In this document: positions 1 to 64,000 of the stretch, piece by piece | Position numbering within the stretch: the stretch's first letter is position 1 | Layout: the number at the start of each line of letters is the position of its first letter | DNA from: a virus | DNA: 64,000 nucleotides | Direction: 5' to 3' (one strand) | IMG/VR virus record: IMGVR_UViG_3300004369_000643 | Coordinates: 1 to 64,000 of that record | Made by a program: the position numbers and the translations under genes | The notes under the pieces: model-generated | Told to the model about the DNA's origin: nothing | The model's input: only the letters and a program-made list of their open reading frames with translations | The model's database searches: none

Positions 1-108
1 AGCCGTAGCCAAGATTATGTCAACTTCTCCGCCACTCCCGTGAGTGTAGAAATGGATGGCTGTGTCGTTGTTGCTGTGCTTGATTCGGATGGTTGCTCTT
101 GAACCCAT
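1..108 (-). CDS. Partial small phage protein (C-terminus off the window)
   Basis: Only the first 36 codons are inside the window; the frame is open to base 1. The ATG (rc of 106-108) follows a purine-rich AAAGGAAA ribosome site, and the leader repeats the ATCAACC...CCGAAAGGA pattern found before most left-arm genes. The peptide begins MGSRATIRIKHSNND and continues with a short beta-like stretch. It is the first gene behind the promoter at 148-176. I do not recognise the family; small phage proteins of this start are common in actinophage left arms. The call as a gene rests on start, SD and promoter together. Confidence 0.6.
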   Translation of the reverse strand, partial: MGSRATIRIKHSNNDTAIHFYTHGSGGEVDIILATA

Positions 109-147
109 GTTGTGGTTTCCTTTCGGTTGATTGGTTGATGGTATCGA

Positions 148-176
148 TTTTAACACACTTCCGGTGTCCCTGTCAA
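148..176 (-). promoter_or_regulatory. Leftward sigmaA-type promoter inside an inverted repeat
   Basis: On the minus strand TTGACA (171-176), 17 bp, TTAAAA (148-153). The spacer sequence AGGGACACC pairs with GGTGTCCCT at 199-207 (minus-strand sense), so the -35 lies in the loop of a 9-bp inverted repeat. Confidence 0.75.
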
Positions 177-198
177 ATCGTAGGGGTAGGGATACCAT

Positions 199-210
199 AG
201 GGACACCATA
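199..210. repeat. AGGGACACCATW element, copy 1 of 5
   Basis: The 12-mer AGGGACACCAT(A/T) recurs at 199-210, 2137-2148, 4225-4236, 6769-6780 and (first base G) 8609-8620. Copies 1 and 3 lie just upstream of the -35 of a leftward promoter, and copy 4 lies directly after a stop codon. The context looks like an operator or UP-type element, but that is inference. Confidence 0.5.
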
Positions 211-225
211 GAAGTGTTATAGAAA

Positions 226-444
226 TCAGTATTCTCGGAGGGAGTCTCCCCATTCTTCAAAGGTGTTTCCCGATGTTCCGACCAGTCTGGCTCCTCGTTC
301 TGTAGTTGAGTACAGATCGAAGATGATACCTTCACTGGTGATGTTAACGTCTAGTGTTTCGATGGGGTCAGACCATTCTGCCTGAGGCAGTTGAATACTT
401 AGCCTGATGTTTCCGTCCTCGTCTATGTTTACATCTCTGCTCAT
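226..444 (-). CDS. Small acidic hypothetical protein, 72 aa
   Basis: Starts at the ATG at 444, preceded by GGGAGGACAACTGAC, a good SD; an upstream in-frame ATG at 468 lies inside the preceding gene and has no SD. The product begins MSRDVNIDEDGNI and ends EEWGDSLREY. It looks like a single small beta-rich domain. It is the last gene of a three-gene leftward unit (893 to 226) and its start sits 4 nt beyond the stop of the 40-aa gene. Function unknown. Confidence 0.65.
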   Translation of the reverse strand: MSRDVNIDEDGNIRLSIQLPQAEWSDPIETLDVNITSEGIIFDLYSTTERGARLVGTSGNTFEEWGDSLREY

Positions 445-445
445 G

Positions 446-568
446 TCAGTTGTCCTCCCATTCTGCAATAAACTCTGCCCAGTTCTCCCAGTGCCATTCG
501 TCGGCGGGGTCGTACCCTAGTACCTCACAGTACTCCTCGTATGTAGGTTTGTGATGCCAAATAATCAT
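446..568 (-). CDS. 40-aa Trp-rich small protein
   Basis: A short gene between two better-sized ones: ATG at 568 with GGAGG ten bases upstream, stop at 446-448. The 40-residue product is rich in Trp, Glu and Tyr (five Trp, for example WHWENWAEF near residues 25-33). It abuts its neighbours by one or a few bases on both sides, as expected for a translationally coupled phage operon. Family unknown. Confidence 0.6.
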   Translation of the reverse strand: MIIWHHKPTYEEYCEVLGYDPADEWHWENWAEFIAEWEDN

Positions 569-569
569 C

Positions 570-893
570 TCACTTATCCTCCCATTTGGTTGTCGAATAG
601 AGGCCGGTTACCCACCACTCACGGTCGGCGTTCACTTCAGCCCAATGAGCCGCATCATCCCATGATAGGAAAGGGCCTACGAGTCGAACTCCGTCGAACA
701 CGTTGCCCACGACTACCACATGAAGATTATCTAAAGTTTCATTATTGAACACTGCCGTTTCGACCAGTTCGTGATCTTCAGGCCAGATAGCGGTATCGTC
801 TGTGTTAACTAGAACACACTCGTCGGCCTTCAGGATAGTTCCTGTGCCTCCGTGAACGATGAATGTGGTTTGATCTGCGGGATAGACTTTCAT
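570..893 (-). CDS. Hypothetical protein, 107 aa
   Basis: First gene of the unit fed by the promoter at 929-956. ATG at 893 (MKVYPADQT) follows GGAGTAAAT. The sequence is a mix of beta-like segments (VVVVGNVFDGVRLVG near 60-74) and ends in TTKWEDK. The stop lies one base before the next ATG. No recognisable domain. Confidence 0.65.
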   Translation of the reverse strand: MKVYPADQTTFIVHGGTGTILKADECVLVNTDDTAIWPEDHELVETAVFNNETLDNLHVVVVGNVFDGVRLVGPFLSWDDAAHWAEVNADREWWVTGLYSTTKWEDK

Positions 894-928
894 ATTTACT
901 CCTTTGGTTGATTGGTTGAGATGAGCAG

Positions 929-956
929 TTTATCATCATGCTCAGGATGTTGTCAA
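929..956 (-). promoter_or_regulatory. Leftward promoter
   Basis: TTGACA (951-956), 16 bp, GATAAA (929-934); an ATAAAC reading gives 17. The -35 begins next to the stop codon of the DUF932-like gene at 958. Confidence 0.7.
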
Positions 957-957
957 A

Positions 958-1857
958 TCAGACGCTAGCGAGAAGCATCTGACGTGCCGTCAGGGTGAGA
1001 GCCTGAGCATCCTCGGGGTCGGTGACGACCTTAGTCTGCTTCATCTCCTGTGCCTTGCCCTTGGTTGCCATGTGGAACTCGTAGGACTGCACCGCCTGAT
1101 AGAGCGAGAAGGCGTTGTGACCGAACTTGTCGGCTTCCTCGCCGTAGAAGTACATAATGCCGTCACGGCGCTTCTCAGCGAAGTTTACCGCCTTCTGGTT
1201 GGCATCAGGGTCGGTGATGAGGGGTGCTACCGCATCCAGAATCCGGTTGCGGAGACTGTTGGTCATCTCCAGCCCCTTCAGCATCGTAGCGTCGGTGATA
1301 AAGGCATCGAAACGGTTAGCCGCTTCTGCCATGATCTGAGCCTTGCTGAACAGCATCTCGTCGTGGTTCTTCGAACGCTTCTGAGACATCTGAAGTTCGC
1401 CTAGACCTTCCTGATTGGTGCAGAAGGGTCGGAAGGTGAATCCGATGGCACGGGTGCTGAACGTGCTGTTCATGCTAGCCGTGTACATGATCGAACGGGT
1501 AAGGCTGTCGCCGTCACCGAACGTGTAAGGCTCGTCAATGTCCTGAGTGAATACGAGGATGGAACCGTGGTGCCACGTCTGCATTCCAGTGACGGACTCG
1601 GGGAACATTGCCTCAGCAGTGTTCAGAATCGACTCGTATGAGCCGGTGTAGTAGTTAGCGCCTGCACCAGCCTTTAGAACGGCCTGAGTGCCGTCTGCGT
1701 ACTCACGGTACACAGTGAAGGTGTCCTTATCTTCCGTCTTGTTAGGAAGGATGGTGCCTACCTTCTTGGGTGTGAACAGTGCGTCGGCGTCAAGAGCAGC
1801 GTCGATTGCGCTGATTCCGTCGGCGTACTTCTTGTTAGTTGAGAGCATGTAGCCCAT
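958..1857 (-). CDS. DUF932-like phage/plasmid protein, 299 aa
   Basis: The 299-residue product resembles the DUF932 (phage/plasmid-like, TIGR03299) family in length and layout: an N-terminal part with repeated short beta segments, a central TRSIMYTASMN-like core and a helical C-terminus. These proteins are widespread in actinophages and conjugative plasmids; their biochemical function is unknown. The ATG at 1857 has an AAGGAGGTC SD. The gene has its own consensus promoter (1898-1926). A second, divergent DUF932-like gene lies at 43203-44159. Family call by sequence feel only, not by profile search. Confidence 0.65.
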   Translation of the reverse strand: MGYMLSTNKKYADGISAIDAALDADALFTPKKVGTILPNKTEDKDTFTVYREYADGTQAVLKAGAGANYYTGSYESILNTAEAMFPESVTGMQTWHHGSILVFTQDIDEPYTFGDGDSLTRSIMYTASMNSTFSTRAIGFTFRPFCTNQEGLGELQMSQKRSKNHDEMLFSKAQIMAEAANRFDAFITDATMLKGLEMTNSLRNRILDAVAPLITDPDANQKAVNFAEKRRDGIMYFYGEEADKFGHNAFSLYQAVQSYEFHMATKGKAQEMKQTKVVTDPEDAQALTLTARQMLLASV

Positions 1858-1897
1858 GTTGTGACCTCCTTATGGTCTGTTGGTGTGTTGTGAAACT

Positions 1898-1926
1898 ATT
1901 ATCTCACATTTATGACTGCTTGTCAA
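1898..1926 (-). promoter_or_regulatory. Leftward near-consensus promoter
   Basis: TTGACA (1921-1926), 17 bp, GATAAT (1898-1903), feeding the DUF932-like gene. A 4-bp hairpin GACT/AGTC spans the -35. Confidence 0.8.
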
Positions 1927-2287
1927 GTCTTAGATGAAAGTTCGTTTCGTGTGGTTGGTGTATTGGGTATAACGCACGGAGGCTATCAAAGTGTGACGAC
2001 CCCCGTGCATTGGTTGATACCAGACCTTATCACATCCCTGTGACACCTGTCAAATCGTAGATAAGGTTTCGGTTCAGTGCTGTCACTGTACAGGTGCATT
2101 CAACTAACCACAACCTCGTAACACAACTGTAACAATAGGGACACCATTGAGCATTTATTGAACTGCGGGCGCACGGCGAGCGAGTCCCGAGGGGGAGAAA
2201 GGGTGGGTGAGTCCCGAGGTGGAAAATCAGTGGCTGGACTGTCTAACCCTACCTAAAGTAGCAGTGGCGGGGCTAGCGGGGGTCGGG
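1927..2287. other. Non-coding interval with an orphan promoter and repeats
   Basis: No gene I can support. It holds a leftward promoter at 2025-2053 whose flanks ACCTTATC / GATAAGGT form an inverted repeat around it, a possible second promoter (TTGTGG, 17 bp, TACAGT) near 2085-2115, a TGTAACA-type tandem heptamer at 2117-2134, an AGGGACACCATT copy at 2137, two GAGTCCCGAG copies near 2180-2220 and one half of the dispersed GGCTGGACTGT element (2232-2242). Confidence 0.5.
2025..2053 (-). promoter_or_regulatory. Leftward promoter without an obvious gene
   Basis: TTGACA (2048-2053), 17 bp, ATAAGG (2025-2030). Downstream there is only a 26-codon frame without SD and a GC-rich imperfect hairpin (about 1976-2009) before the next promoter, so a short RNA is possible. 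Confidence 0.6.
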
Positions 2288-2356
2288 CTACCTGTTCTTG
2301 ATGTACCACAAAAGCATGAACGTGACGAGTGGTGTGATGATGCTTAGAAATAACAT
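2288..2356 (-). CDS. 22-aa single-membrane-span microprotein, leaderless
   Basis: ATG at 2356, stop TAG at 2288-2290. The peptide (MLFLSIITPLVTFMLLWYIK and two more residues, N and R) is one hydrophobic helix followed by a basic tail, the classic layout of a small membrane peptide. A promoter (TTGACA 2386-2391, 17 bp, TAAACT 2363-2368) ends exactly 6 nt before the ATG, so the transcript would begin at or next to the start codon. There is no SD. The same 6-nt rule holds for many other genes here, which is the main reason to believe this one. Function unknown. Confidence 0.5.
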   Translation of the reverse strand: MLFLSIITPLVTFMLLWYIKNR

Positions 2357-2362
2357 AGTGAT

Positions 2363-2391
2363 AGTTTAGTATGAAGTGAGTATTCTGTCAA
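2363..2391 (-). promoter_or_regulatory. Leaderless-type promoter of the 22-aa gene
   Basis: TTGACA, 17 bp, TAAACT, 6 nt, ATG. Confidence 0.7.
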
Positions 2392-2399
2392 TGTAGAAA

Positions 2400-2422
2400 G
2401 CCCGCCACCAGAAGTGACGGGC
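2400..2422 (-). terminator. Intrinsic terminator
   Basis: Minus strand GCCCGTCAC, 5-nt loop, GTGGCGGGC followed by TTTCT; ends the 2445-2696 unit. Confidence 0.75.
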
Positions 2423-2444
2423 AAACGGATAAGGATAATAGGAC

Positions 2445-2696
2445 TTAGGCTTGTTCTAGTTCCCAAGTATCTTCTAGGATACAGAACATAGTCCAGTTGT
2501 AGTGCGATGCGATGTCGGCAGCAAAGTGCTTCTCATCGGGGTCGTTCCAGTCGTCCGTTAGGACTTGTAGAACGTCGGTAGGTATCTCCGCTAAGGGTTC
2601 CTCAGCCATAATGTCTACCGATTCGGGAAGGGTTTTACGATTACTGTAAAGTACCCATCCGATTTCTCGCACAAAGTCATCTCTTGTTAGTTCCAT
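2445..2696 (-). CDS. Hypothetical protein, 83 aa
   Basis: Start chosen at ATG 2696 (MELTRDDFVREIGW) because AAGGAGGT sits 5 nt upstream; an in-frame GTG at 2702 overlaps the SD. Acidic, helical-looking small protein ending ILEDTWELEQA. It follows the three-gene group 3705-2736 at short distance and precedes a clear terminator, so it is probably the last gene of that operon. No family recognised. Confidence 0.65.
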   Translation of the reverse strand: MELTRDDFVREIGWVLYSNRKTLPESVDIMAEEPLAEIPTDVLQVLTDDWNDPDEKHFAADIASHYNWTMFCILEDTWELEQA

Positions 2697-2735
2697 TTTC
2701 ACCTCCTTTCCTTAGTTGTCCTTGTTCTGCTTGTC

Positions 2736-3095
2736 TCAGGTGGGGAAACTTAGGCTGTATTGGTTGTTTCCGTTCTCGTCAAACCACGCAGGACTCATCC
2801 ATGACAAGTCCTCGCAAATCTTTTTCACGTTGTCCTTACCGTAAATGTTATCCATGATGCGTTCTAAACCGGCGTGGAGAACAACATCGCTTGTACCTAC
2901 GGGCAAAGCCGTACAGTAACTAGCGTCATCCATCATTTCCCATTCGCCGTCTACGAGTGTGTAGCAGTCGAACCGGAGTAAAGGTTCATCGTCGGGGTTG
3001 TTTTCGTCGTACATGCCGTTCCAACCTTCGTCAATAAAGCACCAGTCTACTCGGTAGTTGTCTCGGATTAGGGTCATGTCAGTTGTTTCGTTCAT
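2736..3095 (-). CDS. Hypothetical acidic protein, 119 aa
   Basis: ATG at 3095 (MNETTDMTLIRDNYRVDW) with GGAGGACACC upstream, 2 nt from the stop of the previous gene. Strongly acidic with many Trp/Tyr/Asn residues (for example DENNPDDEPLLRFDC). Part of the operon from the promoter at 3737-3766. Function unknown. Confidence 0.65.
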   Translation of the reverse strand: MNETTDMTLIRDNYRVDWCFIDEGWNGMYDENNPDDEPLLRFDCYTLVDGEWEMMDDASYCTALPVGTSDVVLHAGLERIMDNIYGKDNVKKICEDLSWMSPAWFDENGNNQYSLSFPT

Positions 3096-3097
3096 GT

Positions 3098-3319
3098 TCA
3101 GGTGTCCTCCTCAATGTCGATACTTTGGAATGTGATGATACCCAACTTCTCCGAACGTACAGTCCAGAAACCATCTTCATCATCTGATGCCTCAGGGGTC
3201 ATCCACATAGGCATCACTTCGTTAGGTGCGAAGTAATCTTCTACACCACCTTTCATGCCCCAGATGAACAAGTCATCTGAGGCACGACCGTCGTAGTCTG
3301 TAAATCGTAGTTGTGTCAC
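3098..3319 (-). CDS. Hypothetical protein, 73 aa, GTG start
   Basis: The start is the GTG at 3319, which overlaps the TGA stop of the upstream gene (GTGA); this gives a protein beginning (V)TQLRFTDYDGRASDD. A longer frame upstream of this point lies antisense-free but entirely inside the preceding gene and has no SD, so I reject it. Beta-rich, acidic. Translational coupling to the 129-aa gene is likely. Confidence 0.6.
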   Translation of the reverse strand: MTQLRFTDYDGRASDDLFIWGMKGGVEDYFAPNEVMPMWMTPEASDDEDGFWTVRSEKLGIITFQSIDIEEDT

Positions 3320-3705
3320 TTTAGGAACTTCCCTTCTGCTTCGTACCACGTTTGGAAACTGTCCAAGATGCGAAGGTCGTGGAAGATGTCTGTGGGGTCG
3401 TCGCCCCAACTCATTCCACCTGTGACAGCCCACACTTCGTCGTAGTTGTCTCGGAATGTACCAAGTTCACGGCTGTCGCCGTAGGCTGTTTCGATAGCGT
3501 CGCTAACACGCTCGGCTACGGCTTGGAAGAACTCGGACTCGTTGTCAAACACCATGTGTTCGTAGTTCTCCGTCCAATACATGAGAGTGTCTGTTTCGTT
3601 GATGTAGGCTTCCATCTTGCCGTCGTGTAGTTCGCCAAGAATGGTGTGCCAATGTTCTTTGGTTTCGGTTATGTTTGCTACTGCGTAGATAAACTCTGCG
3701 CCCAT
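3316..3705 (-). CDS. Hypothetical protein, 129 aa
   Basis: ATG at 3705 (MGAEFIYAVANITE) with AAAGGAG upstream. First gene of the operon driven by 3737-3766. Mixed alpha/beta with a patterned core (EFFQAVAERVSDAIETAYG near 57-75). I recall no named family; small proteins of this type are common in actinophage early regions. Confidence 0.65.
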   Translation of the reverse strand: MGAEFIYAVANITETKEHWHTILGELHDGKMEAYINETDTLMYWTENYEHMVFDNESEFFQAVAERVSDAIETAYGDSRELGTFRDNYDEVWAVTGGMSWGDDPTDIFHDLRILDSFQTWYEAEGKFLK

Positions 3706-3736
3706 GTTGGTGCTCCTTTCGGTTGGTTGATGCCTA

Positions 3737-3766
3737 ATGATAGCATAAAGGTGAGGCAGGTGTCAA
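3737..3766 (-). promoter_or_regulatory. Promoter inside a long hairpin (terminator-promoter)
   Basis: TTGACA (3761-3766), 18 bp, TATCAT (3737-3742). Arms AAAGGTGAGGCAGG (3747-3760) and CCTACCTCACCTTT (3769-3782) form a 14-bp stem with one G-U pair; the -35 fills the loop. The stem begins 8 nt after the stop codon of the upstream gene, so it may end that transcript and start the next. Confidence 0.75.
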
Positions 3767-3789
3767 ATCCTACCTCACCTTTGCTATGC

Positions 3790-4152
3790 TCAGACTTCTT
3801 GTTCTAGGCGTGCCTTTTCTTCAGGATACTCTAGTTCATCCCAGATGGCTTGGTTCAGAACCTCAAAGCCTTCTTGTTGCATCCAGTCCTCCATGAACTT
3901 ATTCCAAGTGTAACCATCCATAATCGTGGCTACAGCCTCGTCCATCTGTTCATCGGTGTAAGGCTCTTTGTCGTCTGCGTCACGACGGTCAGCGATAGAC
4001 TCTCTAACATCAGACTCGGTGAACATGATTCCAACCCATCCGAACTCTTCCCTCATAGCGTGGAGAACTCGGAAGGCTTGTGTCTCATCCATGATGATGG
4101 TTTGGTTTCCCACTTCGATGGACTTGTATTGGTTGTTGTCGTCGGTTTTCAT
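3790..4152 (-). CDS. Hypothetical protein, 120 aa
   Basis: Start chosen at ATG 4152 (MKTDDNNQYKSIEV), preceded by GAGAGGAAC; a longer frame upstream runs through the promoter and is unlikely. Acidic with a helical C-terminus (EEKARLEQEV). Monocistronic between promoter 4181-4209 and the hairpin at 3747-3782. Function unknown. Confidence 0.65.
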   Translation of the reverse strand: MKTDDNNQYKSIEVGNQTIIMDETQAFRVLHAMREEFGWVGIMFTESDVRESIADRRDADDKEPYTDEQMDEAVATIMDGYTWNKFMEDWMQQEGFEVLNQAIWDELEYPEEKARLEQEV

Positions 4153-4180
4153 ATTGTTCCTCTCTGTTGGTTGATACTTC

Positions 4181-4209
4181 ATTATCCCACAAAAGGGAAG
4201 GACTGTCAA
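4181..4209 (-). promoter_or_regulatory. Promoter with the -35 exactly filling a hairpin loop
   Basis: TTGACA (4204-4209), 17 bp, GATAAT (4181-4186). Arms GGGAAGGAC (4195-4203) and GTCCTCCCC (4210-4218) pair with one mismatch; the 6-nt loop is the -35 hexamer. Confidence 0.75.
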
Positions 4210-4251
4210 GTCCTCCCCCTCCGTAGGGACACCATAGGCATCTATTAGAAG

Positions 4252-4971
4252 TCAGACTTCTGCGAGTCCTGCCTCCGCAGAAGCCACGACTTCGTGGTAG
4301 TCGATGAGCCGGTCACGAACGTCGTCGTGGATTTCGTATGCGTCGTCGTTATCCCAGTCGAACCCTTCGGGCAGATGGTCGGAGAAACTTCCGCAACTGT
4401 CGAACAGCCTGCCATCTCGGACGACGAACGCACCGATGAAGTCCATGCCTTCTTCGACGTAGTTACCGGAGATGGTTACCCCAAACTTCTGGCTTACTTT
4501 CTCCCAGAGAGGTAGGGCAGGTGACCATGCCGTGTTGCCTGAGATGTGAATAACACCCTGTTCGGGGTGGTAGTCGTAGCCTGTCACTTCCATGCTCCAC
4601 TTCGTACCCCAGTTGGCGTTAGCCCATGAGTACCAGTCTGAGTAGCCTGTCTCAGCCTTAGCACGGTTAGCGTGTTCGATGAGAACGGCGTGTTCTGCCT
4701 TGTCCTCGGCATACTTCTCGGCATCCCAGTATTCGTTATCGGGGTCGTTCACCCACTCCATGATACGACCGTCGGGGTCGTACTCATCGGAAGGAGCAGG
4801 GGAGCGAGTACCCTGAAGCACCTCGGGCATGGGAACGAGTCGCATAGGCTGACCCCAGTAGTGGGTGTCACCAGCGTGTTCGTGTCCCTCAGACCGCATG
4901 ATGAAGTCGATGTTGTTTAGTGTTCCAACATCACCTTCGATAGTTACAGTATTCCAGCACCAGTTAGGCAT
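4252..4971 (-). CDS. Api92/YubB-like protein with ferredoxin-like fold, 239 aa
   Basis: Start at ATG 4971 with GGAGACACATC upstream. The N-terminus MPNWCWNTVTIEG is the hallmark of the DUF1281 / Api92-like family (YubB ferredoxin-like domain), proteins of plasmids and phages whose role is unknown despite the fold name: there is no Fe-S cluster motif. The middle (WYSWANANWGTKW) and the C-terminal half with many Trp/Asp fit the same family. It follows the 53-aa gene by 13 nt and ends before the promoter-hairpin at 4181-4218. Confidence 0.75.
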   Translation of the reverse strand: MPNWCWNTVTIEGDVGTLNNIDFIMRSEGHEHAGDTHYWGQPMRLVPMPEVLQGTRSPAPSDEYDPDGRIMEWVNDPDNEYWDAEKYAEDKAEHAVLIEHANRAKAETGYSDWYSWANANWGTKWSMEVTGYDYHPEQGVIHISGNTAWSPALPLWEKVSQKFGVTISGNYVEEGMDFIGAFVVRDGRLFDSCGSFSDHLPEGFDWDNDDAYEIHDDVRDRLIDYHEVVASAEAGLAEV

Positions 4972-4984
4972 GATGTGTCTCCTT

Positions 4985-5146
4985 TCAGTCGGCGTAGCCG
5001 TAGTTGTCGTAGTCGTAGCCGTCGTCGTCGGCACGGTATCCGATGCCGTCGGTTTCCCAGAGGAAATCTTCAGCCATCTGTTCCATCACTTCAGCGTCGT
5101 AATCGCTGAAGTCCTCATCTTCGTATGTATCCCATTCGTATTCCAT
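4985..5146 (-). CDS. 53-aa Asp/Tyr-rich protein
   Basis: Start at ATG 5146 after AGGAGGTCACA; the frame continues upstream but without a better start. The product is extremely acidic and Tyr-rich, ending in repeated D/Y/G residues (DDGYDYDNYGYAD). Low complexity makes homology hard to judge; the good SD, promoter and tight spacing to the Api92-like gene support it. An acidic DNA-mimic role is conceivable but unproven. Confidence 0.55.
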   Translation of the reverse strand: MEYEWDTYEDEDFSDYDAEVMEQMAEDFLWETDGIGYRADDDGYDYDNYGYAD

Positions 5147-5185
5147 TGTGACCTCCTGTGGTCGGTTGTTTGGTTGATGAGTGAA

Positions 5186-5214
5186 CCGTAACACACTTGT
5201 GCTACGGCTGTCAA
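5186..5214 (-). promoter_or_regulatory. Leftward promoter
   Basis: TTGACA (5209-5214), 17 bp, TTACGG (5186-5191); CCGTA/TACGG dyad covers -10 and spacer. Confidence 0.65.
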
Positions 5215-5230
5215 ATCGTGGGTGCGACCC

Positions 5231-5590
5231 TCACCAGTTGGCAGAGTCGCTAATCCATTCCCACATCTGGTCGGCATTACCCCTAGCGACGCTCTCAGGC
5301 ACGCTGTAGTAGCCTTCCTTGACTCGGATGCCCTTGTCCCTAATGGAACCGATTACATCACGCCAGACGGCTAATGAGGGGGCATAGAACGAGAACCAGA
5401 GTTCCATCTCACCCTGCCACTCGTCGCCGTTGTAGGGCGAGTAGTCAAGATAGTGAGGATGGTAGAGATGAACACCGTCGCCGGTGAGCAAGGGAAGAAC
5501 CTCGTTCAGCAGTTCCCTGCCAGTACGACGGTCGAACCACTCCAGCATCATGATGCCGAAGCCGGTTTCGGTGGCGGTGGTTGCTTCCAT
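5231..5590 (-). CDS. Hypothetical protein, 119 aa
   Basis: Start at ATG 5590 (MEATTATETGFGIMM) after GGAGGTCACAAC. Contains an MMLEWFDRRTGRELL helix followed by several aromatic beta-like segments (ELWFSFYAPSLAVW). Monocistronic, with promoter 5629-5657. No family recognised. Confidence 0.65.
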   Translation of the reverse strand: MEATTATETGFGIMMLEWFDRRTGRELLNEVLPLLTGDGVHLYHPHYLDYSPYNGDEWQGEMELWFSFYAPSLAVWRDVIGSIRDKGIRVKEGYYSVPESVARGNADQMWEWISDSANW

Positions 5591-5628
5591 GTTGTGACCT
5601 CCTGTGGTCGGTTGGGTTGATGTATTCA

Positions 5629-5657
5629 CCGTATCACAGGGGTGCGACACTTGTCAA
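5629..5657 (-). promoter_or_regulatory. Promoter in a 16-bp hairpin (terminator-promoter)
   Basis: TTGACA (5652-5657), 17 bp, ATACGG (5629-5634). Arms 5635-5650 and 5661-5676 (CACAGGGGTG / CACCCCTGTG core) pair over 16 bp with two G-U pairs; the 10-nt loop contains the -35. The hairpin starts 7 nt after the stop of the next gene upstream. Confidence 0.8.
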
Positions 5658-5683
5658 ATCGTGCCACACCCCTGTGAAGTCGC

Positions 5684-6070
5684 TCAGTTCTTAGGCTGAG
5701 TGACCTTGACTGAGGCAACCTCGGTTGACTTGATGGCAGGGGCGATAGTCGCCTCATCCAACCAGCCAGCCTTGATAGCCTCGTCAATGAGGGCGAGAGT
5801 CGCCTCACGGCGAGTCAGCCTCTGGAACTGTCCCTGAGGAACAATGTCCTTGACGGTGGCGGTGTCCACCGAACGACGAGTCTGACGAACAACGGCGACC
5901 TTAGTGCCGTCGTCCAGTAGAACCGCATCGGTGTCCAGCGCACGGAAGGCATCCTCAGCCTCCTGCGCCTTCGCCTTCGCCTCCGCAAGAATGGCTCGGG
6001 CATCGACCACCGACTTGGCGAGCATCTGCTCAACCTTGCCGGTGTTGATGGTAGTAGTTGCTGTTTCCAT
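5684..6070 (-). CDS. Hypothetical Ala/Glu-rich coiled-coil protein, 128 aa
   Basis: ATG at 6070 (METATTTINTGKVEQML) with AAGGAGGGTCAC. Residues 12-50 form an Ala/Glu/Lys-rich amphipathic helix, followed by a KVAVVRQTRRSVDTATV beta segment and another helix. Monocistronic. Function unknown. Confidence 0.65.
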   Translation of the reverse strand: METATTTINTGKVEQMLAKSVVDARAILAEAKAKAQEAEDAFRALDTDAVLLDDGTKVAVVRQTRRSVDTATVKDIVPQGQFQRLTRREATLALIDEAIKAGWLDEATIAPAIKSTEVASVKVTQPKN

Positions 6071-6106
6071 GTGACCCTCCTTAGGTCTTATCGGTTGATG
6101 GTTCCC

Positions 6107-6136
6107 ATCTTAGTCGATGGGTGTAACACCTGTCAA
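6107..6136 (-). promoter_or_regulatory. Leftward promoter
   Basis: TTGACA (6131-6136), 18 bp, TAAGAT (6107-6112). Confidence 0.65.
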
Positions 6137-6206
6137 ATCGTAGCGACTTGACCGCTGTGGAGTTACTAACGCAACATTAGCACAAGGGTGTGACGTTCAC
6201 TCCGAC

Positions 6207-6235
6207 TTGACACGGATAGATAAGGTGTGTTATGG
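6207..6235 (+). promoter_or_regulatory. Rightward promoter
   Basis: TTGACA (6207-6212), 17 bp, TTATGG (6230-6235); divergent from 6107-6136 and feeding the two genes 6289-6764. Confidence 0.65.
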
Positions 6236-6288
6236 TCTTTACAAGTCGCCGGACACGGTAGACTAACCACAACCGAAAGGAGCCAGAA

Positions 6289-6480
6289 ATGGCTAAACGT
6301 AAAGTAAAAATGGAATGGACAGAAGCCGACACTCGCAAGGCGATGGCTCGCATGAACTGGGAACGTAATGTTGCCGAAATGCGAGAAGGTCGCAAGATGC
6401 GTGCCAGCACGTTCACCGACCGTCGCAAGAAGGCTAGCCGTGAGGCTTGTCGTAAGAACCGACGAGGTGAATGGTCATGA
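6289..6480 (+). CDS. 63-aa highly basic small protein
   Basis: ATG at 6289 after ACCGAAAGGAGCC, the same leader type as in the leftward genes. The product (MAKRKVKMEWTEADTRKAM at the start) is very rich in Arg and Lys with helix-forming spacing, suggesting nucleic-acid binding. It overlaps the next gene by ATGA. First rightward gene of the window. Confidence 0.65.
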   Translation: MAKRKVKMEWTEADTRKAMARMNWERNVAEMREGRKMRASTFTDRRKKASREACRKNRRGEWS

Positions 6481-6764
6481 CCGCTAGAGATGACTGCGAA
6501 TACCTAGACATTGGTGAACGGTTCTACCTGACGCTCTCCGCTATCGACATGATAGAGGAAGGGCTATCAGCGTTCACCGACGAAATGCTATCTGAAGTCG
6601 AAGAGGAAGAAATAGACATCGACGTACATGAAGTCTACGATATCGTGGGCGAGATGCGTACAGATGCGTACAGGAACCTACTTCACACGATGGCTAACGA
6701 CCGAGATGAGGCGAAAGCCTTGACACGGATGTTGCGACTTCACCAGAAGGAGCAGAACGGCTGA
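6477..6764 (+). CDS. Hypothetical acidic protein, 95 aa
   Basis: Start at the ATG of an ATGA overlap (6477), with GAGGTGA upstream; a GTG at 6471 is less likely. Acidic helical protein (SEVEEEEIDIDVHEV near 40-54), a natural partner of opposite charge to the 63-aa gene, but no interaction can be claimed. Ends just before an AGGGACACCATT copy (6769-6780). Confidence 0.6.
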   Translation: MTARDDCEYLDIGERFYLTLSAIDMIEEGLSAFTDEMLSEVEEEEIDIDVHEVYDIVGEMRTDAYRNLLHTMANDRDEAKALTRMLRLHQKEQNG

Positions 6765-6864
6765 CCGTAGGGACACCATTGAGGGTAAATAGGGCTAATG
6801 CCGACCCTCGGTGCGTCCCGCCTGTGCTGGAAGGGTCGAACAGTCCAGCATCAGCCAAAATAAT

Positions 6865-6929
6865 GGCTGGACTGTTTCGGGAATAATGGCTGGACTATTT
6901 CGGGAATAATGGCTGGACTGTTTCGGGGT
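6865..6929. repeat. Three tandem copies (23 bp) of the dispersed GGCTGGACTGTTTCGGG element
   Basis: Copies begin at 6865, 6888 and 6911, period 23 bp; the third extends to GGGGT. An inverted half copy (ACAGTCCAGC) is at 6840-6849. Further copies: 2232, 7755(inv), 8714(inv)/8738, 9133(inv)/9158, 9707(inv), 10517, 11516(inv), 12173(inv), 12932, 13283(inv). In the minus-strand sense the element often lies directly after an intrinsic terminator. Confidence 0.75.
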
Positions 6930-6936
6930 ACAACAA

Positions 6937-6964
6937 AGCCCCAACTCCTATTGGAGTCAGGGCT
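6937..6964 (-). terminator. Intrinsic terminator
   Basis: AGCCC..ACTCC-TATT-GGAGT..GGGCT stem, followed on the minus strand by TTTGTTGT. Ends the 7013-7240 transcript. Confidence 0.7.
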
Positions 6965-6972
6965 AGTTGTGG

Positions 6973-7013
6973 GGGGATTCTGTTGCCACGTTCCCCGAAC
7001 GCCGAGTCTGGCT
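6973..7013 (-). ncRNA. Conserved hairpin RNA motif, copy 1 (3' UTR)
   Basis: Minus strand: stem GGGGA/TCCCC closing loop ACGTGGCAACAGAA, preceded by a small CTCGGC hairpin; lies directly after the stop of the 75-aa gene. Loop is shared with four other copies whose stems differ but pair perfectly (see 7908, 8207, 9216, 15941). Confidence 0.6.
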
Positions 7014-7240
7014 CAGTAATCGCTGTCCCAGCGTTCGCCCGCATAGGCGGGGTCAAACCAACTAGGTGCGAAGGGGCTGTCAGGATAGTCCTGACGAATC
7101 CGCTCATCACGCTCCAGTCGGATGTCCCAGTGCCGGTCACACCGAGGGAACGATGTGCCGGAACCGCTGAGTGACATACGGTAAATCGTCTCGCCTGCGC
7201 AAGCGCCGTTACCGTTGTCCAAACAGTCGTCGTGAGTCAT
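7013..7240 (-). CDS. 75-aa Cys/His small protein, likely zinc-binding
   Basis: Start at ATG 7240 (MTHDDCLDNGNGACAGE) with AGGAGGTGAGT; an in-frame GTG at 7246 overlaps the SD. Cys6, Cys14 and the later FPRCDRHWDIRLERDE segment (Cys and His) resemble a small actinophage family with a split zinc site. Its 5' leader folds into a three-way junction (7267-7326) shared with the zinc-ribbon gene at 11620-11907, and its 3' UTR carries the conserved hairpin motif. Function unknown. Confidence 0.65.
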   Translation of the reverse strand: MTHDDCLDNGNGACAGETIYRMSLSGSGTSFPRCDRHWDIRLERDERIRQDYPDSPFAPSWFDPAYAGERWDSDY

Positions 7241-7266
7241 ACTCACCTCCTTTCAGAGTTTGATCG

Positions 7267-7326
7267 TCGGGAGTCCGATAGACTCTCACTATCGCCTGTC
7301 CTGATGGCGACTCCCGATTGCTTATG
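7267..7326 (-). promoter_or_regulatory. Structured 5' leader: three-way junction, copy 1
   Basis: Minus strand CATAAGCAA, then P1 TCGGGAGTC / GACTCCCGA (9 bp), P2 GCC/GGC, P3 GATAG / CTATC closing loop TGAGAGT, then CGA. The second copy (11930-11988) has the same order, the same flanks and P3 loop but entirely different, still complementary stems. Confidence 0.6.
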
Positions 7327-7331
7327 GGCAC

Positions 7332-7361
7332 AGTATGGCATAGGGGTGTGACAGCCGTCAA
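7332..7361 (-). promoter_or_regulatory. Leftward promoter
   Basis: TTGACG (7356-7361), 18 bp containing TGTCACACCCC, CATACT (7332-7337); feeds the structured leader and the 75-aa gene. Confidence 0.55.
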
Positions 7362-7559
7362 ATCGTTCACTCTAAGCCCGCCAGCAGTAGGTTTGGGGGC
7401 AATATGCTGCCCATACGGTAATAGTCGCTTAGAACGGCTCCCAGAGGGGTATAACGGGTATTCTCAGCCCGTCAGTCTGCGCCCTATTCTGCGGTGGCGT
7501 GGGTGACTGTCACACCCGTCTGGCATACTGGCATTATCACCTAGAGGAGAGGAGATAGC

Positions 7560-7700
7560 GTGATTAGTTTGACCGAATATCTACTACCCGATTGGGTGGC
7601 GGTGACCATGATGGTCGGTGCCAACCTAGTTCCCCTCGCACTCACAGTGCGGGTGTCGTGGATCTCACGCCGGTGCCAGTGTAAGCGGTGCCGGTGGTGA
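7560..7700 (+). CDS. 46-aa membrane microprotein with Cys-rich tail
   Basis: GTG at 7560 directly after GAGGAGAGGAGATAGC, a strong SD. Residues about 9-32 (DWVAVTMMVGANLVPLALTV within) form one membrane span, followed by a basic Cys-rich tail (RRCQCKRCRW). Followed by a long hairpin (7683-7743) that may end the transcript. Function unknown; the strong SD and membrane layout support it. Confidence 0.5.
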   Translation: MISLTEYLLPDWVAVTMMVGANLVPLALTVRVSWISRRCQCKRCRW

Positions 7701-7807
7701 CCACCACCGTTCGGGCGCACGCCCAGCCAGTCCCGAAAGTGGTGGCAACCTGAGGCAGTCCAGCCGATATTCGCCCGTGGCGGGGCTTTATGACCGTAGA
7801 AATGGTT

Positions 7808-7892
7808 AGATCCCCGCCAGAGAAGAGGGAGAGGGTTCTGACGGGGATCTAAATAGTTGGTTCCGGTAGGGGAGAACATTCCTACCGGAACC
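7808..7892. other. Two strong adjacent hairpins in non-coding DNA
   Basis: Hairpin 1: arms 7808-7821 / 7837-7850 (14 bp, one G-U pair). Hairpin 2: arms 7859-7870 / 7881-7892 (12 bp, perfect). No U-run follows either on either strand, so ordinary termination is doubtful. They sit downstream (minus sense) of the 53-aa gene and its conserved 3' hairpin. Confidence 0.65.
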
Positions 7893-7907
7893 TATGTCAT
7901 GTTAGTT

Positions 7908-7953
7908 GGGGGATTCTGGTGCCACGTTCCCCCGAACGCCGATTCTTAGTCGG
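7908..7953 (-). ncRNA. Conserved hairpin RNA motif, copy 2 (3' UTR)
   Basis: Stem GGGGGA/TCCCCC, loop ACGTGGCACCAGAA, preceded by the hairpin CCGACTAAGAATCGG (7939-7953). Follows the stop of the 53-aa gene by 14 nt. Confidence 0.6.
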
Positions 7954-7967
7954 TTATGACGCTAGTG

Positions 7968-8129
7968 TCAGAGCCACTCGAAGATATCGCCGTCTGCGAT
8001 TTCTGAGTAGTCCAGACCCTCGGCGTCGGCAAGAGCGTGCCAGAAATCATCTTCTGTCAACATCCCCCGACGCTCTACGGCGTCCCAATTCACGTGATCA
8101 TGCCACGTGTCTCGGTTGGAACTAGTCAT
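7968..8129 (-). CDS. 53-aa hypothetical protein
   Basis: ATG at 8129 after GAGGGGGTGACAAT. The product (MTSSNRDTWHDHVNWDAVER at the start) is acidic and helical, ending GDIFEWL. Too short for many gene finders but with SD, a plausible -10 (CATAAT near 8170-8175) and the conserved 3' hairpin motif behind it. Family unknown. Confidence 0.6.
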   Translation of the reverse strand: MTSSNRDTWHDHVNWDAVERRGMLTEDDFWHALADAEGLDYSEIADGDIFEWL

Positions 8130-8206
8130 ATTGTCACCCCCTCTCTGGTGTTGGTTGGTTTATCTATCATCATTATGCCATAAGGGTGTAACACCCCCCT
8201 TAGGAG

Positions 8207-8253
8207 CCGGTAGTTCGGTTGCCACGCCTACCGGAGCGCCGATGCTTAGTCGG
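8207..8253 (-). ncRNA. Conserved hairpin RNA motif, copy 3
   Basis: Stem CCGGTAG/CTACCGG, loop GCGTGGCAACCGAA, preceded by CCGACTAAGCATCGG. Part of the longer segment 8207-8365 that has a paralogue at 15941-16085. Confidence 0.6.
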
Positions 8254-8384
8254 GGATCTGAGTGGTATGTAGCCACTAGGCTACGGCGGTACCACAATTA
8301 CGATAATAATCAAGTGGCATCACCCCCTATCCGGTTCTTCGGGTTCATGTATTCATTGTTGCATACGGATGGCCCGCCGGTCAA
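8254..8384 (-). other. Short structured transcript with minimal reading frames (paralogue at 15987-16115)
   Basis: Behind a promoter (TTGACC 8379-8384, 18 bp, AACAAT 8355-8360). The minus strand then carries a 12-codon frame (MNPKNRIGGDAT), a 14-codon frame in the next phase (MPLDYYRNCGTAVA) and a hairpin GTAGCC-TAGT-GGCTAC, then the conserved motif. The paralogue has MKENRTGGDST, the same order and a hairpin GTAGCC/GGCTAC. I cannot tell leader peptides from chance frames. Confidence 0.4.
8355..8384 (-). promoter_or_regulatory. Leftward promoter with inverted flanks
   Basis: TTGACC, 18 bp, AACAAT; ATGGC/GCCAT arms bracket the -35. Confidence 0.5.
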
Positions 8385-8436
8385 ATCGTAGCCATAGTTC
8401 CTAGAGATAGGGGTATCTCTCGGAGAGATAGGTGAA

Positions 8437-8594
8437 TCGAACGTATGTTCGACGAACGTATGTTCGATGTTAGGTGACCTTAACACCGATAATTCCGATC
8501 AGATTAGTCGGGATATTAGGTGCGCCTAACATTGACAATCCCGATCAGATTAGTCGGGATATTAGGTGTCCCTAACATGGCGAACGCATGTTCG
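8437..8594. repeat. Palindrome array with three LexA-type dyads
   Basis: CGAAC-N4-GTTCG dyads at 8437-8452 (TCGAAC...GTTCGA), 8452-8467 and 8581-8594. Between them are TGTTAGGTGACCTTAACA (8468-8485) and a 46-bp direct repeat (units from 8491 and 8537), each with a CCGA...TCGG dyad and a TTAGG-N4-CCTAA dyad. The CGAAC-N4-GTTCG form matches the LexA box known from Gram-positive bacteria. No gene lies within. Confidence 0.7.
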
Positions 8595-8784
8595 ATTTCT
8601 TCGACGCTGGGGACACCATAGGTTATTTATGGAGGATATGGCGAAAGCGAGTGTGGGGGCGGGTGAGAGAGTCCCGAATGGTGAAGAAAGAAAAGGCTGC
8701 AGGCAGGGTCAAATAGTCCAGCAAATAAAAATACATTGGCTGGACTGTTTCGGGGTGAAACACGGGTGGTTGGGGCATGAAAAA

Positions 8785-8813
8785 GCCCCCCGACTCGGTT
8801 GAGCCGGAGGGCC
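8785..8813 (-). terminator. Intrinsic terminator
   Basis: Minus strand GGCCCTCCG...CGGGGGGC followed by TTTTTC. Confidence 0.75.
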
Positions 8814-8950
8814 TTCGCTATGGCGGCGGTACTGCCATGTACCATCACCCCTTTCGTGGTTGGTGCGAATGGTTGGTAGTCTTTCAATCGGCTCCCCCGC
8901 ACTTCCTGTGGCACTACCTGTGCTGGGTTCTGTAGCCGTATCTTTTATGT
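8785..8950 (-). ncRNA. Candidate short structured RNA
   Basis: From promoter 8957-8985 to the terminator at 8785 there is about 165 nt with no convincing gene. The minus strand contains CGGCT...AGCCG enclosing two small hairpins, GCAC-AGGTA-GTGC and CAC-AGGAA-GTG, then an SD-like AAAGGGG before an ATG whose frame runs straight through the terminator. A noncoding RNA, or a leader with a very short peptide, fits better than a protein gene. Confidence 0.4.
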
Positions 8951-8956
8951 ACCTTC

Positions 8957-8985
8957 ATACTATCGTTGGGGTGTGACAGTACCAA
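8957..8985 (-). promoter_or_regulatory. Leftward promoter, TGTTACA-heptamer class
   Basis: TTGGTA (8980-8985), 17 bp containing GTCACACCCC, TAGTAT (8957-8962). Two TGTTACA heptamers 11 bp apart (9000-9017) sit upstream. Confidence 0.6.
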
Positions 8986-8999
8986 CCTGCGGGTAGGGC

Positions 9000-9017
9000 T
9001 GTAACACGATTGTAACA
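9000..9017. repeat. Tandem heptamer TGTAACA-N4-TGTAACA
   Basis: Identical layouts at 9000-9017, 9596-9613, 15914-15931; one variant at 2117-2134. Three copies lie 14 bp upstream of the -35 of a similar leftward promoter, with heptamers one helical turn apart, as for an activator or repressor site. Confidence 0.6.
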
Positions 9018-9182
9018 TTCACAAAAATATCCAAAAAAGTTTGCAAAAAAAGGTTGACAAACACGGGCGGGCGGGAAAGTTCGCAAAAAGTGTCGCATTT
9101 ACGAACGATTCGTGCAGCGGCAGCACGGCGAGACAGTCCAGCCGCCAAGCAGCAACTGCTGGACTGTTTCAGGGTAAACAAA

Positions 9183-9209
9183 AACCCCTCAGGCCGTAGC
9201 CCAAGGGGT
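9183..9209 (-). terminator. Intrinsic terminator
   Basis: Minus strand ACCCCTTGGGC...GCCTGAGGGGT followed by TTTTG. Confidence 0.7.
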
Positions 9210-9215
9210 AATGTT

Positions 9216-9261
9216 GCTAAGTTTCTGTTGCCACCTACTTAGCGAGGCCGGAACTTATCCG
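9216..9261 (-). ncRNA. Conserved hairpin RNA motif, copy 4 (3' UTR)
   Basis: Stem GCTAAGT/ACTTAGC, loop AGGTGGCAACAGAA, preceded by CGGA-TAAG-TTCCG. Lies between the stop of the 82-aa gene and its terminator. Confidence 0.6.
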
Positions 9262-9265
9262 ATAA

Positions 9266-9514
9266 TCACCAGTCCAACTGGAACTCGGCCATGATCTCAG
9301 CCCGAGTCATAGTCTCGTCGGTAGCGTAGTTGACTACTGCGTAGTCATCATCAGCCATATCACCGAAACAAGGCCACAAGTAGCCAGCCACCATACGGTG
9401 CCCGTTGCTACTCCACCGGTCGAACCACTGTGCGGCTGCTTCCATGATAGAATCGCACTCAATGTCGATTCCACCCGAATAGCAATAACCGCCATTCAGC
9501 GTGTAGGTAATCAT
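9266..9514 (-). CDS. Hypothetical protein, 82 aa
   Basis: ATG at 9514 (MITYTLNGGYCYSGG) after AGAGGAGGTGAG. Alpha/beta small protein with a middle helix (MEAAAQWFDRWSSNGH). Monocistronic from promoter 9553-9581; its 3' UTR carries the conserved hairpin motif and a terminator. Family unknown. Confidence 0.65.
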   Translation of the reverse strand: MITYTLNGGYCYSGGIDIECDSIMEAAAQWFDRWSSNGHRMVAGYLWPCFGDMADDDYAVVNYATDETMTRAEIMAEFQLDW

Positions 9515-9552
9515 CTCACCTCCTCTTCAGTTGTCAATGAACTTCTACTGTC

Positions 9553-9581
9553 AGGATATCAACGGGGTGTGACAATCAAAA
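9553..9581 (-). promoter_or_regulatory. Leftward promoter, TGTTACA-heptamer class
   Basis: TTTTGA (9576-9581), 17 bp with GTCACACCCC, TATCCT (9553-9558); heptamers at 9596-9613. Confidence 0.55.
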
Positions 9582-9638
9582 CCTGCGTACACTGCTGTAA
9601 CACGATTGTAACATTTAGGGGTTGACAAAAAGTTGAGC

Positions 9639-9704
9639 GCAGCCAACTCGCAGCCAACTCGCAGCCAACTCGCAGCCAACTCGCAGCCAAGCGGCAGCAA
9701 CCTC
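9639..9704. repeat. 11-bp tandem repeat, six units
   Basis: GCAGCCAACTC repeated at 9639, 9650, 9661 and 9672 (perfect), then two degenerate units. Period equals one helical turn. Non-coding. Confidence 0.85.
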
Positions 9705-9759
9705 AGACAGTCCAGCCCCCCAACCGGCAACGGCGGGACTCGCTGGGGCACAAAGAAAA

Positions 9760-9785
9760 CCCCCACCCTCCGAAAAGAGTGGGGG
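9760..9785 (-). terminator. Intrinsic terminator
   Basis: CCCCCACTC...GAGGGTGGGGG followed on the minus strand by TTTTC; ends the 92-aa gene. Confidence 0.8.
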
Positions 9786-9791
9786 AGTTCT

Positions 9792-10070
9792 TCACCAGCA
9801 GGCGTTTTCGATGTAAGCCCGCAAGTTGTAGGCTCCATCGTCACCGCCGAATGTTTCCTCGCACCATTCACCGAGTACGCTAGCAACCGCCCAGTACGCA
9901 AAAGGAATAGAAGCCTCGCCCTTTTCGTAATCCCAGACGTTGATAACTTCGCTAGGTTCGATACATTCAGGCATCGTTAGTTCGATGTACGCACCGCCGA
10001 AGTATTCGGCTCGCACGACATACGCTCCAACTCGCCATTCTGCGGTTATCACGTTTTCTATTGTTTCCAT
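9792..10070 (-). CDS. Hypothetical protein, 92 aa
   Basis: ATG at 10070 (METIENVITAEWRVG) after GAGGAGGTGAACA. Beta-rich N-terminal half (AYVVRAEYFGGAYIELTM) and acidic helical C-terminus. Monocistronic between promoter 10099-10128 and the terminator at 9760. No family recognised. Confidence 0.65.
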   Translation of the reverse strand: METIENVITAEWRVGAYVVRAEYFGGAYIELTMPECIEPSEVINVWDYEKGEASIPFAYWAVASVLGEWCEETFGGDDGAYNLRAYIENACW

Positions 10071-10098
10071 TGTTCACCTCCTCAGGTGGTCTACCACC

Positions 10099-10128
10099 AC
10101 GATAGCACATCGGTGTACCAGATGTCAA
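10099..10128 (-). promoter_or_regulatory. Leftward promoter
   Basis: TTGACA (10123-10128), 18 bp, TATCGT (10099-10104); divergent from an extended -10 TATAGT at 10156-10161 that probably serves the rightward 44-aa gene. Confidence 0.65.
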
Positions 10129-10188
10129 ACTTTAGATAATGTCACACCCATATGCTATAGTGAGGTTATCAGAAGAAATGGGGTGATT

Positions 10189-10323
10189 ATGACAACGTAC
10201 ACAGTTTGGGTTGGGGGTATCCCCGACGTTGAGCGAGTAACCTACGCCAAAGCCGTCGAAGTTTCTGACGGTTGGATTGCTGATGGATACGACGACGTGG
10301 TTATCGAAAAAGAAAGCGAGTAA
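10189..10323 (+). CDS. 44-aa small protein with a duplicated 3' end
   Basis: ATG at 10189 after GGGGTGATT. The product starts MTTYTVWVGGIPDVE and ends DDVVIEKESE, a pattern I associate with small actinophage proteins. Its stop codon lies inside the second copy of a perfect 40-bp direct repeat (10233-10272 and 10316-10355) that is out of phase with the first, so the present C-terminus or the DNA after it may result from a duplication. Confidence 0.6.
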   Translation: MTTYTVWVGGIPDVERVTYAKAVEVSDGWIADGYDDVVIEKESE

Positions 10324-10355
10324 CCTACGCCAAAGCCGTCGAAGTTTCTGACGGT
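10233..10355. repeat. Perfect 40-bp direct repeat
   Basis: 10233-10272 and 10316-10355 are identical (both begin GCGAGTAACCTACGCC). Spacing 83 bp, so copies are in different phases. The second copy contains the stop of the 44-aa gene. Confidence 0.9.
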
Positions 10356-10543
10356 GAGTTACGGTGTAGAACCAACAACCACAACTTCAACAAGCACTAC
10401 CGTTTTGGCACGCTCTACGATACCGAAATGGCCACAACAACAACAGTAGAGCCTCATTATGAAGGCGGTCAGGGCTTTTTCGTGCCGTCGCACAGTCCCG
10501 ACATGGGGTTGGGGTCGGCTGGACTGTTTTGGGGTAGAAAGAA
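10356..10543. other. Non-coding or decayed stretch
   Basis: After the second repeat copy the third phase stays open for tens of codons, possibly a remnant of a gene, but no start or SD is visible. It ends with a GGCTGGACTGTTTTGGGGT element (10517-10535). Confidence 0.4.
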
Positions 10544-10571
10544 ACCCCCAGCCCGAAAGAGGGGAGGGGGT
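10544..10571 (-). terminator. Intrinsic terminator
   Basis: Minus strand ACCCCC...GGGGGT followed by TTCTTTC. Confidence 0.65.
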
Positions 10572-10594
10572 GAGACTGAGGGTTTCTTAGATTT

Positions 10595-10780
10595 TTAGTA
10601 TTTCACTTCTACGTCGTAAGTGTTTTCCAGATACTTGACTACTTCGTCAAGTGTCATTGTGGGTAAAACTTCCTCGCTAACGTATGTGTTATTTACGCTG
10701 AGGGTTACTTCTGTAGGGTGTCCGTCGATAGTGTGTACGACGGCGTGCGTTACGTTATTATGTGTTTCTCTTCCTAGCAT
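10595..10780 (-). CDS. Hypothetical protein, 61 aa
   Basis: Start at ATG 10780 (MLGRETHNNVTHAVV) after CAGGAGATAAG; the longer frame upstream crosses the promoter. Beta-rich with a regular VTLSVNNTYV strand pattern and a helical end (MTLDEVVKYLENTYD). Monocistronic. Unknown function. Confidence 0.65.
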   Translation of the reverse strand: MLGRETHNNVTHAVVHTIDGHPTEVTLSVNNTYVSEEVLPTMTLDEVVKYLENTYDVEVKY

Positions 10781-10853
10781 CTTATCTCCTGTTCTGCTAT
10801 CACTTCCTTTCGTGAAGTGTCTCGAAGGATACTTTCCTTCTTTGGTTGCTCCC

Positions 10854-10882
10854 AGTATACCAGAGTCGGTACATAAAAGCAA
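10854..10882 (-). promoter_or_regulatory. Leftward promoter fused to the preceding terminator
   Basis: TTGCTT (10877-10882), 17 bp, TATACT (10854-10859). The -35 is the U-tract of the terminator at 10881-10910. Confidence 0.65.
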
Positions 10883-10910
10883 CCCCTACCGGCGGATACC
10901 AGTAGGGGTT
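10881..10910 (-). terminator. Intrinsic terminator overlapping a -35
   Basis: 12-bp stem AACCCCTACTGG/CCGGTAGGGGTT (one G-U) followed by GCTTTT on the minus strand. Confidence 0.75.
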
Positions 10911-10923
10911 GTGGATAACTTGT

Positions 10924-11073
10924 TTATCGTCGGTCTAGTTGTTTGGCTACTTTGAGTGCCTGCTCCCTTGTGGGGAACGTGGCTCGTACTCCGTTACCGT
11001 TAGCCGTGTCGATTACTTGCCATCTGCTGCCTGTAGGCGAGAGGCGTATGTCGTATCGCTCTTTTTCCACCAT
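10924..11073 (-). CDS. DUF2188-like small protein, 49 aa
   Basis: Start at ATG 11073 (MVEKERYDIRLSPTGS) after AAAGGAAACGT. The layout, two short strands with a central W (SRWQVID) then a helix with EQALKVAKQLDRR, resembles DUF2188, a small domain of unknown role found across bacteria and phages. Monocistronic between promoter 11102-11130 and the terminator at 10881. Confidence 0.6.
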   Translation of the reverse strand: MVEKERYDIRLSPTGSRWQVIDTANGNGVRATFPTREQALKVAKQLDRR

Positions 11074-11101
11074 ACGTTTCCTTTCTGTATTGGTTGCTAT
11101 C

Positions 11102-11130
11102 ATCGTACCACGTCGATTATCTCTTGTCAA
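11102..11130 (-). promoter_or_regulatory. Leftward promoter of a divergent pair
   Basis: TTGACA (11125-11130), 17 bp, TACGAT (11102-11107). With the rightward -35 it forms the dyad TTGTCAAGT...ACTTGACAA. Confidence 0.75.
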
Positions 11131-11144
11131 GTTATTCGATTGAC

Positions 11145-11173
11145 TTGACAACGGCGAGTGTATCGGGTAAGAT
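11145..11173 (+). promoter_or_regulatory. Rightward promoter of a divergent pair
   Basis: TTGACA (11145-11150), 17 bp, TAAGAT (11168-11173); feeds the 76-aa gene. Confidence 0.75.
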
Positions 11174-11222
11174 AGGTAACGAGATAGAGAAAGGCTCTAT
11201 CCATAAGGAAAGGTATCATCAC

Positions 11223-11453
11223 ATGATGAGAGGACAAGTAAAGTTTATCCAAGTTACCGGCAAGGTTGTCGAAGTTTGGTACGAGTCAATGACTGGCGAC
11301 AGTTCCGACTCTATCATTGACCGGCACGAATGGCACAGCCATCGTCGGGCGATGGAAGTTGCGGCTCATATTGCTGCTCCTCACGGTTGCGTTGTTCATA
11401 ACGCATGGGAAAATCGCCCTATCCTCACGCTGAATAACGACTCACTCGTGTGA
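11223..11453 (+). CDS. Hypothetical protein, 76 aa
   Basis: ATG at 11223 (MMRGQVKFIQVTGKVV) after AAGGAAAGGTATCATCAC; a second ATG at 11226 is an alternative. Strand-rich start, then a His-rich helix (HEWHSHRRAMEVAAH). Rightward single gene between the promoter 11145-11173 and the bidirectional terminator 11481-11510. Family unknown. Confidence 0.65.
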   Translation: MMRGQVKFIQVTGKVVEVWYESMTGDSSDSIIDRHEWHSHRRAMEVAAHIAAPHGCVVHNAWENRPILTLNNDSLV

Positions 11454-11480
11454 TGAAACCCCTCTCCGGTTCTCGGTAGC

Positions 11481-11510
11481 AAAACCCCCAGCCTTCGGGT
11501 TGGGGGTTTT
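11481..11510. terminator. Bidirectional intrinsic terminator
   Basis: AAAACCCCCAGCC-TTC-GGGTTGGGGGTTTT. Confidence 0.85.
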
Positions 11511-11574
11511 GCTTTACCCCGAAACAGTCCAGCCCTACCCACTTCCCCCTCGGGGCTTGTTTGGGGTACGAAAA

Positions 11575-11612
11575 AGCCCCCACTCTCAGGACACTTTTTG
11601 AGAGTGGGGGCT
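11575..11612 (-). terminator. Intrinsic terminator
   Basis: AGCCCCCACTCTCA...TGAGAGTGGGGGCT with TTTTTC on the minus strand. Confidence 0.85.
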
Positions 11613-11619
11613 TAGACTG

Positions 11620-11907
11620 TCAGCAATCGCAGTCGTAACCGACCGTGCCACAATCGGGACACTTGCTGATACAAGGAACGCACCAGCCCCAGTATTCGGG
11701 GTCAAGTACGTCGGAGAACCGGAACTCGTCGGCGGTAAATGACTCGCCACAGTCGTGGCAACCGAACTTGACGACTAGGTTATTCACCACGCCTGCTCGT
11801 TCGGCTTGCCTAACAGCCACCGCCCATACCGTACGGTAGATGGGGGAGAGACTGCTCCGGTAGGACACCCGATAGTCGGGTGCGTTGTCAATGTTACTGT
11901 AGAACAT
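11620..11907 (-). CDS. Zinc-ribbon small protein, 95 aa
   Basis: Start at ATG 11907 (MFYSNIDNAPDYRVS) after AAGGAAGGAACA. The C-terminal half has three Cys pairs (GCHDCGESF near 48-56, WCVPCISKCPDCG near 78-90) and ends YDCDC, a double zinc-ribbon layout as in many small phage proteins that bind nucleic acid. Its leader is a three-way-junction RNA (11930-11988) also found in front of the Cys-rich 7013-7240 gene, hinting at common post-transcriptional control. Confidence 0.65.
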   Translation of the reverse strand: MFYSNIDNAPDYRVSYRSSLSPIYRTVWAVAVRQAERAGVVNNLVVKFGCHDCGESFTADEFRFSDVLDPEYWGWCVPCISKCPDCGTVGYDCDC

Positions 11908-11929
11908 TGTTCCTTCCTTCCTATGTTCG

Positions 11930-11988
11930 GTGGGGCTTAGCGGACTCTCACCGCTACCGGGCCTTCTGGCAAGCCCCACTTGCTTATG
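11930..11988 (-). promoter_or_regulatory. Structured 5' leader: three-way junction, copy 2
   Basis: Minus strand CATAAGCAA, P1 GTGGGGCTT / AAGCCCCAC, P2 GCC/GGC region, P3 AGCGG / CCGCT closing loop TGAGAGT, then CGA. Compare 7267-7326: stems differ at most positions yet pair fully in both. Confidence 0.6.
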
Positions 11989-11993
11989 CCTTC

Positions 11994-12022
11994 ATACTAC
12001 CAGCGGGGTGTGCCAATACCAA
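11994..12022 (-). promoter_or_regulatory. Leftward promoter
   Basis: TTGGTA (12017-12022), 17 bp with GCACACCCC, TAGTAT (11994-11999). Confidence 0.6.
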
Positions 12023-12229
12023 CGTCGGAAACATTCTGTTCACATTCGTTCACATTCTGGAAACAATCGGAAAATGCGAAAGTTTCGCAAAAGTACGGCT
12101 GCGAGAAAAACCAGAACGGCTGCGAAAACCAGAGAAACAAGATAAAATGCGAAACATTTTACCTGTACCAACACCCCGAAACAGTCCAGCCGCAGCAGGC
12201 GGCAGTCGGGACTCATTGAGGTACAAAGA

Positions 12230-12257
12230 AACCCCCAGCCCGTCTGGACTGAGGGTT
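12230..12257 (-). terminator. Intrinsic terminator
   Basis: 12-bp stem (two G-U) followed on the minus strand by TCTTTG. Confidence 0.7.
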
Positions 12258-12261
12258 CTTC

Positions 12262-12384
12262 TCACTTCTTGTCCCGATACTTCTGCGCTCCTCGCTTGGG
12301 GAAGTGTCTCCCTGATGCAACAAACCGTGATGCTGTTGCGCTGATGGGGCGACGGATAGGCTCGTGACCTTGATTACCTGTCAT
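12262..12384 (-). CDS. 40-aa basic small protein
   Basis: ATG at 12384 (MTGNQGHEPIRRPISAT) after AAAGGAAAACAT. Basic C-terminus (GRHFPKRGAQKYRDKK). Own promoter (12409-12437) and terminator. Unknown. Confidence 0.55.
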   Translation of the reverse strand: MTGNQGHEPIRRPISATASRFVASGRHFPKRGAQKYRDKK

Positions 12385-12408
12385 ATGTTTTCCTTTCTGT
12401 CTACCACC

Positions 12409-12437
12409 AGTATAACCCACCGCCTCCGGTTTCGCAA
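12409..12437 (-). promoter_or_regulatory. Leftward promoter
   Basis: TTGCGA (12432-12437), 17 bp, TATACT (12409-12414). Confidence 0.65.
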
Positions 12438-12494
12438 CTTGCGTAGCCATACTGTAACCTTGTCTCAAGTATTTACACTGTCACACCCATCTGG

Positions 12495-12500
12495 TACACT
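12495..12500 (+). promoter_or_regulatory. Leaderless-type -10 of the 54-aa gene
   Basis: TACACT, 6 nt before ATG 12507; -35 TTTACA 17 bp upstream (12472-12477). Confidence 0.65.
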
Positions 12501-12506
12501 ACAAGC

Positions 12507-12671
12507 ATGAAAGACAACGGACACAAATGGTACGCAGACGACACCGACGTTTACTGCAAACAATGCGGGTGCTACGCCGGTGGTCGATACGCCTCCGAAA
12601 CATGCGAAGCCGTGTTGTATTCTCACCACGCTAGTGCTATACTGGAAGCAGATAGAAAGGATAGGGTATGA
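12507..12671 (+). CDS. 54-aa small protein with Cys motif, leaderless
   Basis: ATG 12507 lies 6 nt after the -10 and lacks an SD. The product (MKDNGHKWYADDTDVYCKQC at the start) has a CKQCGC cluster and a later Cys, as in small zinc-binding phage proteins. It overlaps the next gene by ATGA (12668). An internal promoter (12615-12643) serves the downstream gene separately. Confidence 0.6.
   Translation: MKDNGHKWYADDTDVYCKQCGCYAGGRYASETCEAVLYSHHASAILEADRKDRV
12615..12643 (+). promoter_or_regulatory. Internal rightward promoter
   Basis: TTGTAT (12615-12620), 17 bp, TATACT (12638-12643) with TGC before the -10. Confidence 0.6.
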
Positions 12672-12871
12672 AACAAACCACCCATCGTCCCCAACGGGTA
12701 ACCGAACTTCCTCTCGGCATTTCGGTTTCCTCCGTTCACTACGACTTAGAGTATGACGACATGAAGTCTCGGCTCAACGAGACATGCGTGTTCTTTCCCG
12801 ACGGGAACTCTCAAGTGCGTGGAACTTACGACGACCATGACAAGGTAGTCAACGAACTAATCCACGCTTGA
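12668..12871 (+). CDS. Hypothetical protein, 67 aa
   Basis: ATG 12668 in an ATGA overlap with the 54-aa gene, SD AGAAAGGATAGGG. Mixed strand/helix protein (MKQTTHRPQRVTELPLG at the start). Second gene of a rightward pair ended by the strong terminator at 12893-12924. Family unknown. Confidence 0.65.
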   Translation: MKQTTHRPQRVTELPLGISVSSVHYDLEYDDMKSRLNETCVFFPDGNSQVRGTYDDHDKVVNELIHA

Positions 12872-12892
12872 GTTGCTTGGATAGTGGCAAAG

Positions 12893-12924
12893 CCCTCGGC
12901 ACCTACGGGTGTCGGGGGTTTTTT
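12893..12924. terminator. Intrinsic terminator
   Basis: CCCTCGGCACC-TAC-GGGTGTCGGGGG followed by TTTTTT on the plus strand; works convergently with the metallohydrolase gene, whose 3' end it overlaps. Confidence 0.85.
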
Positions 12925-13475
12925 GCTTCCCGCTGGACTGTTTCGGGGTGGATACGAACTTTGTTTCGCAGCATTGCATCGTGGAGATCAACGAATGTTT
13001 CAGATCCTAACACATTATTCACGATTGTCAAGTAGATCCTTGCGAACTCTTTGCCGTGTGCCGAGAAGTGTTGTCCGTTTTCGGCATCGCACCAACAGCA
13101 AATATGAGTTAGTTCGTGGATCAAAGTGAGATGGTTTCTGCTCCAAAGGGGTAAAGTGATGGTTGAGTAGCAACTTTCTGCGTGACGGCGACGATATCCG
13201 GGTCGAAGTTTGAGTCCCCGCCGCCGATCCCCGTGATAAAGGTAGATCAGCCGTTTGTTCGGGCGGTGTTCTTGGGGGTCAGACAGTCCAGCCGCTGCAG
13301 CGGAACCCGTCAAATACGCAGCGGTTCTAGGAAAGTTCGATAAAAACCACGAAGATTTGAGTATTTCTACCAGAAACTTCCAGCATTCGTGCAGCGAAAG
13401 ACGTTCATATTCGTCAATAAGTTCCCACTCCGCCCGGTAAAGCCGGGTTCGCTGATAGTCTCGCTCAAGTTTCAT
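12903..13475 (-). CDS. TIGR04338-like zinc metallohydrolase, 190 aa
   Basis: Residues about 119-126 read LIHELTHI, an HExxH zinc site, followed some 15 residues later by AHGKEFARIYL, which supplies the third ligand His. This order and the C-terminal helix match the actinobacterial/actinophage TIGR04338 putative metallohydrolases, whose substrate is unknown; SprT-like is an alternative. ATG 13475 overlaps the stop of the membrane-protein gene (ATGA). The last codons run into the terminator and into a copy of the dispersed 19-bp element (12932-12949, encoding HPETVQ), so the C-terminal tail may be of recent origin. Confidence 0.7.
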   Translation of the reverse strand: MKLERDYQRTRLYRAEWELIDEYERLSLHECWKFLVEILKSSWFLSNFPRTAAYLTGSAAAAGLSDPQEHRPNKRLIYLYHGDRRRGLKLRPGYRRRHAESCYSTITLPLWSRNHLTLIHELTHICCWCDAENGQHFSAHGKEFARIYLTIVNNVLGSETFVDLHDAMLRNKVRIHPETVQREAKNPRHP

Positions 13476-13735
13476 CCGAACCAGCGTCTGAATAAGTCAT
13501 ACTTCTTTGGAATCCATCGAAAAAGATGGCTTGTCAAGTAAAACCAGAACAGTATTAGTGATGGTCGTCCCATTTTTGATGAGGAAAACTTGTAAAAAGC
13601 GGTACTCATGGTAGAATGTTTCCCGCTTCTCAACGCTATCAGATCATAAGCAGCAATGTATGCGGCAAGTAGCAGCCACGCCCAACCACCAAAGTCTCTT
13701 GATTTACCGTTAGCACGTCCCGTCGATGGTATCAT
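13472..13735 (-). CDS. DUF7427-like membrane protein, 87 aa
   Basis: Two predicted membrane segments (GWAWLLLAAYIAAYDLIA near 17-34 and RPSLILFWFYLTSHLF near 57-72) separated by a polar loop, then a charged tail. This resembles the DUF7427 actinophage membrane proteins, function unknown. ATG 13735 lies 6 nt after TAATAT (13742-13747) and has no SD, so a leaderless transcript is likely. Overlaps the metallohydrolase gene by ATGA. Confidence 0.65.
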   Translation of the reverse strand: MIPSTGRANGKSRDFGGWAWLLLAAYIAAYDLIALRSGKHSTMSTAFYKFSSSKMGRPSLILFWFYLTSHLFRWIPKKYDLFRRWFG

Positions 13736-13777
13736 AGTAGTATATTACCCCAAACATAGAACGGAGCCTTTCACCCC

Positions 13778-13948
13778 GTGAGATACAACAACAATACTTC
13801 ATCTGGTTATGTCCGACATCCGAAGAAAGCCTGCCAACATTCGCAGTATGTTGAGGAACGGAAGGAGTATTCGTGGCTTGCTCGCCTCGCTGAATGGGAG
13901 CGAAAGATACCAGATAGCGTGAAAAACCCACCCCGAAGGGTGGGCTAA
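13778..13948 (+). CDS. Possible 56-aa basic protein, GTG start
   Basis: An open frame from GTG 13778 to TAA 13946-13948 encodes a basic helical peptide (EERKEYSWLARLAEWERK near 26-43). The amino-acid composition looks coding, but the SD (GGAG) is far and the 3' end overlaps a terminator hairpin that serves the opposite strand. Kept at moderate confidence. Confidence 0.4.
   Translation: MRYNNNTSSGYVRHPKKACQHSQYVEERKEYSWLARLAEWERKIPDSVKNPPRRVG
13927..13945 (-). terminator. Intrinsic terminator
   Basis: CCCACCC-TTCG-GGGTGGG followed by TTTTTC on the minus strand; ends the LysM gene. Confidence 0.75.
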
Positions 13949-13965
13949 TCACGGGAGGTGAACTC

Positions 13966-14220
13966 TCAGGGGAGAGTGATGGTGTCACCGATGGTGAGGT
14001 TTGCTGTACCGTAGGTGTCCACGATGTCGCTGGTGGCTGAACCTGTATGTCCTGTACAGTACCTAGAGGCTATGCCCCATGCTGTGTCGCCGGGGTGAAC
14101 TCTCACAGTGATTGCTTCACACTCGTAGGCTGTTGCCTTGTCTAGTGCCACATCGGCTAGTCCTGCAAGGGTTAGTGTGCCGAGTGCGGTAGCGGTTATG
14201 GTTGCTATTACTTTCTTCAT
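13966..14220 (-). CDS. Secreted LysM-domain protein, 84 aa, leaderless
   Basis: Residues 1-33 form a signal peptide (MKKVIATITATALGTLTLAG at the start, Ala-rich end). The rest is one LysM module: VRVHPGDTAWGIASRYC near 46-62 and a closing LTIGDTITLP. LysM binds peptidoglycan N-acetylglucosamine; there is no catalytic domain, so a role in wall binding, superinfection exclusion or lysis assistance is possible. ATG 14220 lies 6 nt after TATACT (14227-14232). A lone exported LysM protein is unusual for a phage early arm. Confidence 0.75.
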   Translation of the reverse strand: MKKVIATITATALGTLTLAGLADVALDKATAYECEAITVRVHPGDTAWGIASRYCTGHTGSATSDIVDTYGTANLTIGDTITLP

Positions 14221-14226
14221 GGTGCC

Positions 14227-14256
14227 AGTATACCCACATCGCATAGTGTTTGTCAA
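14227..14256 (-). promoter_or_regulatory. Leaderless-type promoter of the LysM gene
   Basis: TTGACA (14251-14256), 18 bp, TATACT (14227-14232), 6 nt, ATG. Confidence 0.8.
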
Positions 14257-14302
14257 GTATTTTGCTTGATTTAGTGCAGGTGTCTGAATATCTCAGAGAT
14301 TA

Positions 14303-14440
14303 TCAGGGTCGTCCTTGACCTCGATACTTCTTGCCGTAGTTCTTCGACTGCTTCTGGCGTGACGTTCCCGCCTTGGAGTGAACGCCTTTCCGCTTCACTT
14401 TCGATGTCGATGCTTTCTTCGTATCAACCGCTCGTGCCAT
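14303..14440 (-). CDS. 45-aa basic protein
   Basis: ATG 14440 (MARAVDTKKASTSKVKR) inside the end of the upstream gene. Almost every third residue is Lys or Arg; the ending SKNYGKKYRGQGRP is a recurrent signature of tiny basic phage/bacterial proteins of unknown role. Probably RNA or DNA binding. Coupled to the 64-aa gene. Confidence 0.6.
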   Translation of the reverse strand: MARAVDTKKASTSKVKRKGVHSKAGTSRQKQSKNYGKKYRGQGRP

Positions 14441-14618
14441 TCTTCTTTGCCTCTCGTTCTAGTCGGCGCTCTTCCGCCTGTTCGATTTCTGATTTTGTTG
14501 ACATTCTATGACCGTTTTGACACCAGACAGTAGCACCACCCAAAGTTCCAATAGTGTATTCACACTTCAGGCAGTAGTAGTTAGTTAGTCCATCTCTAGT
14601 TTTGTGTGTAAGTTGCAT
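14424..14618 (-). CDS. 64-aa zinc-finger-like protein
   Basis: ATG 14618 (MQLTHKTRDGLTNYYC) lies 7 nt after TAGGAT. CLKCEYT and WCQNGH provide CxxC and Cys/His ligands for one zinc, followed by a charged helix. Overlaps the 45-aa gene by 17 bp. The upstream in-frame ATG at 14627 overlaps the -10 and is less likely. Confidence 0.6.
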   Translation of the reverse strand: MQLTHKTRDGLTNYYCLKCEYTIGTLGGATVWCQNGHRMSTKSEIEQAEERRLEREAKKNGTSG

Positions 14619-14625
14619 GAGAGTC

Positions 14626-14654
14626 ATCCTATCGAATACGGCGGGACTTGTCAA
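14626..14654 (-). promoter_or_regulatory. Leaderless-type promoter
   Basis: TTGACA (14649-14654), 17 bp, TAGGAT (14626-14631), 7 nt, ATG. Confidence 0.7.
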
Positions 14655-14725
14655 GAGTGTCAGTAATCGGTATTCTACCACCAAATATGTACGAATAGTG
14701 AAAAGTATTAGTGTAACCTAGTTTT

Positions 14726-14890
14726 ATGACTACGATGCAACGTTTACAAGCAGCAACTTTTGTTGCTTTTTGCTGCGAACCTGATATAGTGTGGCGAGAT
14801 ATTGCCGAACTACTGTGCTTGGGATATGAGCCGGTCGATTTCGATGTGTCCCAACTGGTCAGCGAGTCCCGCAGCGGGATACTCGCCTGA
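14726..14890 (+). CDS. Possible 54-aa protein
   Basis: ATG 14726 (MTTMQRLQAATFVAFCC) 6 nt after TAACCT; no SD and only a weak -35. The frame shows plausible amphipathic helices (VWRDIAELLCLGYEP). Its last codons cross a GAGTCCCGCAGCGGGATACTC palindrome. Moderate confidence. Confidence 0.45.
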   Translation: MTTMQRLQAATFVAFCCEPDIVWRDIAELLCLGYEPVDFDVSQLVSESRSGILA

Positions 14891-14991
14891 CTTCTCGCAG
14901 CCGCTGCCGCAGCCAAACCGTGCTGCTCGCAGCCGAACTCGGTGAAAACTTCCAACTTTTTGATGTTTCTTCGCTGGGGTGTTGGTACAGG

Positions 14992-15020
14992 TTGCGAAAC
15001 CTGCCCCCTGCTGATATACT
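14992..15020 (+). promoter_or_regulatory. Leaderless-type promoter
   Basis: TTGCGA (14992-14997), 17 bp, TATACT (15015-15020), 6 nt, ATG 15027. Confidence 0.75.
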
Positions 15021-15026
15021 GGACTC

Positions 15027-15305
15027 ATGATGAAACACTATTACATAGGCATCCGCATGATGGCTGACCGTATCGGTCTTGACCCTTGGGATGTTCACCT
15101 GCCTACGTTGCGCACGTTCGTTCGTGACGCTGAGGGTGCACCCACTTCACGGTTCTGGTTCGGTTCCCCTTGCCGGTTTATCCGATCGGTGGACATCGCC
15201 GTTCACGTTTGGTTGCCCGATGCACTCATGGAGCGCCACCCTATGCTAGCGTGCTACCTGCGCACCACTAGCCCCCGATGGGGTAAGGCATGGAGGTCGT
15301 GGTAA
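15027..15305 (+). CDS. Hypothetical protein, 92 aa, leaderless
   Basis: ATG 15027 (MMKHYYIGIRMMADRIG) 6 nt after the -10, no SD. Arg/Trp-rich, with a possible HTH-sized helical centre, but I recognise no domain. Rightward, followed 53 nt later by the zinc-ribbon gene, which has its own promoter. Confidence 0.6.
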   Translation: MMKHYYIGIRMMADRIGLDPWDVHLPTLRTFVRDAEGAPTSRFWFGSPCRFIRSVDIAVHVWLPDALMERHPMLACYLRTTSPRWGKAWRSW

Positions 15306-15309
15306 GACG

Positions 15310-15338
15310 TTGCGTTTTGCCACGACACCTGCTATACT
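15310..15338 (+). promoter_or_regulatory. Rightward promoter
   Basis: TTGCGT (15310-15315), 17 bp, TATACT (15333-15338) with TGC before the -10. Confidence 0.7.
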
Positions 15339-15358
15339 GGAAAGTGAAAGGAGATGCG

Positions 15359-15529
15359 ATGACCGCATACGACAACTGGAAAACTACGAACCCCGACTTG
15401 GAGTACGACGAGTGCCCCTCATGCGGGGAGGGCGTAGTCGAAGGTGACCGCTACGAGTGGTGGTGTTCAGAGTCCTGCGGGTATGGGGGAGACAACTTCC
15501 CTGAGCCTGACGACTACTACTACGAGTGA
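15359..15529 (+). CDS. 56-aa zinc-ribbon protein
   Basis: ATG 15359 (MTAYDNWKTTNPDLEYD) after AAAGGAGATGCG. DECPSCGEG and WWCSESCGYG form a four-Cys ribbon; the tail is acidic and Tyr-rich. Ends at a strong terminator. Role unknown. Confidence 0.65.
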   Translation: MTAYDNWKTTNPDLEYDECPSCGEGVVEGDRYEWWCSESCGYGGDNFPEPDDYYYE

Positions 15530-15536
15530 GGAACAG

Positions 15537-15562
15537 CCCCCGATGCCTGATGGTGTCGGGGG
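15537..15562 (+). terminator. Intrinsic terminator
   Basis: CCCCCGATGCC-TGAT-GGTGTCGGGGG then TTTCTTC. Confidence 0.8.
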
Positions 15563-15676
15563 TTTCTTCGTGCCCCAGTAAGCCCCGCCCGATGCGACGC
15601 ATTCGCCGCTTCGCCGCTCGCTCCGCCCCGTTTCGGGACTGGTTGATGGTGACTCGCCTGTGTGCGGACAGCAAAG

Positions 15677-15700
15677 AACCCCGCCCTTTCGGGTCGGGGT
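15677..15700 (-). terminator. Intrinsic terminator
   Basis: ACCCCGACCCG-AA-AGGGCGGGGTT then CTTTG on the minus strand. Confidence 0.7.
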
Positions 15701-15706
15701 CGATGC

Positions 15707-15841
15707 TCACTCTGCGTTGATCAGAGCGAAGGGATCTGTGCGATTCGCCGTGTCAACGAAGACGATGGTCTCGCACTCGTAGCACTCGCCCTCATCGTTG
15801 AGGTAGTCTTCGAATGCTCCGCAGTTGATGCAGTTGCTCAT
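15707..15841 (-). CDS. 44-aa zinc-ribbon protein
   Basis: ATG 15841 (MSNCINCGAFEDYLND) after AAAGGAAAGAACAG. CINCG and ECYECET supply two CxxC pairs. Driven by the heptamer-class promoter 15871-15899 and ended by 15677-15700. Family unknown. Confidence 0.6.
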   Translation of the reverse strand: MSNCINCGAFEDYLNDEGECYECETIVFVDTANRTDPFALINAE

Positions 15842-15870
15842 CTGTTCTTTCCTTTCTTCTTGATACTGTC

Positions 15871-15899
15871 ATAGTATCAGCGAGGTGTGTCGATCACAA
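15871..15899 (-). promoter_or_regulatory. Leftward promoter, TGTTACA-heptamer class
   Basis: TTGTGA (15894-15899), 17 bp with ACACACCTC, TACTAT (15871-15876); heptamers at 15914-15931. Confidence 0.6.
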
Positions 15900-15940
15900 C
15901 CTGTCTCGGTCGATGTAACACGACTGTAACAAAGTGGGTT

Positions 15941-15986
15941 GACCGGTTCTGTTGCCACGCTCCGGTCAGCGCCGACTCTCAGTCGG
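15941..15986 (-). ncRNA. Conserved hairpin RNA motif, copy 5
   Basis: Stem GACCGG/CCGGTC, loop AGCGTGGCAACAGAA, preceded by CCGACT-GAG-AGTCGG. Confidence 0.6.
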
Positions 15987-16115
15987 GGGTGGTGAGGTGC
16001 TGTAGCCTCACGGCTACGGCGGCTCCACGATTATGATGATCATCATCAAGTGGAATCACCTCCTGTCCGGTTCTCTTTCATGACTTCATCTTACCGTTCC
16101 CCCCACGTTCGACAA
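15987..16115 (-). other. Short structured transcript, paralogue of 8254-8384
   Basis: Promoter TTGTCG (16110-16115), 16 bp, TAAGAT (16088-16093). Minus strand then has an 11-codon frame MKENRTGGDST and a 26-codon frame, hairpin GTAGCC-GTGA-GGCTAC, and the conserved motif 15941-15986. Order and sequence parallel the 8.2-8.4 kb segment. Confidence 0.4.
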
Positions 16116-16277
16116 CCTGTGCCGACCGATTTTGTGTCTCTAGTAGAGATACCCCCTATCTCTGATAGATATGGGGCGGCTCACAGCAGGAAGGCACGGC
16201 ACTCGCCGTGCTACTCGCCTGTCGGCGGGCGAACCGACCGAGTGTAGATCGGCACCCCTCATGTCAAGTCGAAGCAA

Positions 16278-16670
16278 TCGAACACATGTTCGATCAGAGC
16301 CGACCTCACCCGACCGAACACATGTTCGATCCGACCGAAACCCGACCGAACTAGTCGGGAATCAAACCCGACCAACCTAGTCAACAATCAAAAGCCGACC
16401 AACTAGGTCAACAATCAAACCCGACTGAACTAGTCGGGAATCGAAACCCGACCAAACCAGTCAACAATCAAAAGCCGACCAACTAGGTCAACAATAAAAG
16501 CCGACCAGAACAGTCGGGAATCAAAGCCGACCAGAACAGTCGGGAATCAAAGCCGACCAAACCGGTCGGGAATCAATCGAACACACGTTCGATCCGAACG
16601 AGAACGTGAACACAATCACAAAGCGAACACATGTTCGATCAACAACACCAACAATCGAACAAACGTTCGA
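16278..16670. repeat. Five LexA-type dyads flanking a tandem repeat
   Basis: CGAAC-N4-GTTCG at 16278-16293, 16315-16328, 16577-16592, 16624-16637 and 16655-16670; the first, third and fifth have full TCGAAC/GTTCGA arms. Two lie left and three right of the tandem repeat. Confidence 0.75.
16341..16577. repeat. Nine-unit 26-27 bp tandem repeat
   Basis: Units start at 16341, 16367, 16394, 16420, 16447, 16474, 16500, 16526 and 16552. Consensus (C/G)CCGACC..AC.(A/G)GTC(GG/AA)(G/C)AATCAAA. Several units are dyads (CCCGACT-N5-AGTCGGG at 16420; CCGACC-N5-GGTCGG at 16553). Confidence 0.85.
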
Positions 16671-16822
16671 TCAACCAAAGCCGACCCCAATGTTACAGTT
16701 TGATGACAAACTTGACAAAGGCAAAGCGATGTGCTGCAGGGCCTCGGGACTTTTCGAGGGTGACTTCATAGCGGGGGCGTTGGTGTGACATATTTTTAGG
16801 TGTGGTTGTGGTTTGTGTTATC

Positions 16823-18709
16823 TCATGGTTTGGTGTTGAGTATGTTTTGGATTGCGGTTTGGGTGATGGCTGGTTGTGTTTTTTGGGTTTTGTTTTGTAG
16901 GGTGTTGTAGATGTGTTGGTCTATGGTGTTGGGGTTGATGAGGTTGTGTATTGTGGCGGGTTGTGTTTGTCCGATGCGGTGGATTCGGGCGCAGGTTTGG
17001 TGGTATTTGGCGGGTGTCCATGGGGCTTCGATGAAGAGCATGTTGTTTGATGCGGTTAGGGTGTGTCCGTGTGCTGCTGCGTCTATGGAGATGACGATGT
17101 TTTTGCAGTTTGTGTTATTCATGAATTCGTGTTTTGCGGTTTCGGTCTTTTGGGGGTTTTGGCCTCCGATGATCATTGGGGCGTTTAGTTCGTTGGCTAG
17201 GGTTTGTACTATGTGGCGGTGGTGGGCGGCGATGACTATTTTTTGTCCTGAGTTGTTGGCGTTTTCGATCCATTCTAGGGCGTGGGGGATTTTGGATTGG
17301 GCGGCGATTTTTCTGAGTTCTGTGAGTTGGATGAGGTTTTCGTAGTTTTGTGTTGCGTAGTGTGCTCGGATTCGGGCGGCTGTGGGGTTGGTGCCTTCGT
17401 TGATGGCGAGTTGTTCTTGTTGTTGTGTGTACCATTCTTGGAGGTCGTTGAGGGCGTGGTTGTACATTGTGCGGTGTTTTTTGTCCATTGTGGTGTGGAT
17501 GGTGTTGTATGTGATTGGTGGTAGGTCGGTGAGGACGTGTTGTTTTTCTCTGCGGATGTAGCAGTGGGTTTGTAGTTTGTTGAGTAGTTCTTTGTTGTTG
17601 GTTGATCCGTGTATTTGCCAGTGTCCCCAGTTGTCTCTGTAGGCTCCGCAGTAGCGTTTGTAGAAGTTCCAGCGGCCTCCGAAGTTGTCGATGTGTCCTA
17701 GGATTTCTAGTTGGGGTGCGTATTCGGCGGGCATGTTGGTGATGGGGGTGCCGGTGAGGAGTAGGATGTTGCCGGTGGTTGGGATGTTTTTTGCTATGTT
17801 TTTGGCGGCTTTTGTTCGTTGTGCGTCTGGGTTTTTGCAGTAGTGTGATTCGTCTAGGATGAGTGTGTTGTGGTGTTGGTTGTTGAGGTGTTGTTTTTGG
17901 GCGTGGATGTTGGGGTATCCGATGATGGTGTAGTCGGTTTCGGTCAGTTCGGGGGTTTTGCGGCCTTCGATGATTTGGATGGTGCGGTGGGGGAGTGCTT
18001 CTTGGATTTTTGTTTTCCAGTCTTCTGTGAGGCTGGTGGGGCAGATGATGAGGGCGGGGTATTGGTTTGTGTATTCTGTGGTGGCTAGGGCTTGGAGTGA
18101 TTTGCCTAGTCCCATTTCGTCTGCGATGAAGGTGCGTTGTTTTTCGGCGGCGTATGCTACGCCTGCTTTTTGGTAGGGGTAGAGTTGTAGTTGTAGGTTG
18201 GGGATGGTGATGTTTGCGTCGGTTGCTTGGGTGAGTTCTTGGGCGTGTTGTGCTTTTTTGGTTTCGATTTCTGCTTGTGTTTGGATGTGTTCGGGTATGG
18301 GGTGGTTGTATTTGTTTGCCCATTGGATGAGTTCGTGTACGTTGTTGTATGGTGTTTCCCAGTGGTTGTGGTGGGGGTTCCATTTGATGCCGGGGATGGC
18401 TTTGAGTTCGTGGATTTGTAGTGTGTCGTAGGGGACGCTGATTTTTAGGATGTCTTTTTCGAGTCTTATGGTGGTAGCCCCGATTGGGTGGTCGGGTAGT
18501 TGTAGGCGTATTAGTTCTTCGTCCACGTCGATGTTCCATGAGTTGGCGAAGGATATGGCTCGTTTTAGGGCTGGGAGGGGTATTGTCCAGTGTTTGTTGA
18601 GTTTGTCCCAGCGTGCGTGTGGGAATGATGTTTTGAGGGCTGTTATTTCGTCTTTGTTGTATGGTGTGTCTAGGACGAGTTGTGTGCCGTTTAGGTAGAG
18701 TCGTTTCAT
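16823..18709 (-). CDS. SNF2-family helicase, SMARCAL1-like, 628 aa
   Basis: Start at ATG 18709 (MKRLYLNGTQLVLDT) in an ATGA overlap with the Mom-like gene. Two N-terminal copies of a short substrate-recognition-like module (W..LN..W near 34-41, IKW.P....W near 109-118) precede the SNF2 ATPase: DEMGLGKS (about 197-204), DESH Walker B, LLTGTPI, and the C-terminal ARIHRIGQ motif VI. This is the phage SNF2/SMARCAL1-like layout; such enzymes move along dsDNA and may act in recombination or fork remodelling. Its coding strand is extremely A/C-rich compared with the rest. Confidence 0.9.
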   Translation of the reverse strand: MKRLYLNGTQLVLDTPYNKDEITALKTSFPHARWDKLNKHWTIPLPALKRAISFANSWNIDVDEELIRLQLPDHPIGATTIRLEKDILKISVPYDTLQIHELKAIPGIKWNPHHNHWETPYNNVHELIQWANKYNHPIPEHIQTQAEIETKKAQHAQELTQATDANITIPNLQLQLYPYQKAGVAYAAEKQRTFIADEMGLGKSLQALATTEYTNQYPALIICPTSLTEDWKTKIQEALPHRTIQIIEGRKTPELTETDYTIIGYPNIHAQKQHLNNQHHNTLILDESHYCKNPDAQRTKAAKNIAKNIPTTGNILLLTGTPITNMPAEYAPQLEILGHIDNFGGRWNFYKRYCGAYRDNWGHWQIHGSTNNKELLNKLQTHCYIRREKQHVLTDLPPITYNTIHTTMDKKHRTMYNHALNDLQEWYTQQQEQLAINEGTNPTAARIRAHYATQNYENLIQLTELRKIAAQSKIPHALEWIENANNSGQKIVIAAHHRHIVQTLANELNAPMIIGGQNPQKTETAKHEFMNNTNCKNIVISIDAAAHGHTLTASNNMLFIEAPWTPAKYHQTCARIHRIGQTQPATIHNLINPNTIDQHIYNTLQNKTQKTQPAITQTAIQNILNTKP

Positions 18710-19587
18710 GTTCTGTTTTTGGGGTAGGGGTAGGTTTTGTTGTTTTGTTCGAATTGTTTTTTGAGTTGTTTGGTTTCTTTTTTGTTTTGTCCTAAGATGA
18801 GTGCGTATTTGTGTTTTGCGGGTACTTGTACGGGTGTTGCGTTTGCTTGTACGGTTTTGCTGTGTTGGCGTAGTTGTTGTTCGATGTGGTCGGGTATGTT
18901 GTTCCAGATGATGGTGCTGTCTCTGTTCCAGTTGGGTTGCCATTCGATGTTGAGTTCTTTAGCGTATTTTTTGTATGCTGATCTTGCTCGGAAGAAGCGG
19001 TCTGATACGACTTTGCCTGAGTAGGGGTTGATGTAGCGGGTTGTGCCGCCTGAGTTTTGGCCGAGGTAGTAGAAGTTGCAGGCTTGGTATACGGTGCCTA
19101 GTTCTTTTGCGAGGGGGTCTGAGTAGGCGGTGAATAGGCGGTATTGTGTGTTTTGTACCATCCATTTAATTGACCACATGATGAAGGCGCTTGCAAGGTT
19201 TTTGGGTGACCATGAGATGCAGGCTCCTCGTCCGATGAGGCGTTCTATTTCTTTTGTGTTGTCGCCTAGTAGTTTGCTGAAGGCGTTGGGCATACTGAAT
19301 AGGAGTACGCCTGCGAGTTGGTTGTTGTGGTATGCGCCGAACCAGTGTGTGGTGTAGAGGCTTGTTGTGCCTAACCATTCGTGGCGTTTGATGAATTCTG
19401 TTGCGTCTTTGTGTTCTTGTTCTGTGGTTAGGGGTGTGAATGTGAAGTCGTTGACTGTGAGTAGTTGTGCTTGTTGTAGGGTGATGCCTGCTTGTTGTAG
19501 GTCTTCGTCTAGGTTTTGTAGACGCATTTCGTATTGCCAACAGTGTTCTTTGTTGTATGCCCGTAGTTCGGGGATTGTGGGTGTCAT
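18706..19587 (-). CDS. Mom-like GNAT-fold DNA modification protein, 293 aa
   Basis: ATG 19587 overlaps the upstream stop (ATGA). The core LIGRGACISWSPKNLAS followed by FTAYSDPLAKELGTVYQACN and FYYLG matches the Mom family of phages; in phage Mu, Mom uses a GNAT-type fold to convert adenine to a carbamoylmethyl derivative that blocks restriction. The C-terminal 90 residues are Lys/Gln-rich and may bind DNA. It lies between a 106-aa gene and the SNF2 gene in one operon. No Com-like regulator is seen. Same A/C-rich coding strand as the SNF2 gene. Confidence 0.75.
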   Translation of the reverse strand: MTPTIPELRAYNKEHCWQYEMRLQNLDEDLQQAGITLQQAQLLTVNDFTFTPLTTEQEHKDATEFIKRHEWLGTTSLYTTHWFGAYHNNQLAGVLLFSMPNAFSKLLGDNTKEIERLIGRGACISWSPKNLASAFIMWSIKWMVQNTQYRLFTAYSDPLAKELGTVYQACNFYYLGQNSGGTTRYINPYSGKVVSDRFFRARSAYKKYAKELNIEWQPNWNRDSTIIWNNIPDHIEQQLRQHSKTVQANATPVQVPAKHKYALILGQNKKETKQLKKQFEQNNKTYPYPKNRT

Positions 19588-19904
19588 AGCCTTACGTGGT
19601 AGCCTTCGTCTAGGAACAGGGGTGTGTTTTGTCCCATGTACGCATTGTAGATGTTGTATTCTGCGTATTCTTCGGCTTCTTCGCCTGTCATACCGTCTCG
19701 CTGTATGAGGATTTTGGTGATTTTTTGTTTACTATAGACTGCGAGCGCTACTCTGTTTACGTTACCGTCGTTGTCTTTTTGATAAACTTCGGTGTGCCCG
19801 ATGCAGGCTTCTTCTAATCCATCTGCGAATAGTGCTTCGGGGTTGACTTCGGTAAGGTAGTCTACCGTGTCTGTGTAAATGGGGATAAATCCGTATGCTT
19901 CCAT
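19584..19904 (-). CDS. Actinophage hypothetical protein, 106 aa, leaderless
   Basis: ATG 19904 (MEAYGFIPIYTDTVDY) 7 nt after TAAAAT. The segment MTGEEAEEYAEYNIYNAYMG near 75-94 is a pattern I have seen in many small actinophage proteins; function unknown. First gene of the operon with the Mom-like and SNF2 genes. Confidence 0.7.
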   Translation of the reverse strand: MEAYGFIPIYTDTVDYLTEVNPEALFADGLEEACIGHTEVYQKDNDGNVNRVALAVYSKQKITKILIQRDGMTGEEAEEYAEYNIYNAYMGQNTPLFLDEGYHVRL

Positions 19905-19911
19905 ACGTGCT

Positions 19912-19940
19912 ATTTTATCACATACACCGATTGGTGGCAA
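19912..19940 (-). promoter_or_regulatory. Leaderless-type promoter
   Basis: TTGCCA (19935-19940), 17 bp, TAAAAT (19912-19917), 7 nt, ATG. Confidence 0.7.
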
Positions 19941-19943
19941 ATT

Positions 19944-20918
19944 TTAGTAGTTGCCGCCGCCGTCTGGTAGCAGAAGTAGTGGGTCTCCGTCGTCGTGGTT
20001 GATGCCGTATGAGGGGAGTTCTTCCCATAGTACTTTGTCGTAGGGGATTTCTGGGTGGTTTCTGCTGAGCCATGTGCGTGTGATTGTGCAGTTGGGGTAG
20101 TAGAATCCGCCGTCGTCTCCCCAGCGCTGGAAGAAGTGTTCGTTGGAGTTTGATCTGTTGGTGAGGAGGTCGTCTGCCATAATTTCGTATGGGACGTGTC
20201 CTCCTGCTTTTTCTACTTCTGATTCGGCTACGAGCCGGTTGCACCAGTGTGCTACGACTGCTGGCCGTTTTACACCACTTTGGGTGGGCTGGGCGGCTCT
20301 GTGTACTGACCGTCCGTGCCATACTTGTAGGTCGCCCCGTCGGGCGTGGAGTTGCACGATTGGGGCGTCGATTTCTTTCCGGTGGTCTTCAAATTCTTGG
20401 CTTGATACGTGCCCTCCGCCGTCTGGGGTGGGCTTTTGTGAAAACCGTTCACGATAGTTTAAATCCCATTTATGTGATCCGGGGATTGCTTCGATTGCAC
20501 CGTTTTCTTCGTTGCAGTCACCTAATGCTACCATTCCTCCAACGTAGTTTTGTGGCCCTACTTCGTGTGGGTGGTTTGCGTCAATGTGCCATCCGGTGTG
20601 TTGTACTGTCATACGTGTTTTGGTGACGTGGAGCGCTACGGCAATGTCGATTTCTTTGAAGAAGTCGTTTACACCTTTGTGGCAGAGCACTTCTTTCAGT
20701 TCGGGGACGTGCATGTACGCTTTGTCGTCTTCCCATCCTATGAAGTGTGGGTTTTCGGGTGTATCGAATTCGGCGTCCCAGCGGTTCCCGTATGAGTCTA
20801 GTGACTCTTCGGGAACTGCGTTGGGGATGATGGCAAAGCCATACTTTTCGTAGAATTCGGCTGTGTCTGTTCTTTCGCCGTTGTATTCGTAATTGTCAAT
20901 AACTGTGATTTCGCTCAT
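19944..20918 (-). CDS. PhyH-type Fe(II)/2-oxoglutarate dioxygenase, 324 aa
   Basis: The double-stranded beta-helix signature is present: HIDA (HxD iron ligands) near residue 120, GAIEAIPGSHKW, a distal His in WHGRSVHRAAQ and the 2-oxoglutarate Arg in KRPAVVAHW. Phytanoyl-CoA-dioxygenase-like enzymes hydroxylate varied small molecules, so the substrate is open; a nucleobase, lipid or glycan are all possible. ATG 20918 lies 6 nt after TAAAAT (20925-20930); AGGGG in between could also serve as SD. A distant relative is at 38121-39020. Confidence 0.85.
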   Translation of the reverse strand: MSEITVIDNYEYNGERTDTAEFYEKYGFAIIPNAVPEESLDSYGNRWDAEFDTPENPHFIGWEDDKAYMHVPELKEVLCHKGVNDFFKEIDIAVALHVTKTRMTVQHTGWHIDANHPHEVGPQNYVGGMVALGDCNEENGAIEAIPGSHKWDLNYRERFSQKPTPDGGGHVSSQEFEDHRKEIDAPIVQLHARRGDLQVWHGRSVHRAAQPTQSGVKRPAVVAHWCNRLVAESEVEKAGGHVPYEIMADDLLTNRSNSNEHFFQRWGDDGGFYYPNCTITRTWLSRNHPEIPYDKVLWEELPSYGINHDDGDPLLLLPDGGGNY

Positions 20919-20956
20919 GCCCCTATTTTACCACTTTTCTTTCTGCCATCATACAA

Positions 20957-20979
20957 ACTCATCGTTTACCCTGATGAGT
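20957..20979 (-). terminator. Possible terminator
   Basis: ACTCATC-N9-GATGAGT followed by TTGT on the minus strand, after the HDAC-like gene. Confidence 0.45.
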
Positions 20980-21002
20980 CGCTATGCTTTCATGTTGTTA
21001 TT

Positions 21003-21863
21003 TTACACTATTTTTTCTGCGGCGTCTAGGGTGTTGATGTGTGAGTACACTAGGCTGTCCATTGTTTGTGACATGGTGTAGCCTCCGGCGAGTACGTATG
21101 CGATGGGAATGTTGTATTGTTTTGCCCATTGGAATACGATGTTGTCTCGTTCGGCTAGTGTCTGGTGTGTGATTGTGGGGTAGGGGTCTGTTCCTGCATT
21201 ATACAAAATGACTCTTGTGTTGAGTTTAACTTTGTCTAATGTTTCGTTTACGGCGTCGATGTATTCGGTGTCTGATCGTGCGATTTTGATGTTGTGTGTT
21301 TCATCTTGGTCGTATTCGTCAAATCCGTTTGTTGAGATGTCGTATTGTTCTACTCTGTCATCTATGTTGAGGTGCCGTAACATGTTAACTGTTCCTCCTC
21401 CGCAGTGGGCGTCGAAGTCTAGAATGGTGACGTGGTGGTCGAATAGCCAGTTTGCTGTTACTGCTAGTCCGTTTACTGTGCAGAATCCTGAGCCGTGTTT
21501 GTGGTCGGCGTGGTGTAGCCCTGATGAGAGGCTTCCTGCTACAGTGTTGTGGTCTATTGCGTGTGCGGCGGCTGACATTACTCCTGCTGTGGAGTTGAGT
21601 ACCATCTGGTAGATTCCGTAATCCCATTTGAACCCGTTACTTTCGGCTAGGTATAGAGGGTCTCCCTTTTCTAGCGAGTCGAAGTATAGTCCGTCTAGCG
21701 CTGTTTTGATTTCAACGTAGGCGTCTTTGGTCATGTTTGTGGGATCGGTTACGTTTTCTTCACCGATTGTTTTTACGATTTCTTCGCTTTTTCGTGTTGT
21801 ATCAAAGGCGTGCTCTGCGCCAGTGTAATGTTTGTTCCAATAAATGGGGTGGGTGTATGTCAT
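21003..21863 (-). CDS. Histone-deacetylase-fold amidohydrolase, 286 aa
   Basis: Start at ATG 21863 (MTYTHPIYWNKHYTGAE), AAAGGAG upstream. All HDAC/AcuC/acetylpolyamine-amidohydrolase landmarks are visible: tandem His in SGLHHADHKHGSGFC, zinc ligands in LDFDAHCGGGT, the second Asp in NAGTDPYP and the catalytic Tyr in LAGGYT. The family removes acetyl groups from lysine or polyamines. It follows thyX by 13 nt in the operon HAD-thyX-HDAC. Substrate unknown; the nearby Mom-like GNAT protein makes an acetyl-linked modification tempting, but that is inference. Confidence 0.85.
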   Translation of the reverse strand: MTYTHPIYWNKHYTGAEHAFDTTRKSEEIVKTIGEENVTDPTNMTKDAYVEIKTALDGLYFDSLEKGDPLYLAESNGFKWDYGIYQMVLNSTAGVMSAAAHAIDHNTVAGSLSSGLHHADHKHGSGFCTVNGLAVTANWLFDHHVTILDFDAHCGGGTVNMLRHLNIDDRVEQYDISTNGFDEYDQDETHNIKIARSDTEYIDAVNETLDKVKLNTRVILYNAGTDPYPTITHQTLAERDNIVFQWAKQYNIPIAYVLAGGYTMSQTMDSLVYSHINTLDAAEKIV

Positions 21864-21876
21864 TGTGCTCCTTTCT

Positions 21877-22557
21877 TCAGGGCGCAACTTTGTAGTTTTG
21901 TACAAAGTGTTGATATGTGACGGGCATGTGTGATGATAGGAAATGTTCGACTGCATATGCGTATTGACGGATTTCCCATTGTGCGGTTTCGTCTGCCCGT
22001 AGGTTAATAAAGTTCATTAACGCTCTTGCGTTTGTTGTTGCGTAGAACTCTGTGTATGTTGATACAGGGAGTACCATGCGTGCTACTTCTTTTGCTACTC
22101 CTTGTTCTAGAAGTTTTTGGTATGTTGTGAATGATTCGTCATATGACTTAACCATTACGTCTTTAGAGAACTGAGGGTTTTCTAAAGGTTCGAATGTGTA
22201 GGCTCCGGGTTTACCTACCTGACTGCGTATTTGCTGACTGTCAGGTAGGTAGGCTACGGCGGGTAGTTCACTGTAGCGCCCTGAGTATTCGTTGTATGAC
22301 CAACCTATACGGTGTCTGAACCATTCTCGCACCACAAAGATGGGTGCTTTGATGTGGAAACGAAAGAAGTTGTGTTCGAAAGGGGTTCCGTGCTTTTCTC
22401 TCATGAGGAAGCCGATTAGTCCTTTGTCTCGTTCTGTCATTTCTGTTTGTGTTGCTCCGAAACTAACTCTTGCAGCGTTCACTACTGACAGGTCGTCAGC
22501 ATTTACTGCGTCTAGTCGCACGAAGCCGTGGTCTAACACTGTAAGTTGGTTTGTCAT
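21877..22557 (-). CDS. thyX: Flavin-dependent thymidylate synthase ThyX, 226 aa
   Basis: ThyX converts dUMP to dTMP with FAD and methylenetetrahydrofolate. The ThyX motif is at residues 81-96: RHRIGWSYNEYSGRYS. In most ThyX proteins RHR is followed by seven residues and Ser; here the spacing is eight, confirmed codon by codon. C-terminal FINLR near residue 180 also fits. ATG 22557 overlaps the HAD stop (TGATG). With the thymidine kinase at 27347 it secures dTTP for phage DNA. Confidence 0.92.
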   Translation of the reverse strand: MTNQLTVLDHGFVRLDAVNADDLSVVNAARVSFGATQTEMTERDKGLIGFLMREKHGTPFEHNFFRFHIKAPIFVVREWFRHRIGWSYNEYSGRYSELPAVAYLPDSQQIRSQVGKPGAYTFEPLENPQFSKDVMVKSYDESFTTYQKLLEQGVAKEVARMVLPVSTYTEFYATTNARALMNFINLRADETAQWEIRQYAYAVEHFLSSHMPVTYQHFVQNYKVAP

Positions 22558-23150
22558 CAGACGTTTACTCCGAAGTTACGATTGTAGACATGGAAGTCTG
22601 TCTTCTTGCGGGGTGCCTTCAAGTATATAGGGCCGTCGTATGCGCCGTGCTCAATGATGTGCTCTTGCAATTCATGGGGCAGGTGTTGGGGTAGTAGTAC
22701 TCCTTCGTCATGCATGTCGGTGTCTACGTATGTGAGGTGAGCCTTGTGGCGGAAGTCGGTTCTTCCACCGAAGTCTTCAATCCAATAAACCTTTTGTCCC
22801 TTTTCTTGTAGTTCTTGAGCCAAGGGCAAGCAGGCATCGAACTTCCATCTAACTGATCGTTCGTTGGTTCCGTCAGTAATCACGGGGATGTCTTGAGGGA
22901 TTCCTAGAATGGGCGAGATGTGTTCGTTTGCGTTTTCTCTCCACGTGGTCAACCAGTATAGGTCGGTACTCATGTACAGCCCTTGTATCAGTGCCATCAT
23001 GTATTCGGGCACCCATACGGTGTAACCGTTGGCCTTGTAGGGAAGTGTTTCTGCATCAAAGTTAATGTCACCTCGTGTGTATAGGTGGTTGATGCTGTTG
23101 ATAACACCGTCTACGTCAAGAAAAACTGCGTATTCATTTGTTGCTTCCAT
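22557..23150 (-). CDS. HAD-like phosphatase, 197 aa
   Basis: FLDVDGVIN near residue 10 is HAD motif I (DxDG); WLTTW near 67 gives motif II Thr; KVYWIEDFGG near 120 supplies the motif III/IV region. The protein resembles small HAD enzymes of actinophages, including polynucleotide 3'-phosphatase or nucleotidase types. AAGGAG precedes ATG 23150. First gene of the operon with thyX and the HDAC-like gene, so a nucleotide-related role is likely but not shown. Confidence 0.75.
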   Translation of the reverse strand: MEATNEYAVFLDVDGVINSINHLYTRGDINFDAETLPYKANGYTVWVPEYMMALIQGLYMSTDLYWLTTWRENANEHISPILGIPQDIPVITDGTNERSVRWKFDACLPLAQELQEKGQKVYWIEDFGGRTDFRHKAHLTYVDTDMHDEGVLLPQHLPHELQEHIIEHGAYDGPIYLKAPRKKTDFHVYNRNFGVNV

Positions 23151-23178
23151 ATTAATCTCCTTTTCTTATGGTTACCCA

Positions 23179-23207
23179 ATTTTAACATGTTTTAACATAT
23201 TTGTCAA
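23179..23207 (-). promoter_or_regulatory. Leftward promoter enclosed by an inverted repeat
   Basis: TTGACA (23202-23207), 17 bp, TAAAAT (23179-23184); arms CCCAATTT (23175-23182) and AAATTGGG (23206-23213) flank it. Drives HAD-thyX-HDAC. Confidence 0.8.
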
Positions 23208-23219
23208 ATTGGGGCTATA

Positions 23220-23302
23220 AATGCTGTGACCCCAGCCGTTTGGCCGGGGTCACGTCCTCCAAGGAAATACCCAAAGTGCTGTTTGTGTATTATGAGAGGA
23301 AT
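23220..23302 (-). ncRNA. Candidate small RNA between two promoters
   Basis: A perfect consensus promoter (23309-23337) starts a transcript that contains no gene but a strong hairpin GTGACCCCGGCC...GGCTGGGGTCAC (about 23221-23249) before the next promoter. It could be a short RNA or a long leader of the HAD operon. No U-run follows the hairpin. Confidence 0.4.
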
Positions 23303-23308
23303 ATCTAT

Positions 23309-23337
23309 ATTATACGTTACCGTTTGACATGTGTCAA
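23309..23337 (-). promoter_or_regulatory. Perfect-consensus leftward promoter
   Basis: TTGACA (23332-23337), 17 bp, TATAAT (23309-23314); the -35 is half of the palindrome TTTGACATGTGTCAAA. Confidence 0.85.
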
Positions 23338-23346
23338 ATGTTACAT

Positions 23347-25143
23347 TTACCAGTTTATCACTTCGTCGTCAAACTCTTCGTTTTCTAACGCTTTGTTTAA
23401 CTCCTCATCGGTTCTTCCACTTTTTACCGTGGAGTTATATTGTGAGAACTCTACAACTTCAAAAGGCCATGTGTCTCCCCGTTTACAAAGAGCAGGCCAT
23501 TCTCTGGCTTCTCGCTGTCCACGATAGTGCTTGAACTCAATTAGTTCAGGGTCTGTGGGGTCAGGCGCTAGGGCGATACCGAACTCTGACCATCGTGACC
23601 ATACTGCTGAACCGAAAGGACGAAGGTCACGTTGACCTCCAGAACCTAAGGGAGCATGATGCTCAATCCATAGCGCACAGTTGTATGTATGTCTGAGGTA
23701 GTCTAAGAATCTTGCAATTTCGATAGATACCGATTCTGCTGTACGACCACCGGGATCAATGAACGCTTTGTAGAGAGGGCCGAAGAATAGGATGTCAGGC
23801 TGGATTGCCGCAACGTGTTCTTCTATCATTGCTCTGTCTGCAGGTAGCAGTAGGTTAACTCCGTCAGGTTTCATAAGTAGATGAGCGTCCATGCTTTCAT
23901 GCTTTTCGAACCATTTTATTTTGTCATAGATGCGCATTGATGTACGCCTAATAATTCGTTCAGGGTTTTCTAAGTCGATCATTAACGTTCGTGCAGGCTT
24001 CATTACATCTCGTCTAAAGGGATGGATGCCTGCGGCAGACATGAGCGCAACCTGTCGTGCAAGAGTGGTTTTACCTGCACCTTCGGCGGCAACAACAATA
24101 ACTCGTTCTTGTCGCTCTAACACATTGGGAATAACCCAGTCGTACGATAGGTCAACGTCTGTTTCTAAGAAGGGAGTCCACTCTACAAGGTTACCGTTGT
24201 CCTTATACTGTCTGTCTTTTTGTGAGATGAATGCATCTAGGCTTGATGCAACACGCCCCATTAGAACACCTGAAGCCAAGTCTTGATCTTTCAGTTCTGA
24301 CAGATCGTAGATAAGTTTGTCTAAGGGTGACTCTAATTCTTCTGTAGCCACATCTTCTTCGATGCTGGTATCAAAAGGAATTAAACTGTCGCTTAGTTCT
24401 TCACCAGCAGCAATTAGATCGGAAACGTCCTTATGCTTTCCGGGCTTGAATACTTTAACTTTACATCCGGCTTCGGTCAGCATCTTGTTTACTGATCGTG
24501 CATGGAGATACCCTGCTTCGTCGTTATCACTAATAATGATAACGTTGGCCTCTGCAAGTGCGTCGGTGTGATGGCTCATCCATTTGTTTTGACCTTCAGC
24601 ACCGGCACCACCGGGATTTGTAGTCGCAGTCTTACCTAGTTCCTCAAGGGAGTGTACGTCTTTCTCACCTTCAACAACATAGATGGGGCGACCCTCTTCT
24701 TTGGCCGCAAGAACCTGAGGAAGCCGATACAGGGGCTTCTCTAAGTCAGATGTTGACCAGTTCCACCCGCCGTTCTGGTCGGGCTGACGTTGGCGGAATG
24801 TTTTCTTACCACGCTCGTCTACGAACCTGAGAACTTCCATCACTAACTCACCCTCAGCATTGTAATAAGGGTAGGTATCTAATAAGTCTAACTTCTGCTT
24901 CTTGGGTGCTTTAGTTTCCTGAGGAAAAAGGTCTGACGTGGAGATATCAATAGATTCACAAATCTCGTTAAGGTCACAGCCTCCACCTCTAAGGCACTTC
25001 ATAAGCACTTGGCCTTGTCGCCCTACGGACACACGGAGTGAGGGGTTATCGTCGTCAACTCGGCAAGGGCATGTGGCATCCCACTGGTTGTCTCCAGACT
25101 TTCGTGTGTTTAGTCGTGCTAATACGTTATCAATGGGTTCCAT
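23347..25143 (-). CDS. DNA primase-helicase (TOPRIM + RecA-like ATPase), 598 aa
   Basis: N-terminal Cys residues (CPC and CLRGGGC, about 25-56) suggest a zinc site; a TOPRIM domain follows (VVEGEKD near 158, SDNDEAG near 207) and then a RepA/DnaB-like ATPase with AEGAGKTT (about 355) and WIEHHAP. This is the bifunctional primase-helicase type of many phages, but no separate catalytic primase motif beyond TOPRIM is obvious. Start chosen at ATG 25143, 7 nt after GAAAGG; an ATG at 25149 is an alternative. Overlaps the 155-aa gene's end. Confidence 0.85.
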   Translation of the reverse strand: MEPIDNVLARLNTRKSGDNQWDATCPCRVDDDNPSLRVSVGRQGQVLMKCLRGGGCDLNEICESIDISTSDLFPQETKAPKKQKLDLLDTYPYYNAEGELVMEVLRFVDERGKKTFRQRQPDQNGGWNWSTSDLEKPLYRLPQVLAAKEEGRPIYVVEGEKDVHSLEELGKTATTNPGGAGAEGQNKWMSHHTDALAEANVIIISDNDEAGYLHARSVNKMLTEAGCKVKVFKPGKHKDVSDLIAAGEELSDSLIPFDTSIEEDVATEELESPLDKLIYDLSELKDQDLASGVLMGRVASSLDAFISQKDRQYKDNGNLVEWTPFLETDVDLSYDWVIPNVLERQERVIVVAAEGAGKTTLARQVALMSAAGIHPFRRDVMKPARTLMIDLENPERIIRRTSMRIYDKIKWFEKHESMDAHLLMKPDGVNLLLPADRAMIEEHVAAIQPDILFFGPLYKAFIDPGGRTAESVSIEIARFLDYLRHTYNCALWIEHHAPLGSGGQRDLRPFGSAVWSRWSEFGIALAPDPTDPELIEFKHYRGQREAREWPALCKRGDTWPFEVVEFSQYNSTVKSGRTDEELNKALENEEFDDEVINW

Positions 25144-25597
25144 GTCCATACCTTTCTAGTATCCATGCTTCTCGTGTCTTTTCGTACAAAGATATAAACA
25201 TAGCACGATCTGCGTTGGTTGTCAAGGCGGTAGCGTTTGTTCCCAATCGTTTGATGGTTTCTGATAAAACTGCATGGGGCTTGCTGTAATCGTACGTACC
25301 GCTATAAATTTTTTGTCCGATTGCTTGAAGTACAGTCCATGCTTCTTCAGGCTCGGGAGGGAGTTCTTCTCCGCTTACTTTTGCTAATACAATGGTGCGG
25401 AGTTCTCCGGGTCGGGGTAACCATTTCTTTCCTGAGATTCCCATCTCTTTGATGGTGTCTCTGACTGCCTCGTACTCTAGATCGTTAATGTATTCCCAGT
25501 AACCTTTCATTCTGATGGTTAGTGAGGCGTTGTCTAGTGACTGGTTCCATGTCACGCTGAGTAGTTCTACTACGTTTTTACATTCATTCTTGTCCAT
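25130..25597 (-). CDS. Possible helicase loader, 155 aa, leaderless
   Basis: ATG 25597 (MDKNECKNVVELLSV) lies 6 nt after TAGTCT with TTGACA 17 bp before. Helical protein with a WLPRPGELRTIV segment, which resembles phage replisome organiser / helicase loader proteins of the G39P type. Its position directly before the primase-helicase supports that, but the family match is from memory only. Confidence 0.55.
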   Translation of the reverse strand: MDKNECKNVVELLSVTWNQSLDNASLTIRMKGYWEYINDLEYEAVRDTIKEMGISGKKWLPRPGELRTIVLAKVSGEELPPEPEEAWTVLQAIGQKIYSGTYDYSKPHAVLSETIKRLGTNATALTTNADRAMFISLYEKTREAWILERYGHGTH

Positions 25598-25603
25598 ACT
25601 TAC

Positions 25604-25632
25604 AGACTACACTCCTTTTGCTCAAATGTCAA
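25604..25632 (-). promoter_or_regulatory. Leaderless-type promoter
   Basis: TTGACA (25627-25632), 17 bp, TAGTCT (25604-25609), 6 nt, ATG. Confidence 0.75.
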
Positions 25633-25645
25633 TACCAAAGAAGAA

Positions 25646-25663
25646 GCCCCCCTTTCGGGGGGC
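25646..25663 (-). terminator. Intrinsic terminator
   Basis: GCCCCCC-GAAA-GGGGGGC then TTCTTT on the minus strand; ends ssb. Confidence 0.85.
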
Positions 25664-25688
25664 GTTACTCCTTTCTGCTAGGTGGCTA

Positions 25689-26123
25689 TCAGAAATCCTC
25701 GAAAGGATCGCTGCTAGGAACTGTGGCCTTCTGGCGAGGCGCAGGGCGGTTTGAACCGCCACCTCCACCACCTGCACGGCGGCGCTCAAGGCTTTCAATT
25801 CCGATGGTATTGACAGCAACGGTGTCGGCAACAATTTCGACAGTGGAGCGCTTTTCGCCTTCGGCGTTCTCCCACGAGCGCTGTTCAAGTCTACCCTTAA
25901 TAACTACGGGGGTACCCTTTTCCAGCACGTTAGCGGCCATCTCTGCGATTCCTCGCCATGCCACTACGTTGAAGAAACTTGTCTCTTCCTGCCATTCGCC
26001 GTTGACCTGAAAGCGCTTGTTTGACGCAATTGAAAACGACAAACGTGCGTTGCCGTTGGCGGCAAACTTCAGTTCGGGGTCGGCGGTAACGTTACCGGTT
26101 ACTGTAATATCTGCATTGCTCAT
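25689..26123 (-). CDS. ssb: Single-stranded DNA-binding protein, 144 aa
   Basis: OB-fold SSB: GNVTADPELKFAANG at the start, FNVVAWRGIAEMAANVL and VVIKGRLEQRSWEN in the middle, then a Gly-rich linker and the acidic tail DPFEDF that recruits partner proteins. AGGAGAAGATA precedes ATG 26123. Promoter 26179-26207; terminator 25646-25663. Confidence 0.95.
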   Translation of the reverse strand: MSNADITVTGNVTADPELKFAANGNARLSFSIASNKRFQVNGEWQEETSFFNVVAWRGIAEMAANVLEKGTPVVIKGRLEQRSWENAEGEKRSTVEIVADTVAVNTIGIESLERRRAGGGGGGSNRPAPRQKATVPSSDPFEDF

Positions 26124-26178
26124 TATCTTCTCCTATCATGTTTGCTATTTGCAGTTCCCTGTTTTCAGGGACATCTGT

Positions 26179-26207
26179 ATATTACTTTATGTTGTCAGCC
26201 GTGTCAA
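26179..26207 (-). promoter_or_regulatory. ssb promoter
   Basis: TTGACA (26202-26207), 17 bp, TAATAT (26179-26184), overlapping the end of the 137-aa gene; the leader has a CCCTG-AAAA-CAGGG hairpin. Confidence 0.75.
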
Positions 26208-26595
26208 TACCTGTTTCTGTTTCCTCATCATCGGTCGTGGAAAGCAGCGACTCTACCGCTTCTGCATAGGGGGTACCTTGCTTGTAGGATTCGTGTAATT
26301 TTTCCAGATGACTGATGCGCTCCGTAGGGTCGAAGATTGCTGCTAGCAGACGTTGTTGCGCAAATGACTCGGCGTTAGCCTGATATTCGTCTGTCACTTT
26401 TTCAACTTTTGCCCTAAGTTCGTCTAGCATGAACTGTAGTCCTGCCACACGTTTGAATAGTGAGTGAGTGTCGTAGGAGTATTCTTTTCTTGCTAAGTTT
26501 CGGATAGTTTTTTTGTGTGACATGATGGCAAACTCTAAGTCTTCAAATGCTTCTAGCATTGCTTCATGTGCTTTTGTTTGTGTTTTGTAATTCAT
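26182..26595 (-). CDS. Helical hypothetical protein, 137 aa
   Basis: ATG 26595 (MNYKTQTKAHEAMLEAF), no clear SD. Almost entirely alpha-helical with heptad-like spacing and an acidic Ser/Thr tail. First gene left of the repeat region, so it may be the first gene expressed leftward from it. No family recognised. Confidence 0.6.
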   Translation of the reverse strand: MNYKTQTKAHEAMLEAFEDLEFAIMSHKKTIRNLARKEYSYDTHSLFKRVAGLQFMLDELRAKVEKVTDEYQANAESFAQQRLLAAIFDPTERISHLEKLHESYKQGTPYAEAVESLLSTTDDEETETGIDTADNIK

Positions 26596-27178
26596 AATTT
26601 TTCCAATCTGTTAGTGTTGTTTACTGTTGTTAATGTTTGTGTTTAAGTAGTTACGGGGGTTCCATATCTTCTCCTTTGTTGTCCTGATCAGGCCCATCTC
26701 TCGGTGGTGACCAAATCGGTCAGTTAGTGGTGACCAAATCGGTCAGTTACCTTTATATTTGATCCATCTGTCAATTAGTGCCAAAGTGGTCAGTATCCTT
26801 TCTCATACATAGGTACATCTATCGATGTGACCCTGTATGGTCAGTTAATCCGTCTATAAATGTCTAATTGGTCATATTTCCTCCTTAGCCTTATACTTTC
26901 CCCGACGGGCATAGATTCCTGTACGAAAGTGTTTGGTGCCTCCTATGTCCTGTCCCTTATGACGGGCATTATCTGTGAAAATGAAATACTTACATTAGAT
27001 GAATGGTGCGTATTGTCCCTCCATGAAAGTCGCTTATACTTTTCATGACGGGCAGTAAGTTCTGAAATGAAAGCCCATAAACAAAAAAAAATCTTGTTCC
27101 TCATACCAGAACCAACTGGCAGAAGAACAAGAAACGAAAGTACTTGATCGAAAAAATTTATGAGACTACAATAGACTT
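26596..27178. repeat. Iteron-like repeats at the divergence point
   Basis: Family A: GTGACC-N5/6-GGTCAGTTA, two perfect 23-bp tandem copies at 26704-26726 and 26727-26749, degenerate copies near 26778, 26827 and 26858, most preceded by CATCT-TC. Each copy has a GACC/GGTC dyad. Family B: GACGGGCAT/G at 26904, 26961 and 27047 with ATGAAA(G/A)T nearby. AT-rich runs follow near 27080. No gene. Candidate origin or regulatory switch. Confidence 0.7.
27144..27172 (+). promoter_or_regulatory. Leaderless-type promoter
   Basis: TTGATC (27144-27149), 17 bp, TACAAT (27167-27172), 6 nt, ATG 27179. Confidence 0.7.
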
Positions 27179-27385
27179 ATGACGATTAGAAACTCAGAAG
27201 AAGCCAGAATGGCTCTATACGATTATTTTGTAGACACGCTTGTTGATTTGTACGACCCTGAAGAGGGTGAGGAAAGAGAAACTCGTGACGATATGATGAA
27301 CGTGGTCAGCGTTTTATTTGAAGGATTGTCTCTTAATGCCGAGCAGTTAGACGATGGTACGATTAGATTTAGCGCTAGCCTTTAA
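27179..27385 (+). CDS. 68-aa acidic protein, leaderless
   Basis: ATG 27179 (MTIRNSEEARMALYDYF) 6 nt after the -10. Helical, acidic (YDPEEGEERETRDDMMN). Its end overlaps the convergent thymidine kinase gene by about 40 bp. Function unknown. Confidence 0.6.
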   Translation: MTIRNSEEARMALYDYFVDTLVDLYDPEEGEERETRDDMMNVVSVLFEGLSLNAEQLDDGTIRFSASL

Positions 27386-27976
27386 TTGATGGTTTCTGTG
27401 TGAAGTGAAATGCTTCCTACACATAACCTGATACTCAACCACGTCGTCAGCATCAACTACTTCATCTGATCCTTCTATTTGAGGAGTACCCGCAATAAAT
27501 AGAGCGTTGTGCGTTGCTCGTTCACCGCACCAGCACCTCACCCCGTTATCTAGTTGGACGAGTCTGTCGCAAACTTCAATGAGTCTTTTGGTCGCAGAGA
27601 ACAGATTTCCTTTAAAGTTGGTTAACAAACCGTAGGCGTAAACTTCTATGCTTTTAAGGTCTGCCAGTTCAACGAGTTCTTCAACTTGGGAGACAGTCAA
27701 GAACTGTGATTCGTCTATGAATAGATATTTTAGTGATGTTTGGTTGTTATGGTTGTAGTTATCGACTAACGTAACTAATGAGTCATCTGTGTTTATTGAC
27801 ATCGATAATGTCATGCCTCCCATCCTACTAGAGCACACAGATGCTCCCATACGGTCGTTTCTGTTCACTAATAGAACTTGTGTCGGGAATGCCGCTTCAA
27901 TGTTGAAATGTGTTTGCAGTAGGTGCGTCGTTTTACCAGAAGCCATTGTTCCGGTAAGAAAAGTAATTCTAGACAT
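27347..27976 (-). CDS. tdk: Thymidine kinase, 209 aa
   Basis: Type II TK: Walker A GTMASGKT (residues 9-16), Walker B FIDESQFL, and a C-terminal zinc ribbon (CWCGERATHNALF, CRKH). Start at ATG 27976 (MSRITFLTGTMASG), one base after the stop of the FmdB-like gene. Phosphorylates thymidine; complements ThyX in dTTP supply. Confidence 0.9.
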   Translation of the reverse strand: MSRITFLTGTMASGKTTHLLQTHFNIEAAFPTQVLLVNRNDRMGASVCSSRMGGMTLSMSINTDDSLVTLVDNYNHNNQTSLKYLFIDESQFLTVSQVEELVELADLKSIEVYAYGLLTNFKGNLFSATKRLIEVCDRLVQLDNGVRCWCGERATHNALFIAGTPQIEGSDEVVDADDVVEYQVMCRKHFTSHRNHQLKASAKSNRTIV

Positions 27977-27977
27977 G

Positions 27978-28196
27978 TTACTGAGCCTGCGCAGAATTCC
28001 AAATTGCTGATCTGTCTGAACGGTAAACAGGAGATGTATCCTTAGGGCCGTTAGGCATACCCACAATACCGGGTGTTGTGAAAATCTTTTTAACAGAACT
28101 TTCGCAGGTTGGGCATTCCGTTAGACCGTCGTCCGTCATCTTTTGAAATATTTCAAACGTGCCACACTTGGGGCAAGAGTAATCATAATTGGGCAT
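27978..28196 (-). CDS. FmdB-type zinc-ribbon protein, 72 aa, leaderless
   Basis: MPNYDYSCPKCGTFEIFQKM and TECPTCESSVKKIF form the FmdB/CxxC_CXXC regulatory zinc-ribbon family. ATG 28196 lies 7 nt after TATAAT (28204-28209). Small proteins of this family are common in phages next to nucleotide genes; role unknown. Confidence 0.8.
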   Translation of the reverse strand: MPNYDYSCPKCGTFEIFQKMTDDGLTECPTCESSVKKIFTTPGIVGMPNGPKDTSPVYRSDRSAIWNSAQAQ

Positions 28197-28203
28197 ACTT
28201 CAT

Positions 28204-28231
28204 ATTATACCACGTTCCGTAAATCACGCAA
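28204..28231 (-). promoter_or_regulatory. Leaderless-type promoter
   Basis: TTGCGT (28226-28231), 16 bp, TATAAT (28204-28209), 7 nt, ATG. Confidence 0.7.
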
Positions 28232-28281
28232 GGGCTTTTCGTTGTACAATAAATGATAAGTGCTGTTTTTGTGGAGAAGAT

Positions 28282-30372
28282 ATGGGCAGGGGTAGACATT
28301 TTAAACGTGCGGCTAAAGCAGCACTAGTGGCAATTTTTACATTAGCGTGGTTTGCTCCTACTGTAAATGCATCTTCTTACACGGTCACCGAAGAGTCGGA
28401 ATGGACATTCAGCCTTAACGAAGCAAAAACCGTATACATCTATGGCAACTCCAACCGATCCTGTAACGAGCGTGGAGCCGACCCGTACCTGTGGTTGTAT
28501 GACAATGGGTCAGAATCAGACGGGTCAATAATCGCTGAGGACGATGACGGGAACCACAACTCAACTGATCAGTGTGTTTCCTCAAAAATTGTTGCAAACC
28601 TGAACGCAGGTGATTATTTGATTCGTGCCGGGTATTGCTGTAGTCAGCGAACACTGGGAACTAATCCGAGTGGCTACGACTATGAACTGGTCATTACAGA
28701 CGTTGAGTTGATTGGTGAAACACCACCCACAACGACAACTACAACAACTGTTCCGCAAACAATAGGAACACCAACAAACCTCACCCTGACCGTTGACTAC
28801 TACAACGGAACTGTTAACGCCGACTGGGATTCGCCAACCGATGGAACACTTGATCCCGAACGATACGCAATTGGATTCGGTCTCAACGATGAAGGAAATG
28901 CTGGGCCTTACGGAGTTGCTACCGGCAACGTGGGTGATGAAACCGCTCTAAACACGCAATATACATTTGATGCAGAATACTTAGAATTACTTTTTAACGA
29001 GGCTCATGGTTTATTCAATGTTATGATCAGATCGGACAACGACACGGAGTCTATGTACTCCTCTTGGACGCCTGTTCAGTCAACTACAATTATGAACATG
29101 CCCGACGTTGTTGACAATCAAACGTACGTGGTGGACAGTGCGACTGGGGATTTGACGTTTAGTTGGGACGCTTCTTCCGACGGGTTTGTGTATCCGTCTC
29201 ATTACCAAATCGCTTGGAACGACATCGGAAATATGTGGGAACTGGAAGACCAAGGTGCTATCTCTAGCACTGAGACTTTTTCTGAAACTCCTTACACAGT
29301 CGCATTTGAAGATATTGGTAGTGGTGTTAAATACTTTAATATTCTTGCGTGTGGCGCTGAAGGGAACTGTCATATTGGTGAAACAATGGAAATTCAAGTT
29401 TCAGAAGGCACTCCTCCGACGACAACGACTACAACCACCGTGCCACCTACTACAACTACGACTACAGCCACAACAACAACGACTACAACAACTACGACTA
29501 CCTTGCCACCGACAACGACCACAACCACAACCACTACAATACCTGTAACGACTACAACGGAGGTTACGCCATCAACAACTACTACAACGTCCACCACTTC
29601 TCCTCCAACTACAACCACCACTACATCATTGCCACCGACAACAACGTCATCGTCTACAACAAGCACAACTGCCCCGCCTGTCACAACACTACCCCCAACT
29701 ACAACCACTTCCACGACAACCACCACATCGTCAACTTCAACGACAACTACGACAGTAGCCCCAACTACGACTACAACAACGAGTACGACGATCCCGAGGA
29801 CGCCGCCTACAACAACCACCGTGCCGCCGACGCTAGCAGAAGAACGAGCGGCTGAAACCAAAGTAGAGTTTGATCAATTAGGTATTGAGACGGACGGCGT
29901 TAACTTAATTGAAGTCGATGAAGCAGAAGTTAAAATCGTTGAAGAACTAGACGAGTTAGACGAAGAACTAGCCGAAGAATTCTTGGATGTTGTTGACGGG
30001 GAAATTTCTGTCGAAGAAATTGAAAGTCTCATTACTGACGAAAACTTTGATCAGATTTCTGACGACGCTAAAGTTGTACTTGTTGCTGCTATTAACGAAG
30101 CAGACGATGAAGTAAAGGAAGAGTTTGAAAATGCGGTAGACATTTTCGATGACGAGGCGTATAACGAGTATGTTGCCGAAGGATCTACCGTTGATGTTGA
30201 AACACGTCGTACTGTTGTTGCTGCTGCCGCAGCCGTAACCGTGGCTACTGCTGCGGCGTCTGCTGGCCCTGCTGGTGGTGGCTCTTCGGGCGGTGGTGGC
30301 GGAGGCGGTTCTGGAGGGGACTCTGGCGGTAGTGATAAAAAGGGAAGTTCTAGAAGAAGAAAGTCTAGGTGA
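28282..30372 (+). CDS. Secreted multidomain protein with long Thr/Pro linkers, 696 aa
   Basis: ATG 28282 (MGRGRHFKRAAKAALVA) after GTGGAGAAGAT. Signal peptide to about residue 32 (ending VNAS); residues 35-145 a PPC-like beta domain with several Cys; a short Thr linker; about 165-375 two fibronectin-III-like modules; about 380-515 an almost pure Thr/Pro/Ser linker; then an acidic helical domain, an Ala-rich hydrophobic stretch, a Gly-rich linker and RRRKSR at the end. The layout resembles wall-linked actinobacterial surface proteins. It lies before holin genes; role may be in the envelope, lysis or adsorption. Confidence 0.75.
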   Translation: MGRGRHFKRAAKAALVAIFTLAWFAPTVNASSYTVTEESEWTFSLNEAKTVYIYGNSNRSCNERGADPYLWLYDNGSESDGSIIAEDDDGNHNSTDQCVSSKIVANLNAGDYLIRAGYCCSQRTLGTNPSGYDYELVITDVELIGETPPTTTTTTTVPQTIGTPTNLTLTVDYYNGTVNADWDSPTDGTLDPERYAIGFGLNDEGNAGPYGVATGNVGDETALNTQYTFDAEYLELLFNEAHGLFNVMIRSDNDTESMYSSWTPVQSTTIMNMPDVVDNQTYVVDSATGDLTFSWDASSDGFVYPSHYQIAWNDIGNMWELEDQGAISSTETFSETPYTVAFEDIGSGVKYFNILACGAEGNCHIGETMEIQVSEGTPPTTTTTTTVPPTTTTTTATTTTTTTTTTTLPPTTTTTTTTTIPVTTTTEVTPSTTTTTSTTSPPTTTTTTSLPPTTTSSSTTSTTAPPVTTLPPTTTTSTTTTTSSTSTTTTTVAPTTTTTTSTTIPRTPPTTTTVPPTLAEERAAETKVEFDQLGIETDGVNLIEVDEAEVKIVEELDELDEELAEEFLDVVDGEISVEEIESLITDENFDQISDDAKVVLVAAINEADDEVKEEFENAVDIFDDEAYNEYVAEGSTVDVETRRTVVAAAAAVTVATAAASAGPAGGGSSGGGGGGGSGGDSGGSDKKGSSRRRKSR

Positions 30373-30383
30373 ATGGAGGCACC

Positions 30384-30608
30384 ATGAAAAATAAAATTAA
30401 ACTAGCAGTTGGAGCCGTCCGTCGAATGGGTAGAGAGATGCTTTACCTTGGATGGACATTAGCGGGTACGGGGTTGGTGCTAATCACACTTTCCTCAACC
30501 ACGTTAAAGCAAGGAATATATATTTCCTTCGCCGGTCTTGCACTACACCTGTTTGGTACTGTATTAGACTATGTAGATGATGAGAGAAGCGATGACAGCG
30601 ACGACTAA
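30384..30608 (+). CDS. Membrane protein, 74 aa
   Basis: ATG 30384 after GGAGGCACC. Two hydrophobic segments (YLGWTLAGTGLVLITLSS and GIYISFAGLALHLFGTVL) and an acidic tail. Next to two holin-like genes; could be part of the lysis set. Confidence 0.65.
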   Translation: MKNKIKLAVGAVRRMGREMLYLGWTLAGTGLVLITLSSTTLKQGIYISFAGLALHLFGTVLDYVDDERSDDSDD

Positions 30609-30843
30609 ACTTATTTGGAATACTACCGGTAGAATTTTTGCCGTGTTCTTGATGAACGCCATGGCTATTATTGGTAGTTCAAGTCTTATTGGTGGTATTG
30701 AGCCGTGGAAGGCTGCTTTCCTTGCTGGGGCTACGGCGGCGGCAACGGTATTGCAGAAACTTGCAGCGGCTTATGCGGATGACGGTAAGATTACTACCGA
30801 TGAGATTGATTCTGCATTTAGTCTTTCCCAGAAGAAAAGTTAA
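30592..30843 (+). CDS. Holin-like membrane protein, 83 aa
   Basis: Start at ATG 30592, overlapping the previous gene; ATGs at 30577/30580 are alternatives. Two hydrophobic segments (IFAVFLMNAMAIIGSSSLI; AAFLAGATAAATVLQKLAA) and a charged tail DDGKITTDEIDSAF. Typical of actinophage holin-like proteins. Confidence 0.65.
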   Translation: MTATTKLIWNTTGRIFAVFLMNAMAIIGSSSLIGGIEPWKAAFLAGATAAATVLQKLAAAYADDGKITTDEIDSAFSLSQKKS

Positions 30844-30945
30844 CTAAATTTTCTATAAAGGTTCATTCTTGGGTATATGCCCAGTATGGTACAATATTTA
30901 TGAGGCAAATAGCCTTGTAATTGTCCCCTAACAAGGAGAAAACAT

Positions 30946-31143
30946 ATGGATGTTAGCATCTATAAGCAGGTTGGTGAGCGTGCCCTCATGACATTCGCCC
31001 AGACATTTCTGGCTATGTTTGTCGTGGCGGATCTGAGTTCAGCGAAGGGTGCTGCTACTGCGGCACTTGCTTCGGCACTTTCAGTGGTGAAGTCATTTGC
31101 TGCTACAAAGGTTGGCGACAAGTCCACTGCTTCACTCGTCTGA
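30946..31143 (+). CDS. r1t-like holin, 65 aa
   Basis: ATG 30946 after AAGGAGAAAACAT. ERALMTFAQTFLAMFVVADL followed by an Ala-rich second span and SVVKSFAATKVGDKS is the pattern of the r1t holin family of actinophages, which forms membrane lesions for endolysin release. No endolysin gene is visible in the window. Confidence 0.8.
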   Translation: MDVSIYKQVGERALMTFAQTFLAMFVVADLSSAKGAATAALASALSVVKSFAATKVGDKSTASLV

Positions 31144-31242
31144 GTTTAATATAGTATCGCTTGATTCAACTACAAGTGCTGCTGTAAACTAAGACTGTTG
31201 GGGGATAGCCTTTTGCTCCTTTTGTGACTATCCGCTAACGAG

Positions 31243-31277
31243 AAAACCCCCGGTCACGATTGTGACTGGGGGTTTTT
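31243..31277. terminator. Bidirectional intrinsic terminator
   Basis: AAAACCCCCGGTCAC-GATT-GTGACTGGGGGTTTTT between the holin and the convergent 101-aa gene. Confidence 0.9.
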
Positions 31278-31559
31278 CTGTTCCCTAGAGCGTTTAGCGG
31301 GAATATGCTTAAGTCTATCGGGCGTAATTGACCTCCACTGGCCATGGCCATGTGAGCCGCCCCACAAGTCGATCCACTCGCTTGCGGGATTAAGATTGGT
31401 GTTTACTACATGACGCTTGAACACAAACTTCCCTTGCTCGCCTTTGATTTTACACTCATCATCTTTGTTAAGTGTGATTTGAGCAGAGATTTGATATTCT
31501 TCGCTAATAACCCAGCCTTCAGGGGGGCCGATAGGTTGTGTTTTCCTTTTTCTAGCCAT
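31254..31559 (-). CDS. Hypothetical protein, 101 aa
   Basis: ATG 31559 (MARKRKTQPIGPPEGWV) after GGAGGAACAACAT. Small beta-rich protein with basic ends; the last codons enter the terminator. Own promoter 31584-31612 located in the 3' end of recA. Family unknown. Confidence 0.6.
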   Translation of the reverse strand: MARKRKTQPIGPPEGWVISEEYQISAQITLNKDDECKIKGEQGKFVFKRHVVNTNLNPASEWIDLWGGSHGHGQWRSITPDRLKHIPAKRSREQKNPQSQS

Positions 31560-31583
31560 ATGTTGTTCCTCCTTTGTCTAGCA

Positions 31584-31612
31584 AGGATACTACATATGAT
31601 AGCGCCTGTCAA
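31584..31612 (-). promoter_or_regulatory. Leftward promoter overlapping the recA stop
   Basis: TTGACA (31607-31612), 17 bp, TATCCT (31584-31589). Confidence 0.75.
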
Positions 31613-32583
31613 ATCGTATCGTAAATCTTAGTCGCAATTTCTTCACGAACATCAACGTTTTCATCCAAATAGGCTTTAGTGTTTACACGGCCTTGACCAA
31701 TGTTTTCACCGTTGTACGCATACCAAGCACCCTTCTTGTCAAGAATACCCAAATTAACAGCGATATCCACGATATCTCCAGTTCGGCTGATTCCTTCACC
31801 GTAGGTAATTTCAAATTCTGCTTGTCGGAAAGGGGGAGCAACTTTGTTCTTTACAACTTTGACACGAGTCTTGTTTCCAGAAGCCTCTCCACCGTCTTTT
31901 AATGTTTCAATACGTCGAATGTCCATACGTACCGAAGCATAAAACTTCAGAGCCTTACCTCCGGTTGTTACTTCAGGCGAACCGAACATTACACCAATCT
32001 TTTCACGCAACTGGTTAATCATAATTAACGTTGTCTTTGAGTGGTTCAGGTTTGCGACAATTTTACGCATCGCCTGTGACATGAGTCGTGCGTGCAGCCC
32101 AACATGACTGTCTCCCATCTCACCTTCAATTTCTGCACGAGGGGTCAAAGCCGCAACTGAGTCAACCACGACAACATCAAGCGCACCTGATTCAATCAAC
32201 TTGTTTGTAATAGTTAGAGCCTGCTCACCTGTGTCGGGCTGTGATATTAACAAGTTGTCGATGTCACAACCAATCGCTTTAGCGTAGATAGGGTCAAGTG
32301 CGTGCTCTGCATCAATGAATGCACACTTACCGCCTTGCTTCTGAGCCGCTGCGATGACATGTAGAGCGATAGTGGTCTTTCCTGACGACTCAGGGCCATA
32401 GATTTCGGTCACTCTTCCACGAGGCAGACCGCCAACGCCCAAAGCGATGTCAAGAGCAATTGAGCCGGTTGAGATTGTTTCTACATTCATTGATGCGTTG
32501 TCCCCAAGGCGCATGATTGAGCCTGTACCAAACTGCTTTTCAATTTGGCTGATTGCGTCTTCTAAGAGTTTTTCTTTATCCAT
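31609..32583 (-). CDS. recA: RecA recombinase, 324 aa, leaderless
   Basis: Full RecA core: Walker A GPESSGKT (63-70), [19 protein letters not shown], loop L2 [20 protein letters not shown], but shorter than host RecA because the acidic C-terminal tail is missing. ATG 32583 ([16 protein letters not shown]) lies 6 nt after TAGAAT, with TTGACT 17 bp upstream, and there is no SD. No LexA-type dyad is seen at this promoter. Works with the Rad52-like and Cas4-like genes in recombination. Confidence 0.95.
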
Positions 32584-32589
32584 GTGTGT

Positions 32590-32618
32590 ATTCTACGGTT
32601 TCGGTGGAACTAAGTCAA
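32590..32618 (-). promoter_or_regulatory. recA promoter, leaderless type
   Basis: TTGACT (32613-32618), 17 bp, TAGAAT (32590-32595), 6 nt, ATG. Confidence 0.75.
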
Positions 32619-32627
32619 GTGAGCAGG

Positions 32628-32633
32628 TAGAAT
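32628..32633 (+). promoter_or_regulatory. Leaderless-type -10, divergent from recA
   Basis: TAGAAT 6 nt before ATG 32640; -35 (TGGAAC, 32605-32610) is weak. Confidence 0.5.
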
Positions 32634-32639
32634 AAAATC

Positions 32640-32996
32640 ATGAGTAAACGTGGGCCTAAGCGTGTTGTGACTAATGCTGTTAAAGTCGGTGACTACGGTA
32701 AAACTGTGTGGCATGTAGAGTTGGAATGTTTTCACACTTTAGAAACTAAGCGAAAACCTAAAGTTAATGAAGATAAACTTTGTTGTAAGGTCTGTGCCGC
32801 TCCTTTGCCCCCTGTAGATAAAGATATGTTTATAGATGCCGGGACTTGGGTTGATTATGACCCTATGGATGAGTTGAAAGTTAGGGCTACACTTGCGTCG
32901 AAGGTTGGCGTACCGTTGGATCAGGTTGAAATTGTTAATGGTACTGCGACCGTGTTTATTGATGCTCAACAACTGCAGCGGCTGACTGGCTCCTGA
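32640..32996 (+). CDS. Hypothetical Cys-containing protein, 118 aa, leaderless
   Basis: ATG 32640 (MSKRGPKRVVTNAVKVG) 6 nt after TAGAAT. ECFHTL and LCCKVC suggest a zinc site in the first half; the second half is a small alpha/beta unit (VGVPLDQVEIVNGTATVFI). Divergent from recA. Family unknown. Confidence 0.65.
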   Translation: MSKRGPKRVVTNAVKVGDYGKTVWHVELECFHTLETKRKPKVNEDKLCCKVCAAPLPPVDKDMFIDAGTWVDYDPMDELKVRATLASKVGVPLDQVEIVNGTATVFIDAQQLQRLTGS

Positions 32997-33541
32997 TTTT
33001 AGGCATGAATGTCCCTCCCTTTCGTGTGGTAGTTGACGCTAACTCACGAGAGGGAGGGACGAACCCTTAAGCATTATTCAAATCTGTTCACTTCATGAAC
33101 CCCAAACACCGCCTATTTTTTCAGCGATGCCCACTCTCCCTAGATATGGCTCTAGTAGCCCGTGTGCCGGAACCGCATGGGCGTTTGCATGTCCCGAACC
33201 TGTTCCTCAAGGCTTGATGGTCTTCGTGCAGTGACTGGCATCTCGTCAAAGATGTTGTTCCAGTGTATCGTGTGATTCATATCGTTCCTCTGTGGGCAGG
33301 CGTGCCCTAGTGTGTTTTCAAAGTACCAGTTGCGTAACGAGTGTAACCCTCCGGTTCTTCAGTGAACGTTTATGTCATCGGGATTTCCCGGTTTCGGTCT
33401 GTTGGTGGTTTGCTCCTTTGCTAGTAGTTTGCCTGTATGCTACTTGTTTCTGTGCTGTACGTCAAGGGATGTTTTGCCTTGTTTCCTTGACGGTTGACAG
33501 GTAGGATATCACAAGCATGATATTTACACATAAGGAGATTT
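32997..33541. other. 545-bp gap with a large hairpin
   Basis: A 16-bp stem with one G-U pair (about 33010-33025 / 33044-33059, GTCCCTCCC...GGGAGGGAC) follows the 118-aa gene, without a U-run. No gene or tRNA recognised in the remainder. At the right end TTGTTT, 17 bp, TAGGAT (about 33480-33510) may serve the whiB-like gene. Confidence 0.5.
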
Positions 33542-33766
33542 ATGATTAAACTTTCCAGCCCGGAATGGTTCAAAGATGCGCCGTGTCGGGGTAATGACCG
33601 TACTTTCTTTTCCAGTAAGCCGTCAAAGCGGAAGAGCGCTATCGATGTGTGCTCTGGATGTTCTAGTGCATCTAAGTGTTTGGATTACGCAGTATCCAAT
33701 CAGATAACTATTGGTGTTTGGGGCGGAAAGACCGGCCCTGAATTAGACAGGCTAGTTAATTCATGA
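33542..33766 (+). CDS. WhiB-family Fe-S regulator, 74 aa
   Basis: Four Cys in the WhiB order: PCRG near 15, VCSGC (37, 40) and KC near 46, then the GVWGG turn. WhiB proteins bind a [4Fe-4S] cluster and act with the sigma factor; phage copies (for example WhiBTM4) can inhibit host septation and exclude superinfection. AAGGAGATTT precedes ATG 33542. Strong hint at an actinobacterial host. Confidence 0.9.
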   Translation: MIKLSSPEWFKDAPCRGNDRTFFSSKPSKRKSAIDVCSGCSSASKCLDYAVSNQITIGVWGGKTGPELDRLVNS

Positions 33767-34155
33767 TCTATGATTGGGATAATGAGTTTGAGAAGGATGT
33801 GTTAGCGGTTGTTAAACGTGGTCAGATTGAAGTAACATTTTTGACTGCTCCACGGGCTTCCATTAACGGTGAAGATTATGATTTAGTTATGTGGAAGAAG
33901 AAGGAGATGCAGATTGTGGTTGCTCAAGAGTATTTGGATGATCATGTGGATGAGGAGATTGCATCTGAGGTTGCTGCTGCGGTTAGAGAAAGTTACGATT
34001 CTGATGAGCCAGCAAACGTTCGTGAAACGGCTATACGACTGTTAGCGCACAAACTTGATTATATTATGAACGATGTGATATTTAACCATTCCGATAATCC
34101 TGATGAGTTGAGTTTTGAGTCTGCTTTGGAGCGCTTATTGGATGATGAGGCTTGA
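33763..34155 (+). CDS. Hypothetical acidic protein, 130 aa
   Basis: ATG 33763 overlaps the whiB-like stop (ATGA). Acidic, with an N-terminal beta part (IEVTFLTAPRASINGEDYD) and helical C-terminal half (SALERLLDDEA). Position between whiB and the recombination genes. Unknown. Confidence 0.65.
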   Translation: MIYDWDNEFEKDVLAVVKRGQIEVTFLTAPRASINGEDYDLVMWKKKEMQIVVAQEYLDDHVDEEIASEVAAAVRESYDSDEPANVRETAIRLLAHKLDYIMNDVIFNHSDNPDELSFESALERLLDDEA

Positions 34156-34210
34156 CCTGTTACGATAACTTAGGTATCATAGAGGTAGTACTATTTATTA
34201 AGGAGATATA

Positions 34211-34729
34211 ATGTCTGTGTTAGAGAACCCTACTGAAGCCTTAAAGTCGGTTTATACTGCGCTTCGGTCGTTTGAGTCTGATCTGCAAGAGATGGACTCT
34301 TCTTCAAATTTGAGTTATGCTTCGGTTGAGGAAACTTTGCAGTTGGCTAGTGATATGCATATGATCAAGTCGTACACTGCTGAACTGTTCAATGAACTTC
34401 AGTCAATGATTACTAACCATTTAAGTCACTTGCCTGCGCCTGTTGCTGTAGATGGTGCTACGGTAGAAATTAAGTCTGGTTCCCCTCGCAAGACGTGGGA
34501 TCATCAGTCTATTATTAATGATGTCAGTAAACGTATTGTTGATAGTAGTGTTGATTTGAATACCGGAGAGGTGGTAAAGACACCTACAGAAATGATTAAA
34601 GAAGCGTTACAGTTCGCCGGTATCTCGTATTGGAAGGTAACCAAGTTGAAGGAACTTCATTTGGATGCTGATGAGTATTGCGAAGTCGGGGAAGCGAAGA
34701 AACAACTAGTTATTAGGAGAGATAAGTGA
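34211..34729 (+). CDS. Hypothetical protein of the recombination operon, 172 aa
   Basis: ATG 34211 (MSVLENPTEALKSVYTA) after AAGGAGATATA. Helical first half, then VEIKSGSPRKTWDHQSIINDV, a segment typical of phage proteins located just before annealing proteins. Overlaps the Rad52-like gene. Function unknown. Confidence 0.65.
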   Translation: MSVLENPTEALKSVYTALRSFESDLQEMDSSSNLSYASVEETLQLASDMHMIKSYTAELFNELQSMITNHLSHLPAPVAVDGATVEIKSGSPRKTWDHQSIINDVSKRIVDSSVDLNTGEVVKTPTEMIKEALQFAGISYWKVTKLKELHLDADEYCEVGEAKKQLVIRRDK

Positions 34730-35376
34730 GTAATATTTTGCAAGCGTTGTCAGAGCCTTTTGACCCTTCGGTTGAACGGCAGTTGAAGAAGGGCGGTACT
34801 AGTTTAACGTACATCCCTATCAGCGAGGTTATTACTCGCTTGAATCGTGTATTGGGTGTTGACATGTGGTCGTATGAGATTGTTTCGTGTAATCGTGACG
34901 ATCTTGATCCCGATTTCGTTGTTGCTCATGTTCGGTTGACTGCCACGTTTGTTCCTACCAACGAAGCACCTTCTATTACGGTAGTAAAAGACGGTATTGG
35001 TGGTCAAAAGATTAAGCGTACTAAGAATGGTGATATTGTTGATCTTGGTGACGAAATGAAAGGTGCTGTTTCGGATGCTTTGAAGAAGGCGGCACAGCAC
35101 TTAGGTGTAGGCATTTACTTGGCTCGCTCAGAAGAGGCTATTTACTTAGAGCAGGCTGAGGAAGAGGCAGATCAACCTATTAGTGAAGAGCACTTTTCTA
35201 AGTTGCGAGATATTCTCAATTCCCTTGGTGATGATACTGCATCAGCAAAGGAGCATTGGGATACAATTTCTGATGGTAAAGCATTTGAGCGTGTTAATGT
35301 GACACGTGACCTGCTTCAGCAGATGCTTATTTTTGCTAAGGAATGTCAGAATCCTGAGGAGAGCGATGCAGGATAG
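34726..35376 (+). CDS. Rad52/Sak-like single-strand annealing protein, 216 aa
   Basis: GTG 34726 overlaps the previous stop (GTGA), SD AGGAGAGATAA. LTYIPISEVITRLNRVLG and GDEMKGAVSDALKKAAQHLG-V-G-IYL match the Rad52/22 family (N-terminal domain). Anneals complementary strands; a Cas4/RecB-like nuclease follows directly, a common phage pairing. The last 70 residues are acidic and helical. Confidence 0.85.
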   Translation: MSNILQALSEPFDPSVERQLKKGGTSLTYIPISEVITRLNRVLGVDMWSYEIVSCNRDDLDPDFVVAHVRLTATFVPTNEAPSITVVKDGIGGQKIKRTKNGDIVDLGDEMKGAVSDALKKAAQHLGVGIYLARSEEAIYLEQAEEEADQPISEEHFSKLRDILNSLGDDTASAKEHWDTISDGKAFERVNVTRDLLQQMLIFAKECQNPEESDAG

Positions 35377-36157
35377 TCTTGACTTAGGGCCTATGCCTTA
35401 CGACTACCCCAAGTATATGTCTCCTAGTTCTATCGGAACTTTTCAGCAGTGCCCACTAAAGTTTAAGTATTCACGGCTAGACAAACTACCTACCGAGTCT
35501 ACAGAAGCACAGCATCTTGGCTCTTTTGTTCACGAGGTTCTTGAAGAACTATTTGCGTATCCTCGTGAAGATCGTAGCGAGGCTACTGCTCGCAAGTTGG
35601 CTCGTGACTTGTGGAATAATAAATGGTCGGCAGAGTTCCACGCTCTTAAAGAAAAGTGTGATGAGAATGAGTTTCGCTGGAAGGCGTGGTGGTGCATTGA
35701 GAACTACTTCAGTATGGAAGACCCCACATCTTTTGATGCTACAGGTATTGAAGCGAAGATGGACGGCGATATTGATGGTGTACCTATCTTTGGTATTATT
35801 GACCGATATACGGTTGAAGATGGCAAGTTAGTTATCTCTGACTACAAGACAGGCAAGAAGCCTCGCCCCCAGTACGAGTGGGAAAAGAAGATGCAGATTA
35901 CAATTTATAGCATTCTTTTAAAAGAGCAGACCGGTATGGACATTGAACGTGCGGAGTTACTTTACGTCAAGTCTGGTCAGTTTGCGAAATACACTGTTGA
36001 TGAGGAATTAGAAACTGCTGTTCGTGTTGAGGTCAGGAATACGTGGGATGAAGTTAAGTCGATGTGCGACTCTGGCGTGTTTGAAACAAGAACCGGGCCT
36101 TTGTGTAACTGGTGTGACTTCAAGTCTATTTGTCCAGAATTTGGAGCCAATCGATGA
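35366..36157 (+). CDS. Cas4/RecB-like PD-(D/E)XK nuclease, 263 aa
   Basis: ATG 35366 (MQDSLDLGPMPYDYPKY) after CTGAGGAGAGC, overlapping the Rad52-like gene. GTFQQCPLKFKY supplies the first Cys, IIDRYTVEDGKLVISDYKTG the nuclease Asp and D-Y-K core, and CNWCDFKSICP the remaining Cys of a probable [4Fe-4S] cluster. Partner of the annealing protein. Confidence 0.88.
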   Translation: MQDSLDLGPMPYDYPKYMSPSSIGTFQQCPLKFKYSRLDKLPTESTEAQHLGSFVHEVLEELFAYPREDRSEATARKLARDLWNNKWSAEFHALKEKCDENEFRWKAWWCIENYFSMEDPTSFDATGIEAKMDGDIDGVPIFGIIDRYTVEDGKLVISDYKTGKKPRPQYEWEKKMQITIYSILLKEQTGMDIERAELLYVKSGQFAKYTVDEELETAVRVEVRNTWDEVKSMCDSGVFETRTGPLCNWCDFKSICPEFGANR

Positions 36158-36606
36158 ATGAAACATTTGAGTTATTGGTTTCCGAGGATGTTAAAAACAA
36201 ACTTGATCAGCACGATAAAGAGTTATTGCGATTACCTGAAAATAGGCTTCAATGGCGTAATTGTCTGTTGACTATAATTGATACTGTTAACAAAAAAATT
36301 GACAGTCTTCAAGAAGAGATTAGTCGGCTCAGGGAGACATACTCTGGGTTCGTAACCGATCCAGCGGCAGGTTTAGATGAGCAAAAAGATAAGGCTATTC
36401 GTTTCAGGTTTTACGCAGAAAAGCGTTTGGCTGAGGTAGATAGATTGTTGGCATTAGGTGATGAAGTAGACCCATCCATATCATTAGCCACTTTTCTACG
36501 AGATGCTATTATTTCGCATCGAAAGTGGAATGAAGACAATGGTGTTCAGTTATCTGAAGGTGACGAATGTTTGTATGCGGCTCTTGATGGAGAATGGAAG
36601 TTCTAG
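36154..36606 (+). CDS. Coiled-coil hypothetical protein, 150 aa
   Basis: ATG 36154 in an ATGA overlap. Residues 25-70 and 80-105 form coiled coil (KKIDSLQEEISRLRETY). C-terminal acid segment. Unknown. Confidence 0.65.
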   Translation: MNETFELLVSEDVKNKLDQHDKELLRLPENRLQWRNCLLTIIDTVNKKIDSLQEEISRLRETYSGFVTDPAAGLDEQKDKAIRFRFYAEKRLAEVDRLLALGDEVDPSISLATFLRDAIISHRKWNEDNGVQLSEGDECLYAALDGEWKF

Positions 36607-37700
36607 TGAAAATAGGTTTTGCTTCTAATGATTGGTCTCGTTCTGCGAAAGATGCTTTAGGTCGCCCTGTTATGGGAGGATCGGGTTATATTAGAATCGG
36701 TCAGTATATTAAGCATTATAAGAACACCGGCATTGATGCAGTTGTTGGGATATTAGCACACAATAGTAGGGCTGGTACTTTTGGAGTGCATTCTTGGGAT
36801 GGTAACGACTATTTTGATTGTGACGTTATCGTGATGCAGAGATACATGCACAAACAGGTATTGCCTGATATGAAAAGAGCGCAGGCTACTGGTCAGATAA
36901 TTCTACAAGATGTTGATGACTGGTATTGGGGTTTAAGTGAAAAAAATCATGCCTATTCCGCTAGTGATCCTACTAAGAATCCTGACGAAAACATTAACTG
37001 GTACGAAAACATAATCAAGGAATCAGACGGCGTTATTACTTCTACTCCATTCCTGTACAACAAGATGAAAGAATGGAATGAAAATATCGTTTTACAGACA
37101 AACTATGTTGATACTGGAATGTTTTCCAAAGCCTATCAGCATGAGCCTAGGCTTAAAATTATCGTAGGGTGGATGGGTTCAACAGCGCATAGAAGTGGTG
37201 ACTTAGAAATCTTACGCCCTTATAGTAAGAAAATTTCAGAGTTTGCTTCATGGCATCATACCGGCGATATGAATGTACCTAATTGGCCTAAGTTTCATAA
37301 ACAGGTTGGTATTGAAGCGGGTGCGCTCACTACTTTTCCGTTCGTTGCTCCCCATGAATTAAATACAGGAATCAAGTTTGACGTTGGTATTGTCCCATTG
37401 ACAGATATTCCTTTCAATCATGCTAAGTCATATATTAAGGGCTTAGAGTATGCTGCTGCTGGTTTACCTTTTGTTTGCTCTTGGTCACCTCAATACGAAG
37501 AACTAACTCAGGAGCACGGTATAGGCTCGTTAGTTTCATCTCCGGCAGACTATGTTCAAGAATTAAGTAAATTTAGAGATTTCGGTTATCGTGTTAAGGT
37601 AGCCAACGATAATCGTATCCGTGTCCGCAAATTTGATAGTAAAATAGGTGCAGAGCAGTTATACAAACATATAAAAAAGTTAGTTGATGGTGCGAAATGA
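36606..37700 (+). CDS. GT-B glycosyltransferase, 364 aa
   Basis: Start at GTG 36606 overlapping the previous stop, giving MKIGFASNDWSRSAKDA; an ATG at 36594 is an alternative. FDVGIVPLTDIPFNHAKSYI followed by LEYAAAGLPFVCSW is the C-terminal nucleotide-sugar site of GT4-like enzymes. The acceptor is unknown; phage glycosyltransferases modify bases, wall polymers or virion proteins. Downstream are an HNH protein, a dioxygenase and a methyltransferase. Confidence 0.8.
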   Translation: MKIGFASNDWSRSAKDALGRPVMGGSGYIRIGQYIKHYKNTGIDAVVGILAHNSRAGTFGVHSWDGNDYFDCDVIVMQRYMHKQVLPDMKRAQATGQIILQDVDDWYWGLSEKNHAYSASDPTKNPDENINWYENIIKESDGVITSTPFLYNKMKEWNENIVLQTNYVDTGMFSKAYQHEPRLKIIVGWMGSTAHRSGDLEILRPYSKKISEFASWHHTGDMNVPNWPKFHKQVGIEAGALTTFPFVAPHELNTGIKFDVGIVPLTDIPFNHAKSYIKGLEYAAAGLPFVCSWSPQYEELTQEHGIGSLVSSPADYVQELSKFRDFGYRVKVANDNRIRVRKFDSKIGAEQLYKHIKKLVDGAK

Positions 37701-38173
37701 AACGTGGCAAACCTCTTAAGCGGACACCACTTAAACGTGGAGATAGTCAGTTAAAACGTACTCCTCTTTCTCATAGGTCTAAGAAAACAGAAGAGTTATA
37801 TGTTGATCGCAGAGCCATTGTGAAAGAAATGCTTAAGACACATACTTATTGTCAAGCATGTAAGATTTGGGTGGCTTTTGATTTATACACTGGAAAGCGA
37901 ACTGCTATTACTTTCAATGTAAATAAGACTCGTGACATACATGAGATAGTAAACAGATCGCAGGGTGGATCAATTACAGAACGTCGTAATCTGTTAGCAG
38001 TTTGTAGACCTTGCCATAATAGAATAACTACAGACCCTAAAAACGCCGAACGCTTAGGTCTTCATTTGGAGAGTTGGTGCAACAATAGTTTAGGTTTTGG
38101 TGAAGCGGAAAGGATTAGAAATGAATGGTCGAAAGGCACTCCTACAGAACCTTCTTGGTTCAGCAGTAAATGA
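37697..38173 (+). CDS. HNH endonuclease, 158 aa
   Basis: ATG 37697 (MKRGKPLKRTPLKRGDS) in ATGA overlap. Basic repeat at the start (LKRTPLKR twice), CQAC and CRPC zinc pairs around the ISR-type HNH core DIHEIVNRSQGGS...NLL. Could be a homing-type or packaging nuclease. Confidence 0.8.
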   Translation: MKRGKPLKRTPLKRGDSQLKRTPLSHRSKKTEELYVDRRAIVKEMLKTHTYCQACKIWVAFDLYTGKRTAITFNVNKTRDIHEIVNRSQGGSITERRNLLAVCRPCHNRITTDPKNAERLGLHLESWCNNSLGFGEAERIRNEWSKGTPTEPSWFSSK

Positions 38174-39020
38174 ACATCCAGATTTACTTGATGAGATAAA
38201 CTCGCTTTCAGGTAACTTTAAAGATATTGATCTTCCTCATCTTGATCGTGAGGAAGTAAATACTGAATTTTTGTCTGGCTTACAGCAACAATGGCGCAAT
38301 GATGGTGTTGTCATTTTTGACTCATTTTTTCCTGACGAAATGATTGAAGCATACAGGTCTGATTGGATTCAACATAACAGAGTGAACCACGATAGACCCA
38401 TGGGGTACCCCGGCGAGTGTGCATACTTTCAGGTTGAGAGTTTGATGCGGCTAGCAACATACAAACCTCTCCACGATGTGTTGTCTCACCTAATTGGCGA
38501 CAATATGGGTGTACATTTAAACCTTACAGGGTGGAAATCCACTCAACGTAACTGGCATCAAGACGGATATTTGAATCCTGATTCCAACAAAGACCATTAC
38601 TTGGCTGTATGGATAGCACTAGATGACATCCATGAGGATTCAGGCCCGTTTGAGTTTGTTCGTGGTTCTCATGTTCTTCCTATTATCACACAAGATCAAA
38701 CTTTGTCTAGGCTGGAAGTCGCAGAGCGTACCGATCCTATGTGGCCTAAGTACTCTGAAAGATTTTTGACACCCATGTTTGAAGATTTATTGGATCGTGG
38801 TAATATGAGGACAGAAAAGTTTTTGGCTAAAAAGGGTGACGTACTTGTATGGCACGCTCGTTTAATGCACCGAGGTTCTCTTCCTAACAATCCTGATTTG
38901 TGGAGAGAGACTGCTATCATACATTATTCAGGCATTAATCATAGGCCCGATATGCCGGTTGCTGAGCAGTTTGAAGACGGTGGCTGGTTTTTCCCGATAA
39001 ATCAAAACATTCCACTGTAG
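38121..39020 (+). CDS. PhyH-type Fe(II)/2-oxoglutarate dioxygenase, 299 aa
   Basis: Start at ATG 38121 (MNGRKALLQNLLGSAVN) after GAAAGGATTAGAA, overlapping the HNH gene by 53 bp. HQDGYLNP (HxD), DSGPFEFVRGSHVLP, distal His in LMHRGSLP and Arg in WRETAIIHY complete the active site. Paralogous fold to 19944-20918 but divergent. Substrate unknown. Confidence 0.85.
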   Translation: MNGRKALLQNLLGSAVNEHPDLLDEINSLSGNFKDIDLPHLDREEVNTEFLSGLQQQWRNDGVVIFDSFFPDEMIEAYRSDWIQHNRVNHDRPMGYPGECAYFQVESLMRLATYKPLHDVLSHLIGDNMGVHLNLTGWKSTQRNWHQDGYLNPDSNKDHYLAVWIALDDIHEDSGPFEFVRGSHVLPIITQDQTLSRLEVAERTDPMWPKYSERFLTPMFEDLLDRGNMRTEKFLAKKGDVLVWHARLMHRGSLPNNPDLWRETAIIHYSGINHRPDMPVAEQFEDGGWFFPINQNIPL

Positions 39021-39021
39021 T

Positions 39022-39402
39022 ATGCCTGCGAAGTATGGGCATCAAGACAAGGCTAAAGCAACTAAGTTACATAGTTTGCTGGTGCGTACTAGAGATAACT
39101 TTACTTGTCGTTGGTGTGGTGCTTCTAAGAAAGACGGTAAGCAGATCCAGTGTGCGCATATTATTTCTCGTGGTGTTTCTGCGACTAGGACTGATGAGCG
39201 CAATGCGGTTGCATTATGTGCGTCATGCCATTGGAAGCAAAGTAAAAATCCTATAATCTGGGCTAGATGGATAGAGTGCGAGTTAGGTACTGAACATATA
39301 GATGATTTGATTGAAAGAGGGGTACCCGGTGTTTTGGTGGATTGGACATCAGAAGTATCCCGCCTACAATCTGCCCTTGACCGTTTAACTGACATAAGGT
39401 AA
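39022..39402 (+). CDS. HNH-domain protein, 126 aa
   Basis: ATG 39022 (MPAKYGHQDKAKATKLH). FTCRWCG and LCASCHWK zinc pairs bracket QCAHIISRGVS and RNAVAL, an HNH core of the kind found in many phages. The distance from terminase argues against a head-packaging role. Confidence 0.75.
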   Translation: MPAKYGHQDKAKATKLHSLLVRTRDNFTCRWCGASKKDGKQIQCAHIISRGVSATRTDERNAVALCASCHWKQSKNPIIWARWIECELGTEHIDDLIERGVPGVLVDWTSEVSRLQSALDRLTDIR

Positions 39403-39405
39403 AAT
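39377..39405 (+). promoter_or_regulatory. Leaderless-type promoter
   Basis: TTGACC (39377-39382), 17 bp, TAAAAT (39400-39405), 6 nt, ATG 39412; the -35 lies in the HNH gene. Confidence 0.7.
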
Positions 39406-39411
39406 AGAGTA

Positions 39412-39762
39412 ATGACTTATTCTCGTAGCGCACCTATTAGTTCAGTGGAAGTGGAATCTGAGTTAATTCGACTTACGGGTGAAATTGAGTCAGAGACAGA
39501 GGCATTTGAAATGCTGGCAAAAGATCATGCCGTTAAGGAAGCAGAATATAAGAAGCAGTGGTTTAAAGAGTATCTTGCCGCTGAAGGCGCTGTGAAGCAA
39601 AAGGAAAGTTGGGCTGGATATAAGACTAGCGAGTTATATTACGACGCTCAAGTTGCGGATGCGTTAGTTAGGGCAAAGCGAGAGAAGTTACATTCTTTAA
39701 GAACTGCCTGTGACGCATTGAGAACAATTGCCGCAAACGTACGATCACAGGTTAAGTTTTAA
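39412..39762 (+). CDS. Coiled-coil protein, 116 aa, leaderless
   Basis: ATG 39412 (MTYSRSAPISSVEVESE) 6 nt after the -10. Almost wholly helical with heptads; Lys/Glu-rich. Similar small helical proteins occur near recombination genes in Gram-positive phages. Unknown. Confidence 0.65.
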   Translation: MTYSRSAPISSVEVESELIRLTGEIESETEAFEMLAKDHAVKEAEYKKQWFKEYLAAEGAVKQKESWAGYKTSELYYDAQVADALVRAKREKLHSLRTACDALRTIAANVRSQVKF

Positions 39763-39771
39763 GGAGAATAT

Positions 39772-40380
39772 ATGGGTAACTATTTAAATGTTGGGTGCGG
39801 TACGCACTACGCTACAGGTTGGGTTAACACCGATGTATGGGAAGACCATGCTACTAAGCCCGATGTGCTGGTTGAGTCAGGAAAGCCATACCCCTTTGAA
39901 GACAATACTTTTGATGCCATTTTCTTAGGCCACGTTTTAGAGCACATGGATTGGAGCGAGGTTGGTGGATTTTTAGAAGACATGAATAGGATTGCTAAGC
40001 CTAATTCACCAATACTTGCTGTGGGGCCTGATGTCTATCGAACAATTAAACGTTGGCATAAAAATCAAGAGCCGTGGAGTATGGTTGAATCTGTAATGGA
40101 GCATCAAGATGTTTACGGCGGGTATACGTCTTTTATTAACTCTGATGCTTATACTGCTACGCCTCCTGACTGGTGGGATGGTGCGGCTCATCACTGGAAT
40201 TGCCACGAAGACCGCATGTTCAGCATTATGTCATCCGTCTTTACGGACTGTTCTGTTTACACTGACAAGATTACGTGCGATGGTACAATGACTAGTTGGT
40301 TAGACAATGAAAATAATATCACTTGGCCTGTTGTAGGCTACTGGCACTGGCAATGCGCCGTACTGGGGTACTCAACATGA
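39772..40380 (+). CDS. SAM-dependent methyltransferase, 202 aa
   Basis: ATG 39772 after AAGGAGAATAT. YLNVGCGTHYATGWVNTD is motif I of a class I methyltransferase, FDAIFLGHVLEHM motif II-like. No DNA-methylase DPPY motif, so a small molecule or glycan substrate is more likely. Overlaps the ParB-like gene (ATGA). Confidence 0.8.
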   Translation: MGNYLNVGCGTHYATGWVNTDVWEDHATKPDVLVESGKPYPFEDNTFDAIFLGHVLEHMDWSEVGGFLEDMNRIAKPNSPILAVGPDVYRTIKRWHKNQEPWSMVESVMEHQDVYGGYTSFINSDAYTATPPDWWDGAAHHWNCHEDRMFSIMSSVFTDCSVYTDKITCDGTMTSWLDNENNITWPVVGYWHWQCAVLGYST

Positions 40381-41165
40381 TTCATAATATTGCAGATAAT
40401 CTTCAAAACCTTGCTGTAGATATTGATCTGTTACGCCCTTTGGAGAATAACGCACGACGAGGTAATGTCGATGCGATTATGGCATCTTACAGTAAGTTTG
40501 GTCAGGTAAAACCTATTGTGGCTATAGCAGATGACGCCGGTGACCTTACAGTTATCGCAGGTAACCACCAGTTAGAAGCGGCTAAAAGGTTAGGGTGGCA
40601 ACAGATCGCAGTTTCTGTAGTTGATTTAGACAACGACGATGCACTTGCGTTTGCCTTGGCAGATAATCGTATTTCTGATCTAGGCACAACAGATAATGAA
40701 ATTCTGTATGAGTTGTTAACTGACGTAATTGGCGACGACGAAAACTTTTTTGAAGTTTTAGGCTGGGACGATTTCTCTGTGGCGGCTATAGAAAACACTG
40801 TGATTACTGCCGAGTTGGCTAATGATAGCAATGCTGGATGGACTGCTCCTGAAATTGTTTTTAACGACGTGGGTGTTGACTCTCCGCCCCCCGCTGTACC
40901 TACTCAGAGTAGCGGCACCAATGAGCAGCCCGCCCGCAATCCACAACCGAATACGTCCACGATTGTAACACAGGGTAGCACAAGCACGGGATCGTCAGGT
41001 ACAAGTAATGCATCTATTCAATTTACTCTAGTTTTTGATAGCGCAGAGCAACAATCTAAATGGTATGCTTTTATTAAGTGGCTTAGAGAAAGTCCTGTCT
41101 ATGATGGCGATACAACTTCAGAGAGGTTGTTTGACTTTATTGCCCAGCATTCAGAAATGGGCTAA
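40377..41165 (+). CDS. ParB-like nuclease-domain protein, 262 aa (IbrB-like)
   Basis: ATG 40377 (MIHNIADNLQNLAVDID). N-terminal ParB/sulfiredoxin fold: YSKFGQVKPIVA, VIAGNHQLEAAKRLGW, ALADNRISDLG. A Ser/Thr/Pro/Gly linker (about 165-220) leads to a small C-terminal domain. It is followed after 2 bp by the PAPS-reductase-like gene, the pairing seen for IbrB/IbrA. Confidence 0.8.
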   Translation: MIHNIADNLQNLAVDIDLLRPLENNARRGNVDAIMASYSKFGQVKPIVAIADDAGDLTVIAGNHQLEAAKRLGWQQIAVSVVDLDNDDALAFALADNRISDLGTTDNEILYELLTDVIGDDENFFEVLGWDDFSVAAIENTVITAELANDSNAGWTAPEIVFNDVGVDSPPPAVPTQSSGTNEQPARNPQPNTSTIVTQGSTSTGSSGTSNASIQFTLVFDSAEQQSKWYAFIKWLRESPVYDGDTTSERLFDFIAQHSEMG

Positions 41166-41167
41166 CT

Positions 41168-42340
41168 GTGGCTAGGCGTAGAATGTTTTTAGACATGAAT
41201 TGTGTCGATGCTGCACGTGAGCGTATCCGTCATGTTTATGATACTTTCGATACTGTTTGTGTACAGTTTAGTGGCGGTAAAGACTCAACTGCTTGCTTGT
41301 ACTTAGCGAAAGAAATACATGAGGAACGTGGTTTAGGGCCTGTTAAAGTTATTTTCCGTGATGAAGAGATGCTGTCTCCTGCGGTTGCTGATTACGTTCA
41401 GCGTGTAAGCGAGTATGATTGGGTGGACATGGAGTGGTATTGTCTTCCTATGGGGCAAGAAGTTTGGGTTCTAGGTGCAAGAGAGTATGTTTTGCTATGG
41501 TCTAAGATGCGAGAAAGCGAAGGCCGCTTGTTTAGACCTTTTCCAAAGAACGCTATTAGGGCGGAGCACTTTGGGCTTGATCCGAGTAAGGCGATTCCCC
41601 GGAAGGTCGATGAATACACTATGCAGGGAAAGAAGGGAAGAACAGCATTTATTACCGGTGTACGTGCAAATGAATCGATGATTCGGTATCGTACAGTAAC
41701 TCAAAAGTTACACGAGAATTATATTAATCGACCATTTAAGTTATCTAAGGCAATACCTCTGCGGTTTGCTAAAGTTATTTATGACTGGACATCTGATGAT
41801 GTTTTAAAGTTTATTACTGAAGAGCATGGTGCCGATTATTGTGCATACTATGACTATGCTGCTATGAGTGGAGCAAATCAAAGGGTGGGCATCCCTCTTC
41901 ATGCTGTAGCCTCAAGAAGACTTACTGATGTTCTTAGAACTGAGCCAGAGTTCTATGACGATCTTGTTAGATGTTTTCCTCAGATTGAAGCACAGCGTCA
42001 GTTGTGGTCTGAATTCAACATTGAAAGAGTTATTGATATGTACGAGAGCATGGGGTGGAAGGGCGTTAAGTACTGCGTTGAAGATAATATTTTAACTCCG
42101 GGGCTTCGAAAAGCGGCCATGGTGTACAGTAATGACTTTAAGAAGAAACACGCCAAAGACCCTTATGGGTACCCGTTAGATCACTTGATTCGGACATTGT
42201 TATTAAATTCATTTGTAGGTTCACCAAGTCCTGTAGGCCCTAAGACCAAAGCACACAACAAGCGCAGATCGCTACTAGAGCAAGATGATCAGATTATCAT
42301 GGATGCCAACAGCCTTGACTTGCACGACGATACACGGTAG
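41168..42340 (+). CDS. PAPS-reductase-like PP-loop protein, 390 aa (IbrA-like)
   Basis: GTG 41168. FSGGKDST (residues 34-41) is the PP-loop of adenine-nucleotide alpha-hydrolases; the later FITGVRANESMIRYRT and PLRFAKVIYDWTSDDV fit the IbrA/DndC-like branch, not a metabolic PAPS reductase. In such phage and plasmid pairs the role is unresolved; sulfur-based DNA or RNA modification and regulation have been discussed. ParB-like genes lie on both sides. Confidence 0.8.
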   Translation: MARRRMFLDMNCVDAARERIRHVYDTFDTVCVQFSGGKDSTACLYLAKEIHEERGLGPVKVIFRDEEMLSPAVADYVQRVSEYDWVDMEWYCLPMGQEVWVLGAREYVLLWSKMRESEGRLFRPFPKNAIRAEHFGLDPSKAIPRKVDEYTMQGKKGRTAFITGVRANESMIRYRTVTQKLHENYINRPFKLSKAIPLRFAKVIYDWTSDDVLKFITEEHGADYCAYYDYAAMSGANQRVGIPLHAVASRRLTDVLRTEPEFYDDLVRCFPQIEAQRQLWSEFNIERVIDMYESMGWKGVKYCVEDNILTPGLRKAAMVYSNDFKKKHAKDPYGYPLDHLIRTLLLNSFVGSPSPVGPKTKAHNKRRSLLEQDDQIIMDANSLDLHDDTR

Positions 42341-42343
42341 TGT
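42315..42343 (+). promoter_or_regulatory. Leaderless-type promoter
   Basis: TTGACT (42315-42320), 17 bp, TAGTGT (42338-42343), 6 nt, ATG 42350. Confidence 0.6.
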
Positions 42344-42349
42344 AATCAC

Positions 42350-42871
42350 ATGGATTTAGCAAATATAAAAGATGTGCGTCCCCCTAAATGGACATCTTCG
42401 TGTTATGTTGTTTCTCCTGACTATAAAAAACTTGAGAAGTCAATTAAGAAGTATGGTATTTTAAGTCCTATAGTAATTCAGCCTGACGGAACTATTGTAG
42501 ATGGTTTTCATCGATGGAAGGCTGCAAATGAATTGGGTTTAAGTAAGGTTCCTGTAGTTGTCGTTCAGGTTGACGACATTGAAGCCATGTTATTACACAT
42601 TGACCTAAATAGGTATCGTGGTATAGTTATAGCCAAGTACCTGTCTAATATGATTAGACGTATCCTTCAGTCTGGTAGATACGATCATGAATCGTTGCGA
42701 AGTAAAATGGGACTTACTTCTGAAGAGTTTGACGTTTTAGCAGAAGGCTCTTTGATTAAGATGCGTAAGATTAAGCAGCACACGTATTCACCTGCTTGGG
42801 TTCCCATTGAGTCAGCGACTGGCGAAGATATAAACGTTGAGCGTGTTACTGGACACGCAGAGCAGGTTTAA
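42350..42871 (+). CDS. Second ParB-like protein, 173 aa, leaderless
   Basis: ATG 42350 (MDLANIKDVRPPKWTSS). ParB N-terminal signature: IKKYGILSPIVIQPDGTIVD and GFHRWKAANELG. Shorter than the first ParB-like protein and without its linker. Probably functions with the PP-loop protein. Confidence 0.75.
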   Translation: MDLANIKDVRPPKWTSSCYVVSPDYKKLEKSIKKYGILSPIVIQPDGTIVDGFHRWKAANELGLSKVPVVVVQVDDIEAMLLHIDLNRYRGIVIAKYLSNMIRRILQSGRYDHESLRSKMGLTSEEFDVLAEGSLIKMRKIKQHTYSPAWVPIESATGEDINVERVTGHAEQV

Positions 42872-42886
42872 GAAAGGAATGTAATC

Positions 42887-43213
42887 ATGAAAATTAATGC
42901 ATATCAAGCCGCCGCAAAGGAAACGGCGGTATTTCCTCCCGACAAAGGTATAGAGTACACGACACTAGGTTTAGTAAGTGAGGCTGGTGAAGTAGCCGAT
43001 AAGGTTAAGAAAGTTATTCGTGATAGCGGCGGAGAATTTTCAGAAGAAGCAAAGCAGGCGATCAAAAAGGAACTAGGGGATGTCTTGTGGTACGTTGCTG
43101 GTTTGGCTTGGGAGTTGGGTTTCACTTTAGAAGACGTTGCTGAAACAAATATTTTAAAGTTGTCTAGCCGCTATGACCGTGGTAAGATTGGTGGATCTGG
43201 AGATGACAGGTAA
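42887..43213 (+). CDS. mazG: MazG-like nucleotide pyrophosphohydrolase, 108 aa
   Basis: ATG 42887 after AAAGGAATGTAATC. LVSEAGEVADKVKK and KKELGDVLWYVAGLA give the ExxE...ExxD metal-binding motif of MazG. Such enzymes hydrolyse dNTPs or (p)ppGpp-related nucleotides and are common in phages. Confidence 0.88.
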   Translation: MKINAYQAAAKETAVFPPDKGIEYTTLGLVSEAGEVADKVKKVIRDSGGEFSEEAKQAIKKELGDVLWYVAGLAWELGFTLEDVAETNILKLSSRYDRGKIGGSGDDR

Positions 43214-44159
43214 CTCTTCGTGGCGTTCTCTGTCCACGCCAATCAATAATCTTTCCCCAGATGAAGCATTAATATTTAGTAAGTCTGATTATTCCGTTGT
43301 ACTTAATCCCGTTTACGTTTGGGATACATTTCAGAAGAAGTTTGTAGAAGTTGAAGATCGTTACTGTACTGGTAGGTATGTAACTGACGCATTGGCTGAT
43401 AGTGGTATGCGTCAAGAAAACTGGGAAGTTGTTAAAGATCGTTATGTTATCGTTCCAAACTCAGATATTTTAGAGCGAGCAACTACTATTGCAGATGCGT
43501 TTAATGGCTCGGCTCATTTAGATAGTTGTGGCAGTCTAGATAACGGTAGAAAGTTTTTTGTTGCAATATTTACAGGGACTTTTGAGATTATAGGCTCTGG
43601 GGACAAAGATATGATTGATACTTATGTCATTGCTATGACTTCACATGACGGCTCGGTTCCCGTTTGTTATTACAATTTAGATGTCCGCAGGAGAAACAAT
43701 TCTGTTTACAGGTTCTTTGATGAAAGTGCTGATTTTTGTATACGTAAGCGGCACACCCCTAATCATGCAGATCGGGATAGTGAGGTTACTGAAGTTTTAA
43801 CCATGCGTCAAATGTGGAGTATGTCGTTTAAATCTACTTTAAATAAATTGCTTTCACCTTTATCAGAGTCGCAGTTTGAAACTGTTTTAAATTCTCAGTG
43901 GAACCCTAATACAGCATCTTCTAAAAGCAAACGTGATCACGCAGAAAATGTTATTGATACAATCAATTCGCTGTATAGGTCTGACTACAATTTCGGAATG
44001 TTTGGTCACAGCAAGTGGGCAGCGTTTAATGCTATTTGTGAATACATCGATTTCCACAGGGATATTCCCGGCTTGGAAGCGGCGCAGCATTCTTTAGAGA
44101 TTGATAACTTTAGTCATCGTTTAAAGTTATCTCTGTATAAAGAGTTACGTTCTGTTTAG
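43203..44159 (+). CDS. DUF932-like protein, 318 aa
   Basis: ATG 43203 (MTGNSSWRSLSTPINNL) overlapping mazG by 11 bp. LNPVYVWDTFQKKFVEVEDR and a central core with FAIFTGTFEI-like strands and MRQMWSMSF helix resemble the phage/plasmid-like DUF932 family; compare 958-1857. Function unknown. Converges on the ferredoxin gene with 4 bp overlap. Confidence 0.6.
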   Translation: MTGNSSWRSLSTPINNLSPDEALIFSKSDYSVVLNPVYVWDTFQKKFVEVEDRYCTGRYVTDALADSGMRQENWEVVKDRYVIVPNSDILERATTIADAFNGSAHLDSCGSLDNGRKFFVAIFTGTFEIIGSGDKDMIDTYVIAMTSHDGSVPVCYYNLDVRRRNNSVYRFFDESADFCIRKRHTPNHADRDSEVTEVLTMRQMWSMSFKSTLNKLLSPLSESQFETVLNSQWNPNTASSKSKRDHAENVIDTINSLYRSDYNFGMFGHSKWAAFNAICEYIDFHRDIPGLEAAQHSLEIDNFSHRLKLSLYKELRSV

Positions 44160-44422
44160 TCTAGTTCGATAAAGATGCACTCTCCGGGGCACTCCTCGGC
44201 TGATTCAATTACATCTTCAAGAATATTTTCTGGAACGTCAGCCATTCCTGTAGACATCTGGTAAACAGGCCCGTCTGCCTCACCGTTAGGCCCCTTTACA
44301 TTAGGCCATGAGACTTCTTTAACGTATGCCAAGCCATCGTCATGCATTTCAAATACACTGGGGCATATTTCTGCGCACAAGCCATCTCCGGTACAGAGGT
44401 CTTGATCAATCCAAACTTTCAT
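44156..44422 (-). CDS. Ferredoxin, [3Fe-4S]/[4Fe-4S] type, 88 aa
   Basis: CTGDGLCAEICP near 10-21 and ECPGECIFIE near 77-86 give the single-cluster ferredoxin pattern used by actinobacterial cytochrome P450 systems, with a 30-residue insert between. AGGAGAAATT precedes ATG 44422. A lone ferredoxin in a phage could feed electrons to a dioxygenase or PP-loop enzyme; inference. Confidence 0.85.
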   Translation of the reverse strand: MKVWIDQDLCTGDGLCAEICPSVFEMHDDGLAYVKEVSWPNVKGPNGEADGPVYQMSTGMADVPENILEDVIESAEECPGECIFIELD

Positions 44423-44430
44423 AATTTCTC

Positions 44431-45747
44431 CTAAATGATAATTTCTATTTTACGTCGCAACCCCATTCCCAGCCCTGCACAAATGTTAAAAGCGTGGGTT
44501 GCTGCGTCAACTTGGTCATCGTGTACTCGGGCTTCGGGAAAGGATGATAGTTCGTCAAGGAAGTCTGTGTTCCAGTCAGCCCTAACCATTCTTACGTTTC
44601 CATTTGCTACTGCCGCCGCAAATGGTTTTGCTCGTGTCACTTTGTCACCTGTGGCTCTCTGACCTTTGAAGTCGTATCCGGGTAAAACGTAACGAGCATA
44701 TTGATCGATTAGGTTTTTACCTGCTGATCCCGGCTCCTGCTCCATCTGTATTGGGATTTCAGGGCCATCTTCAATTGCTGTGTTACGAACAAACTTTTCT
44801 ACACGATCACCTTTTGCTCTAACCCTACGAACATCTATAATGTAAAATACACCATTGTCAAAAGCAGCCAAGCACCCTACTGTCCAGTCTGGATCAGGGT
44901 TGCTGGATGTTGGCTCTGTTCCCGCCAAGTCCCAGAAGCGTACAATCTGAGTGTCTTTACTAAATGATGGAATTTCGGTAAATTCAATTACTTCCAAGTT
45001 GTTTCTATCGAACATTGATCCAAGCGTGGTCGCCCACCAGTCACCAAACTCCAGTCGGTTTCTTTCAATGGGGTCAAGTTCTTGAAGTACTGCACGGTAT
45101 GATTCAGGGTCAATGCCGGGGTTATCAGTAAGCATTGATGGAATGAATATGCGTCCGTTCTTTTCACCCTCCACGAGAAATCGTTGCCGCACCCAGTTAG
45201 GTGCTGGGTTGGTTGCTGCTCTCATTCGTAGCGGTACCTCTGCAAGAGGCCCACTGGCTGGTCGCCTTAAACGTGAGAACATATAGCGATAGTCAGATTC
45301 TCTAATTTCTGTAACCTCATCCATTCCGATGAATTGAAACTCTGAACCTTTGTACCGTAGATAGTCGTTGACGTTATTTAGGTAACCGAATGTTATTCTA
45401 GCGCCAGATGGGAACGTTGCAGTGTATTGGTTGGCGTTCCAATGAACATCGTCGTATTGCATAATCCAGTCTTTGAAACGATCCATTAGGGCACCGGGAA
45501 GCGCAAGGTCGGCATATGTACGACGGAAAAGGATGGCACTGTAACCGGGAACATCTATATACTGTAGTGCCGCCATAATTAATGCTGATGATTTACCACC
45601 GCCTGCAGCACCTCCAAAGAGTACTTCCTGACCCATTGATTTAAGGAATACCTTCTGAGTTATTGATGGCTCTTCAACCCAGTAGTCTGAACGCTTCGGC
45701 TCTAGATACTTCCTAATTTTCTCCCAATCCTGAGTTTGCATCGACAT
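44431..45747 (-). CDS. terL: Large terminase subunit, 438 aa
   Basis: Walker A GGAAGGGKSS near 45-54, Walker B FIGMDEVTE, and the RNase-H-like nuclease with RFWDLAGTEP and the closing HDDQVDAATHAF. Start chosen at ATG 45747 (MSMQTQDWEKIRKYL), 10 nt after AGGAG; a GTG at 45774, 5 nt after TATACT, is an alternative leaderless start. Unusually it is transcribed opposite to portal and capsid genes. Confidence 0.92.
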   Translation of the reverse strand: MSMQTQDWEKIRKYLEPKRSDYWVEEPSITQKVFLKSMGQEVLFGGAAGGGKSSALIMAALQYIDVPGYSAILFRRTYADLALPGALMDRFKDWIMQYDDVHWNANQYTATFPSGARITFGYLNNVNDYLRYKGSEFQFIGMDEVTEIRESDYRYMFSRLRRPASGPLAEVPLRMRAATNPAPNWVRQRFLVEGEKNGRIFIPSMLTDNPGIDPESYRAVLQELDPIERNRLEFGDWWATTLGSMFDRNNLEVIEFTEIPSFSKDTQIVRFWDLAGTEPTSSNPDPDWTVGCLAAFDNGVFYIIDVRRVRAKGDRVEKFVRNTAIEDGPEIPIQMEQEPGSAGKNLIDQYARYVLPGYDFKGQRATGDKVTRAKPFAAAVANGNVRMVRADWNTDFLDELSSFPEARVHDDQVDAATHAFNICAGLGMGLRRKIEIII

Positions 45748-45753
45748 ATCTGC

Positions 45754-45782
45754 TTGTCTCCTAGACAATTTCACGGTAAAGT
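45754..45782 (+). promoter_or_regulatory. Leaderless-type promoter of the head module
   Basis: TTGTCT (45754-45759), 17 bp, TAAAGT (45777-45782), 6 nt, ATG 45789. Confidence 0.6.
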
Positions 45783-45788
45783 ATACCT

Positions 45789-45947
45789 ATGAAGAAATTT
45801 CTGTCCCGTTCTTTCGCTGCTCACGCTTGTATGGGCGCAGGCATCGTTTTTATCGGCCTTGGTATTAGTATACTAAGTTTGGGGTGGGGTTTGGCAAGTG
45901 CTGGTCTTGCTTGTGGAATGTACGGGTATTTATTAGGGGCTGAATAA
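45789..45947 (+). CDS. 52-aa membrane protein, leaderless
   Basis: ATG 45789 (MKKFLSRSFAAHACMGA) 6 nt after the -10, stop overlapping the portal start (TAATG). Two hydrophobic segments (GIVFIGLGISILSLGW; ASAGLACGMYGYLLG). Similar tiny membrane proteins often precede portal genes in actinophages; role unknown. Confidence 0.65.
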   Translation: MKKFLSRSFAAHACMGAGIVFIGLGISILSLGWGLASAGLACGMYGYLLGAE

Positions 45948-47533
45948 TGGCATGGAACTCTAGTTCAAATAAATCACTTCAATCCGGTATTGAAGAAAAG
46001 CGTGCGCAGGTTTCTGTGGGCGCTCCGGTTGCGTATAGCCCAACTATTCAGGGAAACAATCGTGGTTACCATGATGGTTGGGATATTGTTAAGACCTATA
46101 AAGAGGCCGTTGCTAAGGTAACATGGGTATATCGCTCCATTGATGTTATTGCTTCCAATCAAGCAAGCCTGCCCATGATTCTCCGCAGGGATAACAACCC
46201 TTTTGGTGAAATTGTAACTGAAAATCCTATTCTAAAAATTTTCAATAACACTGCTAATATTGGTGAGAATGCTTGGGCATTCAGGTATCGGCTTAGTTCG
46301 CAGTTACTGATGAGCACTAGAGGTGTATTTGTTGAGATAGTGCGCTCTAGGGATGGTACACCGATTGCAATGCATTTGTTACCGCCTCAGAATACATCAC
46401 CAATTCCCGATGTTAAAAACTTTGTTAAGGGCTTTGAAGTCCAAATTACGGCCATGGAAAAGCGAGTCATCAAGCCTAGTGATGTAATTTGGGTGCGCCG
46501 CCCGCATCCCCTTGATCCGTACTTATCCATGACCCCTATGGAGGCGGCTGGTATTGCCATTGAGCAAGAGACTTTGGCTAAGTTGTACAATAGAAACTTT
46601 TTGATTAACGACGGTAGGCCGGGGGGACTACTAGTCTTGCGAAGTGAAATTTCTGAAGAAGACAAAGATGAACTGCGATCAAGATTTAGAGGCAATATTG
46701 GTAGAGCAGGCGCTGTTGGTGTTATTTCATCAGATGATGGTGCTGATTTTGTAGATACTGCTGCTAGCCCTCGTGATGCTTCGTATCAGCAAATGAGAAC
46801 AATTACTAAGGAAGAAATTTTAGCATCGTTCGGTGTCCCAGAGTCTATTATTGGTAACTCAGCCAACAGAACATTCTCTAATGCTATGGAAGAGGGTAAG
46901 GTTTTCTGGATGGAAACTATGACTCCACATTTGAATCTTATTGCCCGTTCATTTGATGCTATTGATGAATCTTACTTTGTTGACTTTGATACGTCAAACG
47001 TTCCTATTTTGATTTTGTCGAAGCAGGAACGTGAGAAGCATTATTTGTCAGAATTCCAGCAAGGTTTGATTAGCACAAATGAGTATAGAGAATCCTCTGC
47101 TCGTAAGAAAGTTGAGTCTGAGTTGGCTGATTCACTCTTGGCAAATCCAAATCTTACACCTTTGGCTAATACTGAAAAGCCTATGCAGCCTGAAGGCCAA
47201 GAGCAAGGTATGGGTGGTGCTCCCGGTATGGGTGGAATGGATGACATGGCCGGTGGTATGGGGGGTATGGACGGCGGCACTCCTCCGGCTCCTCGTGATG
47301 CGGGCTTTGTTGAAAGTGGTGTACCTCTCCAGCAACAAGCCACCTCAGCATTACAGCAACAAGTCACTGAGTTTAGTCCAGAAGAAGGTGCATTTGTTCC
47401 ACTTGGCAATGTTCAGGGGACACAGAGAATTGAAGCACCTGCTAGCGCAGTTCCTAGTGAATTAGATGTGGAGGGTGAGAAGAGCCTCCCTTTAGAACAA
47501 AGACTTCTATTATTGGAGAACCTCCTCTCGTAG
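45947..47533 (+). CDS. Portal protein, HK97 type, 528 aa
   Basis: WVYRSIDVIASNQASLPMIL near the start and MTPMEAAGIAIEQETLAKLY in the centre fit the HK97 portal family; the dodecamer forms the DNA gate. Residues about 420-450 are Met/Gly-rich (MGGAPGMGGMDDMAGG). The MuF-type gene follows in the -1 frame with no start codon, see findings. Confidence 0.9.
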   Translation: MAWNSSSNKSLQSGIEEKRAQVSVGAPVAYSPTIQGNNRGYHDGWDIVKTYKEAVAKVTWVYRSIDVIASNQASLPMILRRDNNPFGEIVTENPILKIFNNTANIGENAWAFRYRLSSQLLMSTRGVFVEIVRSRDGTPIAMHLLPPQNTSPIPDVKNFVKGFEVQITAMEKRVIKPSDVIWVRRPHPLDPYLSMTPMEAAGIAIEQETLAKLYNRNFLINDGRPGGLLVLRSEISEEDKDELRSRFRGNIGRAGAVGVISSDDGADFVDTAASPRDASYQQMRTITKEEILASFGVPESIIGNSANRTFSNAMEEGKVFWMETMTPHLNLIARSFDAIDESYFVDFDTSNVPILILSKQEREKHYLSEFQQGLISTNEYRESSARKKVESELADSLLANPNLTPLANTEKPMQPEGQEQGMGGAPGMGGMDDMAGGMGGMDGGTPPAPRDAGFVESGVPLQQQATSALQQQVTEFSPEEGAFVPLGNVQGTQRIEAPASAVPSELDVEGEKSLPLEQRLLLLENLLS

Positions 47534-48309
47534 ACGAGTCCGAGTGGAGAACTAAAACACTATACACTGTCAATTCTTTAGAAGAACAATTAAACACCGC
47601 ATTAGACAAAGTTTTTGATGAGCAAGAGCGTGTTGTTCTAGAAGAGTTGAATAGTGACGCCGTTAAAGCCGCTATTGCTAGCGGTTCGGTGCCCTTAATT
47701 ATGTCCGCAATTCCCACGACTTTGCTGACTCCCACAACTGTTGGATTAGTTGCTGCTATGCTTGCTTCATATAACAAAGCAGTCACAGATAATGTTGAAG
47801 AGGGATATGGTGCTCCTGTTAGTCAGCAGACGGCAGATGCGGCGGCTTCGGAGCATTTAGCATCAGTAAATAATTTTAATTCAACAACCCAGCAGGAGGT
47901 TGCGTCTGCTTTGGTTGCTGCGTCGCAGTTGTCTGATGAAACTGATGGCGATATTGATATCGCTTTAAAAATTGCTTTGGCTTACTCGCTGATTAAGGCA
48001 GTTTTCAATAAACTCAGAACAAAGCGTAGAAAGTTGATTGTAGATGCTGCCGTACTTGGTACGTATAACCAAGGATTGTATGATTCTGCAACTGCCGAAG
48101 AGCAAAGATCAGGTAGAATTGTTCAGAAGCAGTGGATTTCTTTAATGGATGAGAGAGTTAGGTCTACTCATAGACAGTTACATGGGGATAAAGTTGCTGT
48201 CGGTACGCCTTTTATTGTTGATGGCGTGTCCATTAGATTCCCTAAAGACCCTTTGGCTCCTCCCGGTTTGACTATTAACTGCCGTTGCGTTTTACGCTTC
48301 AGCAGGTAG
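47479..48309 (+). CDS. MuF-like minor head protein, no conventional start visible
   Basis: The MuF signature WISLMDERVRSTHRQLHG and INCRCVLRF lies at the C-terminus. The frame is open from 47479 (after TGA 47476-47478), inside the portal gene in the -1 frame, and its N-terminal residues (WRTKTLYTVNSLEEQL) look like genuine MuF sequence, yet no ATG, GTG or TTG occurs before TTG 47647. Either a portal-MuF fusion by -1 frameshift before 47531, or a non-standard start (ATT 47509), or a start at 47647 (220 aa). True start unresolved. Confidence 0.75.
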   Translation, partial: EEPPFRTKTSIIGEPPLVDESEWRTKTLYTVNSLEEQLNTALDKVFDEQERVVLEELNSDAVKAAIASGSVPLIMSAIPTTLLTPTTVGLVAAMLASYNKAVTDNVEEGYGAPVSQQTADAAASEHLASVNNFNSTTQQEVASALVAASQLSDETDGDIDIALKIALAYSLIKAVFNKLRTKRRKLIVDAAVLGTYNQGLYDSATAEEQRSGRIVQKQWISLMDERVRSTHRQLHGDKVAVGTPFIVDGVSIRFPKDPLAPPGLTINCRCVLRFSR

Positions 48310-48400
48310 TTTATATATAAGTATTTATATAAAGCAGAGACTGGGTACCCAATAGGGTTTGTACAATATGACATAGGAGACTAGTCCTTAGAGGAGAGTT

Positions 48401-49966
48401 ATGACTGTTGCAGAACTAAATGACACCGAGCAAGATACCAGATTTAAGGCTATTTCAGGTCAGATTGGTATTGACAAGGCTCAGGGGATCGTAGAAGCGT
48501 TTGTTTCTGGTATTGGCAATAAAGATTCTGTCGGAGATATCGTTGTTGCTGGTGCCTTCAATGGTTCGCTCAAGCGTCGCAAACCACGAGTTGTTTGGGG
48601 GCACGACTGGAATCAACCCATTGGTAAAGTTATAGAGATTTATGAAGTCCCAAAGACTGATCCGAGATTGCCTGATAAGATGAAGCAGGCTGGTGTTGGC
48701 GGTTTGTTTGCAAAGGTTCAGTTCAATCTCAATACTGAGCGTGGACGTGAAGCATTTGCTAACGTAGCGTTTTACGGTAATGAGCAAGAGTGGTCAATCG
48801 GTTATAAGACCATTACTGCAGATTTTGATGCAGTTAAGCAGGCTAACGTTCTCAGAGAAGTAGAGTTGTATGAGATTTCTCCTGTCCTGCACGGAGCAAA
48901 CCAGTTAACTGCAACTATCTCAGTAAAGGATGATGAAAAGGGCAAGGAGTCCAAAGGTTGGCAATCAGGTGACGACGACAAAGACGGGCCTGCCAGCAAT
49001 ATGGATGCGATGTCAGAGCGGCTGGGGCGTATGCTATCTCAGGCGCTAGGTAAGCCCGTTCAGATTATTCAAGCAGACGGAAATAATGTTGTATTTCAAA
49101 CAGGCGAAGACATGACATGGAGTGCTACCATTTCAGTAGAAAATGGGCAAGTTCAAGTCGGTCGGCCTACACGTGTAAAGCCCACTACAAGTTATACCCC
49201 TGTTGGGGAGGAAGCGCCACCTTCAATGATGATTAAAGATACTGATGAAAAAAATGCCGAAGAGCCTGCTGGCGTTAGAAACGCTGACAACGAGCAAGGC
49301 TCGTGGGCAACTCCAGATATTGCTTTGGCTTGGTCAAAGACTCTGGGATGCTCAGGTTATCATTCCCACGGTGGAGGCTTTATGCCTTGTGAAACCCACG
49401 AAGAATACTTAGAGGCTATTAAGAAGTTTGATGGTAATGCTAACATCAACTCCCACAATAATTACCTTGCTGGTGTTGAGGTTGAAGAAGCGAAAGACGC
49501 TGGATGTGGTTGCAGTACTTCCGAAAAGGGTCATGGCTACATGCGTAATGAAAAGCCTGAATATTTGAAAGATCCAATGGCGCTGCTGCTTATGGCCTAT
49601 AACGAGATGCTTAAACTACGGGGTGCGGGCGAGTTGCGTGAGGCAACTCTCTCATTAATTGGTGCGGTTGAGAATTTTTTGACCGAAGCACCTATGTCTC
49701 TTCCAAGTGAGCAGGGCGAGAAAGTAACCTCAGGTTTTGTTGTTCATGTTAAGTGTTCAGAACGTGAGGCTTTAAGTGTTAGTGGTGCTATGTCGTCACT
49801 TCCAGTATTCTCATTCAAGTCGGAAGATGGTGTTGATGTTCACTTCACTACCGAACTTGCGGAAGAAGAACTAATGGAAAAAGTTGCTATTTCGCTTGCC
49901 GGATTAGACTTTGATCCTGAGGTAACAGTAACCAGACCGATTGACACCGATGAAGGTGTTCAGTAA
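48401..49966 (+). CDS. Prohead protease with long C-terminal extension, 521 aa
   Basis: ATG 48401 after AGAGGAGAGTT. Residues 1-190 are the HK97/U35 prohead protease: VVWGHDWNQPIG (catalytic His near 68), EWSIGYK (Ser near 131), EISPVLHGAN. The 330-residue extension probably includes a scaffold and holds a Cys/His mini-module LGCSGYHSHGGGFMPC near 316, which recurs in two other head proteins. Confidence 0.88.
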   Translation: MTVAELNDTEQDTRFKAISGQIGIDKAQGIVEAFVSGIGNKDSVGDIVVAGAFNGSLKRRKPRVVWGHDWNQPIGKVIEIYEVPKTDPRLPDKMKQAGVGGLFAKVQFNLNTERGREAFANVAFYGNEQEWSIGYKTITADFDAVKQANVLREVELYEISPVLHGANQLTATISVKDDEKGKESKGWQSGDDDKDGPASNMDAMSERLGRMLSQALGKPVQIIQADGNNVVFQTGEDMTWSATISVENGQVQVGRPTRVKPTTSYTPVGEEAPPSMMIKDTDEKNAEEPAGVRNADNEQGSWATPDIALAWSKTLGCSGYHSHGGGFMPCETHEEYLEAIKKFDGNANINSHNNYLAGVEVEEAKDAGCGCSTSEKGHGYMRNEKPEYLKDPMALLLMAYNEMLKLRGAGELREATLSLIGAVENFLTEAPMSLPSEQGEKVTSGFVVHVKCSEREALSVSGAMSSLPVFSFKSEDGVDVHFTTELAEEELMEKVAISLAGLDFDPEVTVTRPIDTDEGVQ

Positions 49967-49996
49967 GATATTCTCTATAAGGATACAGGAGTAAAA

Positions 49997-51799
49997 ATGA
50001 GTGATAACCTTAATGAAGACCTTCAGAAGATGGAAGCCCTGAGCGAAGTCATTGATTCTGGGGAAAGCATGTCTGCCGAAGAAAAGGGTATGCATGATAT
50101 GAAGAAGAATGCGCCATCAGTTTTTATGACTGATATTCGTTTCAAGGAGTCCATGGAGGCCGGTGATTTGCTTACCGAAGAAGCCTATATGTCTTTGGAT
50201 GCGGATGATCAGAAGGGCTATGAAATGGTTCAAGTAATGGATGAAAAGACCAAAGAGCCTATGGGTTGGGTTTTCCGCTTTAAGTCTGATGAAGATGATG
50301 GCGAAGAGGCTGTTGAAGAGGCTGTCGAAGAGGCTGTCGAAGAGGCTGTTGAAGAGAAGTCAGAGACTTCAGATATTTCTGAAAAAGCGGCTGCTCTCAT
50401 GGCACAAATGCGTTCAACTGATGATGATAAACCATCAATGTTCTTAACTGATGCTCGGTTTAAGGAAATGATGGAAGACGGAGAACTAGTTTCCTCTGAA
50501 GATTATGACGGTCTTGATGAAGACGCTAAGGGTGCTTACGAGGCTGTTGAAGTTTACGAAGAGGGTACCGGCAAGGGTTATGGTATGCGTTACCGCCGCC
50601 GCAGTCCTCTTGAGTTGACTTCAATGCGTAAGGGTCAGCACATGGACGAGAAGGCTGATGACGGTATGGAAGACATGTTTGATTCAGAAGAAGAAGCACT
50701 TGAGCGTGCGGCTACTCTGGGTTGTGAAGGCGTTCATCGTGCCGGTGAGAAGTTTATGCCTTGTGCATCACACGATGATTGGATGAAGTTGAGCAAGCCT
50801 GCAGAAGAAGAAGCACCCGCTCCTGCTGCCCCTGCTGCTCCTTCTGCTCCTGCTGCTCCTGCAGACGCTGGCATGAAGTCAGAAGAAGAGTTCCTTTGTG
50901 GATTCCAGCGTAAGTCAGTTACGCAATCATGTGAATTTTGCTCAGGTGGTTGCGCACCGCAAGACGGTCTACCCGGATTGGCTGATATTGAGAATCAAGT
51001 TAAGTCAGATTATGAGGGTTCTGAGATCATTAGTTCAGGATACTCTGCAGGTGACGACGTTTTCGTTGTAGACGTTAAGCGTGCTGATGGATCATTCATT
51101 GAAGTGTTCTTGACCGGTGAAGGTGAAGAACTAGGATGGTTGCGTTTAGATGAGAGTGCAATTGAGGGCAAGTCCGCTGAAGCAATTGAAGTTGTTTCTA
51201 AGTCAGACGCTGAATTGACAGCATCAAAAGCCATTAGCGACATGGGAATTAAGGCTGAAGTCATGAGTGTTACCGTTGACATCTTCGCAGACGAAGATGT
51301 TTATGTTGTGGAACTTGATGCGGAAGAGAAGAGTTACGATGTGTTCATTTCAGCAGACGGCAAGGTTCTAGGCTACGATGAATATGAGTACGACACTCCT
51401 GCCTCATATGAACTTTCTGAAGAGGAAGAGATTAAGGCAATTGAAGCCGAACTAGAAATTAAGCGGATGTACTCTCGTGAACAGCGTGAGGCTATGGCTG
51501 AATCTGGTGAGGCTCTTCCCGACGGATCATTCCCCATTGCGGACGAAGCCGACCTTAGTAATGCTATCCAAGCACTCGGACGTGCGTCTGATCCAGAAGC
51601 GGCTAAGGCACACATTATGAAGCGTGCTACAGAACTTAAGTTAGAGGATATGATCCCTTCAGATTGGAGCGATGGTGATTCACCTGCTCCAGCATCTGCA
51701 CCAAAAGAAACAGACGCAGAAGAGAAGGGTTTGGACGAAGATATCCTTAAAGCAATGGAAGAGTTCAATAGCCTTTTGGAAAGTGACGAACTTTCTTGA
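49997..51799 (+). CDS. Acidic modular head-region protein, 600 aa
   Basis: ATG 49997 after ACAGGAGTAAAA. Two copies of an FxxxxF/MTDxRFKE module (about 35-95 and 150-205; FMTDIRFKESMEAGDL and FLTDARFKEMMEDGEL), separated by four VEEA repeats; the mini-module LGCEGVHRAGEKFMPC near 241; an Ala/Pro linker; a domain with CEFCSGGC; and a DUF6582-like end (ALPDGSFPI... AHIMKRATEL). Highly acidic. May be a scaffold or virion-internal protein; inference from position. Confidence 0.65.
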   Translation: MSDNLNEDLQKMEALSEVIDSGESMSAEEKGMHDMKKNAPSVFMTDIRFKESMEAGDLLTEEAYMSLDADDQKGYEMVQVMDEKTKEPMGWVFRFKSDEDDGEEAVEEAVEEAVEEAVEEKSETSDISEKAAALMAQMRSTDDDKPSMFLTDARFKEMMEDGELVSSEDYDGLDEDAKGAYEAVEVYEEGTGKGYGMRYRRRSPLELTSMRKGQHMDEKADDGMEDMFDSEEEALERAATLGCEGVHRAGEKFMPCASHDDWMKLSKPAEEEAPAPAAPAAPSAPAAPADAGMKSEEEFLCGFQRKSVTQSCEFCSGGCAPQDGLPGLADIENQVKSDYEGSEIISSGYSAGDDVFVVDVKRADGSFIEVFLTGEGEELGWLRLDESAIEGKSAEAIEVVSKSDAELTASKAISDMGIKAEVMSVTVDIFADEDVYVVELDAEEKSYDVFISADGKVLGYDEYEYDTPASYELSEEEEIKAIEAELEIKRMYSREQREAMAESGEALPDGSFPIADEADLSNAIQALGRASDPEAAKAHIMKRATELKLEDMIPSDWSDGDSPAPASAPKETDAEEKGLDEDILKAMEEFNSLLESDELS

Positions 51800-51817
51800 T
51801 ACTCTAGGAGGCATAAA

Positions 51818-51997
51818 ATGCAGCCTAGCCAAGTGATACAGAGAATTGCTGCCGCTAACCAAACTTTAGCAGAATTAGGAGCATATGCTGTTCTTGGTGA
51901 CCACGTTAGAGATAACGAGGTAGAATATCTGTATAGAGACGGATTAGAGCATGTCTTTAGTCCCTTAGAAACCACTGGGGATTCGGATGACGATTGA
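51818..51997 (+). CDS. 59-aa hypothetical protein
   Basis: ATG 51818 (MQPSQVIQRIAAANQTL) after TAGGAGGCATAAA. Helical start, acidic end DSDDD. Overlaps the giant gene by 11 bp. Unknown. Confidence 0.65.
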   Translation: MQPSQVIQRIAAANQTLAELGAYAVLGDHVRDNEVEYLYRDGLEHVFSPLETTGDSDDD

Positions 51998-54900
51998 GTT
52001 TAAAGCGCCCGAAATAGGTCCAAATGCCGATGCGCTGACCAGCCTTACACGAGGCCGAGGGCCACGTAGAGGCAACTTAGAAGACCTACTGAAGTATTGG
52101 CGTCCTATCATGAAGAAGCCGGGTGGATTCCGTAGGTGTGTTGTCATTTTAATGGATAAGCCCCAGTTTGGTGGAAAGCCTCAGCGCATTTGTGCTTGGC
52201 TTCACCACGAACTTACAGGTAAGTGGCCAAATGAAGGTAAGGGCAAGAAGGGTAGCCGCAGTCGTAAGAAGCGCCGTGGGCGTTCAGTTACTCGTAGGGT
52301 AAGGTCTGCGGGTAAGAAGTCTTTGATGGGTATGTCACCTTTGACTGAGGTTACTTCTTTGCGTATGGCTATTCGTGAGTCTCGTGAGTTTGGCGGAATT
52401 TTGGTTCAACCAATTGCGGGTAGGCAGAATGCTGTAGAAATGAAAGCGGCTATGTTCCTGCGCCACTCAGAATCTTTACCTTTGTTTGCTGGAAATGACG
52501 TTAAGCGGGTTGGTACTGTTGGTTCTTCTAGTGGTTTGGGGCAGGCCGCTCAGGCTGCGGGTAGTATTATTCTTCCGGGTGATTTGTCTGACATTCGTAG
52601 TCCTATCCGTTCGCAAATTTATGAAACTTTAACTCCGGGCGGTGGTGGAAGCATTCGCCGTCCTAGTGCTCGTCGCTTATTGAGAGGTACGGGTCGTGGT
52701 GCTCGTAATAAGTTTAGGTGTCCTCCGGGTTTTGAAAAGGGCGGAACTTTTACTAATTCTGAGTTCTCTACTTGTGGTGCGCAGATTTTAGGTATTGCTA
52801 GTTCAGGCCCCGGTTCGCCCACAGCAGAGGCAAACAATAGGCTTTCACGTTTAGCGAACACTGCTGGCTTGGTTAATGAGATTGGTGATCTCCGTAAGAA
52901 TACTAATGCTGTAGATATTATCCGTGCTGCTCAAATTCCTGCTGCCCCCAAGAAGGGTAGCCCAACTCGTGCCCAGACTTCAATTGACTTAGTTCTTTCT
53001 CGTTACACTGAAGAAGATTTCCCAACTAAAGTTGTTAGGCGAGACGGTGTTATTTTGGAGCCTGTTGTTTCGGTTGAAGCGCTTGGACGCTTAAATGAGT
53101 TTGACGACATGGCAGATGGTAGCCTTATTGAAAAGTATGAAGCAGGTCAGATTGGTGCGGCAACTGTTCCTGCATTTAGTGCTGGATTGCGCAATGTGTT
53201 TGTTTCCGTTCCAGATGCTGGTGCTGTTAAGATTAGTCGTGTAGGCGGAGAAATTTCAGATCAGGAACGGGCAGGCTTGTTACGTTCGTTTTCTGCGGGT
53301 ATATCTAGAAGCGCTGATTTACCTGATCCTTCCGCTGCTGTCCGTTCGTGGGCTGACGGCTCTGACGGTAGATTTACTGTTGAGTTTGGTGCGATTACAG
53401 ATAACGGTTTTAGTGTTCAAGATGATAAGAATGAGTTGATCATGGTATCCACTGCTGGTGGCAAATCTCAAACTGTTCCTCGCTGGGTTTATGAAACTTT
53501 CCTGTCTCGTTCTGCACCTCGCCGTGCAAAGGATGCCCCTATTTTTGAAATTGTTTCTGACGAAAGTCCTCTAGAAAAAAGTGTTTCACCATTTTATTTC
53601 TCGAAAAAGTCAGTAACTCCTACTAGTGATTTAAGTGATGTTTTAGATGCGCAGGATTATTACTTATCAATTAATAGTAAAGTTAAAGCATTTTCTTATT
53701 TGACTGAAGTTGAAGTTAAGGCTCCTAGGCGTGGAGGTTTGGGTCGTCGTCTTGGTCGTGGTGGTCGGGCTGTTGGTGGGCGTAGTCGTGCAGTATTCGA
53801 CGGCGCTTCAGGTAGGTATCGTTGTCCTCCGGGCACCCGTTATGGTGGTCGATTCTCAGATCAGTTTGGACGTAATTGCGGCTACTCACTTCCACGAGGT
53901 GTAGTTAATAATCTTGTTGATTTCGGTATGCGGGTTGAGGACGCAATGGAACGTCGGCGTACCCGCCGAGGCGTAGACACTACTCCGGGTGACGGTCGCA
54001 CAAATCTTAAGCCAGAGACTGTTACGCTTTTTGATGATGCCATTGGTAGAGTAGAAGCCGCTACAGGAGATTTAAGTAGAGTCTTTGAGAAGACAGAGGG
54101 CGCTCAAGGTGGTACATTAGGCCGCACTATTGGTGAGGCTCGGCGTGATGTTGATTTAACTCCTGAAGAGCGTGAGTTACTTGAAGGTGAGGCATTGGCC
54201 GATGCGTTAGAGAATCTACGTGATGTTTTAAATAACGAGGATTTAAACAACGCCAATATCGATGAAATCCGTAAGGCGTATAAGGCTGTTGAGAAGGCTG
54301 CTAACATCGAAGCGGGTCGTCTGACTGATAATCCTCCACGCACACCAGATCAACGTACATTGTCTCAAAAGATTTTAGACTTCTTGAAAGAAGTTCTCTT
54401 CCGTCTGTTGGGTATATGGAATGAAGATGATGAGCGTCGGCGCATTGGCGGCGGTGTAGACACTCGTCCCGGTGATGGTGATGCTGATGTGCCGGGAAGT
54501 CGTCCTCGTGTTCCGGGTGGAGGACAGAGCCGTCCTCGTATTCCTGTAGATAATGATCAAGGTCGTCCTCGGATTCCTCTAGATAATGATCAACGGCGTC
54601 CTCGTATTCCTTTAAGTTTGGATGATGCTGTTCGCAGTGATTCAGATGATCGGGATTCTTTAGAGGCGATTTTGAATGAGTTTCGTGATCGTGCTGAAGA
54701 ATACGAGGTTGCTGGCGGTGGAATGACTGCTGATTTTGTTGAGTCATTAGACGACAAAGATTTGGATAGATATACTCAAGCATTTGAAGATGCTGCAAGA
54801 CTGTTAGCGGATGATCCAGCATTTGATGATATTAACGACGCTTTAAATCGTCTGCGTGGTGAGCGAGATCGTCGGGACAGGCAACGCAGTCTAGTTAATG

Positions 54901-57900
54901 CCGATCTTCGTGAACGCTTTGATTTAGATAGCGAAGATGGTCTTGCTGACGCTATTGAACACTTTGAAGACCTTGCCGATGAGTATGAGGCAGCAGATAT
55001 CATGACTGCTGACTTCTTTGAACGTTTGAACGACGATGAAATTGCGTTCTTCCAAGACGTGTTTGATAGGGCTATAGATAACATTGGGGACAATGAAGAC
55101 GGCGCATTTGATGCGATTGCTCGACGTTTAGAAGATGAACGCTCACGCCGTGATCAATTGAATAGAGAAGATTTCAGTAAGGAAGATTACAATTTAGTTC
55201 TTAAAGAAATGAATGCACATATGAAGCGGTTTGAGGTTGCTGGCGGTGGAATGACCGCTGACTTCTTTGATGCCGTTTCAGATGATGACCTGATTAAGTA
55301 TCGTCGTGCTGTTCGTGATGGTTTAGATGCTGATGCTTTTGATGGTGAAAATCGTGAAGCATTACAGGAACTCTTAGGGCGTATGGACGGAGAGTTTGAT
55401 CGTCGCTTTAAAGGCCCCGGCAAGCGTCCTCGTATTGAGTCAGAAGAAAACAAAATTGAAGATAAGTTTACTTTAGATGGTGATGCCGATCTTGCTGCTG
55501 CTATTAAAGAGTGGGAAAGGCGTGCCGCCGACTTTGAAGTTACTGGTGGTGGAATGACTCAAGATTTAGTTGAGTCACTAAGTAATGAAGAACTTATTTT
55601 CTTTGAAGATGCTCACATCCGCTTAAAGGAGCGTATGGGAGAATTTGATTCTTTCGATCCCGCTGATTTAGATGAGATAATTAATCGCCTTCGTGGTGAG
55701 CGTGAGCGTCGTGGATTTAATTCATGGGGGCAAGGATCAGAGCCTGATCAGCGTTCGCTGATAAATGTCAATAACCGCTTCCCACGAAACGGTTTACCTA
55801 ATCGTGCTTATTGGCGGGATGACAATTATGACGGTGATGATGCTGCTGAGTTAGATCGACGGTTTGGTCGTTACTATGATGGTAACAATATGCTGAATGA
55901 TAGGGGTCGCTCTGTTAATCGCCGTTTGGGTCGTGATAGTGATTCTAATGCACCTGACGTTGCGCCTGATGGCGATAGTCCTGACGATCCAGATAATCTT
56001 AGCAGGTTCTCTGATGATGAACTTAGAGCATTACTTGCTGATGATAATGCTGAATTACCTTTCAATATCCAACGCATTTCTGATGATGACTTAAGGCGTA
56101 TAGAGCAAATTGGTGACGAGTTTGGCTCATCAGAAGAGATTACAGCAACAAACGGAATATTTAGGCGTCCATTAAATAATGTCCGAATTGTTGCGGAGGA
56201 AGTAAATAGGGGGCTGAATGGTGAGCGAGATCCGAACCGTTTAGGTGCAGGTACACCTGATGCGTCTCGGCCTGACATTCCTTCACCGCTTTCCGATAAT
56301 AACTTTAATTCTGGCCGTAGGCTACGTCAGCCTATAAGAGCAATTGATGATGCCGATGATAATCAGTTAAATAACTTGCGTGGCGCTATGCAGCGTGAGT
56401 TTGCAAATTCGTATAACGAGTGGGTTGCTGAGTTAGGGATTGCAGGTGTCGCTTCGGAAGATGTATCGTTTACTAGGATTAAAGAATATATTGACGGTAT
56501 TCAAGATGTTGATAGGCGTCGTCTATTAGAGATGAGATTGGCTGACTTACGAGAGTTGAATGAGGGTGTACGTAAGTTAAATCAGGGTGATGATACTCGT
56601 GAAGTTCTTAGAGATCATTTAGGCAGGATATCGGTTGTTCGTAGAGCGAGCGTTATGAATTTGATTGACAACGACGATGCTAACGTTCCTAATGTTCCTG
56701 ATGAACCATTTGTTGAATCTTTGATTCCTAGTGATAATCCTCTTGAGGGTAGAAGACGGGTACGGGATGCTGGATTAAAGTATGATCAAGAAGGTAATTC
56801 TTTCTTAGCGAACATGGATTTTAATGATCTTGGTCAACTATTTGATGATATAAAAGCGGCAGAGATCGATGGCGAGGTTTTAGCGCCTAGGTTCCGTGAT
56901 ACTGTTAGAGCGGAATATAACTTTAGGCTGAGAACAAATGACGGGGATTACGATGCTTTAGTTGCCCGTTTGGAAGGAATGTCTGACGAAAGCCTAGAAG
57001 AAATGGCTACTCGTGACATAGACTTTAGAGTTATTAGACTACGTGGGGGTAATGACAATGGTAGTCCTCCGAGCCGTGCAGCCTTGGCTCAAGCAGATAG
57101 ATTAATTGAGGCCAAAGAGCGACGTGAGAGAAATCTGCGTGAAAGAATTCCTACAGGCACTATAGATGTTCCTGAAGATGGCAGCATCCGTGATCGGGTT
57201 GGTGCAGTTTTGGGTGAGGGTGCTGTTGATATGGATGACAGAGCAGCAGAAGCCTTCTTACGCAGCCTGTCTTTTGAAGAATTTACACGTTTGTTGGAAC
57301 GTAAAATGAATATGATGCCAGCATTTGATGATATAGACGACGAAGATTATATCGTTCTTTCTCAGATTGGGCAGCGTATAACTCGTGAAAAAGATAGGCG
57401 AGAGCACGTTCGAAGGTTCCAGTTAGACGTACCAATAAGCCAGCGTTCAAACGAGGCTTTAGATAAGTATGAAACCTATTTTAATGAGTTGCTTGGTAGG
57501 CTTCCTGACGGTAACGCAAATTTTGAGCGGGTGCGAGACGAGATTCGTCGTGAGAAGCGAGCGAGAATTTTTGCACAGTCACCTAGCGTTATTGATTTAG
57601 AAGATGAGGGTAGTTCATTAGTAGATGCGTTCGTACCTGATGCGCCGGGTTCTGGAGATATCGAAGACCTTGAGAAGTTCTTTGCTAATCGTGCGCTTCA
57701 CGACGTTATGTCTACTCGTGATATGTTGAGAGTAAGAGATAGGATTCAGAATAGCCCTAATCTTACTCAAGATGAGTCTACGGCCTTGTTGCGTACTTGG
57801 GATGATCGTATGCGTAACAGAGGTTTGAATTTTGAAAGAAATCTGCCTATAGATCAGCGGTCGGCTGATGCGCTACAACGGCATATAGACTTTTTGAATA

Positions 57901-60377
57901 CACGAATGGAAATCCGTGATGCAGATGGTAACAGGGATATTGCGGTGGTGCAGGCATATGAAAATGCTATTTCTCTTTTAAGTAAACAGCGTGATATTCG
58001 TATCGCTGCTGATGAGGTAGCGGCTGCTGTCGATGCTAATCCTAGTTTGTCTGATAGGTGGCGTAATGTCGCTAAATGGAATTTCTTGAAGGCTCGTCGT
58101 ATGCGTCAGCAGAAACGTGAACAGAAAATTCGTGAGATTGCAGAAAGACGTTATGCTAATCGGCGTTCACCTTGGAATATAGGCGGATTAGATGGCTTAA
58201 GCAACATGTCTGATTCACAGGTTAGGGCACGGATTAGAGATACATATTTGGTTGGAAGTTCGACTGATACTGGTACGGTAACAATTAATGGTGAAGTTTT
58301 TACAAAGCGTATAACTCCAACTAACTCAAGGATCGAAGTTAATCGTTCGGCTAATGGTAGAATTTACAAAATAGATTTCAGCGCACATATGAAGTTTGAG
58401 TTAGTAGATTCTAACGGGAATGTAGTCAAGAGTGAGACTCACCGATCAGCAGAGGGTTGGACTAGAGGTAGAATAGAGAGAAGCATTACTTATGATAGTA
58501 ACGGTGTTGGCACTGTTGAACACAAGTTTTTAGGTCTTGATAGGGTCATGTCTTATAATGGGCAGGACGTTCCGTTTAAAGGCGGGGGATATACTGACGA
58601 GTTGTTTAATAACAACTTGCTTTTCTACAGAAACATGGGTATAGAAAAGGTTAGCGTTTCTGCTGCTAGCGATGGTAACATTGTTTGGCCTCGTATTGGA
58701 TTTAGAGAATACGACGGGAACAAAATCAAACGACTTAACACTAAAATGCTTGTAGTTTTAGAAGACTATAGGGGTTATAAGAGGGCTAAAGAAACAGGAG
58801 TTCCGCCAACAGCAGAGCAAATTGCGGCTAAAGCCCTCGTTCAAGATGACGTTAGGATGGCAAGATTAGATGCCATGTTGGAGCCACATAGGCTCAACCC
58901 GCAAGACGTTGATGCTCTGCCGGGGTACCACGATTTCTTATTGGCTCTTGACGGTGAAAATCGTAGAAACTCTGTAGCCTTCCAGTTACTTAGAGGAAGT
59001 AACCGAAATTTGCGCCTTGCTAAAGGCGGAGAAGGGATCTCTGGATTAGATGAGGGTATGCTTGATGAGTTGTTTGCAGATGATCCCGATTTGGAGAATA
59101 GAGAAATTGCTAATCCGTTTGGGGGTATGAACTTTAGTAGTGGTGTTTGGGATATTAGCGATATTTTGGGTGATGCTGGTGGTGATCCTCGTCGGGTTAA
59201 CAGTAATTTAATTGATCCATATGATGGCCCTGTTGATTCTGCTGTAAGCGCCCCTCGTCAAACGGTTGGCCCACTTTCACAGAAGATGAATCCAGAAGTT
59301 GGTAGAGACGTTCAACGCCCAGTTAATGGTGTTCCTGTAGGAACAAACAATATTAGCAATTCAAATGATGCTGTAGATTATTTGAATGGTGGTGGAGATG
59401 TTTCTGGGGTTCCTGACGAATTTGTAAATCAGGCGATTATAGGTTTGTCTGATTTACTTTCTGACGCTAATCGTTTAGGCGATATAAGGTTTAGAAACAT
59501 TAAACCTAGCGATGCTAACGGCATTAATGACGGTTTAGATTTTAATGGTGCACAAATTTTAGAAGACACAGTAACTGGTCAAGTTTTTGTAATCAAGTAC
59601 AATCAGGGTCGGGGTTACGGTCATGATGAGGCTGCAAACGAACTTGTTGGTCGTGCCATCATGATTCGTATGGGCTTCGCTCAAGGCCAAGTCAGACTTG
59701 ATGGGCCGGGCGATCCGAATGAAAGCCGACCTGCACGTGGTTTGGTTGGTGAAGCGTTGCATAACTATCTGCCTGAAGGAGTTAACCGTTCAGATATAAG
59801 TATGGGTAATAGTGGGGCGGACATATATCTTAATGATGCTGCCGAGTTGGACGATATGACACACCTTATGCTGGGAGATGCTTTACTTTTCAATACCGAT
59901 AGACATTCCAAAAACTGGCTGCAGTACACTGATCCGAATACTGGTAAAATTAGAATTGTACCAATTGACATGGGTCTAGGTTTACGAGGCAGATCCGCAA
60001 ATGGTGATGATTTAAGGGCTGAAGGGCTAGACGCTCCTAACCAAATTGCCAAGTGGGCATTGTCAGGCAAGGGCGGCAGTCATAGTCTTAATGGTGTTCA
60101 GAAAGCACTTAAGATGCTTGCTACAGATGCGGATAAAAGGCGAGAAATTGCAGCATCGTTTGATCGTGCAATAGCAAGAATGCGTGCTGCTCACCAGCAA
60201 GAAGACATTACTGGTGTATTGGAGACCATTGGGCGTGAACATGGGAATTTGGATAGCGATGGGTGGAAGCGAGCGCAGGCCATGTTTTTAGAAAGATATG
60301 GATGGTTAATGGAATCATCTGTTAATGGGGATCAACTTGTCAGATTGATTATAGACGCAAGGCCACCGAGATCATAA
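51987..60377 (+). CDS. Giant 2796-aa head-region protein with C-terminal kinase-like domain
   Basis: ATG 51987 (MTIEFKAPEIGPNADAL). Parts: a basic stretch near 85-115; two RCPPG...GG.F...CG modules (about 243 and 611); PRIP/DNDQ repeats near 830-870; four tandem 85-residue units (about 890-1243) with the core (V/T)AGGGMTADF; long acidic helical repeats; and a C-terminal kinase-like fold with Lys in VFVIKYNQG (about 2535), Glu in HDEAANEL, NTDRHSKNW (about 2636) and PIDMGLGL (about 2659). Lys, DxxxxN and DxG-like Asp suggest an active HipA- or PI3K/4K-like enzyme. Position between protease and capsid suggests a virion component. Confidence 0.8.
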   Translation: MTIEFKAPEIGPNADALTSLTRGRGPRRGNLEDLLKYWRPIMKKPGGFRRCVVILMDKPQFGGKPQRICAWLHHELTGKWPNEGKGKKGSRSRKKRRGRSVTRRVRSAGKKSLMGMSPLTEVTSLRMAIRESREFGGILVQPIAGRQNAVEMKAAMFLRHSESLPLFAGNDVKRVGTVGSSSGLGQAAQAAGSIILPGDLSDIRSPIRSQIYETLTPGGGGSIRRPSARRLLRGTGRGARNKFRCPPGFEKGGTFTNSEFSTCGAQILGIASSGPGSPTAEANNRLSRLANTAGLVNEIGDLRKNTNAVDIIRAAQIPAAPKKGSPTRAQTSIDLVLSRYTEEDFPTKVVRRDGVILEPVVSVEALGRLNEFDDMADGSLIEKYEAGQIGAATVPAFSAGLRNVFVSVPDAGAVKISRVGGEISDQERAGLLRSFSAGISRSADLPDPSAAVRSWADGSDGRFTVEFGAITDNGFSVQDDKNELIMVSTAGGKSQTVPRWVYETFLSRSAPRRAKDAPIFEIVSDESPLEKSVSPFYFSKKSVTPTSDLSDVLDAQDYYLSINSKVKAFSYLTEVEVKAPRRGGLGRRLGRGGRAVGGRSRAVFDGASGRYRCPPGTRYGGRFSDQFGRNCGYSLPRGVVNNLVDFGMRVEDAMERRRTRRGVDTTPGDGRTNLKPETVTLFDDAIGRVEAATGDLSRVFEKTEGAQGGTLGRTIGEARRDVDLTPEERELLEGEALADALENLRDVLNNEDLNNANIDEIRKAYKAVEKAANIEAGRLTDNPPRTPDQRTLSQKILDFLKEVLFRLLGIWNEDDERRRIGGGVDTRPGDGDADVPGSRPRVPGGGQSRPRIPVDNDQGRPRIPLDNDQRRPRIPLSLDDAVRSDSDDRDSLEAILNEFRDRAEEYEVAGGGMTADFVESLDDKDLDRYTQAFEDAARLLADDPAFDDINDALNRLRGERDRRDRQRSLVNADLRERFDLDSEDGLADAIEHFEDLADEYEAADIMTADFFERLNDDEIAFFQDVFDRAIDNIGDNEDGAFDAIARRLEDERSRRDQLNREDFSKEDYNLVLKEMNAHMKRFEVAGGGMTADFFDAVSDDDLIKYRRAVRDGLDADAFDGENREALQELLGRMDGEFDRRFKGPGKRPRIESEENKIEDKFTLDGDADLAAAIKEWERRAADFEVTGGGMTQDLVESLSNEELIFFEDAHIRLKERMGEFDSFDPADLDEIINRLRGERERRGFNSWGQGSEPDQRSLINVNNRFPRNGLPNRAYWRDDNYDGDDAAELDRRFGRYYDGNNMLNDRGRSVNRRLGRDSDSNAPDVAPDGDSPDDPDNLSRFSDDELRALLADDNAELPFNIQRISDDDLRRIEQIGDEFGSSEEITATNGIFRRPLNNVRIVAEEVNRGLNGERDPNRLGAGTPDASRPDIPSPLSDNNFNSGRRLRQPIRAIDDADDNQLNNLRGAMQREFANSYNEWVAELGIAGVASEDVSFTRIKEYIDGIQDVDRRRLLEMRLADLRELNEGVRKLNQGDDTREVLRDHLGRISVVRRASVMNLIDNDDANVPNVPDEPFVESLIPSDNPLEGRRRVRDAGLKYDQEGNSFLANMDFNDLGQLFDDIKAAEIDGEVLAPRFRDTVRAEYNFRLRTNDGDYDALVARLEGMSDESLEEMATRDIDFRVIRLRGGNDNGSPPSRAALAQADRLIEAKERRERNLRERIPTGTIDVPEDGSIRDRVGAVLGEGAVDMDDRAAEAFLRSLSFEEFTRLLERKMNMMPAFDDIDDEDYIVLSQIGQRITREKDRREHVRRFQLDVPISQRSNEALDKYETYFNELLGRLPDGNANFERVRDEIRREKRARIFAQSPSVIDLEDEGSSLVDAFVPDAPGSGDIEDLEKFFANRALHDVMSTRDMLRVRDRIQNSPNLTQDESTALLRTWDDRMRNRGLNFERNLPIDQRSADALQRHIDFLNTRMEIRDADGNRDIAVVQAYENAISLLSKQRDIRIAADEVAAAVDANPSLSDRWRNVAKWNFLKARRMRQQKREQKIREIAERRYANRRSPWNIGGLDGLSNMSDSQVRARIRDTYLVGSSTDTGTVTINGEVFTKRITPTNSRIEVNRSANGRIYKIDFSAHMKFELVDSNGNVVKSETHRSAEGWTRGRIERSITYDSNGVGTVEHKFLGLDRVMSYNGQDVPFKGGGYTDELFNNNLLFYRNMGIEKVSVSAASDGNIVWPRIGFREYDGNKIKRLNTKMLVVLEDYRGYKRAKETGVPPTAEQIAAKALVQDDVRMARLDAMLEPHRLNPQDVDALPGYHDFLLALDGENRRNSVAFQLLRGSNRNLRLAKGGEGISGLDEGMLDELFADDPDLENREIANPFGGMNFSSGVWDISDILGDAGGDPRRVNSNLIDPYDGPVDSAVSAPRQTVGPLSQKMNPEVGRDVQRPVNGVPVGTNNISNSNDAVDYLNGGGDVSGVPDEFVNQAIIGLSDLLSDANRLGDIRFRNIKPSDANGINDGLDFNGAQILEDTVTGQVFVIKYNQGRGYGHDEAANELVGRAIMIRMGFAQGQVRLDGPGDPNESRPARGLVGEALHNYLPEGVNRSDISMGNSGADIYLNDAAELDDMTHLMLGDALLFNTDRHSKNWLQYTDPNTGKIRIVPIDMGLGLRGRSANGDDLRAEGLDAPNQIAKWALSGKGGSHSLNGVQKALKMLATDADKRREIAASFDRAIARMRAAHQQEDITGVLETIGREHGNLDSDGWKRAQAMFLERYGWLMESSVNGDQLVRLIIDARPPRS

Positions 60378-60379
60378 TT

Positions 60380-60408
60380 TTGCTATTTTTGTAAGATTGG
60401 GGTAGACT
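60380..60408 (+). promoter_or_regulatory. Leaderless-type promoter
   Basis: TTGCTA (60380-60385), 17 bp, TAGACT (60403-60408), 6 nt, ATG 60415. Confidence 0.65.
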
Positions 60409-60414
60409 AGGGAC

Positions 60415-60648
60415 ATGAAAAAATTTGAATTTTATGACATACAGGGAAAACTTGCAGGTATCGTTACTGAAAACGAAGATGGTTTAGTTGCTGAAAGTGC
60501 TGGTGACCCAGAGTTTAAAGAGTTTATTGAAGGGATGGCTGAGTTAGAGGAGGCCAAAACTGTACGTGAAGTAGTTAAGTCAGGTTTTTCGTACATGAGT
60601 ATTGTGGAAGTACCAGTAACTGATGCGCCCACTGGAGAAGCATTATGA
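60415..60648 (+). CDS. Hypothetical protein, 77 aa
   Basis: ATG 60415 (MKKFEFYDIQGKLAGIV) 6 nt after TAGACT; the AGGGAC between could act as SD. Acidic alpha/beta protein. Overlaps the next gene (ATGA). Unknown. Confidence 0.65.
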   Translation: MKKFEFYDIQGKLAGIVTENEDGLVAESAGDPEFKEFIEGMAELEEAKTVREVVKSGFSYMSIVEVPVTDAPTGEAL

Positions 60649-61250
60649 AATATTACATTCTGACTAATAATGCTACCATGCTATTGAGGGTTGCTGCCCC
60701 TAACTCTGGAGAGTTCATTGTTAAGCGTGGCTATGAAAAAGATGCAGACGCCGTTAAACTAGAGTTAGATGTTAGGGCTACGAATAATCCTGATGTTGAT
60801 GTGTATGCGCCCACGATGATTAGGAAACGGTTCCCTAACACTATTGAGGTTGATTCAGCAAAGTTTGAAGATGCTATTAAAAAGGTAGAACAGTTTAATG
60901 CCGAGTACGACGATAATGTTGCTGAGTTAGAAGCCATGTCTCTAGAGGATTTAAAAACATATATTTCTACGGCTCCTGCACGAATGCCAAAGTTAATCAA
61001 CTACGCTCAAATAAATAAGTTGTGGCAAGTTTTGTATTCGACTAGTGAGTCAGGCTTTATGTCTATTGAAGAGGGCGAACGTAACGATGATGAGGTTAAG
61101 GAAGATATTCATGCTTTGTACACCATTATTAAAGATGCAGAAATTACAAACGATAATACTATGATTAAGAATGTTTTAAAGTTGGGGGAGAATATCACCC
61201 CGGAGGCTTTAGGTATTAGTTTTGTGGAGGAGCCAACTGATAATGGCTAA
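60645..61250 (+). CDS. Hypothetical head-region protein, 201 aa
   Basis: ATG 60645 (MKYYILTNNATMLLRVA) in ATGA overlap. Beta N-terminus, then coiled-coil-like helices (VEQFNAEYDDNVAELEAMSL) and an acidic end. Could be a head decoration or completion protein; no motif proves it. Confidence 0.6.
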   Translation: MKYYILTNNATMLLRVAAPNSGEFIVKRGYEKDADAVKLELDVRATNNPDVDVYAPTMIRKRFPNTIEVDSAKFEDAIKKVEQFNAEYDDNVAELEAMSLEDLKTYISTAPARMPKLINYAQINKLWQVLYSTSESGFMSIEEGERNDDEVKEDIHALYTIIKDAEITNDNTMIKNVLKLGENITPEALGISFVEEPTDNG

Positions 61251-62757
61251 AGATCCACTTGCTGACCAGACTGTACCTACAAGAGAAATGGCTGAAAACC
61301 TTTCTAAAATTTTAGGTTGTTCGGGCGCTCACCGTGTTGGTGATGACGCTTGGGGGCCTTGCGAGTCTGCTGAAGATTTGCAGCAACTGATCAAGTTGGG
61401 TAATCCTGCATTCAGGGAGTGGAAAGAACAGCAAGGTAAGAAAAACGGCAGTAGGGAGATGCTTCGCTTGAAGGCGGCTAAAGGTAAAAGTGTTTTTTCT
61501 TCTAGGTCTGAAGCAGAGATGGCGGCTATCCGTTTAGGTTGTTCTGGCGCTCATCAAACTTCTCAGGGTAAGTGGGCACCTTGTGGTACACCTGAAGAGC
61601 ATAATGCTGTTCATGGTAATGGTGCTAATGGTTCGGCTAGGGTTATCCGTGCTCAACGACCTGCCCGTAGAGTAGTGACCAATGAACGTCGATGGGAAAA
61701 TCTCCGTGAACGTGGCCCTCGTGGTATTGAGACACTTCCCGGTGGCGGGCTAGTTTCAGGTAAGGCTGGTGTTTCAGATTCGTTCAAGCCCACTTCCGGT
61801 ATGATTTCGGAAGCCAAAAAGGGTTTAGAGTGGCGTAAAGAGTTTGGGCGTGGCGGTACGATGGTAGGGGTTGCCCGTGCTAGAGATATCGCTAATGGAA
61901 AGAATCTGCCTTACAGAACAGTTAAGAGAGTTAAAGCATTTTTTGATAGGCACCAGAGCGATTCTAAGGCTGAAGGCTACCGTCCGGGTGAAAAAGGTTT
62001 CCCTTCTAATGGTCGAATTGCTTGGGCATTGTGGGGCGGAGATGCTGGATACACTTGGGCGAAGTCAATTGTTCGCCGTGTAGAAGGCGGGGAAAAGGCT
62101 AATTTTGACACTATCGAAGAGAAACGTTTCTATACCGATAAACGTCGCCAAGAGTATGCCAAACGAGGTTGGGCATTACCTGACGGCTCTTACCCAATTA
62201 GAGATGTTGGTGATTTGCGGAATGCAATACAAGCCTATGGTTTAGGTAAAAATAGGGAAGCGGCCAAGCGCCATATCATGAAGCGTGCCCGTGCTCTAGG
62301 TAAGACTGATTTGATTCCAGATAACTGGAAGGTGCGTGGAAAGGCTGCTAGACGTTACGGCCCTAATGATCCTAAAACTCCTGCTAAGCCGTCAGAGCGG
62401 ATAACCGGTTCAAGTAGAAATAAGCCGGGGTCTGCTTCAAATACTCGTGGTAAGATTGAGTTATCGGTGGCAGTAGAGAAGTCTCTAAAAGAGAAGGTCA
62501 AGGAACACAACGAGAAGATGGAGAAACGTAATAAAGATAGCCGTAAGGTTACTTTAGGTATGCTTAAGTCTGTTTGGCGTAGAGGTGCTGGTGCATTCTC
62601 CCAGACGCATCGCCCCAAGATGACTAGACAGCAGTGGGCTATGGGTCGTGTCAATGCTTTCCTTAAGTTAACGTCTAGCGGAAAGCCATCAAATCCTAAG
62701 TACACAACCGATAACGATTTGCTTCCTAAAGGTCATCCACGGTCTACCCGTAAGTAG
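61243..62757 (+). CDS. Modular basic head-region protein, 504 aa
   Basis: ATG 61243 (MAKDPLADQTVPTREMA) after GGAGGAGCC, overlapping the previous gene. Two mini-modules LGCSGAHRVGDDAWGPC (about 24) and LGCSGAHQTSQGKWAPC (about 98); a central domain with AKKGLEWRKEFGRGGTMVGV and an ALWGGDAG turn; a DUF6582-like unit (ALPDGSYPI ... RHIMKRARAL, about 310-355); and a C-terminal FSQTHRPKMTRQQWAMGRVN segment. It shares modules with the protease extension and the 600-aa protein. Just upstream of the major capsid gene. Confidence 0.65.
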   Translation: MAKDPLADQTVPTREMAENLSKILGCSGAHRVGDDAWGPCESAEDLQQLIKLGNPAFREWKEQQGKKNGSREMLRLKAAKGKSVFSSRSEAEMAAIRLGCSGAHQTSQGKWAPCGTPEEHNAVHGNGANGSARVIRAQRPARRVVTNERRWENLRERGPRGIETLPGGGLVSGKAGVSDSFKPTSGMISEAKKGLEWRKEFGRGGTMVGVARARDIANGKNLPYRTVKRVKAFFDRHQSDSKAEGYRPGEKGFPSNGRIAWALWGGDAGYTWAKSIVRRVEGGEKANFDTIEEKRFYTDKRRQEYAKRGWALPDGSYPIRDVGDLRNAIQAYGLGKNREAAKRHIMKRARALGKTDLIPDNWKVRGKAARRYGPNDPKTPAKPSERITGSSRNKPGSASNTRGKIELSVAVEKSLKEKVKEHNEKMEKRNKDSRKVTLGMLKSVWRRGAGAFSQTHRPKMTRQQWAMGRVNAFLKLTSSGKPSNPKYTTDNDLLPKGHPRSTRK

Positions 62758-62945
62758 TATCGCTGGATTTGAGTTTAGGCTATACGCTAGAATAGTAGTA
62801 TTGCCTGTTGCAAGAGAATATTGGGAAAGTTCCCGTGAACCCCTTTACGTAGGTGATAGCATAATACTTGACTGGTGTCACCAGATTGTTGGGTCGCCTG
62901 TCATTAAAGTAAACATGTTAAACTCAAACCTTAAGGAGACTAAAC
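62758..62945. other. Capsid-gene leader
   Basis: 188 bp without a gene. Holds small hairpins (GGGAA...TTCCC near 62822-62834; GGTGTCACC near 62875) and an SD AAGGAG at the end. No confident promoter. Confidence 0.4.
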
Positions 62946-64000
62946 ATGAGTTTTGATGAAAGCCGACTCAACGAACTGAAGTCTGCTCTTACCGCTAAGA
63001 TGGATGAGCAGAAGCAGATCGCTGATTCGATGCAATTTGAGGGCACAACCCTCATCGCTGATGACGAGAAGAAGTCAGCATTCCAGAATAACATGACCCA
63101 AATTCGTGAGATTAAGGGTCTTATTGACGACATGAGCACACTTCGTGACGTGGCGGCTTGGTCTTCAGAGGCCGAATACAAGTCAGTTGCTGCCGAGGTT
63201 GCTGCTGGCGTTGAGGCAGAGGTTTCTCGCCACCGTTCAGTCGGTGACGCTTTCCTCGCTTCGGATGAGTTCAAGTCACTTCAGGGCGGCAAGGCTGGCG
63301 TAAACATGCCTTCACCGTTCATGGCGAAGTCACTTCAGCAGAAAGACCTTTACTCAGGTCTTCCTACTGGAACTCCTAGCGCCTTCGGTGCTATTGAGCG
63401 TGACGGTATTGTTCCGATTGCTCAGCGCCGCAGCCGTGTACGTGACCTTTTCCCGGCACGTACCACTAACTCAGCAGTGGTTGAGTACTTCCGTCAGACC
63501 GGCTTCACAAACAACGCTTCAGTTGTTCCTGAGTACTCCTCAGGCAACTTTGGTGCGAAGCCTCAGTCAACAATGACTTTCGTGGGTGAGCAGGCTCCTG
63601 TTCGCACGATTGCTCACTGGGAAGCCGCTCACCGCAACGTTCTCGCTGACGAGCCGCAATTGCGTTCGATCATCGACAACGAACTGTTGTACGGTCTTCG
63701 TCTGACCGAGGATGCTCAGATTCTTTCAGGTGCTGGCACCGGCGAGGATCTCACTGGTATCCTTAACACTTCAGGCATTCAGACCTACTCATGGTCAGCA
63801 GGCGCAACTACGCCTGTTGCTGACACCAAGGCGGACGCTCTCCGTCGTGCGGCCACGTTGGCATACCTCGCCTACTACGAGCCGACCGGCATCATCGTTC
63901 ACCCTGCAGACTGGGAAGACATCGAACTCACCAAGAACTCACAGGGCACGTATCTTCTTGCCATGTCTGTTGCTGGTGGTGCAGAGTCACGTGTCTGGCG
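62946..64000 (+). CDS. Major capsid protein, HK97 fold (3' end off the window)
   Basis: ATG 62946 (MSFDESRLNELKSALTA) after TTAAGGAGACTAAAC. Residues 1-90 form a helical delta-like scaffold, then GIVPIAQRRSRVRDLFPA, LADEPQLRSIIDNELLYGL and ILSGAGTGEDLTGIL, the usual HK97 capsid landmarks. The prohead protease at 48401 would remove the delta domain. Open at the right edge. Confidence 0.92.
   Translation, partial: MSFDESRLNELKSALTAKMDEQKQIADSMQFEGTTLIADDEKKSAFQNNMTQIREIKGLIDDMSTLRDVAAWSSEAEYKSVAAEVAAGVEAEVSRHRSVGDAFLASDEFKSLQGGKAGVNMPSPFMAKSLQQKDLYSGLPTGTPSAFGAIERDGIVPIAQRRSRVRDLFPARTTNSAVVEYFRQTGFTNNASVVPEYSSGNFGAKPQSTMTFVGEQAPVRTIAHWEAAHRNVLADEPQLRSIIDNELLYGLRLTEDAQILSGAGTGEDLTGILNTSGIQTYSWSAGATTPVADTKADALRRAATLAYLAYYEPTGIIVHPADWEDIELTKNSQGTYLLAMSVAGGAESRVW

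Follow-up and report, generated by a model that had tools for sequence, protein, structure and literature searches.

Phage stop codons are followed by a pseudoknot that also forms the 3' tail of permuted alphaproteobacterial tmRNA

The window analysed here is the whole 64,000-nucleotide stretch at positions 1 to 64,000 of the IMG/VR virus record IMGVR_UViG_3300004369_000643. Its minus strand carries five copies of an RNA element, at 6973..7016, 7908..7953, 8207..8253, 9216..9262 and 15941..15986 (hereafter, copies 1 to 5), and all five lie where a preliminary description had placed them. Copies 1, 2 and 4 (loops at 6978, 7914 and 9223) follow the stop codons of ordinary genes (that description likewise counted three copies right after stop codons), and copies 3 and 5 (loops at 8214 and 15947) follow short frames only. 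A small gene of unknown function (7013..7240, minus strand; PHROG 6230) has its UGA within the first hairpin of copy 1, termed P0. A 53-aa gene (7968..8129, minus strand; its translation ends in SEIADGDIFEWL) with homologues in 39 viral contigs ends 17 nt short of the P0 hairpin in copy 2, and an 82-aa gene (9266..9514, minus strand) stops 6 nt ahead of P0 in copy 4. The putative short frames, read from the sequence, are (L)IIIVIVVPP before copy 3 (8281..8313, minus strand; UAG in the hairpin GUAGCC-UAGU-GGCUAC) and (L)MMIIIIVEPP before copy 5 (16014..16049, minus strand; UAG in the hairpin GUAGCC-GUGA-GGCUAC).

Minus-strand hairpins lie downstream of the three copies that follow genes. Terminator-like hairpins are located 8 nt past copy 1 (6937..6964) and 6 nt past copy 4 (9184..9209), and a predicted long hairpin (GGUUCCGGUAGG..CCUACCGGAACC, 7859..7892) is located 15 nt past copy 2. 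A promoter-like repeat (family D5; 8171..8193, minus strand) stands after copy 3 and ahead of the 53-aa gene (8129-7968), and its sister repeats (7331-7353, 8956-8978 and 9552-9574) precede neighbouring small genes and a minigene. Standing ahead of these genes, the repeats mark single-gene units, three of which are closed by a copy of the element, in the order promoter-like repeat, gene, pseudoknot, hairpin.

The element had been described as a hairpin preceded by a second small hairpin. Both the small hairpin (P0) and the stem are real, but the bases that border the loop (ACG, GCG or AGG) pair with bases just downstream of P0, so each copy is an H-type pseudoknot with three helices: P0, then S1 (3 bp) interlocked with S2 (5-7 bp). 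The 'N(C/G)' assigned to the loop in the preliminary description is in fact half of S1, and the simple hairpin reading was dropped because S1 was seen to covary. In copy 1, P0 is formed by 7016-7012/7006-7002 (CUGAG/CUCGG), S1 by 7001-6999/6991-6989 and S2 by 6996-6992/6977-6973, with the third loop (loop 3) at 6988-6978. Behind their P0 hairpins, copy 2 has S1 CGU/ACG, S2 GGGGGA/UCCCCC and loop 3 at 7924-7914; copy 3 has S1 CGC/GCG, S2 CCGGUAG/CUACCGG and loop 3 at 8224-8214; and copy 4 has S1 CCU/AGG, with both strands altered relative to the other copies, S2 GCUAAGU/ACUUAGC and loop 3 at 9233-9223. Copy 5 combines P0 CCGAC/GUCGG, S1 CGC(U)/(A)GCG and S2 GACCGG/CCGGUC with loop 3 at 15957-15947. 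Just as first reported, the outer stems (S2) differ among all five copies and every one pairs, and loop 3 has a fixed sequence, UGGCAACAGAA, exact in three copies and with a single change in two (A to C at both 7914 and 8214). The pseudoknots of T4 and T2 gene 32 mRNA, 5'-leader structures that bind the product of the gene they precede, have the same H-type geometry, in which a very short L1 spans an S2 of 6-7 bp; unlike them, the phage element stands behind a stop codon.

A covariance model (R1), whose training set includes the five window copies, scored them at 48-67 bits (E 2e-18 to 1e-12), and the next match in the window reached 11.5 bits. Over the full 102,594-base record (102.6 kb), a second model (R2) found these five copies only. 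A plus-strand match at 11755 lacks the stems and was set aside as chance. Together with shuffled controls, the model scores rule out a chance origin, and the pseudoknot structure is near certain.

Search patterns that left S1 and S2 unconstrained matched more than 140 viral stretches, and the covariation counts below rest on 118 distinct copies obtained in this way. S1 was fully paired in 103 of the 118 (shuffled mean 25.5, maximum 39) and S2 in 78 (shuffled mean 10.3, maximum 18), whereas the eleven bases of loop 3 are near-invariant, which bears out the earlier claim of a selected, covarying RNA structure with a fixed loop. In a 24-sequence alignment 93.9% of the cells were paired, a level reached by none of 500 shuffles on any measure, and a 78-copy alignment was 92.7% paired, with a covariation score of 0.686 vs 0.167. 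The copies come from uncultured viral contigs of varied GC content, one copy per phage in most carriers, and the genes upstream are many and unrelated, the most frequent encoding a DUF2828/DUF7788 protein.

The preliminary description had proposed a search of actinophage genomes, but the searchable actinophage isolates yielded no copy, including zero in Brevibacterium phage Cantare, the nearest isolate by portal protein, and megablast of the region gave no match among cultured phages. Because the stems vary, blastn is a blunt tool for this element; with consensus sequences against 50,697 isolate records it returned Caulobacter phages and weak matches. Among the former, CcrPW is probably one of the carriers of a permuted tmRNA. 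Two of the weak matches were inspected (Microbacterium phage Cece and Vibrio phage SJ1), and both lack the loop and were attributed to chance; a match to a Curtobacterium plasmid was too weak to be informative. Cellular genomes of 84,980 species, searched with one P0/S1 form, gave a single pattern match, on a contig that also encodes an endolysin, and model R2 found the same contig as its one hit (1/64) among 64 genomes of that phylum.

Outside the window as well, the copies lie behind stop codons, as the preliminary description had anticipated for a genuine motif. Of 108 testable copies, 94 have an ORF of 40 aa or more immediately in front (18.5 expected), and in the first copy set the figure was 41 of 46 (10.35 expected). 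The spacing between stop and element falls into classes at -15..-18 (31 copies), +1 in P0 (12 copies) and +5 in the P0 loop (18 copies); that is, P0 preferably starts 15-18 nt after the stop, or the stop codon lies within P0. A distance of 15-18 nt puts P0 roughly at the leading edge of a ribosome that is terminating at the stop. Homologues of the gene before copy 2 that run into the next gene are without the pseudoknot.

The element leans toward the ends of transcription units, where what follows it is a U-tract, a hairpin of the terminator type or the promoter of the next unit. A T-tailed hairpin occurs within 100 nt downstream of 14% of copies vs 4% of control stops, and a start codon follows within 30 nt in 1.7% vs 12%. 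A U-tract comes directly after S2 in 19 of 41 low-GC copies (46%, against a background of 8%), and in none of 31 high-GC copies nor in any of the five window copies.

Permuted tmRNA of alphaproteobacteria (Rfam RF01849, alpha_tmRNA) has this same pseudoknot as its 3' tail. In tmRNAs identified by ARAGORN and Rfam it stands right behind the stop codon of the tag, and the consensus of RF01849 ends in GGUUCGGAGgcACCuGGCAACAGAAacCucC, with an identical order of stop-codon hairpin, S1, short L1, S2 and loop 3 UGGCAACAGAA. The 3' end of RF01849 aligns to the free-standing copies below the cut-off, at 18-24 bits vs a gathering threshold of 50 (18.5 bits in the window). Unlike RF01849, the free-standing copies have no tRNA-like domain, tag frame or acceptor piece and follow ordinary protein genes. 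ARAGORN detected no tmRNA, as tRNA-like domain plus tag frame, in the window, and with Rfam it rules out a hidden one. Permuted tmRNA genes on viral contigs share the pseudoknot but are complete tmRNA genes; of the loci that yielded the 118 free-standing copies, just one contains a tmRNA as well. The free-standing mRNA form passed no Rfam threshold, and no published report of it was found. The preliminary description knew no named motif with this loop; this holds for curated Rfam matches but not for the loop itself, given its presence in the RF01849 tail. Overall, the original observation is confirmed and its interpretation partly supported.

What the element does in phage messages is a question on which we lean, at about even confidence, to a cis-acting 3'-end module, i.e., a compact cap that would shield the stop codon from 3'-to-5' exonucleases and sometimes serve as a terminator stem. 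PNPase or RNase R, trimming the message from its 3' end, would stall at the pseudoknot, in which loop 3 probably lines the groove of the stacked P0/S1; the stop codon would then stay uneroded and no non-stop message would arise. In low-GC phages the module would double as the stem of an intrinsic terminator. The two-piece tmRNA would have the same need for a cap, since in this molecule the coding half ends in a free 3' terminus downstream of the tag stop.

Several observations speak against a cap. Copies 1 and 4 have their own terminator hairpin behind them, which would already protect the 3' end, and the high-GC copies are without a U-tract. With eleven near-invariant bases, the loop is more conserved than a mere roadblock would require, which may hint at a binding partner, and the spacing bias is equally explicable by contact with a terminating ribosome. 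Most phages have a single copy, so the element does not serve as an all-purpose device across their genes.

Such ribosome contact is the strongest of the alternatives, though we consider it unlikely: with the ribosome positioned at the stop codon, the pseudoknot would touch either the 30S subunit or protein S1 on the side where mRNA enters, altering termination, recycling or re-initiation, as the tmRNA tail would at the end of the tag. The preferred spacing and the near-invariant loop agree with this, and in tmRNA helix H5 holds the stop codon, H5 and PK2 touch S2 and S3 at the surface of the 30S subunit, and protein S1 binds PK2 most strongly (PMC3968760). However, the same review gives PK2-4 their main role in folding and maturation, not tagging; a ribosome at the stop must melt P0 in the +1 and +5 classes, where the stop lies within it; and the bias toward transcript ends is not predicted.

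Somewhat less probable still is a site at which an RNA-binding protein of phage or host would attach, labelling a group of messages for coordinated control. A near-invariant loop on freely varying stems would suit it, as would five copies behind unrelated genes in one genome, the diverse upstream genes elsewhere and the possibility that the DUF2828/DUF7788 protein is an RNA binder; yet most phages have a single copy, no companion gene common to all carriers was found, and tmRNA ends in the same fold. That the element serves chiefly as an intrinsic terminator whose stem is a pseudoknot is improbable: the U-tracts of the low-GC copies favour it, but the high-GC and window copies lack them, copies 1 and 4 have separate terminators downstream, several tmRNA copies precede promoter-like sequence instead of U-tracts, and the conserved loop would be left unexplained.

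Retroviral readthrough pseudoknots lie a few nucleotides behind a stop codon and have sequence-specific loops. The phage element resembles them in its place, with the pseudoknot 7-11 nt past the stop in the stop-inside-P0 classes, but no conserved open frame lies there: loop 3 has no constant frame with respect to the gene (46/25/23; 17/12/11 in the other set), extensions are 0 to 110 codons long, and each of the three stop codons occurs, so that a stimulator of readthrough or frameshifting is very improbable. Least probable of all is a role in antitermination or as a riboswitch, directed at the terminator or gene that follows, since the preceding stop codon, not the following gene, fixes the position and promoter-like sequence or a U-tract lies behind many copies, even though several stand just upstream of terminator-like hairpins.

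The extra pseudoknots of tmRNA have been described as mostly exchangeable for one another and serving in folding (PMC3968760). One of them, with its loop intact, stands free behind the stop codons of unrelated phage genes, which suggests a function separable from trans-translation. One tentative possibility is a stop-codon-coupled RNA module common to ordinary phage messages and the alphaproteobacterial ribosome-rescue RNA, with the invariant loop as a recognition site for a factor at the ends of reading frames; phages may have acquired the tail of tmRNA and distributed it as a cassette behind many genes, or the tmRNA tail may derive from a phage element. The free-standing cassette offers a simple system for testing the pseudoknot's own function, and the element may be a natural message-protecting 3'-end part of about 46 nt.

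The five minus-strand copies in the window (6973, 7908, 8207, 9216 and 15941), preliminarily described as a hairpin RNA motif, are H-type pseudoknots stacked on a hairpin, because their stems S1 and S2 interlock; this ruled out a plain hairpin. From 5' to 3', each copy comprises a short hairpin (P0, typically CCGA..UCGG), the S1 5' strand (CGU, CGC or CCU), 0-2 nt, the S2 5' strand (5-7 nt, different in each copy), the S1 3' strand (ACG, GCG or AGG), the fixed third loop UGGCAACAGAA and the S2 3' strand. The count of five was confirmed by a scanner demanding P0, both stems and the loop form (just five matches in the window), by a covariance model trained partly on the window copies (R1; E-values of 2e-18 to 1e-12, approximate given the short calibration; next-best window match 11.5 bits), and by a second model (R2), which found no further copies in the whole record (102,594 bases, the window being bases 1-64000). 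The copies lie among small genes of a tailed phage; its portal protein is closest to those of actinophages, e.g. Brevibacterium phage Cantare (42% identity, 69% of the protein). The phage also encodes a Mom-like DNA modification protein (18706-19587, minus strand; PHROG 1384).

A first pattern scan of IMG/VR matched at least 118 stretches. The window copies were aligned with others in a set of 24 sequences, partly picked by pairing; 93.9% of cells were paired, 10 of 14 pairs had changes on both sides, and none of 500 shuffles reached the observed values. Because of that selection, the pairing test was repeated with looser patterns, in which just the loop and part of P0 were fixed. Among 118 distinct copies, every S1 position was paired in 103 (mean of 25.5 and maximum of 39 after shuffling; CGC/GCG, AGG/CCU, AGU/ACU, GGC/GCC, AGC/GCU, GGU/ACC and others) and S2 formed at least 4 bp, tolerating one or two junction bases, in 78 (mean 10.3, maximum 18), counts that are not probabilities, since kinship between copies makes them non-independent. 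An alignment in which 78 copies were fitted to the model, and which is biased towards that model, gave 92.7% pairing and a covariation score of 0.686 vs 0.167. Loop 3 was identical in 40 of the 45 copies of the first set, for which the search patterns favoured the exact loop. The covarying stems claimed in the preliminary description were borne out by pairing far above that of shuffles and by the covariance-model analysis it had suggested.

The further copies it proposed to search for occur in many viral contigs, with GC contents ranging from low to high, and there is usually a single copy per genome in records that are frequently fragments; five were present in the window phage and four in a relative whose portal protein is 67% identical. 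A scan of 84,980 cellular species, covering one P0/S1 form and blind to others, gave one pattern match, and the matching contig carries an endolysin gene. The 97 upstream genes fell into 63 groups, and the element therefore acts like a movable cassette. The upstream product seen most often is a DUF2828/DUF7788 (vWA-like) protein; its gene often has the pseudoknot, whose P0 loop then holds the gene's stop codon, and a U-tract frequently lies shortly after the pseudoknot (L291, L312, L334, L371, L385 and other loci).

Based on mechanical reading frames, 94 of 108 testable copies ended a frame of at least 40 codons (18.5 expected at random same-strand positions; 41 of 46 vs 10.35 in the first set), with the stop codon 15-18 nt upstream of P0 in 31 copies, within its 5' strand in 12 and within its loop in 18. 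The copies lean towards transcript ends: 14% had a T-tailed hairpin in the 100 nt behind them, compared with 4% of control stops, and 1.7% had the next start in the first 30 nt, compared with 12% of control stops. A U-tract immediately followed the element in 19 of 41 copies in low-GC phages (background 8%) and in none of 31 in high-GC phages. No pseudoknot was found in homologues of the copy-2 gene (53 aa, 7968..8129, minus strand) that abut another gene.

Units in the window are ordered as promoter-like repeat, gene, pseudoknot and hairpin. The repeat (23 nt, family D5; minus strand, 7331-7353, 8171-8193, 8956-8978 and 9552-9574) precedes the neighbouring small genes and is probably a phage promoter. 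AATAATGGCTGGACTGTTTCGGG repeats with inverted partners (families D2, D6 and D7; 6825-6927, 8698-8769 and 9151-9188) lie behind terminators, including three tandem units at 6859-6927. Minus-strand arrays of short palindromes (CCCGACTRGTTYGGTCGGG, CGAACATRYGTTCG, TTAGGTGNNCCTAA; 8400-8603 and 16250-16700) may be operators located upstream of copies 3 and 5. Four very short reading frames, each terminating in PP* or PPP*, have strong upstream ribosome-binding sites and are possible ribosome-stalling minigenes: MAVPPP* (8818-8838, flanked by a promoter-like repeat and a terminator-like hairpin), (L)IIIVIVVPP* (8281-8313) and (L)MMIIIIVEPP* (16014-16049), all minus strand, and MSVPPP* in the viral locus L243 (near 5850-5880, plus strand).

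The preliminary description knew no named motif with this loop, but the pseudoknot is the 3' end of RF01849 (Rfam alpha_tmRNA, permuted alphaproteobacterial tmRNA). Many matches in the first IMG/VR scan were permuted tmRNAs with the pseudoknot behind the tag stop (e.g. ANESYALAA*). In an unrestricted Rfam scan, the RF01849 3' end aligned to copy 2 (18.5 bits, E 0.007) and the model matched three other loci with free-standing copies at 21-24 bits, all under its cut-off. Free-standing copies share this 3' module, but they lack the tRNA-like domain and tag that define the family, so they are not tmRNAs. Searches of open-access papers turned up no account of the free-standing element. In viral permuted tmRNA genes (L010, L014, L018, L060, L091), promoter-like sequence directly follows the tail pseudoknot, and in L018 it reads TTGACA..TATAAT.

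The main rival to the function favoured here is that the pseudoknot might contact the ribosome, as in tmRNA the stop codon lies in H5, while PK2 makes contact with the 30S subunit and with protein S1 (PMC3968760). Stop-codon readthrough is argued against by the use of all three stop codons and the variable frame of the loop relative to the upstream gene. We favour a putative 3' cap, because tmRNA and the phage messages both keep a stop codon near a free RNA 3' end. Such a stop codon would have to survive in both, and the pseudoknot may stop 3'-to-5' exonucleases immediately downstream of the terminating ribosome, in some phages doubling as a terminator.

Follow-up and report, generated by a model that had tools for sequence, protein, structure and literature searches.

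Two non-coding arrays of LexA-type boxes were found in a viral record of 102,594 bp (G000), the first 64,000 nucleotides of which are the stretch analysed here (the window). The larger array lies behind the 3' end of a gene encoding an SNF2-type helicase, and it adjoins a switch in strand composition that resembles a replication origin. From the DNA sequence we infer LexA binding, an origin and titration as the effect; in this reading, which we favour tentatively and hold to be possible rather than probable, sites for host LexA at or beside a putative origin, behind the helicase gene, titrate the host's LexA.

LexA-type arrays in the phage record

G000 contains eight perfect CGAAC-N4-GTTCG dyads, and its remaining 38.6 kb beyond the window hold no exact box. 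The features concerned are as follows.

16279-16292, 16315-16328, 16578-16591, 16624-16637 and 16656-16669: primary array, five exact LexA-type boxes, all with an RNRY centre
16338-16576: tandem repeat, period 26-27 bp, about nine copies, mostly with an internal CCGAC...GTCGG dyad; iteron-like
8438-8451, 8453-8466 and 8581-8594: second array, three exact LexA-type boxes around a 46-bp repeat
16823-18943, minus strand: ORF of the SNF2-type helicase (Pfam SNF2-rel_dom, 3.8e-32), its 3' end facing the primary array

The initial annotation of this DNA had described five dyads at 16.3 kb and three at 8.4 kb, and both clusters were recovered, at a frequency far above that in shuffled sequence. When up to one mismatch was allowed, 13 matches were obtained, compared with a shuffle mean of 2.07 and a shuffle maximum of 6; none of 100 shuffles reached 13. 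The box clusters are not a product of chance and, within G000, are confined to the two arrays. The tandem repeat that had been noted between the boxes of the primary array is likewise real. The annotation missed three things: that the array keeps a conserved position behind the helicase, that strand asymmetry there is origin-like, and that promoter-like matches are present.

On one side, the primary array is flanked by the helicase 3' end, and on the other by a leader and small-ORF module on the same strand. Between array and leader, both modules carry TATCTCT/AGAGATA dyads (about 16140-16180 and 8405-8435), perhaps a further operator. Neither the array DNA nor, by megablast, 22 kb of the right arm matched named phages; an Rfam search of the window gave no match, and ARAGORN detected no tRNA in it.

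Phage identity and host

Gene matches in G000 include a tail sheath, terminase, portal, DNA polymerase, ribonucleotide reductase and sigma factor, as well as a primase-helicase (Toprim and AAA domains), thymidine kinase, ThyX, RecA, a pyrimidine-dimer glycosylase and an Erf-like annealing protein. This set of structural and replication genes suggests a large myovirus that is equipped to replicate with genes of its own. No match to a tyrosine integrase (PF00589) or a serine recombinase (PF00239) was obtained in G000, a record that may be incomplete, and the combination expected of a temperate phage, namely its own LexA/S24 repressor together with an integrase, was not found there; the phage is apparently virulent. 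A check for terminal repeats found no 16-mer common to the two 4-kb ends of G000. The RecA and pyrimidine-dimer glycosylase genes (31609-32583, minus strand; L006 11239-11826, plus strand) are repair genes that fit an SOS link. A histone-deacetylase-like protein is encoded at 21003-21956 (minus strand), and by eye a similar one appears at 4306-5244 (plus strand) of L057, a further viral contig, which has an array of four boxes.

The portal matches Brevibacterium phage Cantare at 41.7%, followed by Gordonia phages; the nearest named relatives of the primase-helicase are Arthrobacter phages, which the SNF2-type helicase also matches, at 28-31%. From such named relatives of single proteins, which mostly infect Actinomycetota, we infer an actinobacterial host. 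RecA matches are scattered over many hosts and carry little host information. Among eight named actinophage records related by single proteins, seven lack an exact box and one, Arthrobacter phage Ottawa, has a single one. A helicase search of genome contigs confirmed no relative and thus pointed to no host.

Candidate proteins for the boxes

All 26 sites (eight in G000 and 18 in six relatives) fit CGAACRNRYGTTCG including the four central bases (RNRY), a fit expected in 18.75% of random N4 centres. Because sites within one array are partly duplicates, the eight distinct centres among these 26 sites are the fairer count. The Gram-positive LexA consensus appears as CGAACRnRYGTTYC in the available text of one source (PMC2248561), and the Streptomyces LexA motif as tCGAAC-N4-GNNCGa in that of another (PMC9380542). 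Assignment of the boxes to the LexA type is thus well supported by their sequence, which bears out the earlier assignment to the SOS box of Gram-positives and actinobacteria.

The initial annotation had also offered a phage-encoded repressor of similar specificity as a reader of the boxes. Domain searches of G000, again with the proviso that the record may be incomplete, found neither a LexA (PF01726) nor an S24 (PF00717) domain. LexA_DNA_bind is likewise absent from the records of six relatives (G001, G002, G005, G006, G007 and G013) and from the unrelated G012; of the eight records searched, one, the unrelated G014, contains it. A phage-encoded LexA thus finds no support in G000, in which neither LexA_DNA_bind nor Peptidase_S24 was found. 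Since no such domain was matched in the record, host LexA is the likely binder and the simplest candidate.

A phage protein of another kind, an initiator or a repressor whose specificity resembles that of LexA, could also read the boxes. The 26-27-bp repeats between them look like iterons, and repeats close to an origin generally serve the initiator that the element itself encodes. Moreover, the unrelated G014 pairs a seven-box array with an encoded LexA-type DNA-binding domain. However, the absence of a LexA-type or S24 domain from G000, and of a LexA-type domain from the six relatives, speaks against such a protein, as does the RNRY centre in 26 of 26 sites, a signature of Gram-positive LexA. 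We regard this alternative as distinctly improbable and retain host LexA as the candidate. In G014 (locus L018), a viral record of 67 kb, the array lies at 10656-10908 and the LexA-type domain at 59669-59854 (minus strand).

Two ParB_N proteins (40323-41165 and 42350-42871) were considered as binders and dropped: they match in the N-terminal domain only and lie beside a PAPS-reductase-like gene. The arrangement, in which ParB_N-type proteins flank a PAPS-reductase-like protein (40323-42871, plus strand), resembles IbrA/IbrB-like pairs.

A conserved place behind the helicase gene

A search with the helicase yielded 11 related loci, of which L009, L014, L015 and L017 stop within the helicase or where it ends, leaving seven testable. 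Similar arrays in related phages, which the initial annotation had named as a check, were indeed encountered: one to seven boxes occupy the same gap in six of the seven (L007, seven; L008, four; L012, three, its contig being cut within a fourth; L013, two; L010 and L011, one each, with near matches beside the exact box), and L016 has no box behind its helicase. In the relatives, boxes lie 82-346 bp behind the helicase stop codon; the first is 82-177 bp away in all six and 154 bp away in the window. Records with boxes, G000 included, hold between one and eight of them, and none was found elsewhere in the records of the six box-carrying relatives, contigs that may be incomplete.

A second, alignment-based search added L149 (66% identity), whose sequence continues past the helicase and has no LexA-type box. 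L154 and L155, only 35% and 25% identical, also lack a box, and L151-L153 stop inside the helicase. Array surroundings are poorly conserved except for an AT-rich block, present in most relatives, and an AAAGT-containing block just past the stop codon.

16743-16800, minus strand: conserved blocks after the helicase stop codon, namely AT-rich AAAAATATGTCACA and CTCGAAAAGTCCCGAG with invariant AAAGT; they coincide with the record's largest composition step (about 16751)

The contigs of G001, G005, G006 and G007 (loci L007, L011, L012 and L013) stop in or near the arrays, within 0.2-0.85 kb past the helicase; these may be real genome ends or assembly breaks caused by repeats, which look alike here. 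The first 9 kb of G005 show no similarity to G000.

Strand-composition switch and putative origin

Keto skew (G+T minus A+C on the helicase-coding strand) falls from approximately 0 at about 9 kb upstream to between -0.55 and -0.60 over the final 1.5 kb of the helicase gene. This gradient is present in nine phages of nine (in L149 as measured from 4.5 kb onwards), and in all nine the skew breaks off behind the helicase stop codon. In the bin 150-300 bp past the stop, the skew is positive (0.23-0.47) in the window, L007, L008, L010, L011 and L149, weakly positive in L016 (0.09), negative in L013, which has a CT-rich repeat, and not measurable in L012. The cumulative keto-skew minimum falls 41-129 bp behind the stop in seven of the nine phages; a slow drift farther on displaces the overall minimum in the window and in L149. 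The record's largest step between neighbouring 600-bp windows (+0.863) lies at about 16751, and its twelve most skewed 1-kb windows all start at 16.5-19.3 kb.

The bias is strongest where codons are freest. Fourfold sites of the helicase comprise 111 A, 151 C, 3 G and 1 T (98.5% A or C), a keto skew of -0.97. In the eight relatives, the corresponding skew is -0.88 to -0.99, and A or C fills 94-100% of helicase fourfold sites across the window and these relatives. Among the following genes of the window, fourfold skew is -0.93 at 2.0 kb, then -0.54, -0.65, -0.72, -0.47 and -0.39; farther away, it is -0.05 at 6.6 kb, -0.61 at 8.4 kb (67 sites), about -0.2 at 9-9.5 kb and approximately 0 from 10.6 kb. 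First and second codon positions show a much smaller bias. G and T are almost missing from fourfold sites throughout 16823-19587 (minus strand), which covers the helicase and a Mom-like gene, and the same depletion marks the helicase genes of L007, L008, L010-L013, L016 and L149.

To our knowledge, a fourfold bias this strong is found only in mitochondria. Its sign appears opposite to that expected if the non-transcribed strand were exposed during sense transcription. The best account may be a strand that, like one in mitochondrial DNA, remains single-stranded longest close to a start point; antisense transcription, or R-loops arising at the array, may instead be the cause. No mirror-image skew was seen on the left side, below 16 kb, and a classical two-way origin is thus not established. 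The place of the array resembles a replication origin by the features looked for in the sequence: a composition switch is present, as are iterons or initiator boxes (the 26-27-bp repeats, and DnaA boxes in G005). At the second array (8.4 kb), there is no composition switch.

DnaA- and IdeR-type sites

In G005, seven copies of TTATCCACA, which we take to be the DnaA box, lie on one strand at 104612-104871, adjoining the LexA-type box; the motif occurs nowhere else in its 105 kb, and G000 has two scattered copies. A further type of dyad is located in the second array of the window.

8470-8483, 8516-8529 and 8562-8575: three TTAGG-N4-CYTAA dyads in the second array, a match or near-match to the IdeR/DtxR consensus

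These are three of the five TTAGG-N4-CYTAA sites of G000. In G013 (locus L149), a distant relative, four such sites lie within 155 bp of the same gap behind the helicase and none elsewhere in its 40 kb. For IdeR/DtxR, a 14-bp consensus, TTAGGNNNNCCTAA, has been proposed, and a C-to-T change at position 2 of the repeats hardly weakens binding, as far as the available text of the source goes (PMC8464063). The sites at 8516 and 8562 of the window and at 6170 of L149 match the consensus exactly, and 8470 and the other three L149 sites carry one C-to-T change; this fit was noticed only after the dyads had been found. Boxes of apparent DnaA and IdeR type may thus sit in such arrays. Searches of G000, G001, G005 and G013 for DtxR-type and DnaA C-terminal domains found neither.

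These boxes invite a broader version of titration, in which the fixed, fast-changing spot next to the origin would be an exchangeable docking island for LexA, DnaA and IdeR, loaded by each lineage with sites for whichever regulators count in its host and, through the high copy number of freshly replicated origin DNA, acting as a sponge that needs no protein and alters SOS, replication initiation and iron uptake together. We consider this version rather doubtful.

Promoter-like matches and the operator question

The initial annotation saw no box at a visible promoter. This holds in part; it has to be amended in that sigma70-like consensus matches lie at both arrays, each followed by a homologous leader module.

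16718-16690, minus strand: sigma70-like match TTGTCA-17-TAACAT, reading straight into the primary array; consensus match only
8384-8355, minus strand: sigma70-like match TTGACC-18-AACAAT, just downstream of the second array; consensus match only
15830-16060, minus strand: leader module downstream of the primary array; a homologous module at 8195-8330 lies likewise downstream of the second array

Accordingly, host LexA might simply repress the adjoining early leftward promoters (16718-16690 and 8384-8355), as in other LexA-using phages. The promoter-like matches and the homologous leader modules at both arrays fit an operator of this kind, and by eye a sequence similar to the 16718-16690 match precedes the array of L007. 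None was seen in the others, however: in L008 and L010-L013, inspection by eye found no promoter-like sequence before the first box, and boxes lie up to several hundred bases away from the promoter-like matches. In L008, opposite-strand ORFs read towards the array, placing it between convergent genes, and L010, read by eye, has the same arrangement; in both, the first gene past the array reads towards it. As the array lies between convergent genes in these two relatives, it is probably not simply an operator. Such a role may apply in G000, yet it leaves the fixed place in all relatives unexplained, and as an overall explanation we judge it improbable.

The leaders have features of their own. 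Two short leader ORFs (16049-16014 and 8313-8281, minus strand) have a TTG start, a -Pro-Pro-stop end and a strong Shine-Dalgarno-like sequence upstream; hairpins follow both, possibly for ribosome-mediated attenuation. An RNA-like element with the loop TGGCAACAGAA occurs at 15959, 9234, 8226, 7926 and 6990 of the window (minus strand) and at 12685 of L008 (minus strand). It can form an H-type pseudoknot, both stems of which covary between the six copies (for example GACCGG/CCGGTC, CCGGTAG/CTACCGG and GCTAAGT/ACTTAGC); the pairing comes from a best-pairing search of six copies only, with no Rfam match. A leader-motif scan of viral contigs found nothing.

Proposed titration or gating

Titration at the putative origin, the reading preferred here, would proceed as follows. 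After infection, host LexA dimers would bind the array boxes. The origin region, copied first, would appear earliest and in the highest amount of all phage DNA, and its copied sites would pull LexA off host SOS promoters, making repair and nucleotide-supply genes available. The second array would act likewise on LexA and, through TTAGG-N4-CCTAA sites, on the iron regulator IdeR; in one relative, DnaA boxes in the same gap could add to this. A LexA decoy had already been proposed in the initial annotation. The idea is possible and now better motivated, by the apparent DnaA- and IdeR-type boxes and by arrays that are not tied to promoters in all relatives; the convergent-gene placement in L008 and L010 fits titration better than an operator. 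Against it, a single exact box, as in L010 and L011, would make a weak sponge, and an operator would fit the position of both G000 arrays ahead of promoter-like matches and leader modules. In addition, the place can do without LexA boxes, whatever its role, since L016 shows the switch but no box and L149 carries dyads of another kind.

A LexA-gated origin is also possible, nearly as likely as titration. Bound LexA would hold back unwinding, primer transcription or initiator binding, and replication would fire or speed up on LexA cleavage, caused by host damage or by single-stranded DNA coated with RecA of the host or of the phage. Through IdeR and DnaA sites, further states of the host would be sensed. 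A gate fits an array that abuts an origin-like composition switch, the DnaA boxes at the same place in G005 and a phage that encodes RecA, and one box, the number in L010 and L011, could be enough. There is also a precedent for a host regulator halting a virulent phage, that of Spo0A and phi29, in the available text of PMC9437464. Nonetheless, no composition switch accompanies the second array (8.4 kb), and L016 and L149 show the same asymmetry without LexA boxes.

LexA-type arrays in other viral contigs

At least 119 viral stretches have two or more boxes close together, and 40 loci with at least three boxes within 600 bp were collected among the matches listed. Few of these 40 show a composition switch (L036, in the record of L007, L134, L135, L081 and L051; more weakly, L057). 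The notion that viral LexA-type arrays generally lie at composition switches was rejected, as most of the 40 listed loci lack one. That most arrays in unrelated viral contigs are away from such switches also counts against titration at an origin.

Triple arrays were found in 84 stretches, compared with 62 for a permuted control dyad, and the raw counts are thus not far above the control. The two sets differ in context: of the 62 control stretches, 58 fall within ORFs of 100 codons or more, compared with 50 of 80 LexA-type stretches (80 of the 84 were read), and spacing pairs number 12 in control and 52 in LexA-type stretches. Outside ORFs, 83 of 90 LexA-type centres fit RNRY, versus 0 of 12 in the control. 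LexA-type arrays occur in other phages too, mostly without a composition switch. In L113 and L032 they overlap ORFs and may be coding. Genome contigs contain 97 triple-array stretches.

Comparison with known systems

A literature search of a library that includes few subscription journals retrieved no paper on a phage with SOS boxes as LexA decoys or on LexA-binding sites in actinobacteriophages, and, with the same coverage, no title on LexA-site arrays at phage origins or on such a gradient in a phage. The LexA-using phages known so far are mainly temperate, with boxes in promoters. In GIL01 of Bacillus thuringiensis, according to the available text of PMC4551915, CGAAC-N4-GTTCG boxes in the phage DNA are targets of host LexA, as proposed here. 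GIL01 is temperate, its boxes belong to the lysogeny promoter P1 and it encodes a co-repressor, gp7 (PMC4551915), whereas in G000 no integrase or repressor was found, and the arrays are larger and, at the primary site, lie behind a helicase at an origin-like switch. If the reading advanced here is correct, an apparently virulent phage would sense or draw off host regulators by DNA alone, with no phage protein, and phage replication would have a simple link with the host's SOS, iron and replication-initiation systems.

Clusters of sites for a host master regulator are also known from virulent phages of Alphaproteobacteria, whose CtrA sites are discussed in terms of 'lytic deferment', alongside the Spo0A sites of phi29; one 1.3-kb gap holds 12 canonical CtrA sites (PMC9437464, available text). 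Those CtrA sites lie in promoter regions between divergent genes, with regulation shown (PMC9437464). The LexA-type array, in contrast, can sit between convergent genes and adjoins a putative origin.

Clusters of DnaA boxes such as datA titrate DnaA. The arrays described here share with them the form of a non-coding cluster of regulator sites and a possible titration; unlike datA-like clusters, they are dominated by LexA-type sites, with DnaA boxes in G005 only. Finally, the strong fourfold bias and the gradient recall the mitochondrial type of asymmetry, with its replication-linked gradient along the genome (available text of PMC4182315 and PMC8565317). The phage differs in having double-stranded DNA and a gradient of only about 6-9 kb on one side. 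So extreme a strand bias beside an array raises the mechanistic question of why one origin-adjacent strand would stay single-stranded so long, and it may allow phage origins to be found from sequence.
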